From positions 620,001 through 684,000 of the forward strand of contig JARGXX010000116.1 in NCBI GenBank assembly GCA_030374765.1: 64,000 nucleotides of DNA, in the 5' to 3' direction. Position numbers and translations under genes: made by a program. Origin of the DNA: Agarophyton chilense (taxonomy: Eukaryota; Rhodophyta; Florideophyceae; Gracilariales; Gracilariaceae). The notes below the pieces were generated by a model. That model was not told the DNA's origin, made no database searches, and saw only the letters and a list, made by a program, of their open reading frames with translations. Below are positions 1-64,000 of this stretch, piece after piece (position 1 is the first letter of the stretch; every line of letters begins with the position of its first letter).

Positions 1-1213
1 CATATTTACAGTTTTCGAACAAAACATTTTCTTTTTTTTCATAATTTTTGATAATGAGGCTTTTCTGAAGAACACAACGCACATTTGCGTTTATGGTGCG
101 TTTACAAAAGAAGATTCTTTTGTTGTTGTATAGTTTAACCAGTTTTGAATTTTTTATTTTGCGTCATATTTAAGGACATTTTACATTCAAACACTGTTTT
201 CTTTCAATTGGTTTTGCAAGATGACGTATCACAGAACAGATAAAGCTTAATTCCACGCGTTTTTGTGTTAGAAAGAATGCGGTATGGCTCAAACATCGCC
301 TGAATTCATACCGAACAGAGTTTTCTGTAATAATTGTTTGTTCTTGGGATTTTTATTTGTTTTTGCGCTATAAAAGATGGGATCATGCCTTTGTGGTCCA
401 ATTCAATAATTATTATATAGTTTTGGCAAGATAAAAGCGGTACAGAAGTCATAATGGAGCTCTTTATTGTATAAAGGATATGTTTAAGAAACAAGTTTTT
501 TGACTTGTAAAGGTTTTATTCGGTGAAAAATTGGCTCTACAGTACAGAAAACGCCATTTTGGCCCGGTTTTAGGAAGGGATATGTTTTTGAAACGCACTG
601 TATATCTCTACAAAAGCATGTTATAGCGCACGCATCCGGGCGAAGCACAGACCGGAGCCACTCGAGGATGGGGACACGAGTACGCCAGTTGGCCAATAGC
701 GTGCGTGGCACATAGACGGGCGGATGCACGTTCTGGCGTACGTATCCGTGCAAAGCACGGATCGGAGCCACTCGTCACAACTATTTGTTGGACACACGCC
801 GTGGTGTGTGTGTGTATGTTAGAAAGACCTGGTATCTGTAAGTTCCTTTAATTGCCTTCTTTAACTGCCAAGATAATGGAACCGGAAGAATCCTTAGTTG
901 AGAATCAATGGCAAACCCCATCAACTAATGACCATCAAACCTTTCAGTGACTTCGAGAACGATGTGGCGGAACAGATACCAAGAGTAGGTTCAAGAACAA
1001 AACAGTTTCAAACTCAAAAATTGCTTCGAAGGGAAAACGTTGTCGACAAAACTGAAATCCATGTGTTCTTGAAAGATGTAGTGGAACAACAACACAAATC
1101 CAAGCGCATTTCATTTTAGAAAAACATGGCCTATGGACCAAGTTCGCGTATCGTGTCTTCCCGAACAGACATGTCAAAGCCGATAGGCCCGAATAAGCTT
1201 CAGAAGGATAGGA
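1..1213. other. AT-rich intergenic DNA, no gene recognised
   Basis: The first 600 bases are strongly AT-rich with short scattered open frames on both strands and no recognisable protein similarity. From about 620 to 780 there is a GC-richer island holding a degenerate direct repeat, listed separately. Two overlapping opposite-strand frames around 900-1180 have no features that favour either one. I see no RNA gene. Confidence 0.5.
626..774. repeat. Imperfect 39-bp direct repeat, two copies
   Basis: Copies at 626-664 and 736-774 match at about 33 of 39 positions by eye and share the end GGAGCCACTCG. They are spaced 110 bp apart inside a GC-richer island. Four of the six differences are C/T or G/A transitions. 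Confidence 0.55.
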
Positions 1214-2311
1214 TCATGAAGAATAACCCAAGAACTTCCCAATGTTATCTTTCCACTTCGTCAGCTTTGCCTTCATCTTGCTCCGTGAATCAAGATTACT
1301 ATGAAAGGACGGTTCGCCCGTGAGTGGGGCGACATCACTTTGGTCATGCGGCTTAGATGAATTTGAAATCCTGGAGAATAACCGCTCAAGTCCTGAGGCC
1401 AGCTTAGATAACGGTTGAGGGGTGGACGCTGCAGTTCTTTCATCATCAACTCTAGGAGCATTTCTCTCTTCTGTTTTCGTCGGAAGTCTTTTGTCTCGAA
1501 GGATAGAGAGCTTTTCAAATATGTTGCGCGAGCGTGCTGACAACGAAAATGCCCGTGGAACTTCTAGCTCAGAGACCTCGTTCTGTGGAGCTCCAAGTGG
1601 TGTGAAGGGCTCAATTTCGAGAGCGTCAATCTCACATCGAGCTTTCGTTAGTGCCTCTGCACTCAAGGGCTTTACGATGGTCATTTTCAAAGCTGTTCCA
1701 CCTTCTTCTGATTCATCGGTTGGCAGCGCCTTTGTCTGGTCCAGTTGACCGTAGTGGTAGTGGTCTCTGAATGTCTTTCCGACCTCCACGTCTTTGCTTT
1801 GCTCTAGTAGATTGTTGCTACTGAGGGAACTGGGTGGCAACATAATCCCCGACTTGGGCGTTAAAGGGAATAGATGGCTGATATTCGTAGATGCGGCTGT
1901 AAATCGCAGACTTCTAACAGTCTCATGCAGCTCAAAATCCTTACTGTCGACAAACATGTCGAGCACTCCAAAATCACCGTCCTCAGAAATGAAAGCCAGG
2001 GGCGATCGAGTTATTGAAGAGGCATTCGGAATACCGGTCGGACCAAAGGAAAAGGACGGATTTATTCCGGGAACAGAGCGATTGAACGCAGAAGAACCAT
2101 TAATGGTTCTGTTAGGAGTTGCAGTGACCTGTGCAATTGTATCTCCTTCCATCACTAAGACACGTCGGTACTTCCCTTGTTTTGATTTAGTGACTGTAGT
2201 TTGAAACGTCTTTGGATGTTTCGAAAGTGGTTGAAGACTGTTGAAGTACTGAAGAAGGTAGGTGAATACGGTAGCAGCTGAGAGCATCGGCAAGAAATTT
2301 GGTCGTTTCAT
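1214..2311 (-). CDS. Hypothetical Ser/Thr-rich protein, 365 aa
   Basis: This is an uninterrupted frame starting at ATG 2311 and ending in TGA. I do not recognise the family. The first 25 residues are moderately hydrophobic (LPMLSAATVFTYLLQYF), which could be a signal or membrane anchor. The rest is rich in Ser, Thr, Pro and charged residues and looks largely disordered, with a short basic end (KMKAKLTKWKDNIGKFLG). An alternative model is possible: a 13-codon exon from ATG 2352 ending at a GAG|GTATG donor (intron from 2313) and joining in frame at a CTTCTTCAG acceptor (intron end 2249), which would replace the hydrophobic start. The 65-nt size fits the other intron in the window. It lies divergent from the CobW gene, about 1 kb away. 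That it is a real gene is inferred from length alone. Confidence 0.55.
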   Translation of the reverse strand: MKRPNFLPMLSAATVFTYLLQYFNSLQPLSKHPKTFQTTVTKSKQGKYRRVLVMEGDTIAQVTATPNRTINGSSAFNRSVPGINPSFSFGPTGIPNASSITRSPLAFISEDGDFGVLDMFVDSKDFELHETVRSLRFTAASTNISHLFPLTPKSGIMLPPSSLSSNNLLEQSKDVEVGKTFRDHYHYGQLDQTKALPTDESEEGGTALKMTIVKPLSAEALTKARCEIDALEIEPFTPLGAPQNEVSELEVPRAFSLSARSRNIFEKLSILRDKRLPTKTEERNAPRVDDERTAASTPQPLSKLASGLERLFSRISNSSKPHDQSDVAPLTGEPSFHSNLDSRSKMKAKLTKWKDNIGKFLGYSS

Positions 2312-3292
2312 ACCTCAAAGCAATAATCCGGCAACATTAATGCTAAATTCATCGAGTTACTTGCATTTGTTTTGGTGAGCGCCAAAACCCACATTGGCTT
2401 CAGTTCTACAAAAAAGTACGAGTTATAAATGCCGATTGACAAACGTCGTTCACAATCAAGAGTAAAAGATTAATGCCCTTTTGTCGTCGCGGAATCTTAG
2501 CATTTCGAATCTCCATTTCTTTGATACTGCAAAGCGTCCTGTTTCCGTCGCTCGAGGGAAGGTAAGAAAGATTAACGTCAAAACCTTTCATTCAAGGCGC
2601 CCAATTTTTCCTGTTCAATTTGGACTTCATAACCACGGCGCTCTATCCCGCTCCATTGGGCGAGGGTTCCAACGATGAGGAGAGATGCAGAGCCGAGTAA
2701 GATCAACTGCTTCGAATGTTATGAGTTTCTGTAGTTTTATGAAGTGCTTCTGCGGTACACCTGCAGATTGAATGGCTTTACAATGAGCACATTCATTTTT
2801 ATATGGGAGAGAACAGAAGAAGACGGTCGCCGTGTGATTAGTTTCTGTGCGTCTCGTCCGCGGACGTGATGCCGGTGGCCCATAAGTCCTTGGGAGAGCA
2901 AGGGGATACCGAAACGTGCATTGCCGTTGAAGTTGCCACGTACATCAGATTCACCAGCGAAATTGTGAAGGTATTTTTTCGCTCGTCAAGGGGTGCATTG
3001 TCAGTCGTTTTTATGATAAATCGGAGAGAAAACTTCGGTTAGAGATCTGAAATGTTTTCCATAGATATCGCCACCCACCCTCGCAATCTCCCCCTCACAA
3101 AAGATGACCATCTTTGTTATCCCTAGGCACATCTGCTAATCGTTCGAAGCTGAGCGCTTACCTTGAGCACACCTGTTTACTCCACTTCATTGTAGACGAG
3201 TTCTGGCCATAATAGCAAACCTAATTTCGTGTGTGGATAACTTCCAGTTGCGCTTTTCTGACGTGGTTCATTGTAGAAGCCGAGCCTCGAAC
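2312..3292. other. Intergenic region between divergent genes; possible small ORF
   Basis: This gap separates the minus-strand hypothetical gene from the plus-strand CobW gene and should hold both promoters. A 57-codon plus frame from ATG 2869 to TAG 3042 is present, and after its 34th codon there is a donor-like AAG|GTATTT. I could not find a downstream acceptor that joins it in frame to the CobW gene, so it may be a 5' leader exon, a small ORF or chance. No other structure is recognised. Confidence 0.3.
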
Positions 3293-6200
3293 ATGGACTG
3301 CGGTTCTTATCGGATTCAAGCATTTATCCCTCCCAATCCTGCTATGCGCTCTTTTAGGGAAGGATTCATGTTGTGCCGACCGCCACATCGCCAACATCAC
3401 ACTTTTCGGAAGACGCCGCTTAGATCTCGTATGCGCACGCTGTCAAGGTTAGGGCTACCATCTCATAGAATAGTTGCAGTGCAAACAAGTCCGGTCTCTG
3501 GTGATAATGATGGCGAATTGCACGAGGAACAACCTTCTCCACAAAAAAGCTATTCAGTCGGCGTCACTATTGTTTCAGGATATGATGCTTCACTTCGCAG
3601 AAGAGCAATCGAACAAATTTCTGCAGAATTTGATGCAGGGCGTCTTGTTGTCGTCACATCCGGGGGAATAACATCCACAGAAGAACCAGATTCCCTTCAA
3701 TTAGAGGAGGTGGGATCGGATCGGCTTGACCCAGAACCCTGCGTAAATAATGAAGGCTTAACCCACGATGTCTCGGACAATGAACCACATGACTCTGATG
3801 ACAGCGAAAGTAATTTGGATAATTCTCTTGGCGATGCTTCTGGAAATCTTTTACATCGAATGCAACCGGCAATTAGACCGGAGGGTTGGATTTCATGTTC
3901 ATCAACAGACGAAATGGCTGAGGTCATCGCAAAGCTTGCGACGAGTAGGGAATGTGATTATATACTTGCTGAAGGATCGATGAATACAAACATGGAACCA
4001 CAAGATTTTGCTCGTCTTTTTCGAAATCGGGCAGGTGCTTCCCTACGGGTAGACACTCTAGTTTCAGTTGTGGATGGAAACATGCTGTTAAAAGATCTTT
4101 CGGGAATGCCCGCTTTACAAGGCGAAGAAACTCTGGATGAAGATGCTGTTCGTAATGAAGAGTCTCGACCTCGAACAAACTATCCAGAAGGCATCCAAGA
4201 CTTGTCTGACACCAGACCAATGACTGTTGTAAGTCTTGTCGAAAATGCTAATGTCGTTGTTGTGAGACAGACAACAAGTTCATCTGGCTCGGAAGACATA
4301 TCCAGAGCAAGGGAGCTTGTGTCTGTTCTGAATGGAACAGCAGATATTGTGTCAGTCACAGACGAGCAGTTACCGGTTGATAAAATGGTGAACACAAACA
4401 CGTACGACCACGAAAGCGTTTTGCTCGGTGCCACCTGGAAAAGAGTACTCTTGGCAACCCGAAACACTTCTAATGTGTCGCCTCGGCATACTCTGCCAAA
4501 GTCATTGAAAGATTCAGCATTTGTTTATCGGGCTCGCAGACCTTTTCATCCGACACGCCTCTATGCACAAATCAAAGCCGTGGCAACTTTCACAGGCGTC
4601 ATTCGTAGTACAGGTCGTATCTGGCTCGCGACCCGAATGCTCGCCCCATTGGAATGGAATCAAGCAGGTGTATCTGCCACACTGCGAGTAGGGGATCTTT
4701 TCTGGGCCGCTGTTCCTGAAGAGAACTGGCCTGCAAACGATGTACAGCGGAAAAGAATCATCGAAGATTGGGATACGCAGTACGGTGATCGAGAGACTGA
4801 GATTGTGTTTATCGGGAAAGGGATAGACAAACTACGACTACAAGGATTGTTAGATGGATGCCTTCTACAAGATGAGGAAATGGTGTTTAACAATATGTGG
4901 GAGAACTTTGATGATCCGTTCGTTGAGTGGGTGCCTCTAATTGAAGACGATGAAGAATTAACTCATGAAAACGAAGGGGTAGTGCCTAAGCATGAACCGC
5001 AAGAGGAAGAATCAAGTTTAGGACAGCAACTTACAAACGAAGATGATGTGATCCAACCGGAAACCGAGTCAATATCGTTTGAAACCGATGTAAGAGAAGA
5101 GTCAGGTATTGTAGACCTACAAGAGAGCCTCAATGAAGAACAACTGGGGCCGCAACTTGATGATTCGATATCCTCATCAGGATCAGAGGGACAGGAAAAG
5201 CAGGTCAAGGAGGATCCACCGACTGAATTGAGCGAAGAAAAAAACGAGACAAAGATTGAGCCTAGCACTCCTGGAACGGATAGAACGAAAGGCCTCATTG
5301 TTGATGAACCCAAACTGGGAAACACGACCACGGAAAGCTATACAGTTTCTCAATCGGGAGGTGTGGAAGGCGAATCAGAGCCAATCTCAGTGCTATCGAA
5401 CTCACAAGGCCCGGAAAGTGCCGCGAATGGTGCTGATGGTGGCCAAGTAGAGTATTCTGATCTCTCTGAGGAGGTATTAGATCGGGTAAGTGCATTGGAC
5501 ATGTTCGAAGATGCTATCTTGGGAAACAAATCAAGTTTGCAGCCATTACCAAGAAATAGTCGATATGACGAAGATGAAGCAATTATAGCATCATGGGATG
5601 GAAGTGTTGCAGATGGGATTCTCAAGCAGGTTCCAAAAAGTGGACTGCCCGTGACTGTCGTGACTGGATTTTTGGGGAGTGGCAAAACGACATTGTTAAA
5701 CTACATTCTCAAGGAAGATCACGGGCTTAGAATTGCGGTACTTGTGAATGAATTTGGTGAAATTGACATTGACAACCAATTGGTAGAAAAGGGAAATTGG
5801 AGCAACAAAGACGAAGTGATGGAACTCGCCAACGGCTGCATATGTTGCAACATCAATGATTCTTTCTTAACAGCTGTGTCAAAGATACTTGAGCGTTCAG
5901 AGGACGTAGATTATCTCATCGTGGAAACCACAGGATTGGCCGACCCGGTCCCCGTGATTAACTCATTGATGGTTTCAGATATTGCGGACTATGTTAGGGT
6001 TGATGGGATTCTAACTGTGGTTGATGTGGACAACTTTGACCCAGAGTCTTTTAAATCTGAAGCTGTTCTTTCGCAGATAATGGCAGCGGATACAATCCTT
6101 TTGTCAAAGACAGATGTTGCCGCCCCAGAGCAGACGCAGAAGACCATTGATTATGTCAAGTCTGTCAGGCCAGCTGCAAGAATATTACGGTCGCAAAATG

Positions 6201-6787
6201 GAAGGGTCCCAATCAATATGATACTTGATGTTGGTGTTCGAGTGGCTGATTCACCGACACACCTGAATCCCGTGAATTCAAGAGCAACTGAGAAGGAGGA
6301 AGAAATGGGTGACGAAGATGAGTCAAGAATTTCGTCGATGGAGGGCGTTTGCAGTAACCAAACCAACACTCATGAGCATATCATTCACCATCATGAACAC
6401 TCTCACGACTATAGCCGCGACCAGGACGAACACATGCATGACTGCGGGCCTGCTTGCACACATGAGTCTCATAAACATGATCATCATAATCATCTTGAGA
6501 TCGATGGTTTTGTAACAACAAGCTTCAAATCTGAAAAATCCCTGGACCCTGAGATGTTTATGAAGAACTTCCTGCAAAAACTCCCAGAAGGAGTATTTCG
6601 AGCAAAAGGCTTACTTCGTTTCCATGGATATCCGGGTAGATATGTATTTCAATTGTCGGGGAGAAGATACCAGCTTGAAGAAGATGAGTGGCCGGAGGGC
6701 GTGGAGCCTGGGTCCCAATTAGTTATCATTGGAAGAGATCTTGACCTAGAGAAGCTGAAGACCACCTTGGGAGAATGTATAGTCTGA
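3293..6787 (+). CDS. Tandem CobW/COG0523 metal-chaperone GTPase, first module degenerate
   Basis: A single exon encodes 1164 residues from ATG 3293; the frame is open upstream, but only from a GTG. The C-terminal module is a canonical COG0523 GTPase: Walker A GFLGSGKT at 792-799, the metal-binding GCICC around 848-852, [13 protein letters not shown] as base-recognition motif, and a His-rich run near 1026-1068 typical of zinc-handling members, followed by a CobW C-terminal fold. Residues about 90-320 repeat the same layout without the nucleotide motifs (GYDASLRRR replaces Walker A, AEGSMNTN replaces the ETTGLADP motif). Residues about 410-530 then form a second, well-conserved CobW_C domain ([18 protein letters not shown]). 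An acidic disordered linker of about 230 residues joins the modules. The Arg/Ser-rich, acid-poor N-terminus suggests a plastid transit peptide. The family delivers metals such as zinc or cobalt to client enzymes; the client here is unknown. Confidence 0.9.
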
Positions 6788-6962
6788 CAATAAACTGCTG
6801 GTTTTCAGTCATGATCGGTAAATGCCATTTCCAGAGTCCGCTTTGTTCAGTTGTCTACATCATTTGGGAATCCAGTATCTCTGGTAGACACTGTGGTTTG
6901 TGAGGGCCCATGGACTGAAAATGTGTCATTCAATAGATGTTTAATGGTACATATATTGAAAG

Positions 6963-7397
6963 CTATCGATGTTGCTTGCGTGAAAGAGCAGACTCTTGTC
7001 TCATTGTATACTCGTCCAAGCGATTGACAAGAGCTTCTAGTCGTCTTGCCTTCGTTAACAAGGCTGCCATGTCCGATGCAAACTTCTTCGCATCTTCAGC
7101 ATGGGATTGAACTTGATCTGCAGCTACTGCTAGGGCACTGATTCTCTCATTCATTCCCGCATAAAATGTCTCCGTCGAAGAGTTCATTGATTTGATTGTG
7201 TCGAGGTCGATAGCCGCAACTGTTGTGAAAAGATGACAGAGATCCATTTTAGAGCCTTATCATCAGTGTCCATGTTCGTTCTCTTCCTATTTTGTAAGCT
7301 TACCTCTGGCAGCCGTCTTAAACTGGGTGCTAATAGCATTCGCTAACTCATTTGTGGCAGATTCAACAATTTTTGAATTTGGCGTTTGTCCCGTCAT
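6963..7397 (-). CDS. BLOC1S2: BLOC-1 subunit 2-like protein, two exons
   Basis: Exon 1 runs from ATG 7397 to 7304 and exon 2 from 7219 to the TAG at 6963, with an 84-nt intron (7303-7220) that has an AG|GTAAGC donor and a TTTTCACAACAG acceptor. Joined, they give 116 residues, close to the usual size of BLOC-1 subunit 2. The sequence is almost wholly helical. The pattern of a short N-terminal helix, DLDTIKSMN, then a coiled coil ending in LVNRLDEYTMRQESAL, matches the family layout (ENMN near the start, LDAYxKxLE near the end). BLOC-1/BORC subunits act in lysosome-related organelle and endosomal positioning. The gene converges with the CobW gene, 175 bp away. The piggyBac-like element begins only 87 bp upstream of its start codon. 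The family call rests on pattern and length, not on a search. Confidence 0.7.
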
Positions 7398-7483
7398 GTC
7401 GTGCGGATATCAGGTCTGACCTGATCGACATGGGGAACTGGTTGACTCAAAGCGAATGATCAAATTGTTTAGAGACGGGGAGA

Positions 7484-7540
7484 CCAGTGTTTATACGACC
7501 ACTGGCCTCATAAGAGGCCAATTGGCCTCATATGAGGCCA
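7484..7540. repeat. Left terminal inverted repeat and subterminal palindromes
   Basis: The 17-bp terminal repeat is followed by two near-identical palindromes at 7503-7520 (TGGCCTCATAAGAGGCCA) and 7523-7540 (TGGCCTCATATGAGGCCA). The same palindrome recurs at the right end, which makes it a likely transposase binding site. Confidence 0.7.
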
Positions 7541-8577
7541 AAACTACAACATCGATAAATTTTGTAAACTTTGTCAATTTCCTTAAATATTTGTGCCTAG
7601 ACGTTGTCAACACTCGCTTCTTCTCTGGCGTCACCCTCAAAGATCACGAACGATCGCCCACAACCTGTAAACACATCATCTTTACTTCATTCTTTCATAA
7701 TTTATCAAATATGTCATCATCTATGGATCCCTGTCGTGTAGTGGGAAACAGAGTACATACCCGCGCATGTATCACTATGTCAGAGAGCGACTGTAAACTC
7801 TTCTTTGGCACGCAATGGAAAACGAAACTGGTCAGCAGAAGTGTTACAAACGTGGGCGTTGTTGTCAAAAAAAATCGTAGACTCACTTTTGTTACGATAA
7901 ACTTTAAGCAACCTGGTCGCGAGAAAATATGCACTCTCAAACTTTGCGATCTAAAAGCCGGAGTTTATGTCACGGTTCAGGAAACTGCTCAAATAGCCAT
8001 CAATTCCAATGTGGAAATAAATGGTGCTGTTATTACTGATGAAGTTTCGAACAATGAAGAGCAAAATACTGTCACGGATGGGGATCACTGTAACACAATG
8101 GATCCGTTGAGCCCTCCTACTGTGACTAACAGTGACACGCAAGACAGCTTTGTGGAAGTTCATTCGACGAAATGGACAACTGAAAATGTATCTTTGACTC
8201 TGAATGGCTTAGTGCAAATTCATCAATGGAAAGTCACGGTAAATGTTGAAGATTTAATCTTCGCCGTTCATGCACCTTCGGGACTCTCTTCATACGATTT
8301 CTTCATGTGGATGTTTCCTGTAGCTCATTTAGAAAAAATAGTTCGATCTCCCAACTCTCAGCTGGAAGAAAAAGGCTTAAAGCAGACTACAGAAGGTGAA
8401 CTTTTGATTTGTTTCGGTTTGAGGGTGTTAATGACACGCTTCGAGTTTGTAAATAGGAGATTGCTTTGGTCTAAAGACACGTTTTCTAAATATACCGAAT
8501 CTTTGCAGCTCGGAAAGGTCATGTCCCGAAATCGGTTTGAACATATAAGGCAATTCACCGTTTTCAGTGGCTCTGAA

Positions 8578-9482
8578 TGTAGGACAATGCTTAGAGCGGA
8601 GACACCACGAAGATTTTTGGGATCGTCCTCTCTTGAGAGACACGCCTCAGGCGGAGGAGACGCGTCCCAGCTGAGCACAGAAACAGAGCCACTCTGGAAA
8701 GCCACGCGAAGTCGGGTGTAAGACCGAGGCCAATCCGGCGGGATATACCTAGAGTGTTTAGGTGAGCACGGCACAGTTCTGGGTGTGACCAATCCTAGGC
8801 CGAGTGGTACCACGGCGATTTTCGGAAAAGGAGCGAGGAAACACTCGTATGAGGTGGACGAGCGAGGTGAGTGAGGCGGCCACTCATGAGAGCCAATACG
8901 GAGAACAAGAGGAAAACGGGGGCGAAACCCTATACAGGGGCGAAACCCTATACAGGGGCGAGACAACGACAGTTGTCGGCGATTAAATATGAACCCATGG
9001 TGGTGGTAGCACTCTGGTCGACAGAGGGGTGGATGAACTAACGTGCGACGGGCGCTCACGCAGTATGCGGTGAAGACGCGCCGAAGGCGAAGAGTTCACA
9101 GCCAAGACTCCCTCCTTGGGATCTCCCAAGAGGGTGTTTACTGGGGAGCAGTGCTCAATCTCCTAAGTAGTGTGGCGCGCGGCCCCTGACAGTGTGCGCG
9201 CGCCCGAAAAATAGACACTAAATAGCAATAGAGTAGCTAAATAAATACTGAAAATTACTAAATAATACTAACCATTAGGTAGAATCCGGGCCACGTGTGG
9301 CACGCCTCGCACTCGAGCGTCGGCATCCGTGCAGTCCACGTGTTCCACCAGTGTGCACCTCCGGTCCTAACCGGCCGTCGGCGCGCAATAGCGGTATAGC
9401 TTATCATAGACCAAGCTTGTTCTCAAGCAAGCGAAATCTCTAAGTCCTGGGAAGAAACCCCCTTGAAGGGCATTGTCCTTCA
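8578..9482. mobile_element. Solo LTR inside the piggyBac-like transposase
   Basis: The 905-bp segment begins TGTAGGACAATGC and ends GCATTGTCCTTCA, so it has the TG...CA ends of an LTR with 13-bp inverted tips differing at one position. The flanks CTGAA and CTTAA are a 5-bp target duplication with one change. It contains no coding region. Repeats of GGGGCGAAACCCTATACA near 8929-8965 resemble a stretch in the E1 LTR, which suggests a related gypsy family. It most likely arose by LTR-LTR recombination. Orientation is not determined. Confidence 0.8.
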
Positions 9483-10003
9483 CTTAAAACTATCAAAAAT
9501 CAGAAGAATGCAGGTGGTCATGCATTTCTGAGTTTGTGAAAGCTATAAATGACCATCGGAAAGTGTTCATAACTCCGTCACACACTTTGTGCGTGGACGA
9601 AAGTATGTCACGTTGGTATGGACTTGGAGGGAACTGGATTGAAATTGGACTTCCACATTACACTGCTCTTGATAGGAAACCTGAAAATGGTAGTGAAATA
9701 AAGACAGTGTGTTTGGGAAGGAGTGGAATTATTCTCAAAGTAGAAATCACGATGGGAGCTACGCAACCAGATGTACAGCCTTTTGAATCAGAAAAAGCAC
9801 ATGGAACAGCTGTTTTAATGAGACATGTGGAAAATTGGGTCGCAACTGATCGAATCGTTTGTGCCGATTCATATTTTGCATCTGTTGAAACCGCTGAAGA
9901 ACTTTTAAAAAGAGGAATGCGATTTATTGGGGTCGTAAAAACAGCCACCAGAAGGTTTCCTATGAAACATCTTTTCGAACTTACGATGACGGCACGAGGC
10001 CAG

Positions 10004-10925
10004 TGTGGAGCAACACCCGGCGACGGGAAGTGCTCTAAAGGTGTACGAAGCCTTGCTCCCTGGGGGAGGCAGACTCAGAGACAGAGCCCTCCGTTCCACC
10101 CGTAGTGTGGGGTGTAACTCCCACGGGGGATTCCGGCAGTACCGACGGAGGTGAGGGGTAGAAACCGTTGGGTCGGGAATGGGTATGGGTATCCCAAAGA
10201 ATGGGGGAAATCCGGCGAAGAGGAAAAACGGGGCGAGGGTCGGGCACTAACAGGCACCGGACCCGAGAACCAGAAAAGGGGCGAAACAACAAAAGAAACC
10301 CAATACAGGGGCGAAAACCTGTCCTCGAAAGGAAACACAAAAAGCACGCAACAAGTAAGCAGAACCCCCACGGGGTATCGTGCACGCAGGTCGTCTGAGC
10401 GGTCCCAAGGGGGTGGTTGCACGGAACCCAAACGTGGGCACTCTCCAAGTGGAGTCGTGTCCCTACGCAGGCGTTGCTAACCGGAGCCCGTTCCGGGTTG
10501 TAAGGCCGAAACGATGGCGACGAAGAACCTCTAAAGGTATCGAAGACCAACCTTGGTTCCTCTTTACTCTGAGCCTCGGACTGTCAGATCTCGTCTCCCT
10601 AAGTAGGGCCCACTAACTAAACTCTACTAATTACCGTGGTGCACACCTGCTCAGGGCCATACACGTGGAGATCCCACTGTCAGGGCCCAAAAGTCCAACG
10701 TTCTAACAAATATCCGAAAATCGGTGCCGAAATTAAGCCACGTGTATCACGGGGCCAATCCAACCATGGGCCATCCGAATCTTCCCTTCATAGGCGAACT
10801 CTAACCAGAAAACCGTGCCACCTCAGCACACCTTAGAGGGGATCATAGTCATAACCCTCGGAGGGTTCAACCCTCATTCTATGAGTTGCATCTTCAAGTA
10901 TCCCCTAACTGGGCGTTGCTCTACA
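10004..10925 (-). repeat. E1 3' LTR
   Basis: The 922-bp LTR begins TGTGGAGC and ends GCTCTACA as read on the plus strand, and nearly matches 20899-21818. Its short open frames recur only because the LTR does; I see no gene in it. If the antisense gene is expressed from an LTR promoter, this LTR is directly upstream of it. Confidence 0.93.
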
Positions 10926-10938
10926 TCTCCCCCTCCTT
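10926..10938 (-). promoter_or_regulatory. E1 polypurine tract
   Basis: On the minus strand AAGGAGGGGGAGA abuts the 3' LTR, the standard position of the plus-strand DNA primer. Confidence 0.85.
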
Positions 10939-11006
10939 AAGACGAGGAAGAACATTCCGAGCCGCGGGTGTCTCGCTTTCCGGTCACTATATATACTTCT
11001 TTCCCA

Positions 11007-12863
11007 ATGGGTCCTTCACCACTTCTGAGGATCGCCACAAAACCGGCACATCGGTACAACTTTTTTTCTACTCCTTCGACTTTCGGCGATAAGCAACTTC
11101 TCGCAACAGCAGTCTCAACCAGCCCTCTCAAGGGAATGAACCCATACTTCATCAACCCACTCTCGGGGCCGTCGGCCTCCGCGCCGGCGGACAACGAAGC
11201 TCCCCAGCAGGGTGGATATTTCTCCGGTTTTGATGCGGCTCCGTCAGGTACCGAATCTTCCGCCTCGGCGAGCAACCGACATCCTCAGGAGGATTTGGAC
11301 ACTAACGCGGTGGCGTGGAACTCCGCTCATGCGATGCCCTTGGTAGCAAACTCCCGAGGTTGGATCTCAAACGAATCCTTTCGAAGGTGGGGTCCCCTTA
11401 CCGATCCGGTGATATATTCCCGCGCTCCGTGGTTCCATCCGACAGCGGTTCGCGACGATGAGCTCATCGACTCCTACGTGGAGGACGGCTTATTGCCGGG
11501 TGGCCTACCTGTCGAGGTTGTACGTTCTCTTGATTGGAGGGCGCGGGTAGCCATAGAGCCTCAGTATCTCTACCGCGGTCGCGGGGAGTCCCTGGACAAG
11601 GCGCGCGCAGCGATGGCGGCTCTGGCCTACCAGCGATCGGAGAGGTCACGCTTTGACCATCTGGTTCTCCCGGAGTACGGGTTCGATGTCGCCTATTACT
11701 GCACGTACGGTGAGGTCTCCTACGGGGATAACCTGGCAGCCTTTCCCGAAGCCGAGTTCCGCGGACCTGGTTTTCCTCTCCGAGAAGATATGCTCCAATG
11801 GAGTCGTCCCATCCTTCGGGCTTAATTCAGGTACCATCAACGGCAGTTTACCCAGTATGGGTTCGATCGACGCGTGTGCTTCGAGCGCCGCTCGCGCTCC
11901 CGTTTCGGGTTCCTTGTCCCGTGTCCTCACGTGAAACTGGAGCGTATCCGTAACACGGCGAAGTTTGGGCGATTCGTGCCCCTTCCAGCTTGGTGGGGTA
12001 AGGTTGAGGTCCTCCGAGGGTGCTTTGCTGAACTGCCCCCGTGCATCTACTATATCGGGTCTCGTTTGATGCACGACCCGAACTCGGGATACTGGGCCCT
12101 CGTTGCAGCCGAGTGGGCAGCCCGCGTAGCGGCGCACCTCCTCTGGGATGCTCATGACCATTTCCGTATCTGGTATATTCCTCCGATGCTACGGACAATC
12201 ATGCGTCAGATCGACCTTGTCCCAGCGTTGGGTTCGGTCAGCAACGTGCAGGACCTGTATCCAATCTTGGACGTGATCGATAACACCCAATGGGATCGAG
12301 TTCCAGTGGAAAATCAGCCCGCAGGGGAAGGATCCGCGCGAGACAAGTCTCCTGGCCGGTACGATCCGGGCTCCGGTAACTGGGTCTATTACAATCCCTT
12401 CGAAGGGGTTCGCATCAGCGCGGCGCAAGCACTGGCGCTGATGGACTCGCCTCGACCGATGCCGGTGGGACACCCGACGGGGTTTATTTATACCGACGAT
12501 TACGAGTACGAGCCTCCAGTAGACCTGGACGATCCAGCGTTGGATAACGACATGCCACCTCCTAGTGGAGTACTCCCTGTTGAGCCATCTGCACCCTTCC
12601 AACAAGTGGGAACGACCTCAGCTGCGGCGGCGAATGCATCCGGTGGCGGTCCATCGGCTCCCCCCGGGTAGGGTGTGAACACCCTTGCGCAGGCGCCGGT
12701 TGCCACTCTGCAAGCGGATAGTGTGCGACAAGGCCTCGTGAACGCGGGCATTCCGATTCCCCCGGGTATGACGGATGTGAGCCAGATGTTGGCTTTCGCC
12801 TCGGCCTACCATCAGGGTCAGGATCCCAACGGTGGGGCGGGTCCCTCCTCGGGCTTTCCGTAG
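11007..12863 (+). pseudogene. E1 antisense ORF, unknown family, conserved in E2
   Basis: This plus-strand frame runs opposite to gag-pol for about 618 codons. It starts at ATG 11007 (open back to a GTG at 10968) and is broken only by TAA 11823-11825 and TAG 12669-12671, with no frameshift. I do not recognise the family. The second half is clearly homologous to the antisense frame of E2: ELPPCIYYIGS here against ELPPAISYIGS there, and FERRSRSRFGFLVP against WERRTRSRLGYLVP. The first half also matches (APWFHPTAVRDDELI against APWFDPVAIHDDALI). At the first stop E2 has a sense Glu codon. The C-terminal third is Pro/Gly/Ser-rich. It converges on the chromodomain across a pyrimidine tract. Extra antisense ORFs are known in some plant gypsy lineages; no relation to them is established here. 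Confidence 0.75.
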
Positions 12864-12930
12864 TTCCGCCTTCGGGCAATTGTAGAGTCCATAGCTTGGC
12901 GGCAATAGTAAACTTCTGATATTTGCATAA

Positions 12931-13092
12931 CTTCTTTTCTTCTTCCTTCCTAGGATCTTAACTTCTACTTCATCTTCTTCATTCCTTTTTAGGATCTTCT
13001 TCATCTTCGTCTTCATCTTCTTCCCTTCCTAGGGTCCAATCTTCTTCTTAATCTTCTTCTCCACTTCGTGGGTCTTCTTTTCCTTTTTTCAT
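12931..13092. repeat. CTT-rich tract between the convergent E1 genes
   Basis: A pyrimidine-rich low-complexity stretch of CTT/ATCTTC repeats; on the element's sense strand it is a GAA-rich purine tract. It lies between the antisense ORF end (12863) and the chromodomain end (13266). E2 has a purine-rich tandem repeat in the same place. Confidence 0.7.
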
Positions 13093-13265
13093 CATAAACT
13101 GTCCCGATAACCGGTGCTGTGTTCCCCGGTTAACGGCGCTAGGCCGAGGGCCAGTAGACATTCCCTCTCAATACGTGTTCTTCGGGATACTCTCCTCAAT
13201 TCCTCTTCAGAGGTCCAACACCTTCCTCACTTCGAGGTCCCATCCACACCAGTTCCCGTGGTGGC

Positions 13266-13583
13266 TTACCCGACTTGGGCACGATCCAGATTTGGAGGCA
13301 AGGTTACCCGAGCGCGTGGGTGATAGGATAAAACCTTAGACCTCGGAAGGTGCTCAATGGGTTCCACTGTATCCTCATCAGGCGAGAATCCGTACCATCG
13401 GACTTGGTAGCGAACTTCTCCATCGGGAGTGTAGATGTGACTCACGATGCGATCGATAACGAATTCCTGCGGGTACACTTTTCCCTGTTCGGGCTTCTCT
13501 TCCATCTTGGAACGCTCTAATTCCCTTGAGGGTGTCAACATAGGGTCTAGACACACCCCGGTGGGTTCTTTTCCGTGTTGCAA
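13266..13583 (-). pseudogene. E1 chromodomain tail of pol
   Basis: The frame encodes FVIDRIVSHIYTPDGEV and RYQVRWYGFSPDEDTVEP, a chromodomain as found at the C-terminus of chromovirus integrases, where it directs integration to marked chromatin. The aromatic cage is partly kept (W in VRWYGF), but the usual DTWEP reads DTVEP. It is in the same frame as pol but separated from it by about 520 bp containing several stops and a local duplication, so it may no longer be translated with pol. Confidence 0.8.
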
Positions 13584-13840
13584 GCGGGTCTCAGCACTTC
13601 GTCCAAACGGCGCCGAGTGGCCTGTGGGCTACGTTGTAACTTCCGTCTACGGAGTCAAAACGGCCCAGTTTTGAATTCTTCTTAAAGCTGAGATCTTCCC
13701 AATAACAACGGTGTTCTAAGATTCCGTGACGGTTGAGAAACCCCGACGCGGTAGCGTCTCCAATCTCAGGGGGGTAAGACTTGAACGTAAACCCGAGCTA
13801 CGGGGACGAAGGTTGCTCCCGTGCAACGCGCCGTGCGACG

Positions 13841-13999
13841 GAGGCGGTTTGCGCGACGGTTGGTCGTCAGAGCCTTTTGATTGGCTCAGTGAGGCGGGTT
13901 GCGCGACAGTTGGTCGTCAGAGCCTTTTGATTGGCTCGGTGCCATTCGACGTGGGCGACATAAATGCGCGGGCGCCGGTTGCCACTCCGCAAGCGGATA
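13841..13999. repeat. 50-bp tandem duplication and copy of antisense-ORF tail
   Basis: Positions 13841-13890 and 13891-13940 are a 50-bp tandem duplication with three differences. Just after, 13966-13999 repeats 12687-12720, which lies in the antisense ORF, with two differences over 34 bp. The stretch sits between pol and the chromodomain and probably explains why that frame is broken. Confidence 0.75.
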
Positions 14000-14105
14000 T
14001 GAGGTGGCGCTTTAGGCAAGCGCTAGCACTCTCCTGAGCTGTCCCCGACGGGTCTCACTCATTTATTTCCCATTCCTGAGGGTTACAGTGTCTCCATAGG
14101 AGTTC

Positions 14106-17100
14106 CTATTCCCATTCCATAACGGAGAGCCAAATTTGGTCAACCTCGTCGTCGAGATCTTCCCCGTGCGGGTCCGCTGACACAGCTCGTTCCCGAGAAA
14201 GCGGGGTTTGAGTGTGCGACACCTCAGTGTCTCTTCCGCGGCGGCGGGTGATCGTCGGCTCTGTAGGCGTTCCGGGTGCGGAGTTCTCCACACGACTCTC
14301 CCTAGGCGGGGTTTCGTCATCTTTTCTGACGTCGTGCTCGGCTGGGTCGGCGGTGATGTCGCTACCCATACGCTGGGGTTGTGACTTCTCTGTCGCCGGG
14401 TCGGTCGGGCTCGCCGTCTCACTGTGAGAACTAGATTCCCTGTTAGGGCGACTGGCTGACGCCGAAACATCGTCCTGCGAAGGAACTAAGTCCTCCTTCC
14501 CCTCCTCAGGCGGAGAGCCAGGCGGCTTGATTACCTCCGGTGGGGTAATAACTCTGTAAGAGTTCGTTGACTGGGCCCTTGAGGGAGCGGGCCCAGGTTC
14601 AGGAGTATCCGAAGTTTCCGGTAGGTCGGTTAAACCACGTTCCGGGTGCGGAATTATAACGGGGCGGGTGTTCGAATCTCCGCCTGACGGGTTAACTTCC
14701 GTTGAATCATCCCCTGTGGAGGGCGTTGGTGCCGACAACACTTCCACATTTGGGTTGGGCGCTCGTGTGATGCGGTCCCTGGAGATCTGTTCGTGGCGGT
14801 TAGCGATATCCAATACCACCGTGTCCGGGTCTACAAAAACCACACGATAGGATCCGTCCACAATTGGCGAAAGCTTGTGCCTACGTTCCTCTTCAGGATT
14901 GTAGTATTCCTTTCGAAGGAAAGCGAAGTCGTCGGGCTCCACCTGTGGTAGAGGTTTGCGAACCCGATTGTCAAAGTCCTTCTTGTAGGCGCGTTGAGCT
15001 TTGTCCATTGCTTTCCGGGCTATCGGCACCATCTTCGTAAGCCACTCCTTCCAGGCTTCTCGGTACAATCCCGGTGACGGGTACGTCGACAGCGTCGGTT
15101 GAGCCTCGATGGCGACCGGCGGCGGTGTCCTCGACAGTACCAGTTCGAATGGGGATAACGATGTAACCCGATGTACCTGGGTGTTGTATGCATACGTGAT
15201 AGCGTCTGTGTACAAGTCCCAATTTTTGGGGTGATCCGCAACATACGATCTCAAAGCGTTGAGTATCGTGCGGTTAAACCTCTCCACCTGGCCATTCCCC
15301 TGAGGGTGATACGTAGTAACAAATAAATTCCTTTCATCAAGGATTCGACATACATCCTGAAAGAACTTTGATGCGAATTGCCCTCCGTTGTCGGATAACA
15401 ACTGCACCGGCGGTCCATATACGAACACCCAATGGGTCACGAACGCTTGCGCGACGGTAGCGGCAGTGATCCGCTTCAGCGGCACAGTTCTCGTTAACTT
15501 AGAGAATCTGTCAGAAATGACAAGCAGATACCGATGACCTCGGGGCGTTCTGATAAACTCCCCTAGGATGTCTATGGCCACGAATTCGAGTGGAGCCCGT
15601 GCCGGGAACAGCGTCAACTTCTTAGAGTGCTTCCGAAGTTTGACGTCATTCTTGGCGCAATTGGCGCAGGCCCGTCTGACGGCGTAACAATCGAATGCCA
15701 TTGCCGGCCAGTAAAAGTCCCTTCTCAACGTGAGGTACAGTTTTCTTCCCCCGGGGTGGGCGCCAACCTTCAAATAGTGAGTGAGATGTAATACCCTCTG
15801 TTGTAGGGTGTGAGGCACCACTATCCTCGGGCGAGGTCCAACGGTCCTGATTCGGTAACCCTGATCGTCGTCCTCGAAAGGTAACTGAAATCCTCCATTG
15901 AGGCGAGCCCGAATCCGTGTACAGAATGGGTCGAGCTGTTGCTCGCGTATCATCTCGTCTGGAGAGATAGGTATAAAAGAGCCAGTCGGCGAATCCAGAC
16001 TCTCGTTGACGAGTATATCGTCACAAACATCATCCGTCAGCGGTTGAGCTCCTCCCTCGAGGTCCGATACCATAAAGCATGGGATGTCATCGTCCTCGTA
16101 GCGGTCCGTTTCCGCTGTTGTTCCCAAGCGGGATAGTGCATCAGCCTGAGTGTTCAGCTTCCCTTTCTTGTACAGGATCTCAAAGTCGAATTCCGACAGT
16201 TGGAGACGCCAGCGCATAAGGCGGCCCGAGGGTTCGGAGATCTCCAGGAGCCAACGCAAGCATGCGTGGTCCGTATGGACTTTGAAACGAGTACCCATCA
16301 GATAGGGGCGAAGTGTAGCTAAGGCCCACACAACGGCTAAACATTCTTTCTCGGAGACCGAGTAGTTCCTTTCATGGACATTCAGGGAACGTGACAAGTA
16401 CCGAATAGGGTGACGTTCACCATCCTTAGAGGATTGGAACAGTGCACACCCTACTTGGTTTGCACTAGCATCGGTGTCCACTTCGTAAGGGAGCCCAGGA
16501 TTGGGTAGAGCCAAGATTGGCGGTGATGTTACGGCATTCACCAGTGCCGTGAAGGCAGACGCTTCCGCGTCGCCAAAAGGTTCCAGTTCAACTGGTTGTC
16601 CCTTCGTCAGGAGCCTGTTGAGGGGGGTGGCAATATCCGCAAAGTTCGGGACGAATCGGCGATACACGTTACACAGACCTAAGAAGGATCGCAACTCCGT
16701 TTGAGTTTTCGGGTGTTTTGCTTCCTTCAAGGATTTCACTTGCACTTCATCGATTGAAAGCTGTCCGGGACCGATGAGATGACCCAGATACTTAACCGAA
16801 TCGGTGAAAAACTCGCACTTCTTGAGTTTCAAGGTGATTCCCGCGTCGCGGAGTATCTTCATTACGTCTCTGACGTGTTCGAGGTGGTCATCCAGGTTGT
16901 TGGAGAAGACAATAATGTCGTCCAAACACACTAGACACGTCCTCCACTTGAAGGGAGCCAACAGAATGTCTATCGCCCGTTGAAACGTTGCGGGGGCATT
17001 TGTCAACCCAAAAGGCATCCTCCGGAATCGGAAAAGTCCTTGATGACACACGAACGCCGTTTTGTCTCGATCTTCCTCCCTAATAGGGACTTGCCAGTAG

Positions 17101-18638
17101 CCCGAATTGGCGTCGAGGGTAGAGAAAACAGTAGCGCTCCCAAGGGAGTCGATGTATTCGTCCATCCGAAGGATCGGGTACACATCCTGAATGATTACCT
17201 CGTTCAGGCGTCTGTAATCGATGCAGAAACGCTACGATCCATCCGGTTTCGGAACTAACACCACTGGTGAGGCCCAAGAAGACTGGGCAGGTTCAATTAC
17301 GCCCGCTTTAAGCATCTTCTCCTCCTGAGATTTCTCCTCTTCCCGAGATTTCGGTCCAGCCCTGTAAAGGTGTTGGGCAATAGGCCGAGTGTTCGGTAAC
17401 AAGTCGATGCGGTGTTCTGTAATCCCAATAGTTCCAAGGGAACCATCCCACATGGGGGTAAATTCACGATGCATGTGCCTCAGCTTCTCCCGATGAGATG
17501 CGGGTACATGGTTGAGATCCCATTTTCCCAATTCCTGAACAGGATCGGTCTGGTCGGCTCCTGTGATTGGGGCCGTAACCTCCTGAGGTTTAAAGTGTTC
17601 AGCGTGTGGAGCTGCAGTCGTATGGTCACCGTCTTCCGCGATTTCGGCAGTGTCCTCCCCCTCCTTAGGATCCGCCACACCAAGGACCTCTGCGATAGAG
17701 ATCTTTGTAGGTACGACCGCATGCGGGTGTGGAAGAACAGAACCCAGGATCTGGTGTTTGACCAAATGCTGCGTTGTCTTTCCAAAGTTGGCTACCAAAA
17801 CCTTGAAAGGTTTATCCGGTTCCACGGAGACAACCCCATTCGCAAGGGCTAGTTGACGCCACGTATACAGAGACGGGTTCGGTTGTACCACATGCACACC
17901 AATTTGCTTGGTAACAACTGTGACCCAAACCTGGGTTTCTGGCGGTATAGCCACTGACTTCGCAACCTTTACCCGTGTAGACACCGGGTCCTTCTTCACA
18001 GATTCCTGCGCGACAGGGAGAGGAACGCGTGTTCGCGCTGCTCCCTGTAAGGGTTTACGAACGATTGGGATCGTAGACCCGTCTTCGAGTTCCACAGTTC
18101 TACTCCGAGGACGGATGGCTTCCACGAAGCGGTCGCAAAAGTCACAACCCAGTATGACTGGTGCTGCAAGTGACTTGCATACAATAAACTCCAGTTGGAC
18201 GAGATAGGAGCCTAACCTCACCATGAGGGAAATTGTACCAAGTGTCCGTAGCGGGTTGTTGTTCGCATCGGCGATATCCAAACGTGGACCGGTACGAACT
18301 TGGACCCGGAGCAGCGGGGGTAACAATTCCACATGAATTACGTTAGGAGCGGCTCCTGTGTCCAGGACAGATATTTGACGAACCATAAACTGGTTGGACA
18401 GGCCGAAGTCGGCGAATACTTTATAATTCCGCTTGGCCATTACCATAACTCGATCCGGAATATGGAGATTACGGGACCGTATCCACGGGCGACGGAGGAC
18501 ACTAAAGTATCCCGAGTTAACGTCGGTTTTAGCCGTTCTCCTTGAAAGGATAGTCACAGCTGGGGAGCGAAGCTGGAGCGCCTCGGGCGTCTTCAACTCC
18601 GGCTTAGAAGACGCCCCTCCCGCAGGGGAGACTCCCAA
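14106..18638 (-). pseudogene. pol: E1 pol: protease, reverse transcriptase, RNase H, integrase
   Basis: One frame of about 1,510 codons is broken only by TAG 17232-17234, inside the reverse transcriptase motif just after PKPDGS. In order it shows protease (LDTGAAPN, about residue 93), reverse transcriptase (FSTLDANSGYWQ, then CLDDIIVF in place of the usual YLDD), RNase H (DTDASANQVG, TDHACLRWLL), the integrase zinc finger (HPGG through CANCAKN) and the integrase core with Asp, Asp and Glu present (AIDILGEF, LSDNGGQF, GQVERFNRTI). The tail after the core is Pro/Ser/Glu-rich. The frame lies -1 to gag and is open across the gag stop, so expression by -1 frameshifting is likely. It has no ATG near its start. 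Confidence 0.9.
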
Positions 18639-18650
18639 GTTTAGTTTTTC
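18617..18650 (-). promoter_or_regulatory. E1 gag-pol -1 frameshift site with hairpin
   Basis: On the minus strand the end of gag reads GAAAAAC followed directly by the stop TAA, and the pol frame is -1. Eleven bases past the stop a short hairpin, CTCCC-CTGC-GGGAG (18630-18617), follows. E2 has the same GAAAACTAA junction. The heptamer is not a textbook slippery site because its first base is G. Confidence 0.5.
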
Positions 18651-20671
18651 GAAGCGGACCCCACCGAATTCGGTGCAGCAGCCTCGAAGGGGACCGGTTG
18701 TTCCCCGTTCGCGGGTACAAGTTCTGTATCCCTGTCAGCAAGGTGAGCTCGGAGTATCCATTGCTGCTCATAGGACCAACTCGGGACTCGAGCTTTCTCC
18801 TCAGGGGTCAGAGCCTCGTACTGAGCGATAATTCGTGAACCCTCCCGCAGGGGAAATGTGCAGTCTGGTGCTTTGTGACCACGGAGGTAACACAAATAGC
18901 AAATCAGCTCTGCCGGGTTCGGTTGTGGACGTGAATCCACGCGACGTGGTGCTGTATCCCTCCATCCGGGGCGAGAGAACCGAGCAGCGGTATTCGCAAA
19001 AGGTAGCGATGCGGCTGGCACCCTCCGTCCTTGGGTATAGAGCGCAGGGTCTTCATCCGTAGTCGGAGCGGATGTCGATGGCAACTCAGACGTACGCATA
19101 GATTCGGGGTTACTTCCCATGAAGTGAATGTTATCATTGACCCCCACAGGGGCAGGGCCTCCTGCGAGTGACAAAGACGAGTTACCTCCATCGGCGAGGA
19201 GTGCACGTGTCGGCCGACTCTTTCGGTTCTGCCGGGCACGGAGAGTATCCCCCTCAGCCTGGGCGTACTGAACCAGTTCCAAGTAGGTCAGCTTGCGCTT
19301 CTCTTCCCGATGTCGGGCAACCAATGCCCTTATCGAGGGGTCCAAACCATCCACAAACATGGTGCATCTCTCGTAGGCGGGGAATACATTCCCGCATCGG
19401 TGAAACGCTTTATTCAAGCGAGTTGAATACACCGTTTCGGTTTCCATCGGCTTCTGCCGCGTATCCCTTAATGCAAGGGTTGCTTCCTGAATCGCATTTC
19501 CAGTAGCGTATGACCTCAAGAGGTACTGCACCGCTTCGGGCCAGCACGTGACTCCCCTTTCCGAGGCTCGGGATGATGCGCGGACGGAGTTGAACTGGTC
19601 TTCAGCCATCCCCTTTAAGAAATAGGGTAATGCAAGATACGCTTGCGCTTCACTCATACCGAGGATGTCAGCCTCCTGGACGAACCTCGCAAGGAAATCG
19701 AGCACAAGAATTGGGTCTGTTCCTGTGAACTCCCTCTTCTGTAGGGTGATGCTCAGCCTTTTGATGTAGTCCTTGACCTTACCCGTTCCGCGGGATGTTC
19801 GATCTCCCGAAGGGTTATCCAACCGGTAATAGCAGTACGATAGCAGCTTCCGATAGAGAGGATTCGTCGGCTTCAGCTCCCTTAATCCACGATGTTTCCT
19901 ATCCTTCTTCTGGGTACGGATTGCCCCTTGAGAGGTGTAAGTAGCCTTCGACCGAGTCGCCCAGGATGACCGGCGTCCATCTTTACTATCCGAAGATTCG
20001 GAGGACGAACGCGATGACGAGCGATTGGGATCGGAATCCGATAAATCCTCTTGGAGGTGAACCCTCTTCTTGGACTTGCGGCGGTCCCGTTTAGCGGAGC
20101 GGTGTTCTTCGTCTTCCAAAACGTCGGGTTTATCCTTCGAGGCTTCTGTGTCTCAGTCCATACGGATAATGGCCTCGAGGGTGTCCAGCCGAGCTCGGAA
20201 GCGTTCCGCTTGCACGCGGTTTTCCTCCACGAGGCTCCGGTACTCCTGGATAACGACCCCAGGGGTACCAAAGCTTTCCAAAAGGGAGTTCACATCCCTC
20301 CTCAGGGTACGAAGGTCATCGGCGACTCCCCGCACCTGGGCGTCCTCCACCTTGCGGCGGAGGGTAGTAACCTCCTGAAGGAGCTCGACGTGAGCCGCGT
20401 TGGCGATATCGATTTGAGTCTCCAGGCGCTGTAATTCAGGGTCGGCCCGCCTTGGGGGTGCTGCTGAGGGGGTCTCCACCACTGGAGCTGGGCCCACAGC
20501 CACGACCCCTCGAGGACCTGAAACCACTGAGGGTGCTCTCCGAGTGTCCGGATCGATACCGGAATCGTTCCGGACTTCGGGAATTGAGCTCCTCGACCTA
20601 GGCGGGGCCGGGGGCACTGAATCCGCTTGACGGTTCGATCCAGTCCTGGAACCACGGGTAGGCGGCGACAT
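18641..20671 (-). pseudogene. gag: E1 gag polyprotein with one in-frame stop
   Basis: A frame of 676 codons starts at ATG 20671 and ends in TAA at the pol junction. It is broken only by TGA 20155-20153. The N-terminal part is Pro/Arg-rich, followed by a coiled coil (ELQRLETQIDIANAAHVELL). Then come an Arg/Ser/Lys-rich linker, the capsid-like helical core around IKRLSITLQKREFTG and LDFLARFVQEADILG, and a CCHC zinc knuckle (CYLCYLRGHKAPDC). E2 gag has the same layout and similar sequence. Gag would package element RNA in cytoplasmic particles. The stop lies between the coiled coil and the core. Confidence 0.88.
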
Positions 20672-20878
20672 GCTGCAGACACGACACCGACGATTCAGGG
20701 TAACGATGAAATTCGATCACGAGATTCCCGGAGAACGGATGACGTAACACAAAACAAAAATAAAAACCAATTCCACCCTTTCCAAAGGGGACCACTACAA
20801 CAAATCTTCACGACGGCGCTCCCTCTTCCAAGAGATATTCCAACACGTGGATGACCAACCCAAAAGTCCGAGAACGAA

Positions 20879-20896
20879 TTCTAAGTCGGGAGACCA
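20879..20896 (-). promoter_or_regulatory. E1 primer-binding site
   Basis: Two bases inside the 5' LTR, the minus strand reads TGGTCTCCCGACTTAGAA, complementary to a tRNA ending in CCA. The same 18 bases occur at the same place in E2, and near matches occur in E4 and E5. The tRNA is not identified. Confidence 0.8.
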
Positions 20897-20898
20897 CT

Positions 20899-21818
20899 TG
20901 TGGAGCAAAACCCGGCGACGGGAAGTGCTCTCAAGGTGTTCGAAGCCTTGCTCCCTGGGGGAGGCAGACTCAGAGACAGAGCCCTCCGTTACACCCGTAG
21001 TGTGGGGTGTAACTCCCACAGGGGATTCCGGCAGTACCGACGGAGGTGAGGGGTAGAAACCGTTGGGTCGGGAATGGGTATGGGTATCCCAAAGAATGGG
21101 GGAAATCCGGCGAAGAGGAAAAGCAAGGCGAGGGTCGGGCACTAACAGGCACCGGACCCGAGAACCAGAAAAGGGGCGAAACAACAAAAGAAACCCAATA
21201 CAGGGGCGAAAACCTGTCCTCGAAAGGAAACACAAAAAGCACGCAACAAGTAAGCAGAACCCTCACGGGGTATCGTGCACGCAGGTCGTCTGAGCGGTCC
21301 AAAGGGGGTCGTTGCACGGAACCCATATGGGCACTCTCCAAGTGGAGTCGTGTCCCTACGCAGGCGTTGCTAACCAGAGCCCGTTCCGGGTTGTAAGGCC
21401 GAAACGATGCCGACGAAGAACCTCTAAAGGTATCGAAGACCAACCTTGGTTCCTCTTTACTCTGAGCCTCGGACTGTCAGATCTCGTCTCCCTAAGTAGG
21501 GCCCAATAACTAAACTCTACTAATTACCGTGGTGCACACCTGCTCAGGGCCATACACGTGGAGATCCCACTGTCAGGGCCCAAAAGTCCAACGTTCTAAC
21601 AAATATCCGAAAATCGGTGCCGAAATTAAGCCACGTGTATCACGGGGCCAATCCAACCATGGGCCATCCGAATCTTCCCTTCATAGGCGAACTCTAACCA
21701 GAAAACCGTGCCACCTCAGCACACCTTAGAGGGGATCATAGTCATAACCCTCGGAGGGTTCAACCCTCATTCTATGAGTTGCATCTTCAAGTATCCCCTA
21801 ACTGGGCGTTGCTCTACA
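20899..21818 (-). repeat. E1 5' LTR
   Basis: The 920-bp copy begins TGTGGAGC and ends GCTCTACA on the plus strand, nearly identical to 10004-10925. As the 5' LTR of the minus-strand element it should carry the promoter for gag-pol. Confidence 0.93.
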
Positions 21819-22500
21819 GCCAGCACGTGTCAATGGTCTCGAAACTGCCTGAATTGGATGGAAAGATGATATCTGTGGTCTTGGTGGACCGTGAGAGGAG
21901 GTATTTCTTCAGCACTGGTAGCAGTACCCAACGAGGAACTCCCATTTCTCTTGAACCGGTCGGGAGTGTTTTATAGATCATCTGCGTGACATTCATCACA
22001 TTTCGAGCAACATTTAGTCAACAACATTGACGGTCGTGTGTCAACATGCGTTTTTAAGGCTTTTTAGAGGCATCGTTTAAAAGTATAAAGCAAAAGTTCA
22101 AATTACATTAGGCCCCCTACTAATTCAATCCGCGTTATTCAACTTGCTAGATATATTATGGTCTCTGACGAAGCAATCCCTTTAGAAGGTGTCACCTTAT
22201 TCTGTCTTTTGTTCAAGTGAACGCAAATTCGTTCTCAGAACATAATAATTTTTAGAATTAGTCGAGCTCCCGTAAAAGTTTTCGAGCTACACTGAACTCA
22301 GCCAGGTTTGAACTCTGTTTATATCAGTCTCTGAGCGGTCGTGAAACCACTGAGCTGCTGTTACTGAAGAAAACTGTCTACGGAATGTACTTTAAAGCAG
22401 GAGAAACATGGTTAGAAAATTAGTTTTTTACTTAGAAAATAGAATACGCCGCTGCAGTATGGAAACCAACGAATTTTACTAATTTTTTCGAAAATAGAAC

Positions 22501-22563
22501 TGGCCTCATATGAGGCCAAGCTGTCCTCATGTGAGGCCAATCCGCCGGGCGTGTAGACACTAG
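22501..22563. repeat. Right subterminal palindromes and terminal repeat of the piggyBac-like element
   Basis: TGGCCTCATATGAGGCCA at 22501-22518 and a variant at 22522-22539 precede the inverted terminal repeat at 22547-22563. The stretch from the transposase stop (21976) to here is AT-rich and noncoding. Confidence 0.65.
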
Positions 22564-23700
22564 AGCTACAATGGAAAGCTGGATACGAAAGAGTTGCCCA
22601 AAAAGCTTGCGTAATTTTCACACACGGGTGGTGGTCTTGAAATTAGAATACGAACAGCAAAATATTTGAAGACTTTACCTTAAACTACTTTCTATACGAC
22701 TGGGGCAACTCTTCGAAATTGATTATTTTTTGAAGGGTGGTTCTGTTTCATACACAGCTCCAGAACGATTTTTTAAGTGCATGCACAATTTTTGCACCCA
22801 GAAAAGCGTTTTATATGCTAATGCAATAATCAGCCTGGTTATCAGTTGATTAAACCCTTTCTCAGTTTAATCGAATGGTGCACAATGTCATTGTCATTCA
22901 AATATTTTGCCAATTAAGTCGTTGCTTACAGTTTACTCAATGAATTGTTTTTTTCACTGCTTACACCATTCGATTCGAATGAAACATTTAAATGAAAATT
23001 GCTAATAGCACCAAAACAATTAAATCCATTCCGAACGGTTCCACTAGGGTTCCAAGCCGTCCCTTCCCTTGGCATGTTCCTCACCGTTTCTTGTGGCACC
23101 AACCACCCATTCTACCTATCGCCAACCGGTGCTTTCGAGCGCACGTGTGTTACACTCAAACTCAAAGCTCAACAGTTTGCAACAATCCTGCTTTTATCTC
23201 ACACTCCTCAGCTTTTGACTCCAAAGAAAGATTCACAATGAATTGAATTAGAAAGAGTCACATGATCACCTTTGGAATCAGAATTGACCTAACTTTTGCT
23301 ACTGTAACATTTTTTGTACATTCGTACGTTCATGGCTAACGGCGACCCCGCCTAGTGCTCTTAAGCTCCCACGCACAAAATTCTTGAGTTCTTTTCGTTT
23401 GACTGTCGAAGCACTCTAAGATCTGCTCAATCCCACGACTGTTCACTCGATAACCCTGAGTATCTACTCCACAAGGGTCTTTCTAGCATCTTTGCTCCAC
23501 CATCTGGATAGAATTTGATGTCTGCCGCGAGCGCTTCGTATTATACCTCTTTGGACAATCTCCTCTTTTTGAATGACTCACTCGCGCAACAAAACCGTTT
23601 GAAACGTGCTCCGCCCGCACACAATGGAAGTAGCCTGAGCCCTACGTGCTCGCACAATTTTTGCATGTGAATTTGTGTCTCTGTACCCATGAAGGTTGAA
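22564..23700. other. Noncoding stretch, probably host flank plus E3 5' end
   Basis: No recognisable gene lies here. From the spacing in E4, the gag start of E3 is expected around 23.3 kb, and an ATGGCTAACGG at 23332 faintly resembles the E4 gag start. The E3 5' LTR, if present, must lie before it, but I could not define its ends or a primer-binding site. Two overlapping frames at 22992-23246 have no supporting features. Confidence 0.35.
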
Positions 23701-24249
23701 GAGCACCTCAATTAACGTATTCCTGCCTTTTTCGAAGAATTTTCCGCCTCTCATCCGACCGGTATTTCAGGAGTTTATCTCCGTATCAGCCGGAGGATAC
23801 CAAACGGAATTCTCAGGATGTCCGAATGGCTACCCTGTTGGCTGCTACCGAGTAACCACATCTTTCTAAAGTCATTATAAGTCGAACAGAAACGGCACCC
23901 AAGCGTGCCGATAGGTACTGACCAGAAACGAAGGACGCGCAGATAGTTCGTTCGGCCGTATATCTTCCAGTAATCCCACCCCAGGTAGATCTTCACAGAG
24001 ATTCCGACAGTTCTCCTGAAGATGAGAAAACCCACCGCGACCATCGCGGCAAGTGGGGCGAGGTTTCCGATTCGCATCGCAAAAAAAGTACACTTAAGAA
24101 CCTCAGATGCGGCAAGAAGTACAAACTTCCCGAGTTGTACTCTGACTCAGGCCGGGCGCTTTTTTCGGACGCAGATTAACAGGCAAACAGCGAGGCCGAT
24201 TCTCCAAGCCGCACACCTAGAAAATCCAACCTTTATCATTACGGCAGGG

Positions 24250-25480
24250 GTAGGTCTGCGCTTACGCGTATGAAGCCTTTAAAAGAGCTGTTTGCAAAGG
24301 TGGCAGACTACCGTACGTACTGTCTTTGTAATCGTTCGGATATATACAACTCCCACATGGCTCAAAAGATCCCAAGCTACCAAAAGAAGTAGCATATCAG
24401 GATCAAATAACATTGTTTCTCTGGCTCAGACCTGATATCGTTACTGAAAATCCTCCAGTGGTTTACGACCACATGAAACCAAAAAGGACTTACCGAAGCG
24501 GCAGCGCTTTAGTGCTTCCAGTTTTTCCTTACCCGTCCGGCGCACGCGTTTGGGGAAACCGGGGTCCTGGGGAAGTCCAGTGCTATAGAGATATAGCGCC
24601 GTGAGTCCCTCAACACCTATTTGGAAGTAGTCAAGTTTTTGTGGACTACGTACGCGACGGACGAGATTATTTCCGATGCAGTCGCCGAATTCACCATTAC
24701 CTGGCAGTCGTCGGGTATGTCGGAAACGGAATATGCCCAGAAGCGGTGGAAAAAGGCGCTCCGGTACGGCAATGGCTTTTAGAATTGGCGTTTGAAATCC
24801 ATCTCTGTCGAAGGGCTTCTCCCTACCATACAGTCTTAGGTACGTAATCACCGCACGACGCATCCTGCTATCGGTTAGGTTGCGCTCGCAAGGTATGTAG
24901 AGTCGTACGGTGACAACCAGCGTGCATCAAGGCAATAGTTCTTTCGGGCCTATCAAACCAATATAAACGCCCGGCACTCCACTCAGAGATCAGTTCTGAG
25001 CGTCGAAGGTCCTTTTGATGCAAACTACACCGATGTGGGTAACAACGATCACGTGCTCGCCTTTTCCCAAAGTGGTTCGTTTCTATCTATCCCGACGACG
25101 TTTACAGCGTCTACGGCATCTTGCGGTGCGTTTTCTATACTTACTCAACGGGCTGCGCCCCCCGCACAGTCATCTCAACCCGTGCGGGACATTGGGCAAT
25201 TGCTGGAAAGGTCGTGTCAGATTTGCCTTTCACGGGAACCGAATCACTGTCAGATACCGGCTGCTGAAGTACGCACGGCTTTGTTCGCCATTCGCCAGGC
25301 TAACAACATACAGCGTCAAAAAAAGGGATACTATTGTTCTTTGTCACCTGGTCCGAACGGAAATACGTTGAACTCCAGTCGGGAAAGTTCAGGGCGCAGG
25401 GTACTTACGAATCCCAATTGTGGATCACAAGGCACTCTCTCTGTGTTTTTTGCTCACGAACACAGACTGGAGTCGGAAAA
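24250..25480 (+). pseudogene. E3 gag relic
   Basis: A stretch beginning MKPLKELFAKVADYRTYCL aligns with E4 gag (NELFLKVLDYRNYRL). About 250 bp later, in shifted frames, come further matches to the E4 gag core around its FQFFLTGQVRD segment. The reading frame changes repeatedly and several stops are present, so no product is expected. Confidence 0.6.
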
Positions 25481-25590
25481 AGAACAACAAGATTCGTAAA
25501 GGCGCAGGATCCGCTAGGAACAGAGCACCGCTCACAACCGAACGGCCAAGATCCAAAATCCGACTCGGATGAGCCGATCTCGGTTTATAT

Positions 25591-28565
25591 GGTGGATGAA
25601 TACCATTTGAATAATTTTGTCGTACTCCTAAAGAGCACGAACTACAAAGTTCTCATTTCAGTCGGTTGGGTTCTACTTTCATATTCCCTCTCACGGGAGT
25701 GCTTGAAACCTGAGCGGGATCTAAATTCATTCAAGAACGGCATCTCTCACATCAATGGAAGTCTAAGTTAATTCCCCGTTCGATTCCTAACATTACAGAC
25801 GCTTCGCGGAACCGTGCGGATATTGTTGGCGTTCTACCGTTGCCAGTCCTAGTCGGCGATCTCCGTGCTCAAGCAACGTTTCTGGAAACACCAATCTGGC
25901 CGCCAGCTGCATCCTTGGCACTTCCTTTACAGACGGGCGGATACGTGTTGGGAATCGTCCTCCCGAAACAGACAATCCCCTTGCGTAACTACGGACCAGT
26001 CGCCCTTCTGGCCTCCAATTACGTTTCATCCGTACCAATTAATCAATGTACATCAAAACCCGATACAGGTCGGAAGACTCCCGTCACCGATGTTACGAGT
26101 CGCTCGCCAGACTGTAATTACACCGATGTCGGAAGTCGGCGTTATGGTCACCACAAAGGTCCCTGTGCTTTTCTTTATTGAGGCCCATCACCATACGGGT
26201 AGGCAAGAGCTCGCGCTCCTTGCCAATGGCGTCATGGAACTCCGATCGGATGTCTCCTTTCACGTACAGACTGCTAAGTTCTCTGCCCAACCGGTCTGAC
26301 TGACCGGTTTGCCTTACAAGCGCTCCATAATCGGTTAAGCGCTTCCTTCTTCGATTTCACTTTTTGCGACCGAACGGTAGTGGTCGCAGTACGCCAACGC
26401 TAACGAGGGAGGTACTCATCCCCCGAATTCCGATTCGGAGGATACTGCTATAAAGCAACCCAACATACACGGCACCATCACGGAAGACTGGATCTCTAAA
26501 GTCCAAGAGTCTCAAAACTATGAAAGTGACCGAGAGAGGGTCATCGAGGTGCTCCAGCCGTTTCAGGATATTTGGAATGGGCATTTAGGTCCATTGGCGG
26601 CGGCTTTTCACCGCAACGAACTAAACCCAGGTACAAAGCCTATACACCAGATGCTCTGCCGTGCGGGGCACTCGCGCCGCGAGAAAGGAAGAACCGAAGT
26701 CGAAAAGCAACTCAAGTCGGGCGTCATAGAACCGTCTTCGGAAGGTTGGGCCACACCGGTGGTGTTCGCGCCGAAGAATTAACGGCAGTCTACTCTTTTG
26801 CGTAGACTACCGTCGCCTTAACGCTGTTACCGTACGGGATACTTACTCGTTTCCGCGAATGGAAAAGTGCATCGACTCACTCGGAGATGCACAGATTTTC
26901 TCAACGTTGGATGCCAATAGTGGTTACTGGCAAGTCGAAATCAACGGAGCCGATCGGGATAAAACGACTTTCATGTCGGACATGGGCTATATCGGTACAT
27001 AAGAATGCCGTCCGATTTAAAGAATGCCCCAGCGACATTCCAGAGGGATTTGATATGGACATTATCCTTTCACGGGTTAAATGGAAATACGCCCTGGTAT
27101 ACCTAGATGACGTTATTATATACTCCCAAACGGTTCAAGAGCATTGCCAACATGTGGATACTGTTCTCACCCTGTTATAGTCCGCCTGTGTTACCTTCCG
27201 TTTGGATGAGTGTCACTTTTCCATGGACACTGTCGACTACTTGAATCATCTTATCCGTCCGAGAGAGCTGTACGTATCCAGAAACGCATGTGATTTCATC
27301 CCTGAGACGAAGACGCCCACGAACCAGAAGGAAACCCGCTTGTTTTTGGGTCTTTGGAACGTGTTCAGACGGCTCGTTCCCAATTTAGCACCCATCTCAG
27401 CGCCCCTTAACCGCACAACTGGAGTAGTGACAGCCCTGCGACTTCGGGAAATTAACGGATACGAAATGTCAAGCTCTCGGTGAGCTCCGACAAGTGCAAA
27501 TACGTCCACCAATAATGGCCATCCCCCGTCAGAACTTTTCATACGTCTTGGATGCAACCGGTACGTCGGGTGCCCAATACTTCAGAAAAAGCCTGACGGA
27601 GACTTACTACAGGCTGGCTATCGAAGCCGCACGCTCAACAAAGCCGAACGGGACTACACAGCCACCGAACGGGAACGTCTTGCCGTTGTGTGAGCTATCT
27701 TTCCCTTACTGCCGTATCTGGAAGCGCAGCGCTTCACTGCCTGCACGGAGCACCATTCCCTACGGCGGGTACGTAACCTAGCAGACGCATCCGGACGTCT
27801 CGCTCGATGGAAATTCCGCCTAATGTAATTCGACTTTAACGGCGTCCACATTTCGAGGATCAAGCAAAAAGCGGGAGATGCTCTGTGGCGTATCCGTACG
27901 GTAGGCCACGATACAACCCCTTTAGACGAAAAGGTGCGCTGTTTTACCGTAACGGAAGAGGAGGGTTGCAATCCCGAGACGATTGAAACTATTAGCATAG
28001 ACGGTCATGCCGATGCCGATATGGTAATTGGCTGGCCGTAAACCGAACGGAACCCCCCTCCCCTCCGTCTTCGAATAGGTCTTGGCTGTCCTCTCCGAGG
28101 AGACAGACATTACACCCACCACTGTTGAAGAATTCTTGCGAGCTCAAACGCACGACACTTTCAGCAAAGCCTTTCGGAGAACCATCGGGGATAGTTCCTC
28201 CTTCATCGGCTTCAACCGAAACGTTGTTTTAGTGCGTCGCTCCCGTCTGGACGGTTGCCTGCAAATTTTTAGTCCCCAGCTCTCTCTGATAAGGGGTTCT
28301 CTACTTGGCACATTACCCGCAATTAGTGGGTCATCCCGGTGCCAACCAAATGTAGGAGATCCAAGGGCGGGACTTTTGCTTGCCAAAGATGGCTAACGAC
28401 GCTTTCCAAACCGTTCGGGACTGTCGCTCCTGTGCTTACGTGTGTGGTACCAACTATCAGTCGCAGGAGTACCTTAAGCTCTTCCCCGCCGCTAGGCCCC
28501 TGGAATTTGTTGCCATGGACATATCGGGTGCATTCCCAAAGTCCACTAACGGTTCTCAGTACATA
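25591..28565 (+). pseudogene. E3 pol relic
   Basis: In broken frames the order is: the protease start (LLKSTNYKVLISVG); reverse transcriptase with GVIEPSSEGWATPVVF, FSTLDANSGYWQV and an intact YLDDVIIYS near 27100; RNase H remnants around 27500-27900; and integrase with a finger-like stretch and RPLEFVAMDISG. At least five frame changes or stops occur. The sequence stops at the E4 LTR. Confidence 0.8.
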
Positions 28566-29012
28566 TGTGAAGGAGCGATAATACCGATTGAACCCGGTAA
28601 GCCACCGGGCCCTGAAGGATCTTCCAGGTGACACGTATACGGGTCGACCTCAGGTGGACACATGTAGATTATTATTTTTATTTAATTAGTGTAATAGATT
28701 AACGCTACAGTGCCAGGGAGATCTCAACGCCTCGCCAGTACTATTTACTTGGCTCGAGTGACGCTTCTCCCGTAGAGTAAGGTAGGCACCGTTAGGATAC
28801 TAAATAACCCCCTTTGGTATATTAGTTCCACCCTTTGGTCTTCAGGCCATCATTTCCGTAGCTCCAACCTGTATAAATACGCAGTAAACGCCAGCCCATT
28901 GCACCAAGTACTCTGGGAGTGCCGCCGTCAAGGATTCGAACCTTAAGACCCGCTCTACCACGCTACCACCGGTCGAGACCCGTGCGTTGACTTAACCGGT
29001 CATTGCGTTACA
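28566..29012 (+). repeat. E4 5' LTR
   Basis: The 447-bp LTR begins TGTGAAGGAGCG and ends GCGTTACA. It matches the 495-bp LTR at 36834-37328 except for substitutions and an extra stretch of about 47 bp in the right copy. Confidence 0.85.
28920..28972 (-). other. tRNA-like A/B-box segment inside the E4 LTR
   Basis: On the minus strand TAGCGTGGTAGAGCGGG (28965-28949), like a tRNA D-arm/A box, is followed 6 bases later by GGTTCGAATCC (28942-28932), a perfect B-box/T-arm core. The anticodon arm is absent, so this is not a tRNA gene. The right LTR keeps the A-box-like part (37282-37266) with a weaker B box. Confidence 0.45.
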
Positions 29013-29015
29013 TTT

Positions 29016-29033
29016 TGGTCTTCCCACTTAGAA
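29016..29033 (+). promoter_or_regulatory. E4 primer-binding site
   Basis: TGGTCTTCCCACTTAGAA lies three bases after the LTR and differs at two positions from the site shared by E1 and E2. E5 has a similar site at 37332-37349. Confidence 0.7.
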
Positions 29034-29137
29034 ACCTCAAGAAATAATTGAACAGAGCACTGTAACGAAGAATTACTCGGATTCTAACCTTTGGTTTAAT
29101 TCCCCAATGGACCATAAGTACGGAAGCAACCGCCATT

Positions 29138-31076
29138 ATGGCTGCAGGAAACACACCCAACCGACCCGACCATAGGACTCTTACGGCACGACAAAGTGCG
29201 ACTACAACGCCGGCGATGTCACCTGACCCTCAGATTGATACCGCTACCGACCGCAGGAGCACAAGGAGCCAGCCGCAAGAAGTACTGACCCCACTTGATA
29301 ACTCTGAAAGGATTTGCCGAGAACCCACAGTGGCAGCGCGTTTACGAGAACGCCTCACCAGGGCCACCTCTAGGCCAGAACACCTCAAGAAGAAACCCCC
29401 CAGACCGAAAAAATTCGAGAAACCCTGCCCGCAGGTCTTGCTGACCTTCTCTGGCCCCGTCTCCGTGAGCTCTGCTCGACCCATGTGGATTCCATGATGG
29501 ACGAGCGACTCGCTACGGCGATCGCTGAACATACGGATTACCTCATCGCGTGAATCGTCCCTAAGGTGTTGGAGTCTGACTTATTCATAGACTCCCTCCT
29601 ACTGGCCATTGAAGGAGCTGTCACCCTCCCGGCAGGCAATTTGGTCCCTAGGACCACCCCACCACAAATTAACCATCCGGTCTCCGTATGGCAACCCCCT
29701 ACCGAACCCCCAGGAGAGGCGGAATTATCCGCCCCTCGCCGGTAATACCATCAGGAAAACCCCATGGTGGGACAATCTAGGAGCAGAAGAGAAGCTCTGC
29801 GTCTAGATGAGAGACAGGTTGCCCATCAGGAGAATCCAAGGGAGGGACAAGCCAGGAGCAGAAGAGAAGCTCCGCGTCTAGAAGAGAGACCGCTTGCCGC
29901 ACCCGACGGATTATACGGGGTACAACGACCTCAGGGCTCCATCGCATCTGATAGAGAAATCAATTCTTTAGGTTCCTACTCCGCTGGAAAGAAGAAAAGA
30001 AGCAACCGCAGGAGAAAGAAGCACAGAAGAAGCAAGAGGAGAGACCATTCGGACACGAGCGATTCCGAGTCGGCCTCAACCGAAACGACCGACTCGGAAG
30101 TGGAAGAGGCTGCCGTTCGAGGCCTCAGACCACTGACAACAACAAACGAGCTTTTCCTTAAGGTTCTAGACTACCGGAATTACCGGCTAGCAGACAGGTC
30201 CGCGAAACATTCTGGTTGGGTGGCTCGCAGAGTCGCCAAATGGGCCAAACGGATGCAAAAAACCATTACGGACAAGTTCTCGGGTTCCGCTCCCATTGCT
30301 GTCCTTAGGTTTCTCAGTTTGTTCCGTACGGCCTGCAATCAGAACGGTGTCCACGAGGGCGCCGCTCTGTACCTTTTCCAATTCTTCCTCACAGGACAGG
30401 TGCGTGACAGAGTGGTTTCGAAGATATCTGGCACAACTGACCTCGTGGATGATCAAGACCGTGAGCTCCTCAGGTCATACCCTCAGGTTGTTCATTACCT
30501 CTTAGAAACTTACGCCACGGATGACGTTATATGGACGCCCACCAGGAAGTAATATCCTTTAGGCAGAGCTCCACCATGACCGAATCGGCTTTCGCGGACG
30601 ACCTACGGAAGAATGCTTACCGATGTGGAAACGAGTTTTCCGAAGGTCGGCTTAAACGTCACTTCACCACGGGATTTCTCCCTGCCATTCGGACACATGT
30701 GCGCAATTACAATACGGAAAACCCACAATACTCCTTCCGAAGGATCGTTACCTACGCCGAGGGTTATGGCAAAACCTACAGCACCTCCAGGCGCAATGAT
30801 GATCTAACCAGAGGACACGCAACTCCATTGCGTAAACCCAACCAAGCCCATTTTGTTAGCTCCACGGAGTCGGACATGGATGCTTCACTCATTCACGCCG
30901 ATTCGGGAGATGTCCTCGCGGTCAATTTCAGTGCTCCTCCGTCCGGGCCCCCATCATACACCTCCCAGGGAACTACAGCGACCACCGGACCACCCACATC
31001 TAATTTTCTCCCGTTCCGCCCCGCAAGGACATTTTCGTTCGCTCCACAAGGGCCTGCTTCTTCTGCCTGTCACTGA
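29138..31076 (+). pseudogene. gag: E4 gag, frameshifted
   Basis: The start is ATG 29138 (MAAGNTPNRPDH). The product continues in three successive frames (29138-29497, 29764-30552, 30531-31076), so at least two indels have occurred. The middle piece has an Arg/Lys/Ser-rich stretch and the capsid-like core (LRFLSLFRTACNQNG, FQFFLTGQVRD). The last piece contains the helical region after it. No clear CCHC knuckle is kept. E5 gag is closely related. Confidence 0.8.
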
Positions 31077-31211
31077 CCCAACCTTGTGACTGTACGAGGT
31101 ATCTGCCTGAGGACGCACGAAAAACCCTCCTAGCCCTAAGTGAAGAGAATTACTGGGTGCAGAGATCCAAAGGAATGAATAACAGGGCACAGCAACGAAC
31201 CACAGGTACCC

Positions 31212-34200
31212 GTGGAAGCTCACGATATGCCACGTCTCTGGCACTCCGATCAAAGCACCACAGGTCCACGCCATTGTAGATACTACGGACGACCCCGTAG
31301 AAGAACCCTATCCTCGGGAAGAAACGGAAACCCCATCGGAAAACTCCTAGAGGGGCGAACCGAGGCAAATCCTCCATCTTTAAGCCCCTGCCTCAACCAA
31401 TTGGACGGTCATGAACCAAAAAGCTCCTCACCTCCCAATACAAACCACCCACACTGGACCACTCAGGATGAACCACAAATGGAACACAGTAACGACCCCG
31501 TCTGTATCCTCAGGAAAGAGAACTATAAAGTTCGAGTATCCGTAGGACTTCGTTCCAACAACTCTCCAGTGACCACAGCTGTAATGGACACAGGCACTGG
31601 TCCAAACTTGGTCCATCCTAGGCTGCTCCTACTGGGTTGGCAAGATTTCGTTCAGGCAAGAAAGACCCCAAGGATTACCGATGCGTCTCGTAGACCAATG
31701 CACATTAAAGAGATTGTACCACTTTACATCCAGGCAGGACAATTCAAAGTCCGCACGTGGTTTCTTGTATGTCCTAACTTGAGCGCCGAGGCAATCCTAG
31801 GGATCTCCTTTATCGACCGATACATTAAGGCCATTTATCCAGGCTTTCGGAAAGTGGCGTTTTACCGCGCACCTTCTACCTCTATAACGGATTCAACCCC
31901 GGGGCCAGAAGCTAACGGCAAACGGGCGGTTATCTCCGAAAACACGAAGTCCAATAAGTTTCGCCTGTCAAAGGCCATAACGATACCGCCGATGACCCAA
32001 ATCGCTGTATCGGTCCATTCCCAGCCCTCAGGTGTCGTAAAGATTCAGAACCACCCGAAAACGGTTCTGAAGCACCTTATCTCGATGGCCAATGGAGTAA
32101 TGGACATCCACCTAACAGGTCCTTTTTGGTCACAATCAGCAACTTCCGAGATAAACCCGTGCGGTTACCTCAAGATACAGTGATTGGTATCACTCTACCC
32201 GCTCCCGTGGCCATTATGGAGACCCGAATGGATAATCTTGTGACGCCAACTCCTGACGAGGACGTCTACTCTTGGAAGGGGACGGTTGACATCGGCGAAG
32301 AATTCGAATCCTGTAGGCCCCAGGTACTTGATATCCTCAAGGAATACCAGGCCATGTGGTCAGGTAGATTGGGCACAATCAGAGCCACTACACACCGCAT
32401 TGAACTTCAGGATGACGCTAGACCACAGTTCCAGCACCCACACCGTACCGGCCTTAAAGGTAGGGAGATTGTCGCCGACCAGATGGAGAAGATGTGCAAA
32501 GCTCATGTCATAGAGACGGCGCCTCCAAACTAATCCGAATGCGCAACTCCCCTTGCTCTTGTGGCGAAGAAAGATGGCTCCGTCAGGTTCTGTGTCGACT
32601 ACAGGAAGCTGAACGCAGTAACCAAGAGGGAGTCATACCCCATACCCCGCATGCACGACTTTCTGGATTCCTTAGGCGAAGCTGTCGTATTTTCTACACT
32701 GGACGCTAACTCGGAATATTGGCAAATCCCTTTGGCCGAAGACGCAAGAGCGCTGACAACTTTTACCTCCCATGAAGGTCTGTTCAGATTTACTCGAATG
32801 CCCTTTGGTTTGAAGAATGCACCAGCCACGTTCCAACGGGTAATGGACATTAAACTGTCCATAGTCTAATGGAAGTTCGCCCTGGTCTATTTGGATGACG
32901 TTATAATCTTCTCAAGGACCGTAAAGGAACACTTTCGCCACGTGAAGAAGGTGCTAACAATCCTACAGGACGCTGGAGTAACACTGAATCTCCACAATTG
33001 CGCTTTCTTCCAGGCCTCAGTGGACTATCTCGCTCACGTCGTCCTCCCAGGAAAGTTAAAGGTGGCCACACGGACAGCGGAGGCGATTCCCCAGGCTAAG
33101 CCTCCTAGGACCCACACGGAACTACGATCCTTCGTGAGCTTGTGCAACGTTTTTCCGACGGTTTGTCCAAGGGTTTGCTAAGATCCCGGCCCCTCTAAAC
33201 GCGATGCTGAAGAAGGAAACACCTTCGAAGTTCGAAGCCTTTATGGACGACCAATACGAAGCATTTCAGACCCTAAACGACAAATTGCTGAACCCACTTA
33301 TATTCGCCTTACCAAAGCCCAAAAGGCCTTTCGTCCTAGACACAGATGCCTCTGATGTCCAAGTGGGTGGTGCACTGCTACAGGTACAGAAGTCACCGAA
33401 GGACTATCGACCTATTGGCTACTGGAGCAAAACGCTTACCAGGGCGGAGCAAAGCTACAGTACGACCGAAAAGGAATTTCTAGCCATCGTATGGTCCGTA
33501 TTGATACTCCTTCCGTACCTCGAGGCAACCAGGTTTACCATTACGACAGACCATGACTCATTCCGCTGGCTACTCAACATGACCGATGCATCGAGTCGCC
33601 TCGCTAGGTGGCGTCTCAGGCTGTCATAATATGACTACGAGATAACCTATAGGCCAGGCATCAAGCACCAGGCAGCAGATGCCCTGTCGCGAATCATTAC
33701 CTACGGAACTGATGACACTCCATTGAACGCCCGAATTCCCACCCCCTTTACAGATGATGGAACTCAGGACTACACGGAAACAGATGACCTTATGGGTAAG
33801 GTGCAATCTGAGGATCGTGAGGTAAAGAAGAACGAAGTATACCTATTGGACTGGGAAACAGTACCGCCCAATTCGTCACCAAGTCAGGTTAACGCGATAG
33901 CCCCGGAGGAAAAAGAACTCCTCCCTATAACTATTGAGGAACTCCTACAGGCGTAGGTCGAAGACGAGTACTGCAAGGAAACAGCCCAATTGGTAGGAAC
34001 CCCAGGATGCCTATTCGAGTATGACCGATTTGGACTACTATGTCTCCGCTCACCGCTGGATGGCGCACTCCAACGGGTAATACCAACCTCGCTAATGGAG
34101 CGATTACTATACCTCGCCCATTTCCCCCGCTTGGCTGGCCATCCTTGAAGCAGACGAATGTACCGCACCCCAAGGAAGTTCTTCTACTGTCCACTAATGG

Positions 34201-35213
34201 CGCAGGACCTATGGCAATCCGCACGGAATTGTACATCGTGTGCACAGATCCGAGGGTCTTGCGCCAACCCTCAGGCCAAACTGAAGCTCTTCCCCGCGGC
34301 AGATCCAGTGGAATTTGTCGCAATGGATATAATTGGGCCTTTGCCTAAGTCGTCCCATGGGAAACGGTTTGTTTTGGTTATAACCGATAGGTTTACCAAA
34401 CTTACCCAAGCCGTACCCCTAGGAAATAAAACGGCCAAGGATATCGCCACGGCCTGCGTGTCCAACTGGGTATATCCATATGGCATGCCAATGTACTTCC
34501 TTACGGAAAACGGCAGCCAGTTTGTATCCAAATTCTTCTCGCATGTCTGTGCTATCTTAGGTATCAAACATGTAACCACCACGTCGTACCACCCGCAAAT
34601 CAATGGCCAAGCCCAATGCTTTAACCGCACCCTTCTGGACCGATTGGCGCACCACATTTGGGAGCACTAATTGGACTGGGACAAAGACGTTGAGCCACTG
34701 GTTGATGCCTACAACACGCAGGTGCATGCTTCCACAGGGATAACGCCTTTCGACTTAACGCTAACGAGAGCGCCGCCACCGATAGCTGTCGATCTTCAGG
34801 AATCGATCATACCCCAGGACATAAGCGAAAAAATGACTCCGACCCAGGCGAAGCGCTACTGGAGCCGACGCATTGAACGCATTCTCCAATCGGTCAAAAC
34901 TGTACTAACCAAAGCCCAACGGCGTTACAAGTGCAATTTCGACAAAGCCGTTTGGAACAAACCGACCTTTGGGAAAGGAGACCTGTTTTACCTGGACTGG
35001 CCACCGAAGGACAGTGAGGAATTCGAGGACACTACGCAGAAGCTCTTACCCCGCTCTACGGGACCACACAAAGTCCTTAAGGCCAATGATAACACCGTAG
35101 CTTTACTCATTGACGGCCTACAGAACACTGTGTCTATTGACCGCGAGACACGAGCTCCCAGCTCCTCCGGATTACGAACGTCCCAGCCCCCTAGCCCAAC
35201 GGAAGCACTATGA
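31212..35213 (+). pseudogene. pol: E4 pol with inactive integrase
   Basis: In order: protease (VMDTGTGPNLVHP); reverse transcriptase in frame 2 (VDYRKLNAVTKRES, STLDANSEYWQI, YLDDVIIFS at about 32897); RNase H in frame 0 (DTDASDVQVGGALL, TDHDSFRWLL); and integrase (FVAMDIIGPL). Integrase lacks two catalytic residues: the second Asp reads FLTENGSQF and the Glu position reads GQAQCFNRTL. Stops occur at several sites and at least two frame changes are needed. The tail ends at 35213. Confidence 0.85.
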
Positions 35214-35380
35214 CCTCAGGTAAGCACTCAAGTCTCCACACCCCCTAAGGCAGTTCCCGAGGACTCGACTAGCCCCACGGACACGATGGCCAAGGCAAAC
35301 TACGATGACCCATCGCTCCCAACTGACTCCGATGCATTCGCCCCTCTGGACCACACTCTGCATCCGAAGGATGAACACCA

Positions 35381-35530
35381 ACCGGAATATGTGATTGAGC
35401 GCATCATCTCCGCTGGTATGTGAGAAGATGGAACTATGCCCTATCGCGTTCGTTGGTTCGGCTTCACCCCTGAGGAAGATACTTGGCAAGAGCCTCAAAC
35501 CATTCCTGCTAATTTCACCGCCCGCTATTG
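35381..35530 (+). pseudogene. E4 chromodomain with in-frame stop, tandem repeat behind it
   Basis: The plus frame reads YVIERIISAGM, a TGA, then MPYRVRWFGFTPEEDTWQEP, a chromodomain with its cage residues kept. Immediately after, an approximately 52-bp unit encoding RRVSHAERGLQEGA is tandemly repeated (about 35526-35625), and a Pro/Thr/Arg-rich tail follows. Confidence 0.7.
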
Positions 35531-35788
35531 GCGCAGAGTCAGCCACGCGGAGCGAGGCCTTCAGGAGGGGGCACTCAATTGGCGCAGAATCAGCCACTCG
35601 GAGCGCGGCCTTTAGGAGGGGGCAACCATTGGTCCGAATAATCCAACCATTGGCCCGAATAATCCCAAAACGCCTCCCAAACCGCCTCCCGACACGACGG
35701 TTCGCCGGAGCACGACGGTTCGTCGAAGCTCCCGCATCAGGGAACAAAGTCAGTCCTCCGGAGACAGCTGAGGAAGACCCCGGACGCT

Positions 35789-36317
35789 CTAAAAAAGAGA
35801 CACCGTCCCGGGGCACGCACATTTGAGATACAAGAACGACATTGGGATGTCACCATCGAAAACTTCGCGGTCACTCAAATTGAGACCATACCGGGCATCC
35901 AAGTTGGCAGTAATCCTCTGGGACATCGCCTGCACATTCTGCTGCAAAAGATTGACCATGGCGGTCTTCAGATCCTGACCCTGTTGGACAACCACGGCGT
36001 AGCGCACCGAGCGACGCGCCGAAGACTAGGCTTTCCTTAGGACTGTCGCAATGTCCATCGAGGCAATAATTCTAACGGGACGGCAGAAGGGCAGGACGCA
36101 CTGCCCGCGGATTTTGTCCGATGGTTTGTTCATAGCAGCCACCGGGGCGCTCATAAGGCACTTGGTATCCCAAGGAGCTCCCCGCTTGGTTGTTCGAAGC
36201 CATGGTGCCGCTGCCCACAGGTTGGTCCTCCGGGAAATGGATCGGGACACTGAGGGAAGCGACATAGTCCGGAGGGAGAATGGCATATCCGACGGGCTTA
36301 TAAGGCGAACGCGGCAT
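35789..36317 (-). other. Possible antisense coding remnant in E4
   Basis: Between the chromodomain and polypurine tract, minus-strand frames look protein-like: 36317-36072 (MPRSPYKPVGYAILPPDYVA, Pro/Gly/Gln-rich) and 36007-35789 (helical, with NLLQQNVQAMSQRITANLD). They lie where E1 and E2 carry their antisense gene, but I see no sequence match to those proteins and a frame change would be needed to join them. Confidence 0.3.
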
Positions 36318-36820
36318 CGCGCGCGACTAATGGAGGAATACTGCGAAGGTAAGAAGGAAAGATGAAACCTAATCGGGCAGGATGACTGACGTGACCTTGA
36401 ATGGACGAAGCGCGCATCGTGGTTCACGGCGGACAACGCGCGTAGGTTCGCCCAAGGAATACCGAAGGAAAGGAAAAGCGGCAAGGAACCCCCCCCCCCC
36501 GGTGCGCGTACAGTACCTCAGGTGAACTAATTGCCAACCTGGCGCCAAGGGTCAGCTCTTACGCACTGGTACCCCCGAGAATGGTGGCGATGCGACGCCC
36601 CGTCGCGCCCACTGGTAACAAGAACAACTAACCTCCGGACTGGTCATGTGACGCCGACATGTCGGGCACGGCATCTCTCGTGTGCAGGCCATTAGGACGC
36701 TCAGGATCACGACGTTCCAGCCCTGAAGGCAAGATCAGAGGTTCACCCATAGGTCCAACTAGAGCCAGACCCCTAGGAAGATGTGAGGCAATTTGGACTT
36801 CACCGTGGCGGTCGAATCCT

Positions 36821-36830
36821 AAGGAGGGAG
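36821..36830 (+). promoter_or_regulatory. E4 polypurine tract
   Basis: AAGGAGGGAG lies three bases before the right LTR. Confidence 0.75.
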
Positions 36831-36833
36831 ATA

Positions 36834-37328
36834 TGTGAAGGAGCGAAAATACCGGTTGAACCCAATAAGCCACCGGGCCCTGAAGGATCTTGCAGGTGAC
36901 ACGTGTATGGGTCGAACTCGGCCGCCGGGCCCTGGATCTTGCATATGACACGTGTACGGGTCAACCTCAGGTGGACTCATGTACATTATTATTTTTATTT
37001 AATTAGTGTAATAGATTAACACTACAGTGCCATGGAGATCTCAGCGCCTCGCCAACACTATTTACTTGGCTCGAATGACGCTTCTCCCTTAGAGTAAAGT
37101 AGGCACCGTTAGGATACTAAATAACCCCCTTTGGTATATTAGTTCCACCCTTTGGTCTTCAAACCATCGTTTCCGTAGCTCCAACCTGTAGGACTAGGCA
37201 GTAAACGCCAGCCCATTGCACCAAGTACTCTGGGAGTGCAGCCGTCAAGGATTCAAACTGTAGGACCCGCTCTACCAAGCTACATTAGGTGGAGACCAGT
37301 ATGCTGACCCACCAGTCATTGCGTTACA
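36834..37328 (+). repeat. LTR shared by E4 and E5
   Basis: The 495-bp LTR begins TGTGAAGGAGCG and ends GCGTTACA. It is longer than the left copy mainly through an internal duplication of about 47 bp near 36880-36965, where CCGGGCCCTG and ACACGTGTA recur. Confidence 0.85.
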
Positions 37329-37454
37329 TTTTGACCTCCCGACTTGGAAACCCCTAGGAATAATTGAGCTGACCGCTTAAAAAAAAGAAGTATACGGATT
37401 CAAGCCTTTGGTTTACTTCTTCAACGGACCAGAAGCACAAAAGAAACAGCCATC

Positions 37455-40440
37455 ATGGATGCAGAAAACAGACAGAACCGACCAAACCATAGGCCTCTTA
37501 CGGCAGGACAAGTTGCGACTACGACGCCGACGATGTCTCCTGACCCTCAGGTTGATACCATTAAAGACCGCAGGAGCACGAGAAGCCAGCCGCAAGAAGT
37601 ACTGACCCCCCTGAACTACCCTGAATGGGTTCGCCGAGAACCAAAGACACCCCAAAGTGAACCCCGCCAGACCGAAGGAATTAGAAAGAACATGCCCGCA
37701 GGGCTTGGCCACTTTCTCTGGACCCGTCTCTGTGAGCTTTGCTTAGCCCATGTGGATTCCATTGTGGACATGTGCCTGGCTACGGCGATCGCTGACCATA
37801 CGGATTACCTCATTACGATAATAGTCCCTAAGATGATGGTAGATGAATTATTCATAGACTCCCTCCTAGAAGTCGTTCAAGGAGCAGTCACCATCCAAGC
37901 AGGAAATGCGGTCCCTAGGACCGCTCCACAAGTCAACCATCCAGTTTCCATATGGCAAACCTCTACAAAATCCCCAAGAAGCGCGGTATTACACTCCCCT
38001 CGCCGATAGCACCATCCGGAAATGTAATAGAAATTCAATCTAAGAGCAGAAGGGAAGCTTTGCGTCTAGAAGAGAGACAGATTGGTCAACCCAAAAGAAC
38101 ATTATGTGATACAGCGACCTCAGGGCTCCATCGGATCTGATAGAAAGATCGATCCTTTAGGTACCCATTCCGCTGGAAAGAAACGAAAAACCCACAAGAG
38201 AAACAAGCACAGAAAGAGTAAAAGAAGAGACCAGTCAGACACAAAAATGATTCCAAATCGGCCCCGACCGAAATGACCGACTTGGAAGTGAATGAGGCTG
38301 CCGATCGAGATCTCAAACCACTGAAAACGACAAACCAACTTTTCTTTTAGGTTCTAGACTACCGGAATTAGCGGCTGGCCGACAGGTCCCCGAAATATTC
38401 TAGTTCGGTGTCTCAAAGAGTCGCCAAGTTGGCCAAACGGATGCAACTAATCATTACGAACAAGTTGTCGGGTTCCGATCCCATTGCTGTCCTTAGGTTT
38501 CTCTCAGTTAGTTCCTTCCGGCCTGTGATTAGAACGGTATCCACGAGGGCGCCGCTCTGTACTTTCTCCAATTCTTTCTCACAGGACAGGCACGTGACCG
38601 AGTGGTTTCGAAGATATCTAGCACGACTGACCTCGTGAATGCTCAAGACCGTGAGCTCCTCTGATCATATCCTCGGGTTGTTCATTACCTCTTGGGAACC
38701 TATGTCACGGATGACTTTATAATGGTCGCCCACCAGGAAGTGATATTCTTTAGGCAGAGCTACAACATGACCAAATCGGCTTTCGCAGACGAACTGAGGA
38801 AGAAGGCTTACCGATGTGGAAACGTTATTTCCGAGGAAAGGCTTAAACGTCATTTCATCACGGGATTACTCCCTTTTGTTAGGACACGTGTCCATAATTA
38901 CCACACGGAAAATCCGCAATACTCCTTCCGACGGCTCGTCACATATGCCGAAGGTTACGGCGAAACCTACAGGATTTCCTGTCGCAAAGCTGATATATCC
39001 AGAAGACACGCAACTCCATTGCGTGAACCAAACAAAGCCCATTTGGTTAGCTCCACGGAATCGGACGTGGATTCATCACTCCAGTATGCCGACTCTGGAG
39101 ATATCCTCACGGTTAATTTCAGAGTCCCTTCTTCTGAGACCCCATCATATACCTTTCAGGGAATCATGGCGACCACTGGACCATCCACACCCAATTCATT
39201 CCCCTTTCCACCCCGCAAGGACGTTTTTTGTTCTCTCACCAAGGGCTGGCTTCCTCTGTCTGGCCATGGTCCAGCCCTGTGACTGCACGAGATATCTACC
39301 TGAGAATGCAGGCAAGCATCTCCTAGCTTTAAGGAAAGAGGAGTACAAGGTGCGAAGATCCGAAGGAATGTTTAACAGGGCACAGCAACGAGTCACAGGA
39401 ACACCTTGAAGCTCCCTCTATGCCACCCCTCCGGATACCCCAATGAAAGCCCCACCGGTCCATGCCATTGTAGACCTCACGGACGACTCCGAAGAGGAAC
39501 CCCATCCTCAGGAAGAAATGAAAACCCCATCGGAAAACGCTTAGAGGGTCGACGTGAATCTAATCCTCCCTCTTTAAGTCCATTCCTCAACCAACTGGAC
39601 GTCCAGGAGCCAAAGAGCTCCTCACCTCCCAATAAAAATCACAACAATTGGACCACTCAGAATAGAACAGAATTTGAAGGCAGTAACGACCCTGTCTGTA
39701 TTCTCAGGAAGGAGAATTATAATGTTCGGGTAACAATGGGACTACTTTTTAACAGCTTCCGAGTGGCCACAGCCGTATTGGACACAGGCCCTGGTCTCAA
39801 TCTGGTCCATTCTAAGCTAGTCTCATTTGGTTGGAAATATTTCGTTAAGGCAATGAAGACCACCAGCATTACCGATGCATCACGTAGATCAATGGATATT
39901 AATGGGATAGTACCACTTTACATACGCTTAGGACGATTCAAAGTCTGCACGTGGTTTTTTTATGTCCTAACTTGGGCGCTGATGCAGTCCTAGAGACCTT
40001 TTTCATCGATCGATACATTAAGACCATTTATCCAGGCCTTACGGAAGTTGCGTTCTATCGGACATCTTCCATCTCCATAATTGGTTCCGCCCCAGGGCCA
40101 GGAGCTCACCTCTAACGAGCATTATCTCCGAAGATACTAAGTCCAATAAGGTTCGCTTATCGAAGGCAATAACGATACCCCCGATGACCCAGATCCCAGT
40201 ATTGGTCCATTTTGGGTCCTCAGGTCTCGTGGCGATACAGAATCATCCGAAAACGGTTCTGAAGCGCCTCACCTTAAGGGCCTATGGAGTAATGGACATC
40301 CGCCCCCACAGGCCCTTTTTGGTCACGATTCGCAACTTCCGAGTTAGGCCCGTACGGTTACCTAAAGGTACAGTGATTGGTATCACTATACCTGCCTCTG
40401 TGGTCATTATAGAGGCCCAATTAGATAAATTTTGAACAAC
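37455..40440 (+). pseudogene. E5 gag and protease relic
   Basis: ATG 37455 begins MDAENRQNRPNHRPLTAGQ, close to the E4 gag start. The frame changes several times (37455-38276, 38408-38638, 38692-39282, 39406-39993, 40184-40435). A protease segment keeps VLDTGPGLNLVHS, and the last piece is the linker before reverse transcriptase. No intact product is possible. Confidence 0.75.
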
Positions 40441-40569
40441 AACTTTTGACGAGGACCTAGACTCTTGGGAGGGGACAGTCGCTATCGGCGTAGAATTCGA
40501 ATCTTATAGTCTCCAGGTGATCGACCTCCTGAAGGAATACCAGACCATCCCTAGTGGGGATCTGGGCAC

Positions 40570-41169
40570 TGTATTTGGGCCACCTGGGTGCAAATAGAAT
40601 TTATTAAATTTCTTTTTGATATGTCTGAAAAGCGCCAGACAGGAGTGCGCTTAGAGTGCACTTAATGTCTATGCACTCCTTGCACACCCTACTGACATAC
40701 TTATGACATCATATTGCGACACATGTATATCACCTACAAACAAGTGTTCCAGAATCGCTGGTATCGCATAACTTATTAAAGTATAATCCGCTTCTTTCAT
40801 GTTCAAACGCTAGATTTTGAAAGAAGTCTTTGGGTGTCCAATTTGATACTCCAATGAGGAGCAGGGACGTTTTTTTGAGTATAAAATGACAGCTTGGTGT
40901 ACAAAATCTTTGGTTATTGATATCAACACTGTTAACAGAGTGATACGCTTACCATTCAGTTATCGATTCCCGGCAGTACTCTTGTAGCCCCATCATTAGA
41001 AGCCTGTGAAGGTTTCATAAGAAATTCAAACCTTATCCTCGGGTCGATTAAGTGCATACGAACCGCGTCCCTTCCTTTTTCTGTGCCAGTGTGTCCTGGC
41101 GGATACCTATGCTCAACAACAACAACAACATGTCAACTTAGAACAGAAATGCCTTCTGTAGTTTGTCGC
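40570..41169. other. Noncoding stretch beyond E5
   Basis: Sequence similarity to E4 ends near 40569. The stretch is AT-rich with no recognisable gene and has a short CAA microsatellite near 41114-41130. It may be the 3' side of the decayed transposase element on the minus strand. Confidence 0.4.
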
Positions 41170-42983
41170 TTAAATGCGCATCGTATGATTCGGAGGACGA
41201 ATAGTTGATCTTTCCCCCCCCCCTAGAATTCCGGAAGCCCAAGGACTCAGAATAACCGTGTACTTACCCACACAGGCAAATTTCTGAACTGAATCTTGGT
41301 TGAATTTAAAGTCAAAGATATAGTTAATACGCCCGTAGTAGACATTCAAAGTCCCAACCGCGCCGTCCATTTCCACAGCTACATAAGAAGAAGCACGGGA
41401 TCTAGCATTGCTCTGATAGGTGGACATTTCGAGCACTGCCTCTCTCTGATTGTACTTCAAACTATGGACAAATCCTATGGCCTCAACACAAGTGACCAGT
41501 CTGTTAGCATCTGTCGCTGACATGGAGCTCTTTTTAGAAAAGAAGTCAGCAAGTACTTGGCGAAGACTTGGAGCACCTTGTTCCACAACACCCACGTTCA
41601 CAATTCGGAATAGGCCTCTAAGGTCATACACACCGTATCCGACGAATGTCTCTTCTCCACTGGCATCATTAAATGGGATGCTGTAAAAGGCCTGTAACTT
41701 TCTGCGAACATCAGCCTCCTGGATATAGATGCAGCTGCTCGATACATCGCGTGATTTCGTTGATTGATCCACCCAATGAAATTCTCCACCCAGTATTGTG
41801 AGGCATTTCGCAATGGCCCACAATTTCTGATGCACTCTTGTATGTGTAACAACAAGTGGAGAAAATAATTTGAGAGAAGAACTCTAGAAATGTCATTTCG
41901 GACAAAGTACAGCTCATAATTTTGAATGAACTCCAGAACAGTTGACTGCAGTTCGTCAAATTCTGAATGAATTGACGCCCAGAAGAAGGTGTCCACTACT
42001 TGCGGGAACCGATAAAGAACATTCAAGTACGTTCGCGGAAGATGGCCGTCAAAGATTACTAAAATGTCAAAGAGAGTGAACTGCTTGTGCTCCGCTGTTT
42101 TCTATTGTCTGAAGCCCGTGAGCTGCCTTGGAGAAGAAGATATTTGAAAACACACTCCGTTCTTGAATAAGAGGAGTTCTTCTCCTAGCACTTTTATCTT
42201 TGCGTTATTCAGAGCATACTCCTAAGAACTGCCGCTGAGAATCAATTACATTAACTGCATTTGCACGTTATAGGAAAGGTGCATTATATCAATAGAAATA
42301 GAATGGTATGGTGCTATTATTGACAACCTGAATAAAACAGATCTGTTCTGAATTCCCATCTCCGTAGCAATGTTTTGCCTCTTCCGTTCATTTCGAGAAT
42401 CATCCTGTTTCTTGAAAACGTTCTCAATTGATTGTAAATTTCTTGAATTCGGATGTAACGTTGAATTTTATGCTTGAGATCGTTGCGATCTCGACACGTC
42501 TCGATATATATGCATAAAGGATAATACTAATGTGCGGAATACACCCCTCTTATGTCACAATATCGGCATGGGAATCTTGCATTGTGGCCGGCAAAGCCTG
42601 TGACGTTCATCAGTGCGGCTAACTCACCAGTAAGCATGGGCGAATGAATCTGCACTTTTCTGGTTCTGCCATCGAAAAAACGCACTGTCATACCACCGTC
42701 CGTCTGAGTTTGTAGGACTTCGTTCACCAAGGGATTAAAGTACGACTTTCAGTCCTTAGGCTTCATTTCATCAGTAACTATAGAAAGCGGGAGAACGTTA
42801 TTGACCCGGTATCTGCAAAAGGGACCCGAGTTTAGCCGAACAGCGTGTAGTATTATACTATGTCGGGGAATCCAATGGGTTGGTTTTTCGCGAAGTCGCG
42901 GTTGGAACTCATAAGTGAGTGACGTCATCAAACTTGTGATATGAAACGGCACACCGCGTAGGATGCCAGGAGGCAGGGTACAG
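41170..42983 (-). pseudogene. Decayed CACTA/Plavaka-like transposase, cut by E2
   Basis: Reading leftwards from the E2 LTR, the minus strand gives LPLSIVTDEMKPKD, an in-frame TGA, then SYFNPLVNEVL and the Cys-rich segment VTGFAGHNARFPCRYCDIRG, typical of TNP2-type transposases. After a gap, 42026-41598 gives NYFLHLLLHIQECIRNCGPLR and ENFIGWINQRNH, the pattern of the DUF4218-like region (LHL..I..FGPL...FE..NG). In a shifted frame, 41835-41170 carries the C-terminal part with GTLNVYYGRINYIFDF. At least one frameshift and several stops are present. The insertion of E2 at 42984 removed or displaced the N-terminal part. Confidence 0.65.
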
Positions 42984-43512
42984 TGTTGGGACACGTGGTA
43001 TCACGAGTGGAGTGGCTTGCAACGGGGCATGTAGTGGCGATCCACGTGGCTGGTTTTACTACCCTTTGTAGCTAGACGTCCATTAGGGACCATACCCATA
43101 CAGTGGTTTGGCTAAGTGGCTGAACAATGGGTATTATTTATATATTTATTTGGGCACTCACCCTGGCACACAGTATATAGTGTACCAGAGGTGAGCACCG
43201 ACTGCAAGTAAAGGAGACAACACGGGCATCATGACTATTCTGTTCCCCGCTTAGGATTCCTCAACCGGAGATCCGGACGAGCCATAATAGATAGTCAGCC
43301 CCCAACCCCTTCACGAGCCGTCTTGTACCTACGTCCCATCAACGTTTTACAGTTGCACTGTTCACCCTCGCTAGCGAGTAGTGGCCTTACACCCCACTTC
43401 CAGCTCGCTGGTGTTGTAGCTCTACCACCCCGTTTTACTTCGCCGCAAGCGACCATCGGCAGTCCGAACGCTGTCGCAGGTGTCTGCTCTCTCCGTTACA
43501 GCGGATACTACA
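42984..43512 (+). repeat. E2 5' LTR
   Basis: A 529-bp LTR begins TGTTGGGACACG and ends GGATACTACA. Its limits follow from the break in the older transposase frame on the left and the primer-binding site on the right. The five bases before it are TACAG. Confidence 0.7.
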
Positions 43513-43514
43513 AG

Positions 43515-43532
43515 TGGTCTCCCGACTTAGAA
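43515..43532 (+). promoter_or_regulatory. E2 primer-binding site
   Basis: TGGTCTCCCGACTTAGAA lies two bases after the LTR, identical over 18 bases to the E1 site. Confidence 0.8.
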
Positions 43533-43727
43533 CCACTGTGGTCAGCTGCACTGAACAATTCGTTCCTGGAACGTGGAATCGATATCGATACTTGGAACAA
43601 GTGGAATCACTACAGTTGTTGTTTATCAAACCACCTTTGGCAATTTCGGAATTCATAGTGGTTGAACAAGTGGTCGAGAAGTCGAAGACACCATTTGGTT
43701 CGCACCTGGACTCAGGTTTGGTCTAGG

Positions 43728-45882
43728 ATGCCGAAAAGCCGAAGCCAGTCGAGTACTGGTCGCCCCGGTCCTGCGGGACCACCCCCGAAACCGAGGCTCG
43801 CGCCATCTGTTGAATCCCTAGAGCCGCTTTATCGTCAAGCGATGTCGCGCTCTCGCTCGGTGAATGATGAACGAGATCTCTCGGATGTACCGGCCCCTGT
43901 GGCAGCGGCAGTCAAGCCCACCACAGAAGCCGTAGTTGACCCTGAGTTCGTCGGACCTCAAGAAGAGGATGATTTGCGCAGGGAAGTGCGTCGTCCCAAG
44001 TCTGAGTCGAGCCCTTCGCGTGTGCGCATGGTTGCGTTGGAATCGAAGATCGCTGCTCTTATCGCTGATGTCGAAGAATTACGCAGTGCGCATCAAGCAC
44101 TCGTTCGTCAAGACTATAGGAAGCAGGTCTCTGCCACATTGAAAACACTACGTGAGGATTTGAACCATCTACTGGAGAGGTACAGGAATACGCCCGATGC
44201 GCTACCCGGCTTAACCGTGGATGTAGAGGAAGTCCTCACTCGAGTTAACCCTCTTTCAGAACGCCTGGAGGCGGCAGTTCATGCACAGACTGCTGCTAAA
44301 CCAGTCATGCTGGAAGTGGAAGGAGCTTCTTTGAAGGAAGCTCGTTTGAAGAAGTCGAAGTCATGACGTAAGAAGCGGAAGTCCGCACGTGATTCGAGTG
44401 ATGAATTTTCAAGTACGGAGGGTTTCAGTTCCAGTACTGATGATTCTGATGATTCAGATACGTCAGATGATGACGACAGTGATGATGGTCATCGAAGGGC
44501 CCGATCTCGGAAGAAGAACACCTCTTCGTGGTTAATGAGAAAAAAAGGCTCACCTTACAGAGGATTGAAGGTGCTCCCGTGCACGAATCCGCTTTATCGG
44601 AAGGTCCTAAATTACAGGTACTACCGTCTGAAGGTGAAGAATAAGAAGCGCTCAGGACGCGAAACCGCGAAGGTGAAGGGTCACATCAAACGATTGAAGA
44701 TCGGCCTTCATGATTTAACATTTGATGGGAAAACCCCCCATTCTCGTTATCGAGTTTCTCACTGGATTCGTTGCCGAAGCAGACACTCTAGAGATGAGTG
44801 AACCACAGACATTTGTGTCTTTACCACACATCCTGAAGCGTTTTTCTTTAGAGCAATATCGTTCCGTGTGCGGATCATTGACAGCCGATGAAGGCGGCGT
44901 TACCTCATGGCCAGAGGCGGTGCAGTATTTGCTGCGCAGTTACGCGACTTCAAACGCGATACGTCAGGCGATCCTGGACCTAAGGTATGTGACCCAAAAG
45001 CCTGAGCAGGGCGAAGCTGAGTACAGCTCAAGGCTTGACAAAGCTTCAGTCCGCTGTGGAAAAGTACACTCGACGGAGGACAAGATTACCTTGTGCATCG
45101 ACGGGCTGGACCCGAGCATCAAGTCGTTGGTAGCTCGATATCGAGAGAAGCATGGAAGTGTCTCCTTTTTGGAGTTAGTTCAGTTTGCGAAAGCTGAAGG
45201 AGACGCGGCCAGAGTGCGTGGAAGCCCGAGTCGTTCAGTGGCTTTTGGAACCTCAATAGGTAAGGAGAAGATCTCCGCCAGAGTTAATCAGCGCAGCAAA
45301 CTGCTACATCTAGAATCTCCAGTGCACTCACGAGATTCGTCGTTGGCACCAAAAGGGAGTGACTCGCATGAGGAGGCGGTCCATTTAATGGAATATACGG
45401 ACTCTTCTGTACCTACAGTGGATCTCCCACACTCGGAGTCTCAGTACGAGAAAGCCCTAATGGCTATGGAGGGCCGTCGCCCTATGTACCGTTCCTACAC
45501 GGTGCCACTACAAGGAGGTTTTCAGAACGGGAAACCCGGATGGGTGGATACTCGCACGGCATACCGTTCACAACCTATGTTGACCAACCGTCGTGACGGT
45601 TTGATATGTTATTCATGTTATGGAAAACACCGTTTGATTGCAGAATGCACGCTTCCTGCAAAGGATCTGAGTCGTATCATGACGAATTATGAAGCACTCT
45701 CTGAAGAGGAAAGGAGCCGCTTACCGGCGGGCATGTATTGGAAAGCCAAAACTTGGTTTTCTCAGACACCAATGCGCCGGAAGGACAAGCCGGTTGCTCC
45801 GAATTCTGAAGTGGTACAACCCGGAACCCCGGTAGGAAGAGACGCCTTTGAGGCGAATAAGCCGGTGCAACCGGAAAACTAA
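43728..45882 (+). pseudogene. gag: E2 gag
   Basis: It starts at ATG 43728 (MPKSRSQSSTGRPGPAG). The N-terminal part is Pro/Arg-rich with a coiled coil (LESKIAALIADVEELRSAHQ) as in E1. TGA 44364-44366 interrupts it, followed in the same frame by a Ser/Asp-rich linker and the core. A one-base change in a run of Cs near 44734-44739 shifts the frame into 44722-45882, where the core continues (LVIEFLTGFVAEADTLEM). A zinc knuckle of variant spacing, CYSCYGKHRLIAEC, is near the end. Gag ends in TAA directly at the pol junction. Confidence 0.85.
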
Positions 45883-45932
45883 GTGAGGGAGCCCCTAGGG
45901 GGTCGGCACTAGTCGATCCCGTAGTGCTGACC
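45873..45932 (+). promoter_or_regulatory. E2 gag-pol -1 frameshift site with stem-loop
   Basis: Gag ends GGAAAAC-TAA and the pol frame is -1 and open across the stop. Eighteen bases after the stop, GGTCGGCACTA (45901-45911) can pair with TAGTGCTGACC (45922-45932), ten Watson-Crick pairs and one G-U, with a 10-base loop. Position and strength fit a programmed frameshift stimulator. Confidence 0.55.
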
Positions 45933-48900
45933 AGGGAGAGCTCGCCTCCCTGCTCCCGCGCTTGGAAGCCCAAGATTTTCTTGAGGCCTCAGAAATTTCC
46001 GCCGTACGGAATCAATCCGCCGGACGGAAAGCGAGTACAGTTTGACTGTGAGTTACATCGTCCTTGGAGACGTTATACTTGCCCGTCAAAATGGAAAAGT
46101 TACTTCATGGTAGTGTCTAAAAGAAACTATAAGGTCTATGCCGACATCGGCTCTGACAGGAATCTGTTATCTCGTCGATTGACTATCCTGGACACAGGTG
46201 CTGGTCCGAACTTTACACGGGAATCGGAGCTCGCTCCTCCTGACTTAGAACGTATTCGATACGGTCCTTTACCGGACATCCGGGATGCCAACAAAAATGC
46301 TATGAAGACACTGGGAACAGTTCGACTCGTGGTGCGTTTGGCACGCTTTGTAGTCCTAGTCGACTTCATCGCCTGTAAGACGTTAGCTGCACAAGTGGTA
46401 CTGGGATGTAATTATTGCGACAAGTTTGTCGAAGCCATTCGCCCGCGAAGAAAACTAGTGGAACTAGATGATGGATCAATGGTACCAATTGTTCGCAAGC
46501 CAATGCATCGTTGCTCTGAAGCACCTCCACTTCCACCATCTATGGAATACGGGAAATCCTGAGGACGTGTCTCGCCGAGGATTCGAGTAGCGAAGAGTGC
46601 CATGCTGAAGGCGCAAACCCAAACTTGGGTTCAAGTAAGAACAGAACGACACGGACTCGTCGTAATTCAACCGAATAATCGGATGTACGAATCCCGTGGA
46701 TTGCTAGTGGCTGACGGCATTGTTCAGGTTGATCCTGGTAGCCCCTTTTGGATACTAGTGAGTAACTTCACCGATAACGATTATCAGATACCGAAGAATC
46801 AGGTTGTTGCAACAGCTTTGCCTCATCCCACAGTGGTGGTCCCTACTCATATTTCTACTGCAGAAGTATTGGGATTAACCCATGTCGGTGACACAGACGA
46901 AGAACTGCAAACTCCCTCTGGAGATCAATTGCAAACGGCCAAGGATCCAGAGAGCCTGGTCGATGAGCTAGACTTAGCACATGTGTCGGAACACTACAGA
47001 ACGAAGATCAGGTCTATGCTGAAGAAGTATACCTCCATGTGGAGCGGAAAACTAGGAGAGATCTCTGCTACGGAACGCCATATTGATTTGGTCCCAGGGT
47101 CACGACCCATCTCCCAACCACCCTACAAAGCGAGACCGCTAACTCGCCAAATCGAGGAGGAGAATGTCAGCAAAGTGCTGGAAGAAGGAGTAACCGAAGC
47201 AGCTCAGTCTGCTTGGGCCTCACCGGTGGGGCTGGTTCCAAAACCTGATGGTTCTTTTCGATTCTGTATCGATTATCGAAAACTGAACGCAGTTACAGTT
47301 CACGATACATACCCGTTGCCTCGAATGGACGAATGCATTGACAGCTTAGGAGAAGCGAACGTGTTCACCACGTTGGACGCCAACTCTGGCTATTGGCAGG
47401 TGCCTGTAGCGGAAGAAGACCAAGATAAAACCGCATTTGCGTGTCACGCCGGTCTCTATCGGTTCATAAGGATGCCCTTTAGCTTAACGAATGCACCGGC
47501 TACTTTCCAGCGTACTCTGGACATCTTGCTATCAAGATACAATTGGAAGACTTGTTTAGTCTATTTGGACGATGTGATCATCTTTTCCCAGGATGTGGAA
47601 AGCCAATTACGGCATGTCGAGGAGAATCTCAAAGCACTACAGAGCGCAGGTATCCCCTTGAAGTTCAAGAGATGCGAATGGTTCGCTAGCACCGTCCGGT
47701 ACTTAGGACATGTGATCAAGCCGGGACAGCTTGCCATTCAAGAGGCACAAACAGCGGCTCTCCACGAAGTACAACCTCCATCGACACAGAAGCAATTGCG
47801 TTCTTTCCTCGGCTTGTGCAACATCTACCGACGATTCGTGCCGCGATACTCGCATATAGCGGCACTGCTCAACGCAAAGCTGCGTAAAGGACAACCAGTA
47901 CAGCTGGAACAATTCAGACAAGCTGAAGTGGAAGCGTTAGACGCGCTGAAGACAAAGATTATTACATCCCCAGTCTTGGCGCTGCCCATCCCCAACCTGC
48001 CATACTCAGTGGATACCGACTCTAGCGAGTAGCAAGTAGGGTGTGCCCTTTTTCAAACACACCCTGATTGTAAACGCAAACCCATTGGTTACTGATCAAG
48101 ATCGCTGACCGCAGCTGAGAAGAAGTATTCAGTTTCAGAAAAGGAATGCCTTGTAGTCGTTTGGGCTCTAACCACACTGCGACCGTATCTCCAGGGAGAA
48201 CGTTTTGCCGTCAATACGGATCATTCGTTTCTACGATGGTTACTGTCCATTACACACCCGTCTGGTCGTCTCACAAGATGGCTCTTACGCTTTTCTGAAT
48301 TCAATTTCGAAGTGAAGTATAAGAAGGGATTGGCCAATGTCCAAGCTGACGAGCTATCGCGACTCAAAACACTGGGCGAAACCCAAGGCGAAATCCATGA
48401 AGAGATACCTTGCTTCTACATGGAGACCCATTCACCATCTTTTGAAGAAGAGGAACAAGAGACCCTTGATGATTATTCGGATGCAGACCCGTTCCTTGCA
48501 TTAGCAGACACTGACCCTTCAGTTCAACTCGAGCGAATCTCATGCACTGAGCTCCTCAATGAGCAACACGCCGATACGTTTTGTGCGTCGATACGCTCTC
48601 GTCTTAACGGGGGGGAGGAGCTCCCCTTTTCACTCGATTCACGAGGAAAAATATTAAGACATGTCGAAAAGCATGATCAAATCGTGATTCCACACGTCTT
48701 GAAGAGTCGAGTACTCCATCTGGCATACTGCAGCAGGCTGTCTGGTCATCCAGGAGGAACGAAGTTGTTCATGACTCTAAGAAGAGATTTTTACTGGCCT
48801 AATTTGGCAATGGACTGCCATGCTACAGTGAGATTGTGTACTACATGTGCGAAGAATTGCGTGAAGCTTTACAGGAAGCGGAAACCGATGACTTTAATCC

Positions 48901-49970
48901 AGGCGAAAGCGCCTTTAAAATACGTTAGAATCGACATCCCAGGGGAATTGATTCGCTCAAGGCGAGGTTATCGCTACCTATTGGTAATCACCGACCGCTT
49001 CTCGAAGCTAGTGCAAACTGTGCCGCTCAAGCGGATAACCGCAAGCGTAATCGCACAGGCTTTTGTCAAACACTGGGTATTTAGATACGGACCACCAGAA
49101 GCTCTGTTATCAGATGATGGGAAGCAATTCGTTGCGAAGTTCTTTCAGAATGTTTGCCGCATTATGGACATTCGAAAAGTGTTTACCACGACCTATCATC
49201 CGCAATGAAACGGTCAGGTGGAGCGTTTTAACCGCACGCTGATGGCAGCATCACGACACTACATCGCGGACCACCCGAAAGAATGGGACATGTTTACAGA
49301 TACTCTGTGCTACGCGTACAATACGCAAGTGCAAACCTCTACAAATAGGGCACCGTTTGACCTCGTGCTCTCACGTAACCCTCCGGCTTTACCGGTTGCG
49401 CTCGACGACAAGGCAGAATTTGAAGCGCCGACCCCGGCTAAGTACCATCTGAAATGGAGGAATGACCTGAAGGCCAGAGCGGAAGAAGCCGCTAAGGAGT
49501 TTTCAAAGACGCAAGCTCGCTATAAGCGAAACTATGACGCCAGAAGGCGAAGAGGAAATCCGGCAATCCGAGTAGAAGGTCACTTCTTCGTGCGAGTTGA
49601 AAGACTGGACAAACAGGAAGAATCTCGTCATAAGTTGTGGAAGATAGCGGCTGGAACATTCAAAGTGGTGTACCTTGATTAAGACACAGTGGTCATCAAG
49701 ACAGGTGAGGACGTTGAACGTGTATCGCGCGATGGCGTTGAAGTCGCGCCTGACCCGCAAGTGGAAGTCCAGGTATCTGGTAGAACTAAGGAGGCAAGTG
49801 CGACGGAACGTCAAGGCAACAGCCCAAGTGACTCTGGGGAGAGTGAACCGCCACCAATGGCTCCAGCGGAGGAGAAGCTCCTGATCTCCCACCGCCGGCG
49901 GTTGCGTACGCCAATCACGGACAGCTTCCGAAGTATCGGGATATGTCCCGTGGCACGCGCACACCCGTAA
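45876..49970 (+). pseudogene. pol: E2 pol with five in-frame stops
   Basis: About 4.1 kb stay in one frame with no frameshift. The frame is broken by TGA 46560, TAG 48030, TGA 48093, TGA 49206 and TAA 49680. The order is protease (ILDTGAGPNFTRE), reverse transcriptase (GVTEAAQSAWASPVGLV, FTTLDANSGYWQV, YLDDVIIFS), RNase H (VDTDSSE, NTDHSFLRWLL), integrase finger (HPGGTKLFMTL to CTTCAKN) and core with catalytic residues kept (VRIDIPGEL, LLSDDGKQF, GQVERFNRTL). Similarity to E1 pol is strong throughout. A frame change near 49950 separates it from the chromodomain. Confidence 0.88.
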
Positions 49971-50701
49971 GTACAGAAATGGAACCTGAAAGCAGGAAAG
50001 ATGTTTTGGACTTTGGCCCCAAAAACTTGGAAACGAGTGCACGCGAAAACGCGCCGTTGCTGCTTCAGGCTAAACCGTCAGGTGAAGCCCCACTTGCTGT
50101 TCCGCCGATATCGGCTCCCATCCCTCGTGGGAAGGAAGAAGAAGAGGTACCGCCTCCTTTCGTGGTGCGAGCACCATCGTCCACCGAACAGCGGTCAGAA
50201 TCGGATAAACCGAAGGAAGTTCGTCAACGAATGGAATTGAAAAGTAGTAAGAAGTACGCTTCTATGGAACCTGGAAAACAGTATAGCTCTTTATCTGAGA
50301 AAGGTTCTCAAGGAATGAGTACACTGCCCCTGCGGGCAGAACGACAGTTAGTGGACGAGCGAACGCTTAGCGACGCGGAGACTGCTAACACAGAGACGCT
50401 TCGGTCAGCCCCAAGGCATTTCAAACCTGTTAACAGGAGTCTCGAGCCAACAGCGAAAGAATTGGGAAACGCCCAGGAATATGTTATGGATCGCATATGT
50501 GAACATGGCGAGCATGAACATACCAGAGAATTACTGTATCGAGTCCGTTGGTACGGTTTTCCTCCGGAAGCGGATACGTGGGAACCTATGGCTCATATCC
50601 CCCGTTCGCAACTCATGCGATATCATCGACGCATGCGATTACCACTCCCCAGGGAGATCAACTCCTCGGTAGTCGGGCTCATGGGCATATCCCATTTCTA
50701 A
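49943..50701 (+). pseudogene. E2 pol tail with chromodomain
   Basis: The frame carries a Pro/Glu/Ser-rich spacer and then a chromodomain, EYVMDRICEHGEHEH and LLYRVRWYGFPPEADTWEPM, with its aromatic residues kept. It ends at TAA 50701. It is in a different frame from pol, so an indel has separated the two. Confidence 0.8.
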
Positions 50702-50811
50702 GTATGGGCTACCAAGGTAGTAAAAACTCTAAAGGCGAGAAGAATACAAGAAGTCATGTGAAAAAAAAGTGAAAACACGCAAGCACAGAACATTTACTGA
50801 TTATCACCTAG

Positions 50812-50950
50812 GAAGAACTCGAGAAGCGAGAGAAGAAGGATTGAAGAACTCGAGAAGCGAGAAGAGATGATTGAAGAACTCGAGAAGCGAGAAGAAGAAA
50901 TTAAGAACTCGAGAAGCGAGAAGAGATGAAGACTAGAAGATAAGAAGGGA
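50812..50950 (+). repeat. Purine-rich tandem repeat in E2
   Basis: Four copies of a roughly 30-bp unit beginning GAAGAACTCGAGAAGCGAG start at 50812, 50843, 50873 and about 50903, followed by more GAA-rich sequence. The tract lies between the chromodomain end (50701) and the antisense ORF end (51034), the same place as the CTT/GAA tract in E1. Confidence 0.85.
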
Positions 50951-51033
50951 ACGTGAAGACACGAAGTCAACGGAGTTTATTGGTATCAAGATATCACCGC
51001 AACGGTGTTGAATAGGAGTCTTTTCTAGGATTA

Positions 51034-52533
51034 TCAAAGAGACGTTCGAGCACGCAGATTCGCAAGAAGCTGTGCGCGATCATCCTCAACTTGGTCCACG
51101 GGAAAGCCCGCATCTAAGAAGAACTGCCTCAGCGGATCCAAGTCTGGATCTTCGACCGTCACTGCACTCGGTTGTTGGGTAAACCGACGAGAGTACTCTT
51201 GAGCAATTCCCGCCGCTGCGGATTGATCGATGGGAGTCGCTACGCCTGCCCGCTCTGGCTCGTCCTCGTAACCGAGTTCGGCCTCAGCTCCCGGCGCTTC
51301 CTCATACGGTTCCTCTCCGTTCTCGGATGGAGTAGCATCGTACACGTATCCAGTAAGCTGGTTCGGTGACATGTCATGCTGGTTCTCCCGAAGAAAGCGA
51401 GCCTGCTCGGAGGTGATTAACTGGCGCGTCCAGGGGTCGTACCAAACGAAATCTCCAGCACTTGCTGTTCGTCCAGGAGAATAGTCGTGGTGTCTTGCAC
51501 GGGTTCCGCGAGCGGATTGGTCAGCTGGCACTCCAGACCAATCGACACTGTCGATCAAATCCACAAGGTGGAGGAAGTCGGCATGGTTCGCACGGGACCC
51601 CAGGACAAGGGAAAGATCGAGTTCTCTCGCATACTTTCGCGCTGTGGGCGACATTTACAAAACTCTAAAGGTATCATAAGCATCCGACAGTAGGAAGACG
51701 GCCATCTTGGCGATAAACTCGGTATAAACCACCGTCCAATATCCCGAGAACGGGTCGTTAACCAACGCGGACCCGATGTAGGAGATCGCCGGTGGGAGCT
51801 CCACAGGGCAACCACGAGGACCCTCGATCGCTGCCCAATGCTCCGGAATACCGATGAAGTGCCCGAAGCGCGCGTTCCGCCGGATGCGGTCAATCTCGAT
51901 CATTTGATACGGCACCAAATAGCCCAAACGTGATCGAGTACGACGTTCCCAACGGGGATAGTCCCAATAGGGAATGTCATGCTTTCGAAGGAAGCAGAAC
52001 TCCGCACGGAAAAGAGGTTGCTGAAAGCAGAGAGCTGCATCGCGCACACCGCGCACACCGCGCCAACTGCTAATATCGACTTCAACGAGTGTCTCGATAT
52101 ACGAGTAACCTTCACCGTCGGTACGGGCTTTCCAGATATCTAGTACCCAGTCCTGCAGGAAAAGAACCGTACTGATGAATCGGTGCAGACGCTGGTAAAT
52201 CAGCTTGGTGAACCGCGTACGGGCTTCGGACAAGGTTTCCGTTGAATATCGCGCAATCGCGTTGTCTGGCAAAGCAATATGGCTCGCCCAGTCGTCGCTA
52301 TGAATCGCGTGTTCCGGAATACCGTCAGGGAAGTACCCACCGTGTACATAATGTTGTATCAACGCGTCATCGTGGATAGCAACTGGATCAAACCAGGGCG
52401 CTTGCGCGAAAAGTTCAACGTTGTCGAGAGGATCTCATCCATAGAAATCCGCAGGGTGCGGGTAGCTCCGCTGAGCACGACGAGAAGGAGCTCGAATCAC
52501 ACCTGCAGAGGCGACGTAAGCCGCGTTCGGCAT
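51034..52533 (-). pseudogene. E2 antisense ORF, homologous to that of E1
   Basis: A minus-strand frame of 500 codons runs from ATG 52533 (open further upstream) to TAG 51034, broken only by TGA 52437-52435 and TAA 51657-51655, with no frameshift. I do not recognise the family. It aligns with the E1 antisense product along its length: APWFDPVAIHDDALI, then WERRTRSRLGYLVP, RNARFGHF, ELPPAISYIGS, DPFSGYW, and near the end LRQFFLDAGFPV against VRQGLVNAGIPI. The C-terminal part is acidic. At its second stop E1 has a Tyr codon, and at E1's first stop it has Glu, so the ancestor lacked these stops. No transmembrane segment, zinc motif or catalytic motif stands out. Confidence 0.75.
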
Positions 52534-52640
52534 CGGAGCCACGGTTGGCTGAGGTAACGGTACCGACCGGAATCCGGTGTACGGTGTGGGGAACGAACGG
52601 TACTGATCGAGTTGAGCAGTAGGCTACGACGCATAACCAG

Positions 52641-53157
52641 CACGTCAGTGTTCTCGGAATGCTAGTTCAGAGGTCAAAAAAGGACGATTTGAAATGACCG
52701 AAAAACCCCTGAATTTATCCAAATGTGGAGGTGTTAATTTCCGAAAATATTTTCATTGGTTCATTAGTGCTAGTTTGTATGGGAAGGAAAACTAGCACAT
52801 ATCTGCAGTTTTTCTAGTTTTGATGGAGGTAAAACTAGCGTGAATCTTTCTGTCGCCGCAGTTTAAAGGTAAGAGTAGAGAAGTGGTGCAGGCGCAGATT
52901 CAATCTTTGTGCGCTCTAAATTGACAGATTAGTACAAACAACCGGTCCCAAAATGGACCTCAAAATAGAAATTGAACATTTAGTACCATCCATATCAATC
53001 GCAATAGAATCGCAGCCCGACCTGGCAGACCTCACGTGCCTTGCATTCTATATTATTCTCGACCGCCCTCCCCTATCACGTGCCCTGTGTGCGCCATACT
53101 CTCTCTCCGTCTACGCCCCTTACCAACTTCTTTCCCACCACCTCTCCTCCACCCACC
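52641..53157. other. AT-rich leader before the transposase, with two small hairpins
   Basis: GTGCTAGTTT (52767-52776) pairs with AAACTAGCAC (52789-52798), and a second, related hairpin with CTAGTTTT/AAAACTAG follows near 52817-52840. No gene is recognised. A frame from ATG 52953 runs into the pyrimidine-rich region without features. The left boundary of the next transposon probably lies here, but I could not fix it. Confidence 0.4.
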
Positions 53158-56100
53158 ATGCCTTCCTGCTGCTTCAACGGTTGCTCCTTCTTCGCCCGAG
53201 AAATCCCCGCCCTCCAGCGGCACCAGAGAAGGTGCCCTCATCGCCTCTCAGCCAACAAGCGCTTTCTCTCCCCTGGCGGAAATTAACCCAACTTCCCCCC
53301 CCGCACAAAACGCCACAAGTCCACCTCACAACTCCCCCCTCATCCTCCTCCCTCACATCGCCCTTCCGACAACGTCCCTCTCGCACACCATGACTCCTAT
53401 CTCCAAGACCAGCTCTCTCTCTCCCTCCACACCCAGGACGCCATCCACGTCGCCACTGCCCCTCTCGGTTCCCCCTCTTCTCTCGCTCTCTCCCCCCTCC
53501 CTCCTTCCACTCCCCCCCTCGACAACCCCCACCTGGAGAAAATGGTCCTCTACATCTCCTCCATCGCCTCCAAGCTTGGACAACGAAAGGCTGACGAACT
53601 CATCACTCTTCTTAATGATCCCCACTTCTCCGAATCAACATTCCGGAACTCAGTCTCCTCCGCAAAGCAATGCCTCGAACTCCAGGCAGACCTCTTCCAC
53701 CAGAGAATCAGGTCCATTCGTTTCGCCCCCTCGACCATCTTCGATCCCCACAAACGCTTCTCCGCAACCCTCTTCCAGAAAGACGCAATCCATGTCCTCA
53801 AACAACAGCTCGCCCTCGCACACTTCAAGAACACCTTTTTTCACCCCATCTCTCAAACATCCGCCTCCGGCTCCCCCGCTTTCGCACACCCCATTGCAGC
53901 CACCCTCGGCTCAAAAGTCGTCCCCTCACTCAAGACCGCCATCATGCAGTCCACAAAAGATAACATCGTCTGGCATCTCCCTCACTCCACCGGTATCGAC
54001 TCCTTCATCGGCCTCGTCCAAATCTACTCCGACAAGTCCTCTACCTCTCTCAAATATTCTTCTATCACCTCCTACCCCCTCCACATCACCCTTCTCAACT
54101 TCTGCGACTCCTTTCGCCACAAATGCATCTCCGAAAATCTCACACTCCTCGGCTATCTTCCCACCTCCTTCACCCCAATCACTCCTTCTCCAGATGCAGA
54201 TATCATCACTCATTCCTCCTCGATCCCCCGCCAAACAAAAATGGAACTCATACAGCAGACCATCTCCTCCCTCCTTCAACCTTTCTTCTTTTCCGCCCTC
54301 CCCGGTTTCCCCTTCCGCGACGCATACGGCGTTCTTCGTCAATGCCAACCCATCATCGCCAGCTACTGCGCAGACATTCCCGAGGCAAAGGATATTCTCG
54401 CCATCTCCCACGGCCCCCGCCCCCAGCACCCCTGCCACAGATGCTCTGTCCCTCGCTCACAACTCCACCAACACTCTCACGCCCATCCCCCTGGATCTCT
54501 TCCCCTCACCCTTGCAGCCCGCAACAAAGACTTCTCCCTCCTCAAGGACTCCGAAGCAGCTCTCCTCGCCCGCAAGCCAAGAGTCTCGCGCAACTTCAAG
54601 GAACAAGCTCTCCAAGCACTCCACTCCCTCTCCCTCGCAAAATACCCCTCCCTATTCGAGTCTTACCCCCTTTTCAACATCACCCCCCTCCTCACCCCAT
54701 ACAACATCTTCCCCTTCGAACCCCTCCACAAGTTCCACCTCGGCGTTTCCAAACTCATCAAGCTCGCCGCCATCGAACGTCTCAGATCAGAACACCTCCT
54801 CACCACCATCAGCTCCACAAACTCCCGCCGTTCCTTCCACTCCGTCCGCACCTCCATCCTCAAGCACTCCAACTTCATCCTTACCGCCATCGAAAATCAT
54901 TCCCCAGCTACCGGCCTCCACAACGACTTCTCTACTTCCGAAAGCGGGCAGTCCCTCAACGTCTTCTTCACAACTGACGGCGTCCGCGGCATGCTAGAAG
55001 CAAAAGACTACCGCGCCCTCGACATGGTCTTCCCCTTCTTCATCGGCGCCTTCTTCGACCGCTGCTGTGACGAAGCCAATTCCGCTCCCATCACAACTGT
55101 CTTCTCCAAGTACAAAGACCTCCTCCTCACCTCCATGTGCTACAACTCTGTCCCCGAATGGACCACTTCTCATCTTGCCAAACTCGCCTCCCAAATCCAT
55201 TCCTTCAAGCACAGAGCTGTCGATGTTCTCGGTCCATACCATACCTCCAACCTTGGCACCCTCAACTCCCACCTTCTCGATCACATCGTAGACGACATTA
55301 GGCGCTTTGGGGGTCTCCACTTCAACGATGCAGGCATTTTCGAACAAGCCCATACCCTCTTCAAAGCACATTACTCCCGAACCTCCAAGCGCAGACCCAC
55401 CCCGCACAACGAAACCATCCGTGCCATCGAACGCTCCGATGCCGTCAACAATTGGATTTCTCTCTCCGCTGATCTTTCCGTCACCTCATCCTCCCATGCC
55501 CCTCCTCCTCCCTTCCAATCCCGCAAACCAGGTTTCGTCCGTGATGGCAAGCACACCTCCTTTTCCAATCTCATCACCGCTCACAAATTTCTTCGAGCAA
55601 ACCCCCACTCAACAATCTCTTCCCTTCAGAACCTCTTCTCCCCAGACACTATCGTCATCATCTCACAGATTGGAACCCTCGCACTCCCCTCCTTCGTCAC
55701 ACTCACACTCGAAACAGTAGCTCTCAACCAGGACTCCACCACTTTCCGCCAAACCCGTCTCACATTCGTCAATTCCGCATACGTCGTCGGCGGCTTCACC
55801 CCAACCCTAGACGACTACATCGCCGATCGAAACGAGCTCGCCGTCAAAGATCCCCCTCTCCCACTCATTCAACGTATCTTCGCTGCTCCCTCCTTCGGTC
55901 CCTCTAAAACCCCAAAGCTCTCCCACATCCTCGTTGCCGGTTCCAGCTTCTCCAACCCCACTCCCACCGCCTGGGTCTACAAGCTCAACTCTCTTCTTCG
56001 CTTCACCACCCCTTCTTCCCCTTCCACTCATAACGAGTTCGCCTTCGTTCAGTTCCTCGAACTCGTTCCACCCCAGGATCAAGTCGATGTCTCTCTCAAT

Positions 56101-56424
56101 TGCATCTACCTCCGATGGGCAACAGACGACGAACAAAACCACACCGCCCACTCCCTTCCTATCTCAAACACTTCCAACTCCGACAACGTCTCCCCTTGGT
56201 TCGGCCTCGTACCACCCTCTTCCATTCTCGGCCCCGTTCATGTACTTCGCCAAAACTACCCCGCACCCCCTTTCACCCCTCGATTGCACTGGCGCTTCCA
56301 TCGCTTTTACCTCAACATATTCTACCGAGACCCAACTGCCAAGCCCTACTTCTCCAACACCACCACTGGTGGCACAACACCACCACTCGGTGGCACCCAT
56401 AATAATACCTCCCAAGGCACATGA
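53158..56424 (+). CDS. Plavaka/EnSpm-like transposase with N-terminal zinc finger
   Basis: One frame runs 1088 codons from ATG 53158 to TGA 56424, with a single TAA at 53284-53286; from ATG 53542 an uninterrupted 960-residue product is possible. The start, MPSCCFNGCSFFAREIPALQ followed by RHQRRCPH, is a C2H2-type finger as found at the head of Plavaka transposases. The core has the family's marks: an N-terminal helical pair, IYSDKSST, then LTLLGYLPTS, a Cys/His stretch (HPCHRCSVPRSQLH), FEPLHKFHLGVSKL, and near the end HLLDHIVDDIRRFGGLHF with FEQAHTLFKAHY, matching the DUF4218-like pattern. Codons end overwhelmingly in C. The stop after the finger may be decay, or the finger part may be spliced on; I found no convincing splice sites. 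The catalytic acids are not assigned. Confidence 0.7.
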
Positions 56425-56511
56425 TCCAATAAAATAGTCACCGCTGCTTTTCTTCCATAGCCGACCCCCATCTTGCTCCACCTCCTTACCCCCTTATCCC
56501 CCCGTACATTA

Positions 56512-59166
56512 TCACTTTCCCACTCCTTGCCTACTCCCCAACGCTAAGCGCTTGAACCGTGGTTCTTCTGGTCTACATGACGCTATATAGCAATCTAACA
56601 CCGCTCCAAGTCTTCTCGTGAGATTCTCCATGAAAAACTCCTCCCTTATAGCCAGATAGGTTTTCTCTCTCGACGGTATCCATAGCCCAACCGTCGCGAT
56701 TCTCTCCTTATTCCCACTCACATCTCTACGATTCCCTCCACAGAACCCATCATTCTCAAACTCCTCAGCATACTCATCCTTCACCATGTTCCAGGCAACC
56801 CTCAATATGTCCTCAACAGCCAGTGGCAGAAACCTCCCAAACAGCGTCGAGAACAAAAATTGCCTTTGACCTCCCCGCCCAACGTCTCTATCCATTGTGG
56901 TCACCACACATCCAATCCATGCATCAAGTCGCGCAAGATGCATCACCGTCCCATCCACATACTGCCTTTCTCCATTTCTGTGACTCTCTACCGCGTAGCC
57001 CATAAACTCCTCCAACACTTTCAACGACACCTGATTTCGAAAATACATATCTGCCTCACCAAAGTCCTCCAAGTTCTCAGACACCTTCGATCCAGAATAA
57101 GTAATATCTTCAATCGCACTCGTTCTCCACGCACACAGCTTACCTCTCCAATCCTCCCCCGACCCCATCAACTTCTCCTGCGCCTCCTCAATCTGCTTCT
57201 TCAACTCCGCCCAAAGATCCGTCCCTTCAGTCACCTTAGCTCGTTTCGCGATCAAATCATATCCAAGCATGGAAAACAGCTTATCACGCGCTGCTCGCTT
57301 CCGCACCGCAACCACATCGCTCAATGCTTGCTTCATCTTCTGTCTCAAGCACCGATCCGCACTTACATTTTCCAGGCACTCCTCTCTCCTCCCCGCTTCC
57401 CTTATCGACTCCCATTTCTCTCCCATTAACTCAGTCTCTACCATGTGCTTCAACAAGAAATGGCTCCCGCTCTCTGTCGACGGCGTATACGGTCTCATGT
57501 CATATGCAACCTCAATTGGACATCTCGGAACCATTTCCTTCTCTCCCACCACAAACATACTTTCCTCCCTACTCTCCCCAACCGCCTCACTTCTATTCTT
57601 CCAGCTTCGACCCACATTCTCGGTGTTGAAGCAAAGTTCCGATGCCTCCAGTTTTGCACAATGAAGAATCCTATCATACACACAACGTGCAAATCCATAA
57701 AAGCATTCCTGCACTCCAATGTCATACTTTCGTCGCCGCGTCACGCCTCCCTCCCCCCTCCCTTCCCCAGCGATTCTACTTTTCGACGCCTCCCTCAAAC
57801 TCTCAATTAGCACATTCTGCTGCTTCATTTCCTCCCTCGCCCGATCCAGCTCCGTGTGGGTCATTTTCAAACTCACCATCACACTGTAGCTGTCTTCCTT
57901 CATACGTCCCATTTGTCCCTTCAACACATTTATCTTCTCAATTAGCATCGACCGCGGCAACAAACCTATGTCATCATCATTTGCTTCATCTTCCACTATT
58001 CGGACGGCGTTCTCCACGACATTTAAATTCGCATTCTCCCCGTTATCATTATTCCTTGTGAATACAATGTTTCTCCTTACTCGCATACCTTCCGGCGTCC
58101 TTCGCCTTGCGTTCACCTCAAACCCTTCAACTCCCAAACCCACCCCTCTCCTCGGTGGCAAACGCTCGACATCTTCTCCCTGATGAGAAAGAACTGCTGC
58201 TCTTCCATCGCCTTCCTCCCCTGAGCCACGTGTTCTCCCTCCAGCAAACCCCCTTCTCCCCCCCTCACTCACATGCACTTCTCTGCTTTCCCTTTCGTCT
58301 ATCGCTCTTCTTTCTGTAACTCGAACACTCCCCATTCTTTCCCTTGCACGCTCTCTCTTTTCTTCCACGTAATTCAAGTTCGCCCCCTCCCATCTTTCCG
58401 CCTGTTCCCCCGTGGTAACTCCAACACTCTCTCCTTCTGTTCTCTCTCGAACGACTCTTGCGCCCGCGATTAGACCACTACTGGGTCCACCTATTCTACC
58501 CTCCCCACCACGGCTACTCTCTATTCTCCCTTTCTGTATCTCATCATCACCGTCCTCTTCCCTCATACCCGTAAACGATGCCCCTGCTTCTTCAACGCCT
58601 CTGAGGCGGGATCCACGTTCTCCGATCATTCTCTCTCACTCCTTACGCCCCTTCGTCCTCTCATTCGGAATCTCTTCACCTCCTTCAGGTGCAGAGCATG
58701 GATTTACCGGCTCCACATCAGCTGAAGACGGGAGTACAGCATTTAGAGTCCGCTCGGACGCATCCCCTCTCTTTGTCCTCCCTGGAGCTCTGCTCGCCCT
58801 CCCCCGCAATCCACTTCTAGGTACACGCGTGCAGTTGCTTCGCACGCCATCCCGTTTTCCATCGCCGCTCCACACCGTCTCTCCCGTAGGCGACGTGATT
58901 TGCTACGTAGGCGACGTGATTTGCTCCGCACTCTCCTCCGTCATCGTCTCTTTTGCGCGAACAGCCTTTCCTTTGCCCCCACTCGCCTCTCCTTCCCCAC
59001 CATCTTGCCTTGATCTAACTCTCAGGCGCACGCCTCCCTTTTCTCCACTTGCGCCCTGGAGCCTACGCCACTTGTCCCTTCCGCCCTCCGCATCCCCTCC
59101 ATGCCGCCGTGATTTTGTACCGCGCCCGCTAGTGTTCTCGCTTCTCGATTTGCGCTTCGGAGCCAT
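56512..59166 (-). CDS. Accessory coiled-coil protein of the transposon, unknown family
   Basis: The frame from ATG 58629 encodes 705 residues without a stop. The same frame continues upstream to ATG 59166 (MAPKRKSRSE), broken by TAG 58903 and TGA 58636, so the original protein was probably 884 residues. The N-terminal part is Arg/Gly/Glu-rich and looks disordered and nuclear (KRKSR, RRRTPEG). In the middle is a coiled coil (LIEKINVLKGQMGRM, LDRAREEMKQQNVLIESLR). The C-terminal 350 residues are helical with no family I recognise. The TAG arises at the junction of a 21-bp in-frame tandem duplication. CACTA elements usually encode a second protein that binds terminal repeats; by position this could be it, which is inference. 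Codons are G/A-rich. Confidence 0.55.
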
Positions 59167-59490
59167 GGTTGAAGAGAGAGAGAGCGATCGTGGTATGGTC
59201 TTCCACGCGTTGCAATGCGATGGATGGGAGAGAAGCTTCGAAACATTCTGCTTCCAAAAATATACCTCCACCCTCTTCGTGTTCTCAGAAAACCCCCAAA
59301 CTTTTCAGATATTTTAAATACGCGCTCGAACGCACCAGATATTGGGAAAGTATTCTCCTTCGGTGTGAATGACTTTCCTTTAGCATATGTACTACGTCAC
59401 GCTTTGACGTTATATGTAGCGACAAACATAGTAAAAGCCCACAATATCTGGTACACTACAATGAAGTATAGTAGCAAAAGCGATGCACTT

Positions 59491-62400
59491 TTAATCGATT
59501 ACTATGACTGGCGTGTTATTCATACTCCAGATATACTCTGTCCCATAATCCGCGAACAGCTCCTCTCCTATTTCTATATCTCGAATTGCTTGCACAGAAA
59601 GCAATCTATAGTTTCTCAACTGAAATGGGGTCCGCCCCGTCCCGGGAGTTCTGATGACCCGAACATATGCAGTTCGGCATCTCATTAACCCGTCTTCAAC
59701 CGCATCCCTGTCCCTATCCCCTTCCACATACTTGGGGTCGTTAATTGTTCCCCCCAAGCAAAATGGAGCAGGGACAATCCACACCGGAATAAGAGACACC
59801 CCACTAATTCTTCCTGGTAGCTTGTGAAACACTTCCCCTCGGACGCTTATCTCCATCGCGTACTGCCGAAAACGATCAGCAGTCGCTTTCAATAGCCCCC
59901 CTCCGTATGCCTTATGAACTTACTTCCGCTTTGAAAGATTATGGTACACCAAAGTCCCGTAAAAATAACAAACAGTCTCACCTTGTATCACCCGGCGTGT
60001 TGTGTACACACCAACTCCAGCATTCGGGTGCCTTATCGTCGACTTTGCAATCCGACAACCACATACTGTCGCCTCCACTGCCAGAATAGCATTCCAATCC
60101 AACAGTGACATCTTTCCTTGAAAACTTCTTGGCCACTCATACAGCGCCTGCCGTTGCCCAATCTCCGGTATATTCTTATCCTGCCACATGGAGGAGAGAA
60201 AATCCACGATATGGGGTGGAAACATCTGATGCTCGGGAAATCCGGTAGGTGTTTTCCAGGACTTCGAACGCTTTATGACGACGTCCGGAAACAAGCATGT
60301 CACTCGAGTCACAGCGTTCCGAACATCTTGCGTTATATGAATGTCCGTCTCGTTGTTCCGCATGCATGACGCAAATTTCACTGTAGCGGCGTGCTTCGCA
60401 TGAGCAAAGCACTGCGGATCTGGCTCACACCCTAGAAACTGACGGAGCTTTTCCAGTTCCATGCATGCCATGGCCGTTGAAAATGTTCCGGCGAAGAGGT
60501 CCACCACTATGTCTCCCGGATGAGAAAACCTGCTGATGAGCTCCTTCAGCAAAGCGCATGACTTCTGTTCCGCCCGCACTTTCTGATACGTAACTGCTCT
60601 TTTGGCATTCTTCCTTCTCCATAGAAGTGTTTCACCATTCGACATGGGAGGCACTTGGTCAATCACGCTATGGTAACCCGGATATCGCGATGGTACATAG
60701 CTGAAGTTCTCATAGTTCACCATGCCATGTTGTTCGGCGTAGGACAACCCGCTGCGAACTCCATGAATGGCGTACTCTGTTCCGGGAAACAGGGAGCACG
60801 AACTACGTCCGGGATTACGCATCGGATTGCCTTGAGAGCGAATGAAGTGCAGCTGGCCCTTGTCCACGACAAACGACCTGCTCTTCTGTCCATTCTCATT
60901 CTTTGCACCAATTCGACCCAACACTTCTTTCCATTCGTTCACCTGCTCAATCGCGCAGAATATAACGAAATGCCCTCCCGGACACAGAAGTTTAGAGATG
61001 AGCTTCGCCGTCTTCACCATGTCTTGCCGGTTAAGAACGTCGTACCAGCTGTTTTTCCTGTTCTTCTTCGCACGTATATTATACGGCGGGTCCGTGAGAA
61101 CCAACTGCACTTTCCCTATCGGAGAGACCCCATTGCTGCGCAATGTCTCGTCAATCTCCACCAGGTTCTCGAAAGTACAATTGTACATTCGACAGTGCTT
61201 ATCCATCTCCGACTCGCACTTTTGGAGAGACATTATATCATCCAGAGAGGTAAGGTCGTGAGGCGGCAGAATATCCACCGACTCAGATTCGACCGACCTT
61301 GGTCCAGCTGTGGAAGAATGCTGACCAACACCCATGTTCTCTTCCTCATTCCCGGTCCCACCCTCCACTCCCTCTCCACCCTCCACCGCCGGAGCCTCCG
61401 AATCTTTCTCAGGGGGTACAACTTCTATCTCGTCTTCTTCCATAACCATAGTAGGTTCCGCCTTTGTCGCAGCCACCACTTCCACCTCCACACTCCCTCG
61501 CAGCTTTAGTGGCGATATGTATTCCGAGATGGTAGAGATAAGAGAGTTCGAGAAGCAGTCGAATCTCTCCGCAAACACTCTAGGCAAAGTGTATGTAAAC
61601 GGTTTTAGAACGTCCCATCTTTCCGGAGCTGATATAGAGTAAAGCTGCTCATTCACCACCACTTTGTGCAGGTCAGCGAGAAACTCTTTGGCCAACATAC
61701 GAAGTGGAGTATCAACGTACTCCGGCAGGTTCCACGCCCATGGGACGACATCCTCCTCCAATAAAGTACGGTTTCTACCAGGAAGGAGTCGTTGGGCCAT
61801 GTCCTTGTGAGAGAACCCATCCTTTCTGTTTCCGATTGCCTGGAACTGCATATCAGAATATCGTAGATGGATAAAGGGCAAAACCATGAATTCCACGCCA
61901 GGGAATCCCAAATACTGGGAGAAGCTGTCCCACGCGTTATTGACGAGCTGCACACCAAAGCCCATACGCTGAGCTACTGGTTTGTCATAAAATGCCACCT
62001 TCGAAAATGGCGTATCGTAGGTTCTGTACCGCTTTCTTCGCTTACGGGAGACTCTTCTCTTCTCCATAGAGACCGACTGAATACAAATGAGGAACAGCAA
62101 CCGGTGGAACATTGTCGGGAAGTCGGTCGCGAATGGAGCCCGGCTTTTGCTCGCCATCTTTCGGGTTGTATCCAGACCTTTGAAGAACTCTGTCAAAGTG
62201 ACATTCTTCGGGATGCCTTTGAACTCCACCGCCTCGTACGCGTTCCAAAAGTCCCTCACGCGCCTATCTGGGTCCCCATCCCTTATATCCAGCAACCTCG
62301 CCGAGAAATAAATCTGACAGTTCGAGCCCCTCATTCCTACAACTCGGAGCTCATTTTCTGTGTAATTGGTGTGGTCGGGACCTAGGAGAGTATAAAAAAA

Positions 62401-62622
62401 CTTCGCGGTCTCCGGTAGGATGTGGTGATTGGCAATTGCGAAATCGATGAATACAGTGTGCCCCACTTTTCGCGGCTCATCTTCCTCCCGCCTCGTTAAT
62501 GCGTACCGATCACGCAAATCCAGACACGCCCTGATAAGTTCATCCCCCGTACCAAACAGTTTACCCATTTCGAAGGTGTCTGCCGCAGGCGATGAAGAAG
62601 TTCTCGTGGGTTCTGGAGCCAT
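59491..62622 (-). CDS. DNA N6-adenine methyltransferase fused to a SET domain
   Basis: From ATG 62622 the frame covers 1043 codons to a stop at 59491, with one TAA at 59922-59920. Residues 1-400 are unrecognised, and an acidic linker of about 100 residues follows. The methyltransferase has DPPY (motif IV) at 511-514 and DLFAGTFSTAMA (motif I, cofactor binding) at about 708, in the beta-class order; DPPY points to adenine-N6 methylation of DNA. From about 868 a SET domain begins (GVGVYTTRRVIQGETVCYFYG) and ends GEELFADYGTEY near 1030; the usual NHSC reads TINDPKY. SET domains methylate lysines, mostly on histones. The TAA lies in a likely 61-nt intron: donor GTAAGT at 59923 and acceptor TTTTCGGCAG ending at 59863 flank it, but splicing there shifts the frame by one base, so this copy needs one extra G or is broken. 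An enzyme with both activities would act in the nucleus. Confidence 0.8.
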
Positions 62623-62795
62623 TTATGTACATGTTCAAACAACCTCACGGGCGGTCGTCACGAGAGCCTGAGTAAAAGAGAGCAGCGGGTGCGGCTGGGG
62701 GCGGCTGGGTACGGAAAAATTGTGAGTACAGTTGAGGAGCGCGCACGGAAGAACGGTTGTTGCGGAACGACTTCGCAGCTATCCTGGTTGCATTC
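62623..62795. other. Upstream region of the methyltransferase-SET gene
   Basis: This short stretch should contain the minus-strand promoter, between the ATG at 62622 and the first hairpin of the array. It is GC-rich, and no TATA-like motif stands out. Confidence 0.4.
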
Positions 62796-64000
62796 TGTCG
62801 GCCGTCAGAGGTGCGCTCCGACTTCATCGGGGGTCCCGATGAAGTCCCCACGCACCTCTGTCGGCCGACATAATACATATAATTTTGTAATTTTTAGGAC
62901 GCCCAGGTGTACACGGTGCATTCTGTCGGCCGACAGAGGTGCGCTCCAACTTCATTGGGGGTCCCGATGAAGTCCCCGCGCACCTCTGTCGGCCGACATA
63001 ATACATATAATTTTGGTATTTTTGGAATGCTCAGGTGTACACGGTGCACTCTGTCGGCCGACAGAGGTGCGCTCCGACATCATTGGGGGTCCCGATGAAG
63101 TCCCCGCGCACCTCTGTCGGCCGACATAATACATATAATTTTGTAATTTTTGGAACGCCCAGGTGTACACGGTGCACTCTGTCGGCCGACATAATACATA
63201 TAATTTTGTAATTTTTGGAACGCCCAGGTGTACACGGTGCCTTCTGTCGGCCGACAGAGGTGCGCGGGGACTTCATCGGGACCCCCGATGAAGTCGGAGC
63301 GCACCTCTGTCGGCCGACAGTCGACCAACATCTCAGAAACGCATCATGCGTGATGTTATGGCGTATTTGTCGGCCGACAGGGGTGCCGTGCGACTTCATC
63401 GGTCCACCGATGAAGTCGCAGCACACCCCTGGCGGCCCACAAATGGCCCGAATGGTGTCCCTACAACATGCTAGTGAATTGTCGGCCGACAGGGGTGTGC
63501 TGCGACTTCATCGGTGGACCGATGAAGTCGCAAGGCACCCCTGTCGGCCGATAAATACGCCATAACATCACGCATGATGCGTTCCTGAGATGTTGGTCGA
63601 CTGTCGGCAGACAGAGGTGCGCTCCGACTTCATCGGGGGTCCTGATGAAGTCCCCGCGGCTCTCTGTCGGCCGACAGAGTGCACCGTGTACACCTGAGCT
63701 TTCCAAAAATTACAAAATTATATGTATTTTGTCGGCCGACAGAGGTGCGCGGGGACTTCATCGGGACCCCCGATGAAGTCGGAGCGCACCTCTGTCGGCC
63801 GACAGAGTGCACCGTGTACACCCGAACGTTCCAAGAATTACAAAATTATATGTATTATGTCGGCCGACAGAGTGCACCGTGTACACCTGGGCGTTCCAAA
63901 AATTACAAAATTATACGTCACCGTGTACACCTGAGCGTTCTAAAAATTACAAAATTATATGTATTATGTCGGCCGACAGAGTGCACCGTGTACACCTGGG
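62796..64000. repeat. Array of long hairpins with TGTCGGCCGACA palindromes, dyad-symmetric
   Basis: Eight hairpins of about 75 bp (near 62796, 62923, 63051, 63243, 63368, 63480, 63601 and 63730) have arms bounded by TGTCGGCCGACA and a core around GACTTCATCGG/CCGATGAAGTC. Lone 12-bp palindromes lie at about 63179, 63859 and 63967. The hairpins are separated by an AT-rich spacer (with ACATATAATTTTGTAATTTT and AGGTGTACACGGTGCAC) that points one way before 63243 and the other way after 63670. A second spacer type at 63318-63369 recurs inverted at 63551-63604. The whole is therefore a palindrome of palindromes centred near 63460, and it runs off the window end. No coding potential is credible. Confidence 0.9.

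Follow-up and report, generated by a model that had tools for sequence, protein, structure and literature searches.

A fused DNA methyltransferase-SET gene carried by a giant Plavaka-type transposon of the red alga Agarophyton chilense, with a second family near contig ends

A gene encoding a beta-class DNA methyltransferase and a SET domain in one protein is carried as cargo by a giant Plavaka-type DNA transposon in the red alga Agarophyton chilense. The fusion is real and not a chance arrangement, nor is the pairing restricted to this transposon: another family of the gene lies near contig ends of the same genome. We propose, with a probability of about one half (0.5), that the fusion gene and a divergent partner gene form a portable chromatin-writer module with which elements would mark their own DNA; in this proposal we infer the activities, the target, the partnership and the advantage to the element.

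The window, that is, the whole stretch of 64,000 nucleotides analysed here, contains the fusion gene on the minus strand (59488..62622, delimited by reading frame, Pfam and genome copies), with both domains in a single frame read from 62622 down to 59488 and an N-terminal region (approximately residues 1-480) without assigned domain. The preliminary description had placed a methyltransferase and a SET domain in one frame; this holds for the gene and fails for the window's own copy, which is broken by a single in-frame stop at codon 901 (59920..59922, minus strand) and is thus unable to make the fusion protein. The stop is absent from the other 19 copies read. In total 20 copies including the window were read, taken as the best-scoring of 52 rows and thus biased towards intact genes; 11 are open through both domains (1,036-1,043 codons) and 9 carry one or two stops. 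By eye, GTAAGT is present at the stop, and we considered an intron or two separate proteins at this point; both were rejected, and a broken copy is the simpler account because the frame runs on at both sides and more than half of the copies read are open through it. A search for other copies with the same domain order, as suggested at the outset, found the fusion gene at 51 or more places in the genome, plus a co-linear second family. This number (52 rows, two being halves of one place) is a lower bound, as 51 of 225 first-look candidates were scored and a later search with protein P0007 found further places. The claim that a single protein combines a beta-class DPPY methyltransferase with a SET domain is supported, and intact copies contain both Pfam domains. 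Given these places, the two-domain proteins from other sources and the second co-linear family, a chance origin of the fusion is excluded.

The gene had been placed in a "transposon cluster" beside a transposase and a repeat array, and this cluster proves to be a delimited element with a Plavaka transposase and a palindrome array. The whole element spans 52643-71920 in window-equivalent coordinates (19,278 bp, 19.3 kb); its part inside the window is 52643..64000, as determined by comparison with copies on contigs C92 and C12, and its right end lies 7.9 kb past the window. Both ends were set from the C92 copy (18,601 bp) and the left end also from C12; the window element is about 97% identical to these copies in long blocks inside and unrelated beyond the ends. 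A 23-bp terminal inverted repeat (CGTCAGTGTTCTCGGAATGCTAG) occupies 52643..52665 on the plus strand, with its partner repeat ending at 71920 outside the window, and the inverted ends of the window and C92 elements read CGTC(A/T)GTGTTCTCGGAATGCTAG. With up to two mismatches, the 23-mer has 205 forward and 200 reverse matches in 79.8 Mb, compared to 0 and 0 for a reversed-pattern control. The element is flanked by a 2-bp target-site duplication, CA, at 52641..52642 and again after 71920. The 2-bp flanks also match in nine of ten other end pairs picked from listed places, mostly around fusion genes, the exception being on C13; as two of the ten are one site in a duplicated region, this amounts to 8/9, or 10/11 independent sites with the window and C92 included.

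The transposase frame (53287..56424, plus strand) has 1045 aa here, is open over 1137 aa in a number of other copies, matches Pfam PF18759 (E 1.5e-15, 57.7 bits, cut-off 26.3) and has at least 45 rows in the genome. An opposite-strand transposase was listed in the expected place at 30 or more of the 51 fusion-gene places, the best candidates only being scored. From the left, the gene order is transposase (+), ORF X (-), fusion gene (-), palindrome array, partner gene (+) and smaller ORFs up to the right end. According to a recent account, Plavaka elements make 2-3 bp duplications, and one lineage (PlavakaB) has CATCA..TGATG ends while PlavakaA has TGT..ACA (Kojima 2025, PMC12730594). The termini found here, CGTC(A/T)G..., are at the left end one base from CATCA and may represent a red-algal variant or a third Plavaka lineage. 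GATC is rarer in the element (1.82/kb) than in the adjoining 52.6 kb on the left side (3.59/kb); with 17 motifs tried and base composition uncorrected, we do not take this as a pointer to a target motif.

The methyltransferase domain lies at 60397..61110 on the minus strand (residues 505-742), and Pfam N6_N4_Mtase matches the same residues of the whole window frame with an E-value of 7e-17. Its DPPY motif (motif IV, residues 511-514) precedes motif I (DLFAGTFST at 708), which is the beta-class order, and DPPY is identical in all 20 copies. When a profile of eight rows, including P0015 and P0018 that are merely 23-28% alike, was compared with solved structures, the nearest were the 6mA enzymes DpnA (8e-30), CcrM (2e-21), MboIIA (6e-20) and RsrI (5e-18); the N4-cytosine enzymes 8s9m (1e-12) and PvuII (2e-9) scored lower. 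With a single-protein query in place of the profile, the values were 9e-10 for DpnA, 2e-5 for CcrM and 3e-3 for PvuII. PHROG_67 also matches the methyltransferase part (2e-26). Judged by these scores, the enzyme is most likely an N6-adenine methyltransferase, with 4mC as the alternative product. Motif I reads FAGTF, not FxGxG, in the transposon family and in most relatives covering the motif, although the contig-end family has FAGTG; a further change in motif I is found in 4/20 copies.

The SET domain (59542..60018, minus strand, residues 869-1027; motifs GxG, YxGTLVY, INDxxY and GEELxxDY) falls just under the Pfam cut-off in the window frame (E 2e-4, 22.0 bits, cut-off 22.4) and above it in the intact copy L002 (E 8e-5, 23.4 bits). 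The characteristic GxG, YxG and ELxxDY motifs are present. A SET profile matches the lysine methyltransferases KMT5A/SETD8 (2e-6) and KMT2A (2e-5), in each case by combining two weak stretches and by no stretch alone. In all five aligned members the NHSCxPN motif is replaced by IND or INE, so that the H of the classic NHSC is gone, and because of this replacement we use the label "SET domain" and not that of a proven methyltransferase. The domain could be a binding or structural part instead of a lysine methyltransferase. Besides the altered NHSC, the weak Pfam score and changes in or beside YxG and DY in some open copies speak for this; 26 columns that are invariant over five diverged members, including GxG, G-x-L-x-Y, the IN pair and the E...DY end, and the profile match to active enzymes speak against it, and on balance we regard a non-enzymatic role as rather unlikely. 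Compared with L002 as reference, one or more of seven motifs are changed in 5 of the 11 open copies (L006, L007, L011, L013 and L019), the open copy L010 lacks seven residues where SET begins, and the open copies L003, L004, L005 and L008 show no motif change.

Upstream of the fusion gene, a tandem palindrome array separates it from the divergent partner gene. The array covers 62789..64000 (no strand assigned) with 16 TGTCGGCCGACA cores, some of them within imperfect 75-bp palindromes, and runs to approximately 64110 outside the window; the 319 bases at 63242-63560 fold far better than shuffled sequences (z -25). Such cores were found in 19/20 copies (window included), at 1 to 16 per 1.5 kb read; the flanking sequence examined (57.7 kb) has none. 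Downstream and on the same strand as the fusion gene, ORF X (56512..58629, minus strand) has 705 aa here, with frames of up to 930-960 aa among the other copies; it is present at at least 47 of 51 places (best candidates only scored) and had no Pfam match over a cut-off.

The partner gene lies beyond the window (64366-68082, plus strand) as a 1,239-aa frame; partner frames span 1,239-1,335 aa and at least 37 rows were found in the genome. Inspection by eye revealed two stretches conserved between both families, a ParB-like one (V-D-I ... D-G-x-H-R) and, at the C-terminus, one resembling 2OG-dioxygenases (H-T-D ... GDVFHAGA ... R). Searches of the partner gave no significant ParB match (Pfam, PHROGs and PDB, and phages plus plasmids with the family-2 stretch) and no significant 2OG-Fe(II) dioxygenase profile match in the libraries searched; as no library supports either domain, we keep the two names as leads only. 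Pfam likewise gave no ParB match in the fusion protein. A ketopantoate-reductase-like ORF further right (69801-70739) was discarded, its sole match being ApbA_C at E 0.02, below cut-off.

Searching with PF01555 and with P0007 revealed a second family of the fusion in the same genome. The fusion proteins of the two families share 35% identity over 1,063 aa, co-linear and through both domains, and their partners share 37% over 1,246 aa without composition correction, or 32% over 657 aa (E 2e-73) when the shorter frame was compared with correction. Both element types were read through, and in each the fusion gene diverges from the partner relative with a palindrome-bearing tandem array in between. 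Outside this genome, the fusion was found in Gracilariopsis chorda and in metagenome proteins. More specifically, a methyltransferase-domain query identified 18 proteins among 371 candidates (three from Gracilariopsis chorda) and a SET query three proteins (two from Gracilariopsis chorda), while the full-length fusion protein found no relative among the 7,999 candidates sharing most words with it. P0007, P0009 and P0010 have both Pfam domains above the cut-offs; in P0005 of Gracilariopsis chorda both are matched, SET below its cut-off. A profile scan of genome contigs yielded a single short match, which falls in a Variovorax frame that is unrelated.

Conservation of the module has to be set against the possibility that the genes are passengers, captured by a giant transposon for which they have no role, with open copies that are merely young. 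The transposon family is indeed young (median pairwise divergence of 1.2% over 20 copies, with L005 and L010 identical at the compared positions), stops are present in many fusion copies of the genome, and many elements sharing the same ends seem short, as judged from part of the coordinate list. Over all 20 copies, pairwise pN/pS was 0.64 overall, 0.50 for the methyltransferase and 0.68 for SET. Among the 11 open copies it was 0.74 (bootstrap 0.48-1.32; methyltransferase 0.43, SET 0.99) and among the 9 with stops 0.62 (methyltransferase 0.54, SET 0.56). The counts among the 11 open copies do not show purifying selection, the stop-bearing copies being no higher, and open copies show no more constraint than broken ones. 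Against a passenger role, fusion and partner are co-linear at 35-37% in a second context and the fusion recurs in other sources, which requires both domains to have been under selection over the long term in some part of the lineage. The case for constraint would therefore rest on this co-linear conservation and not on recent selection, and we consider passenger cargo a doubtful explanation.

For the second family, 31 places were chosen by match span from 95 rows (95 of 151 candidates scored), the other rows being taken as the transposon family; seven partial or diverged places were left out (C4:1099454, C22:1638204, C19:1297, C75:2160, C17:107489, C105:1415985 and C2:1238515). As the copies are nearly identical, these places are not independent events. 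All 24 places on contigs known to be longer than 150 kb read inward; none is farther than 70 kb from a contig end, and 19 of them are within 15 kb. Four more, on contigs of unread length, also read inward, no farther than 70 kb from the start, and three on short contigs read outward relative to the nearer end. Counted by eye, 21/31 places are open at 1,130 aa or more. A gene for a DEAD plus Helicase_C helicase with an OrsD-type N-terminus follows 939-944 bp downstream of the fusion in 23/31 places. Contig C95, for example, opens with 2.1 kb of telomere repeat of the AAACCCCTA type, followed by 773-bp repeats, after which come a partner-gene relative (3855-7859, minus strand), an array of 773-bp repeats in which a 16-bp palindrome recurs roughly once in each unit, the fusion gene (11632-15054, plus strand, a 1,141-aa frame) and the DEAD/Helicase_C gene from 15928 onward; C116 has the same gene order.

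These features raise the alternative that the module belongs to the host's chromosome ends, acting with the helicase in subtelomeric silencing or end maintenance, and that the Plavaka copy is a later capture. The many open frames, the inward orientation close to contig ends, the helicase neighbour, the telomere repeat at the C95 start and another found by pattern search at the end of C21, with two family-2 places at distances of 43 and 69 kb, all fit such a role. On the other side, the telomere repeat was found at none of the ten other contig ends read, so that it adjoins the unit at 1/11 ends (C95), and C1, C2, C12 and C28 have a telomere repeat at an end without a family-2 row among the 95 rows (95/151 candidates scored). 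Furthermore, a nine-row tree groups the Plavaka fusion with P0019, P0020 and P0005 (96/96) and leaves family 2 outside; this joins the Plavaka copy to Gracilariopsis chorda proteins, and a capture by Plavaka, if there was one, was not recent. "Near chromosome ends" is the wording that fits family 2 best, assembly breaks inside repeats being possible, and an origin of the module as a host chromosome-end system appears distinctly unlikely. An integrated giant-virus remnant, suggested by the large intronless genes and the bacterial-type methyltransferase, is highly improbable for an element with terminal inverted repeats, 2-bp duplications and a Plavaka transposase, and IMG/VR scans with the methyltransferase, the partner and SET gave as sole match 38 residues inside an ordinary methylase.

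In the chromatin-writer module that we favour, the bifunctional writer would consist of the N-terminal region of unassigned fold, the beta-class methyltransferase and the C-terminal SET domain, and would work with the divergently transcribed partner protein. The array of palindromes between the two genes would be a likely loading or control site. Recruited to the element's own DNA, writer and partner would place 6mA on it, while SET may methylate lysine on nearby chromatin or on the transposase protein. The element could in this way set its own chromatin state, escaping or tuning host silencing and transposition. The distant copy of the two-gene module near contig ends, with its helicase, suggests that the module may serve several kinds of DNA, whether selfish or subtelomeric. 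Observations that weigh the other way are the lost NHSC histidine, the FAGTF motif of the transposon family, the open-copy counts, the motif changes and SET-start deletion among open copies, and the incomplete co-occurrence of transposase and fusion gene. A bolder version, which we put forward tentatively and think less probable, is a two-gene system of a fused 6mA/lysine methyltransferase and a large partner carrying stretches that resemble ParB and dioxygenases. It would load on palindrome arrays and write paired DNA and protein marks, and in red algae both giant transposons and elements at chromosome ends would use it to set the state of their chromatin. This would be the first case known in which one protein of a mobile element couples the two marks directly and physically.

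An active fusion protein would join a mark on a DNA base to one on lysine, for which the best-studied eukaryotes need separate enzymes and readers. The elements exist in dozens of copies, among which the broken, array-bearing and array-less ones serve as internal controls, and this makes self-marking by a transposon directly testable by long reads. The contig-end family would connect 6mA with subtelomeres. To our knowledge, DNA methylation has been little studied in this lineage. Petroll and co-workers are reported to have described in 2025 that giant Plavaka elements have proliferated in Bostrychia. Family 2 resembles telomere-linked helicases and Y' elements in lying near ends with a helicase (here DEAD/Helicase_C, near contig ends); we know of no methyltransferase-SET gene in either of these known kinds.

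The type of element thus appears to be already known, while the fused SET and the contig-end family seem to be without match in the open-licence literature. The preliminary description knew of no transposon pairing a DNA methyltransferase with SET, and we likewise found neither this pairing in one protein nor the contig-end version in that literature, where the halves are separately in print for transposons (PMC12477816, PMC12730594 and PMC5890265); the available parts of PMC12633428 and PMC12502185 name neither a fused SET nor a contig-end family. That eukaryotic transposons carry DNA methyltransferases, as it had also stated, agrees with the accounts in PMC12477816 and PMC5890265. The latter describes DIRS retrotransposons with a Dam-like adenine methyltransferase and LINE, DIRS and Gypsy elements with DNMT, which have in common with our element a transposon's own DNA methyltransferase and differ in being retrotransposons; the term "SET domain" is absent from PMC5890265. 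DNA transposons encoding a SET protein, as here, are the Phytophthora HarbingerS and MuDR elements (Kojima, cited in PMC12730594), which belong to other superfamilies and for which the passage in that account mentions no DNA methyltransferase. Fungal Plavaka transposons bearing TET/JBP share with our element a DNA-modifying accessory enzyme and 2-3 bp duplications; they carry a dioxygenase, whereas the element here carries methyltransferase-SET (PMC12730594). Another related system is Sola1-1_Ec32 of Ectocarpus, a giant algal transposon of 21.5 kb with a ParB-like plus N4C/N6A methyltransferase gene; in its description, self-marking by methyltransferase-bearing algal transposons is already proposed, and red and green algal cases are credited to two other works (PMC12477816). 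As described there, it has in common with our element a giant algal DNA transposon, a bacterial-type DNA methyltransferase and a proposed marking of its own sequence; unlike its ParB-like plus methyltransferase arrangement, the methyltransferase here shares a protein with SET, and the partner has a gene of its own.

The partner gene, the divergent neighbour of the methyltransferase-SET fusion gene, occupies window-equivalent positions 64366-68082, beyond the window end (L025:366-4079), as a frame of 1,239 aa for which no known domain was found. It is conserved: its contig-end counterpart aligns with it over 1,246 aa at 37%. By eye alone, patterns resembling ParB and a dioxygenase were seen in it.

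Two copies of the Plavaka element that carries the fusion gene, on other contigs of the same genome (C2:40670-59136 and C12:654623-673556), have the same flanks in opposite orientation; either a single insertion was duplicated along with the surrounding region, or the assembly contains both haplotypes of one locus. From a list of coordinates in this genome, the same 23-bp ends also seem to flank many short elements of about 3-6 kb, which are probably non-autonomous derivatives.

Elsewhere in the window, a frame at 3167-6787 encodes a CobW-type GTPase with a long N-terminal extension and is likely a host gene. A DDE_Tnp_1_7 transposase fragment lies at 7420-8721. LTR retrotransposon sequences were annotated at 14106-20152, with Pfam reverse transcriptase, RNase H and integrase domains at 14109-17231, and, by eye, at 29746-32183 and 43659-50701. 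Frames 10941-12671 and 51655-52434 look related on visual comparison and perhaps represent a further repeat family; no Pfam match was obtained for 10941-11822 or 51658-52434.

The contig-end element (C95:1-17900, stretches L061, L081 and L082; C116:1-16000, L059 and L060) contains 773-bp repeats, the partner gene, family 2 of the methyltransferase-SET genes and an OrsD/DEAD/Helicase_C gene of ~1,880 codons. On C95, a telomere repeat is located outside this element. At C1:60-12511 and C12:502-9993, telomere-type repeats stand at the contig start and recur 5-12 kb inward as interstitial tracts. The contig-end element calls to mind telomere-linked helicase elements and Y' elements.
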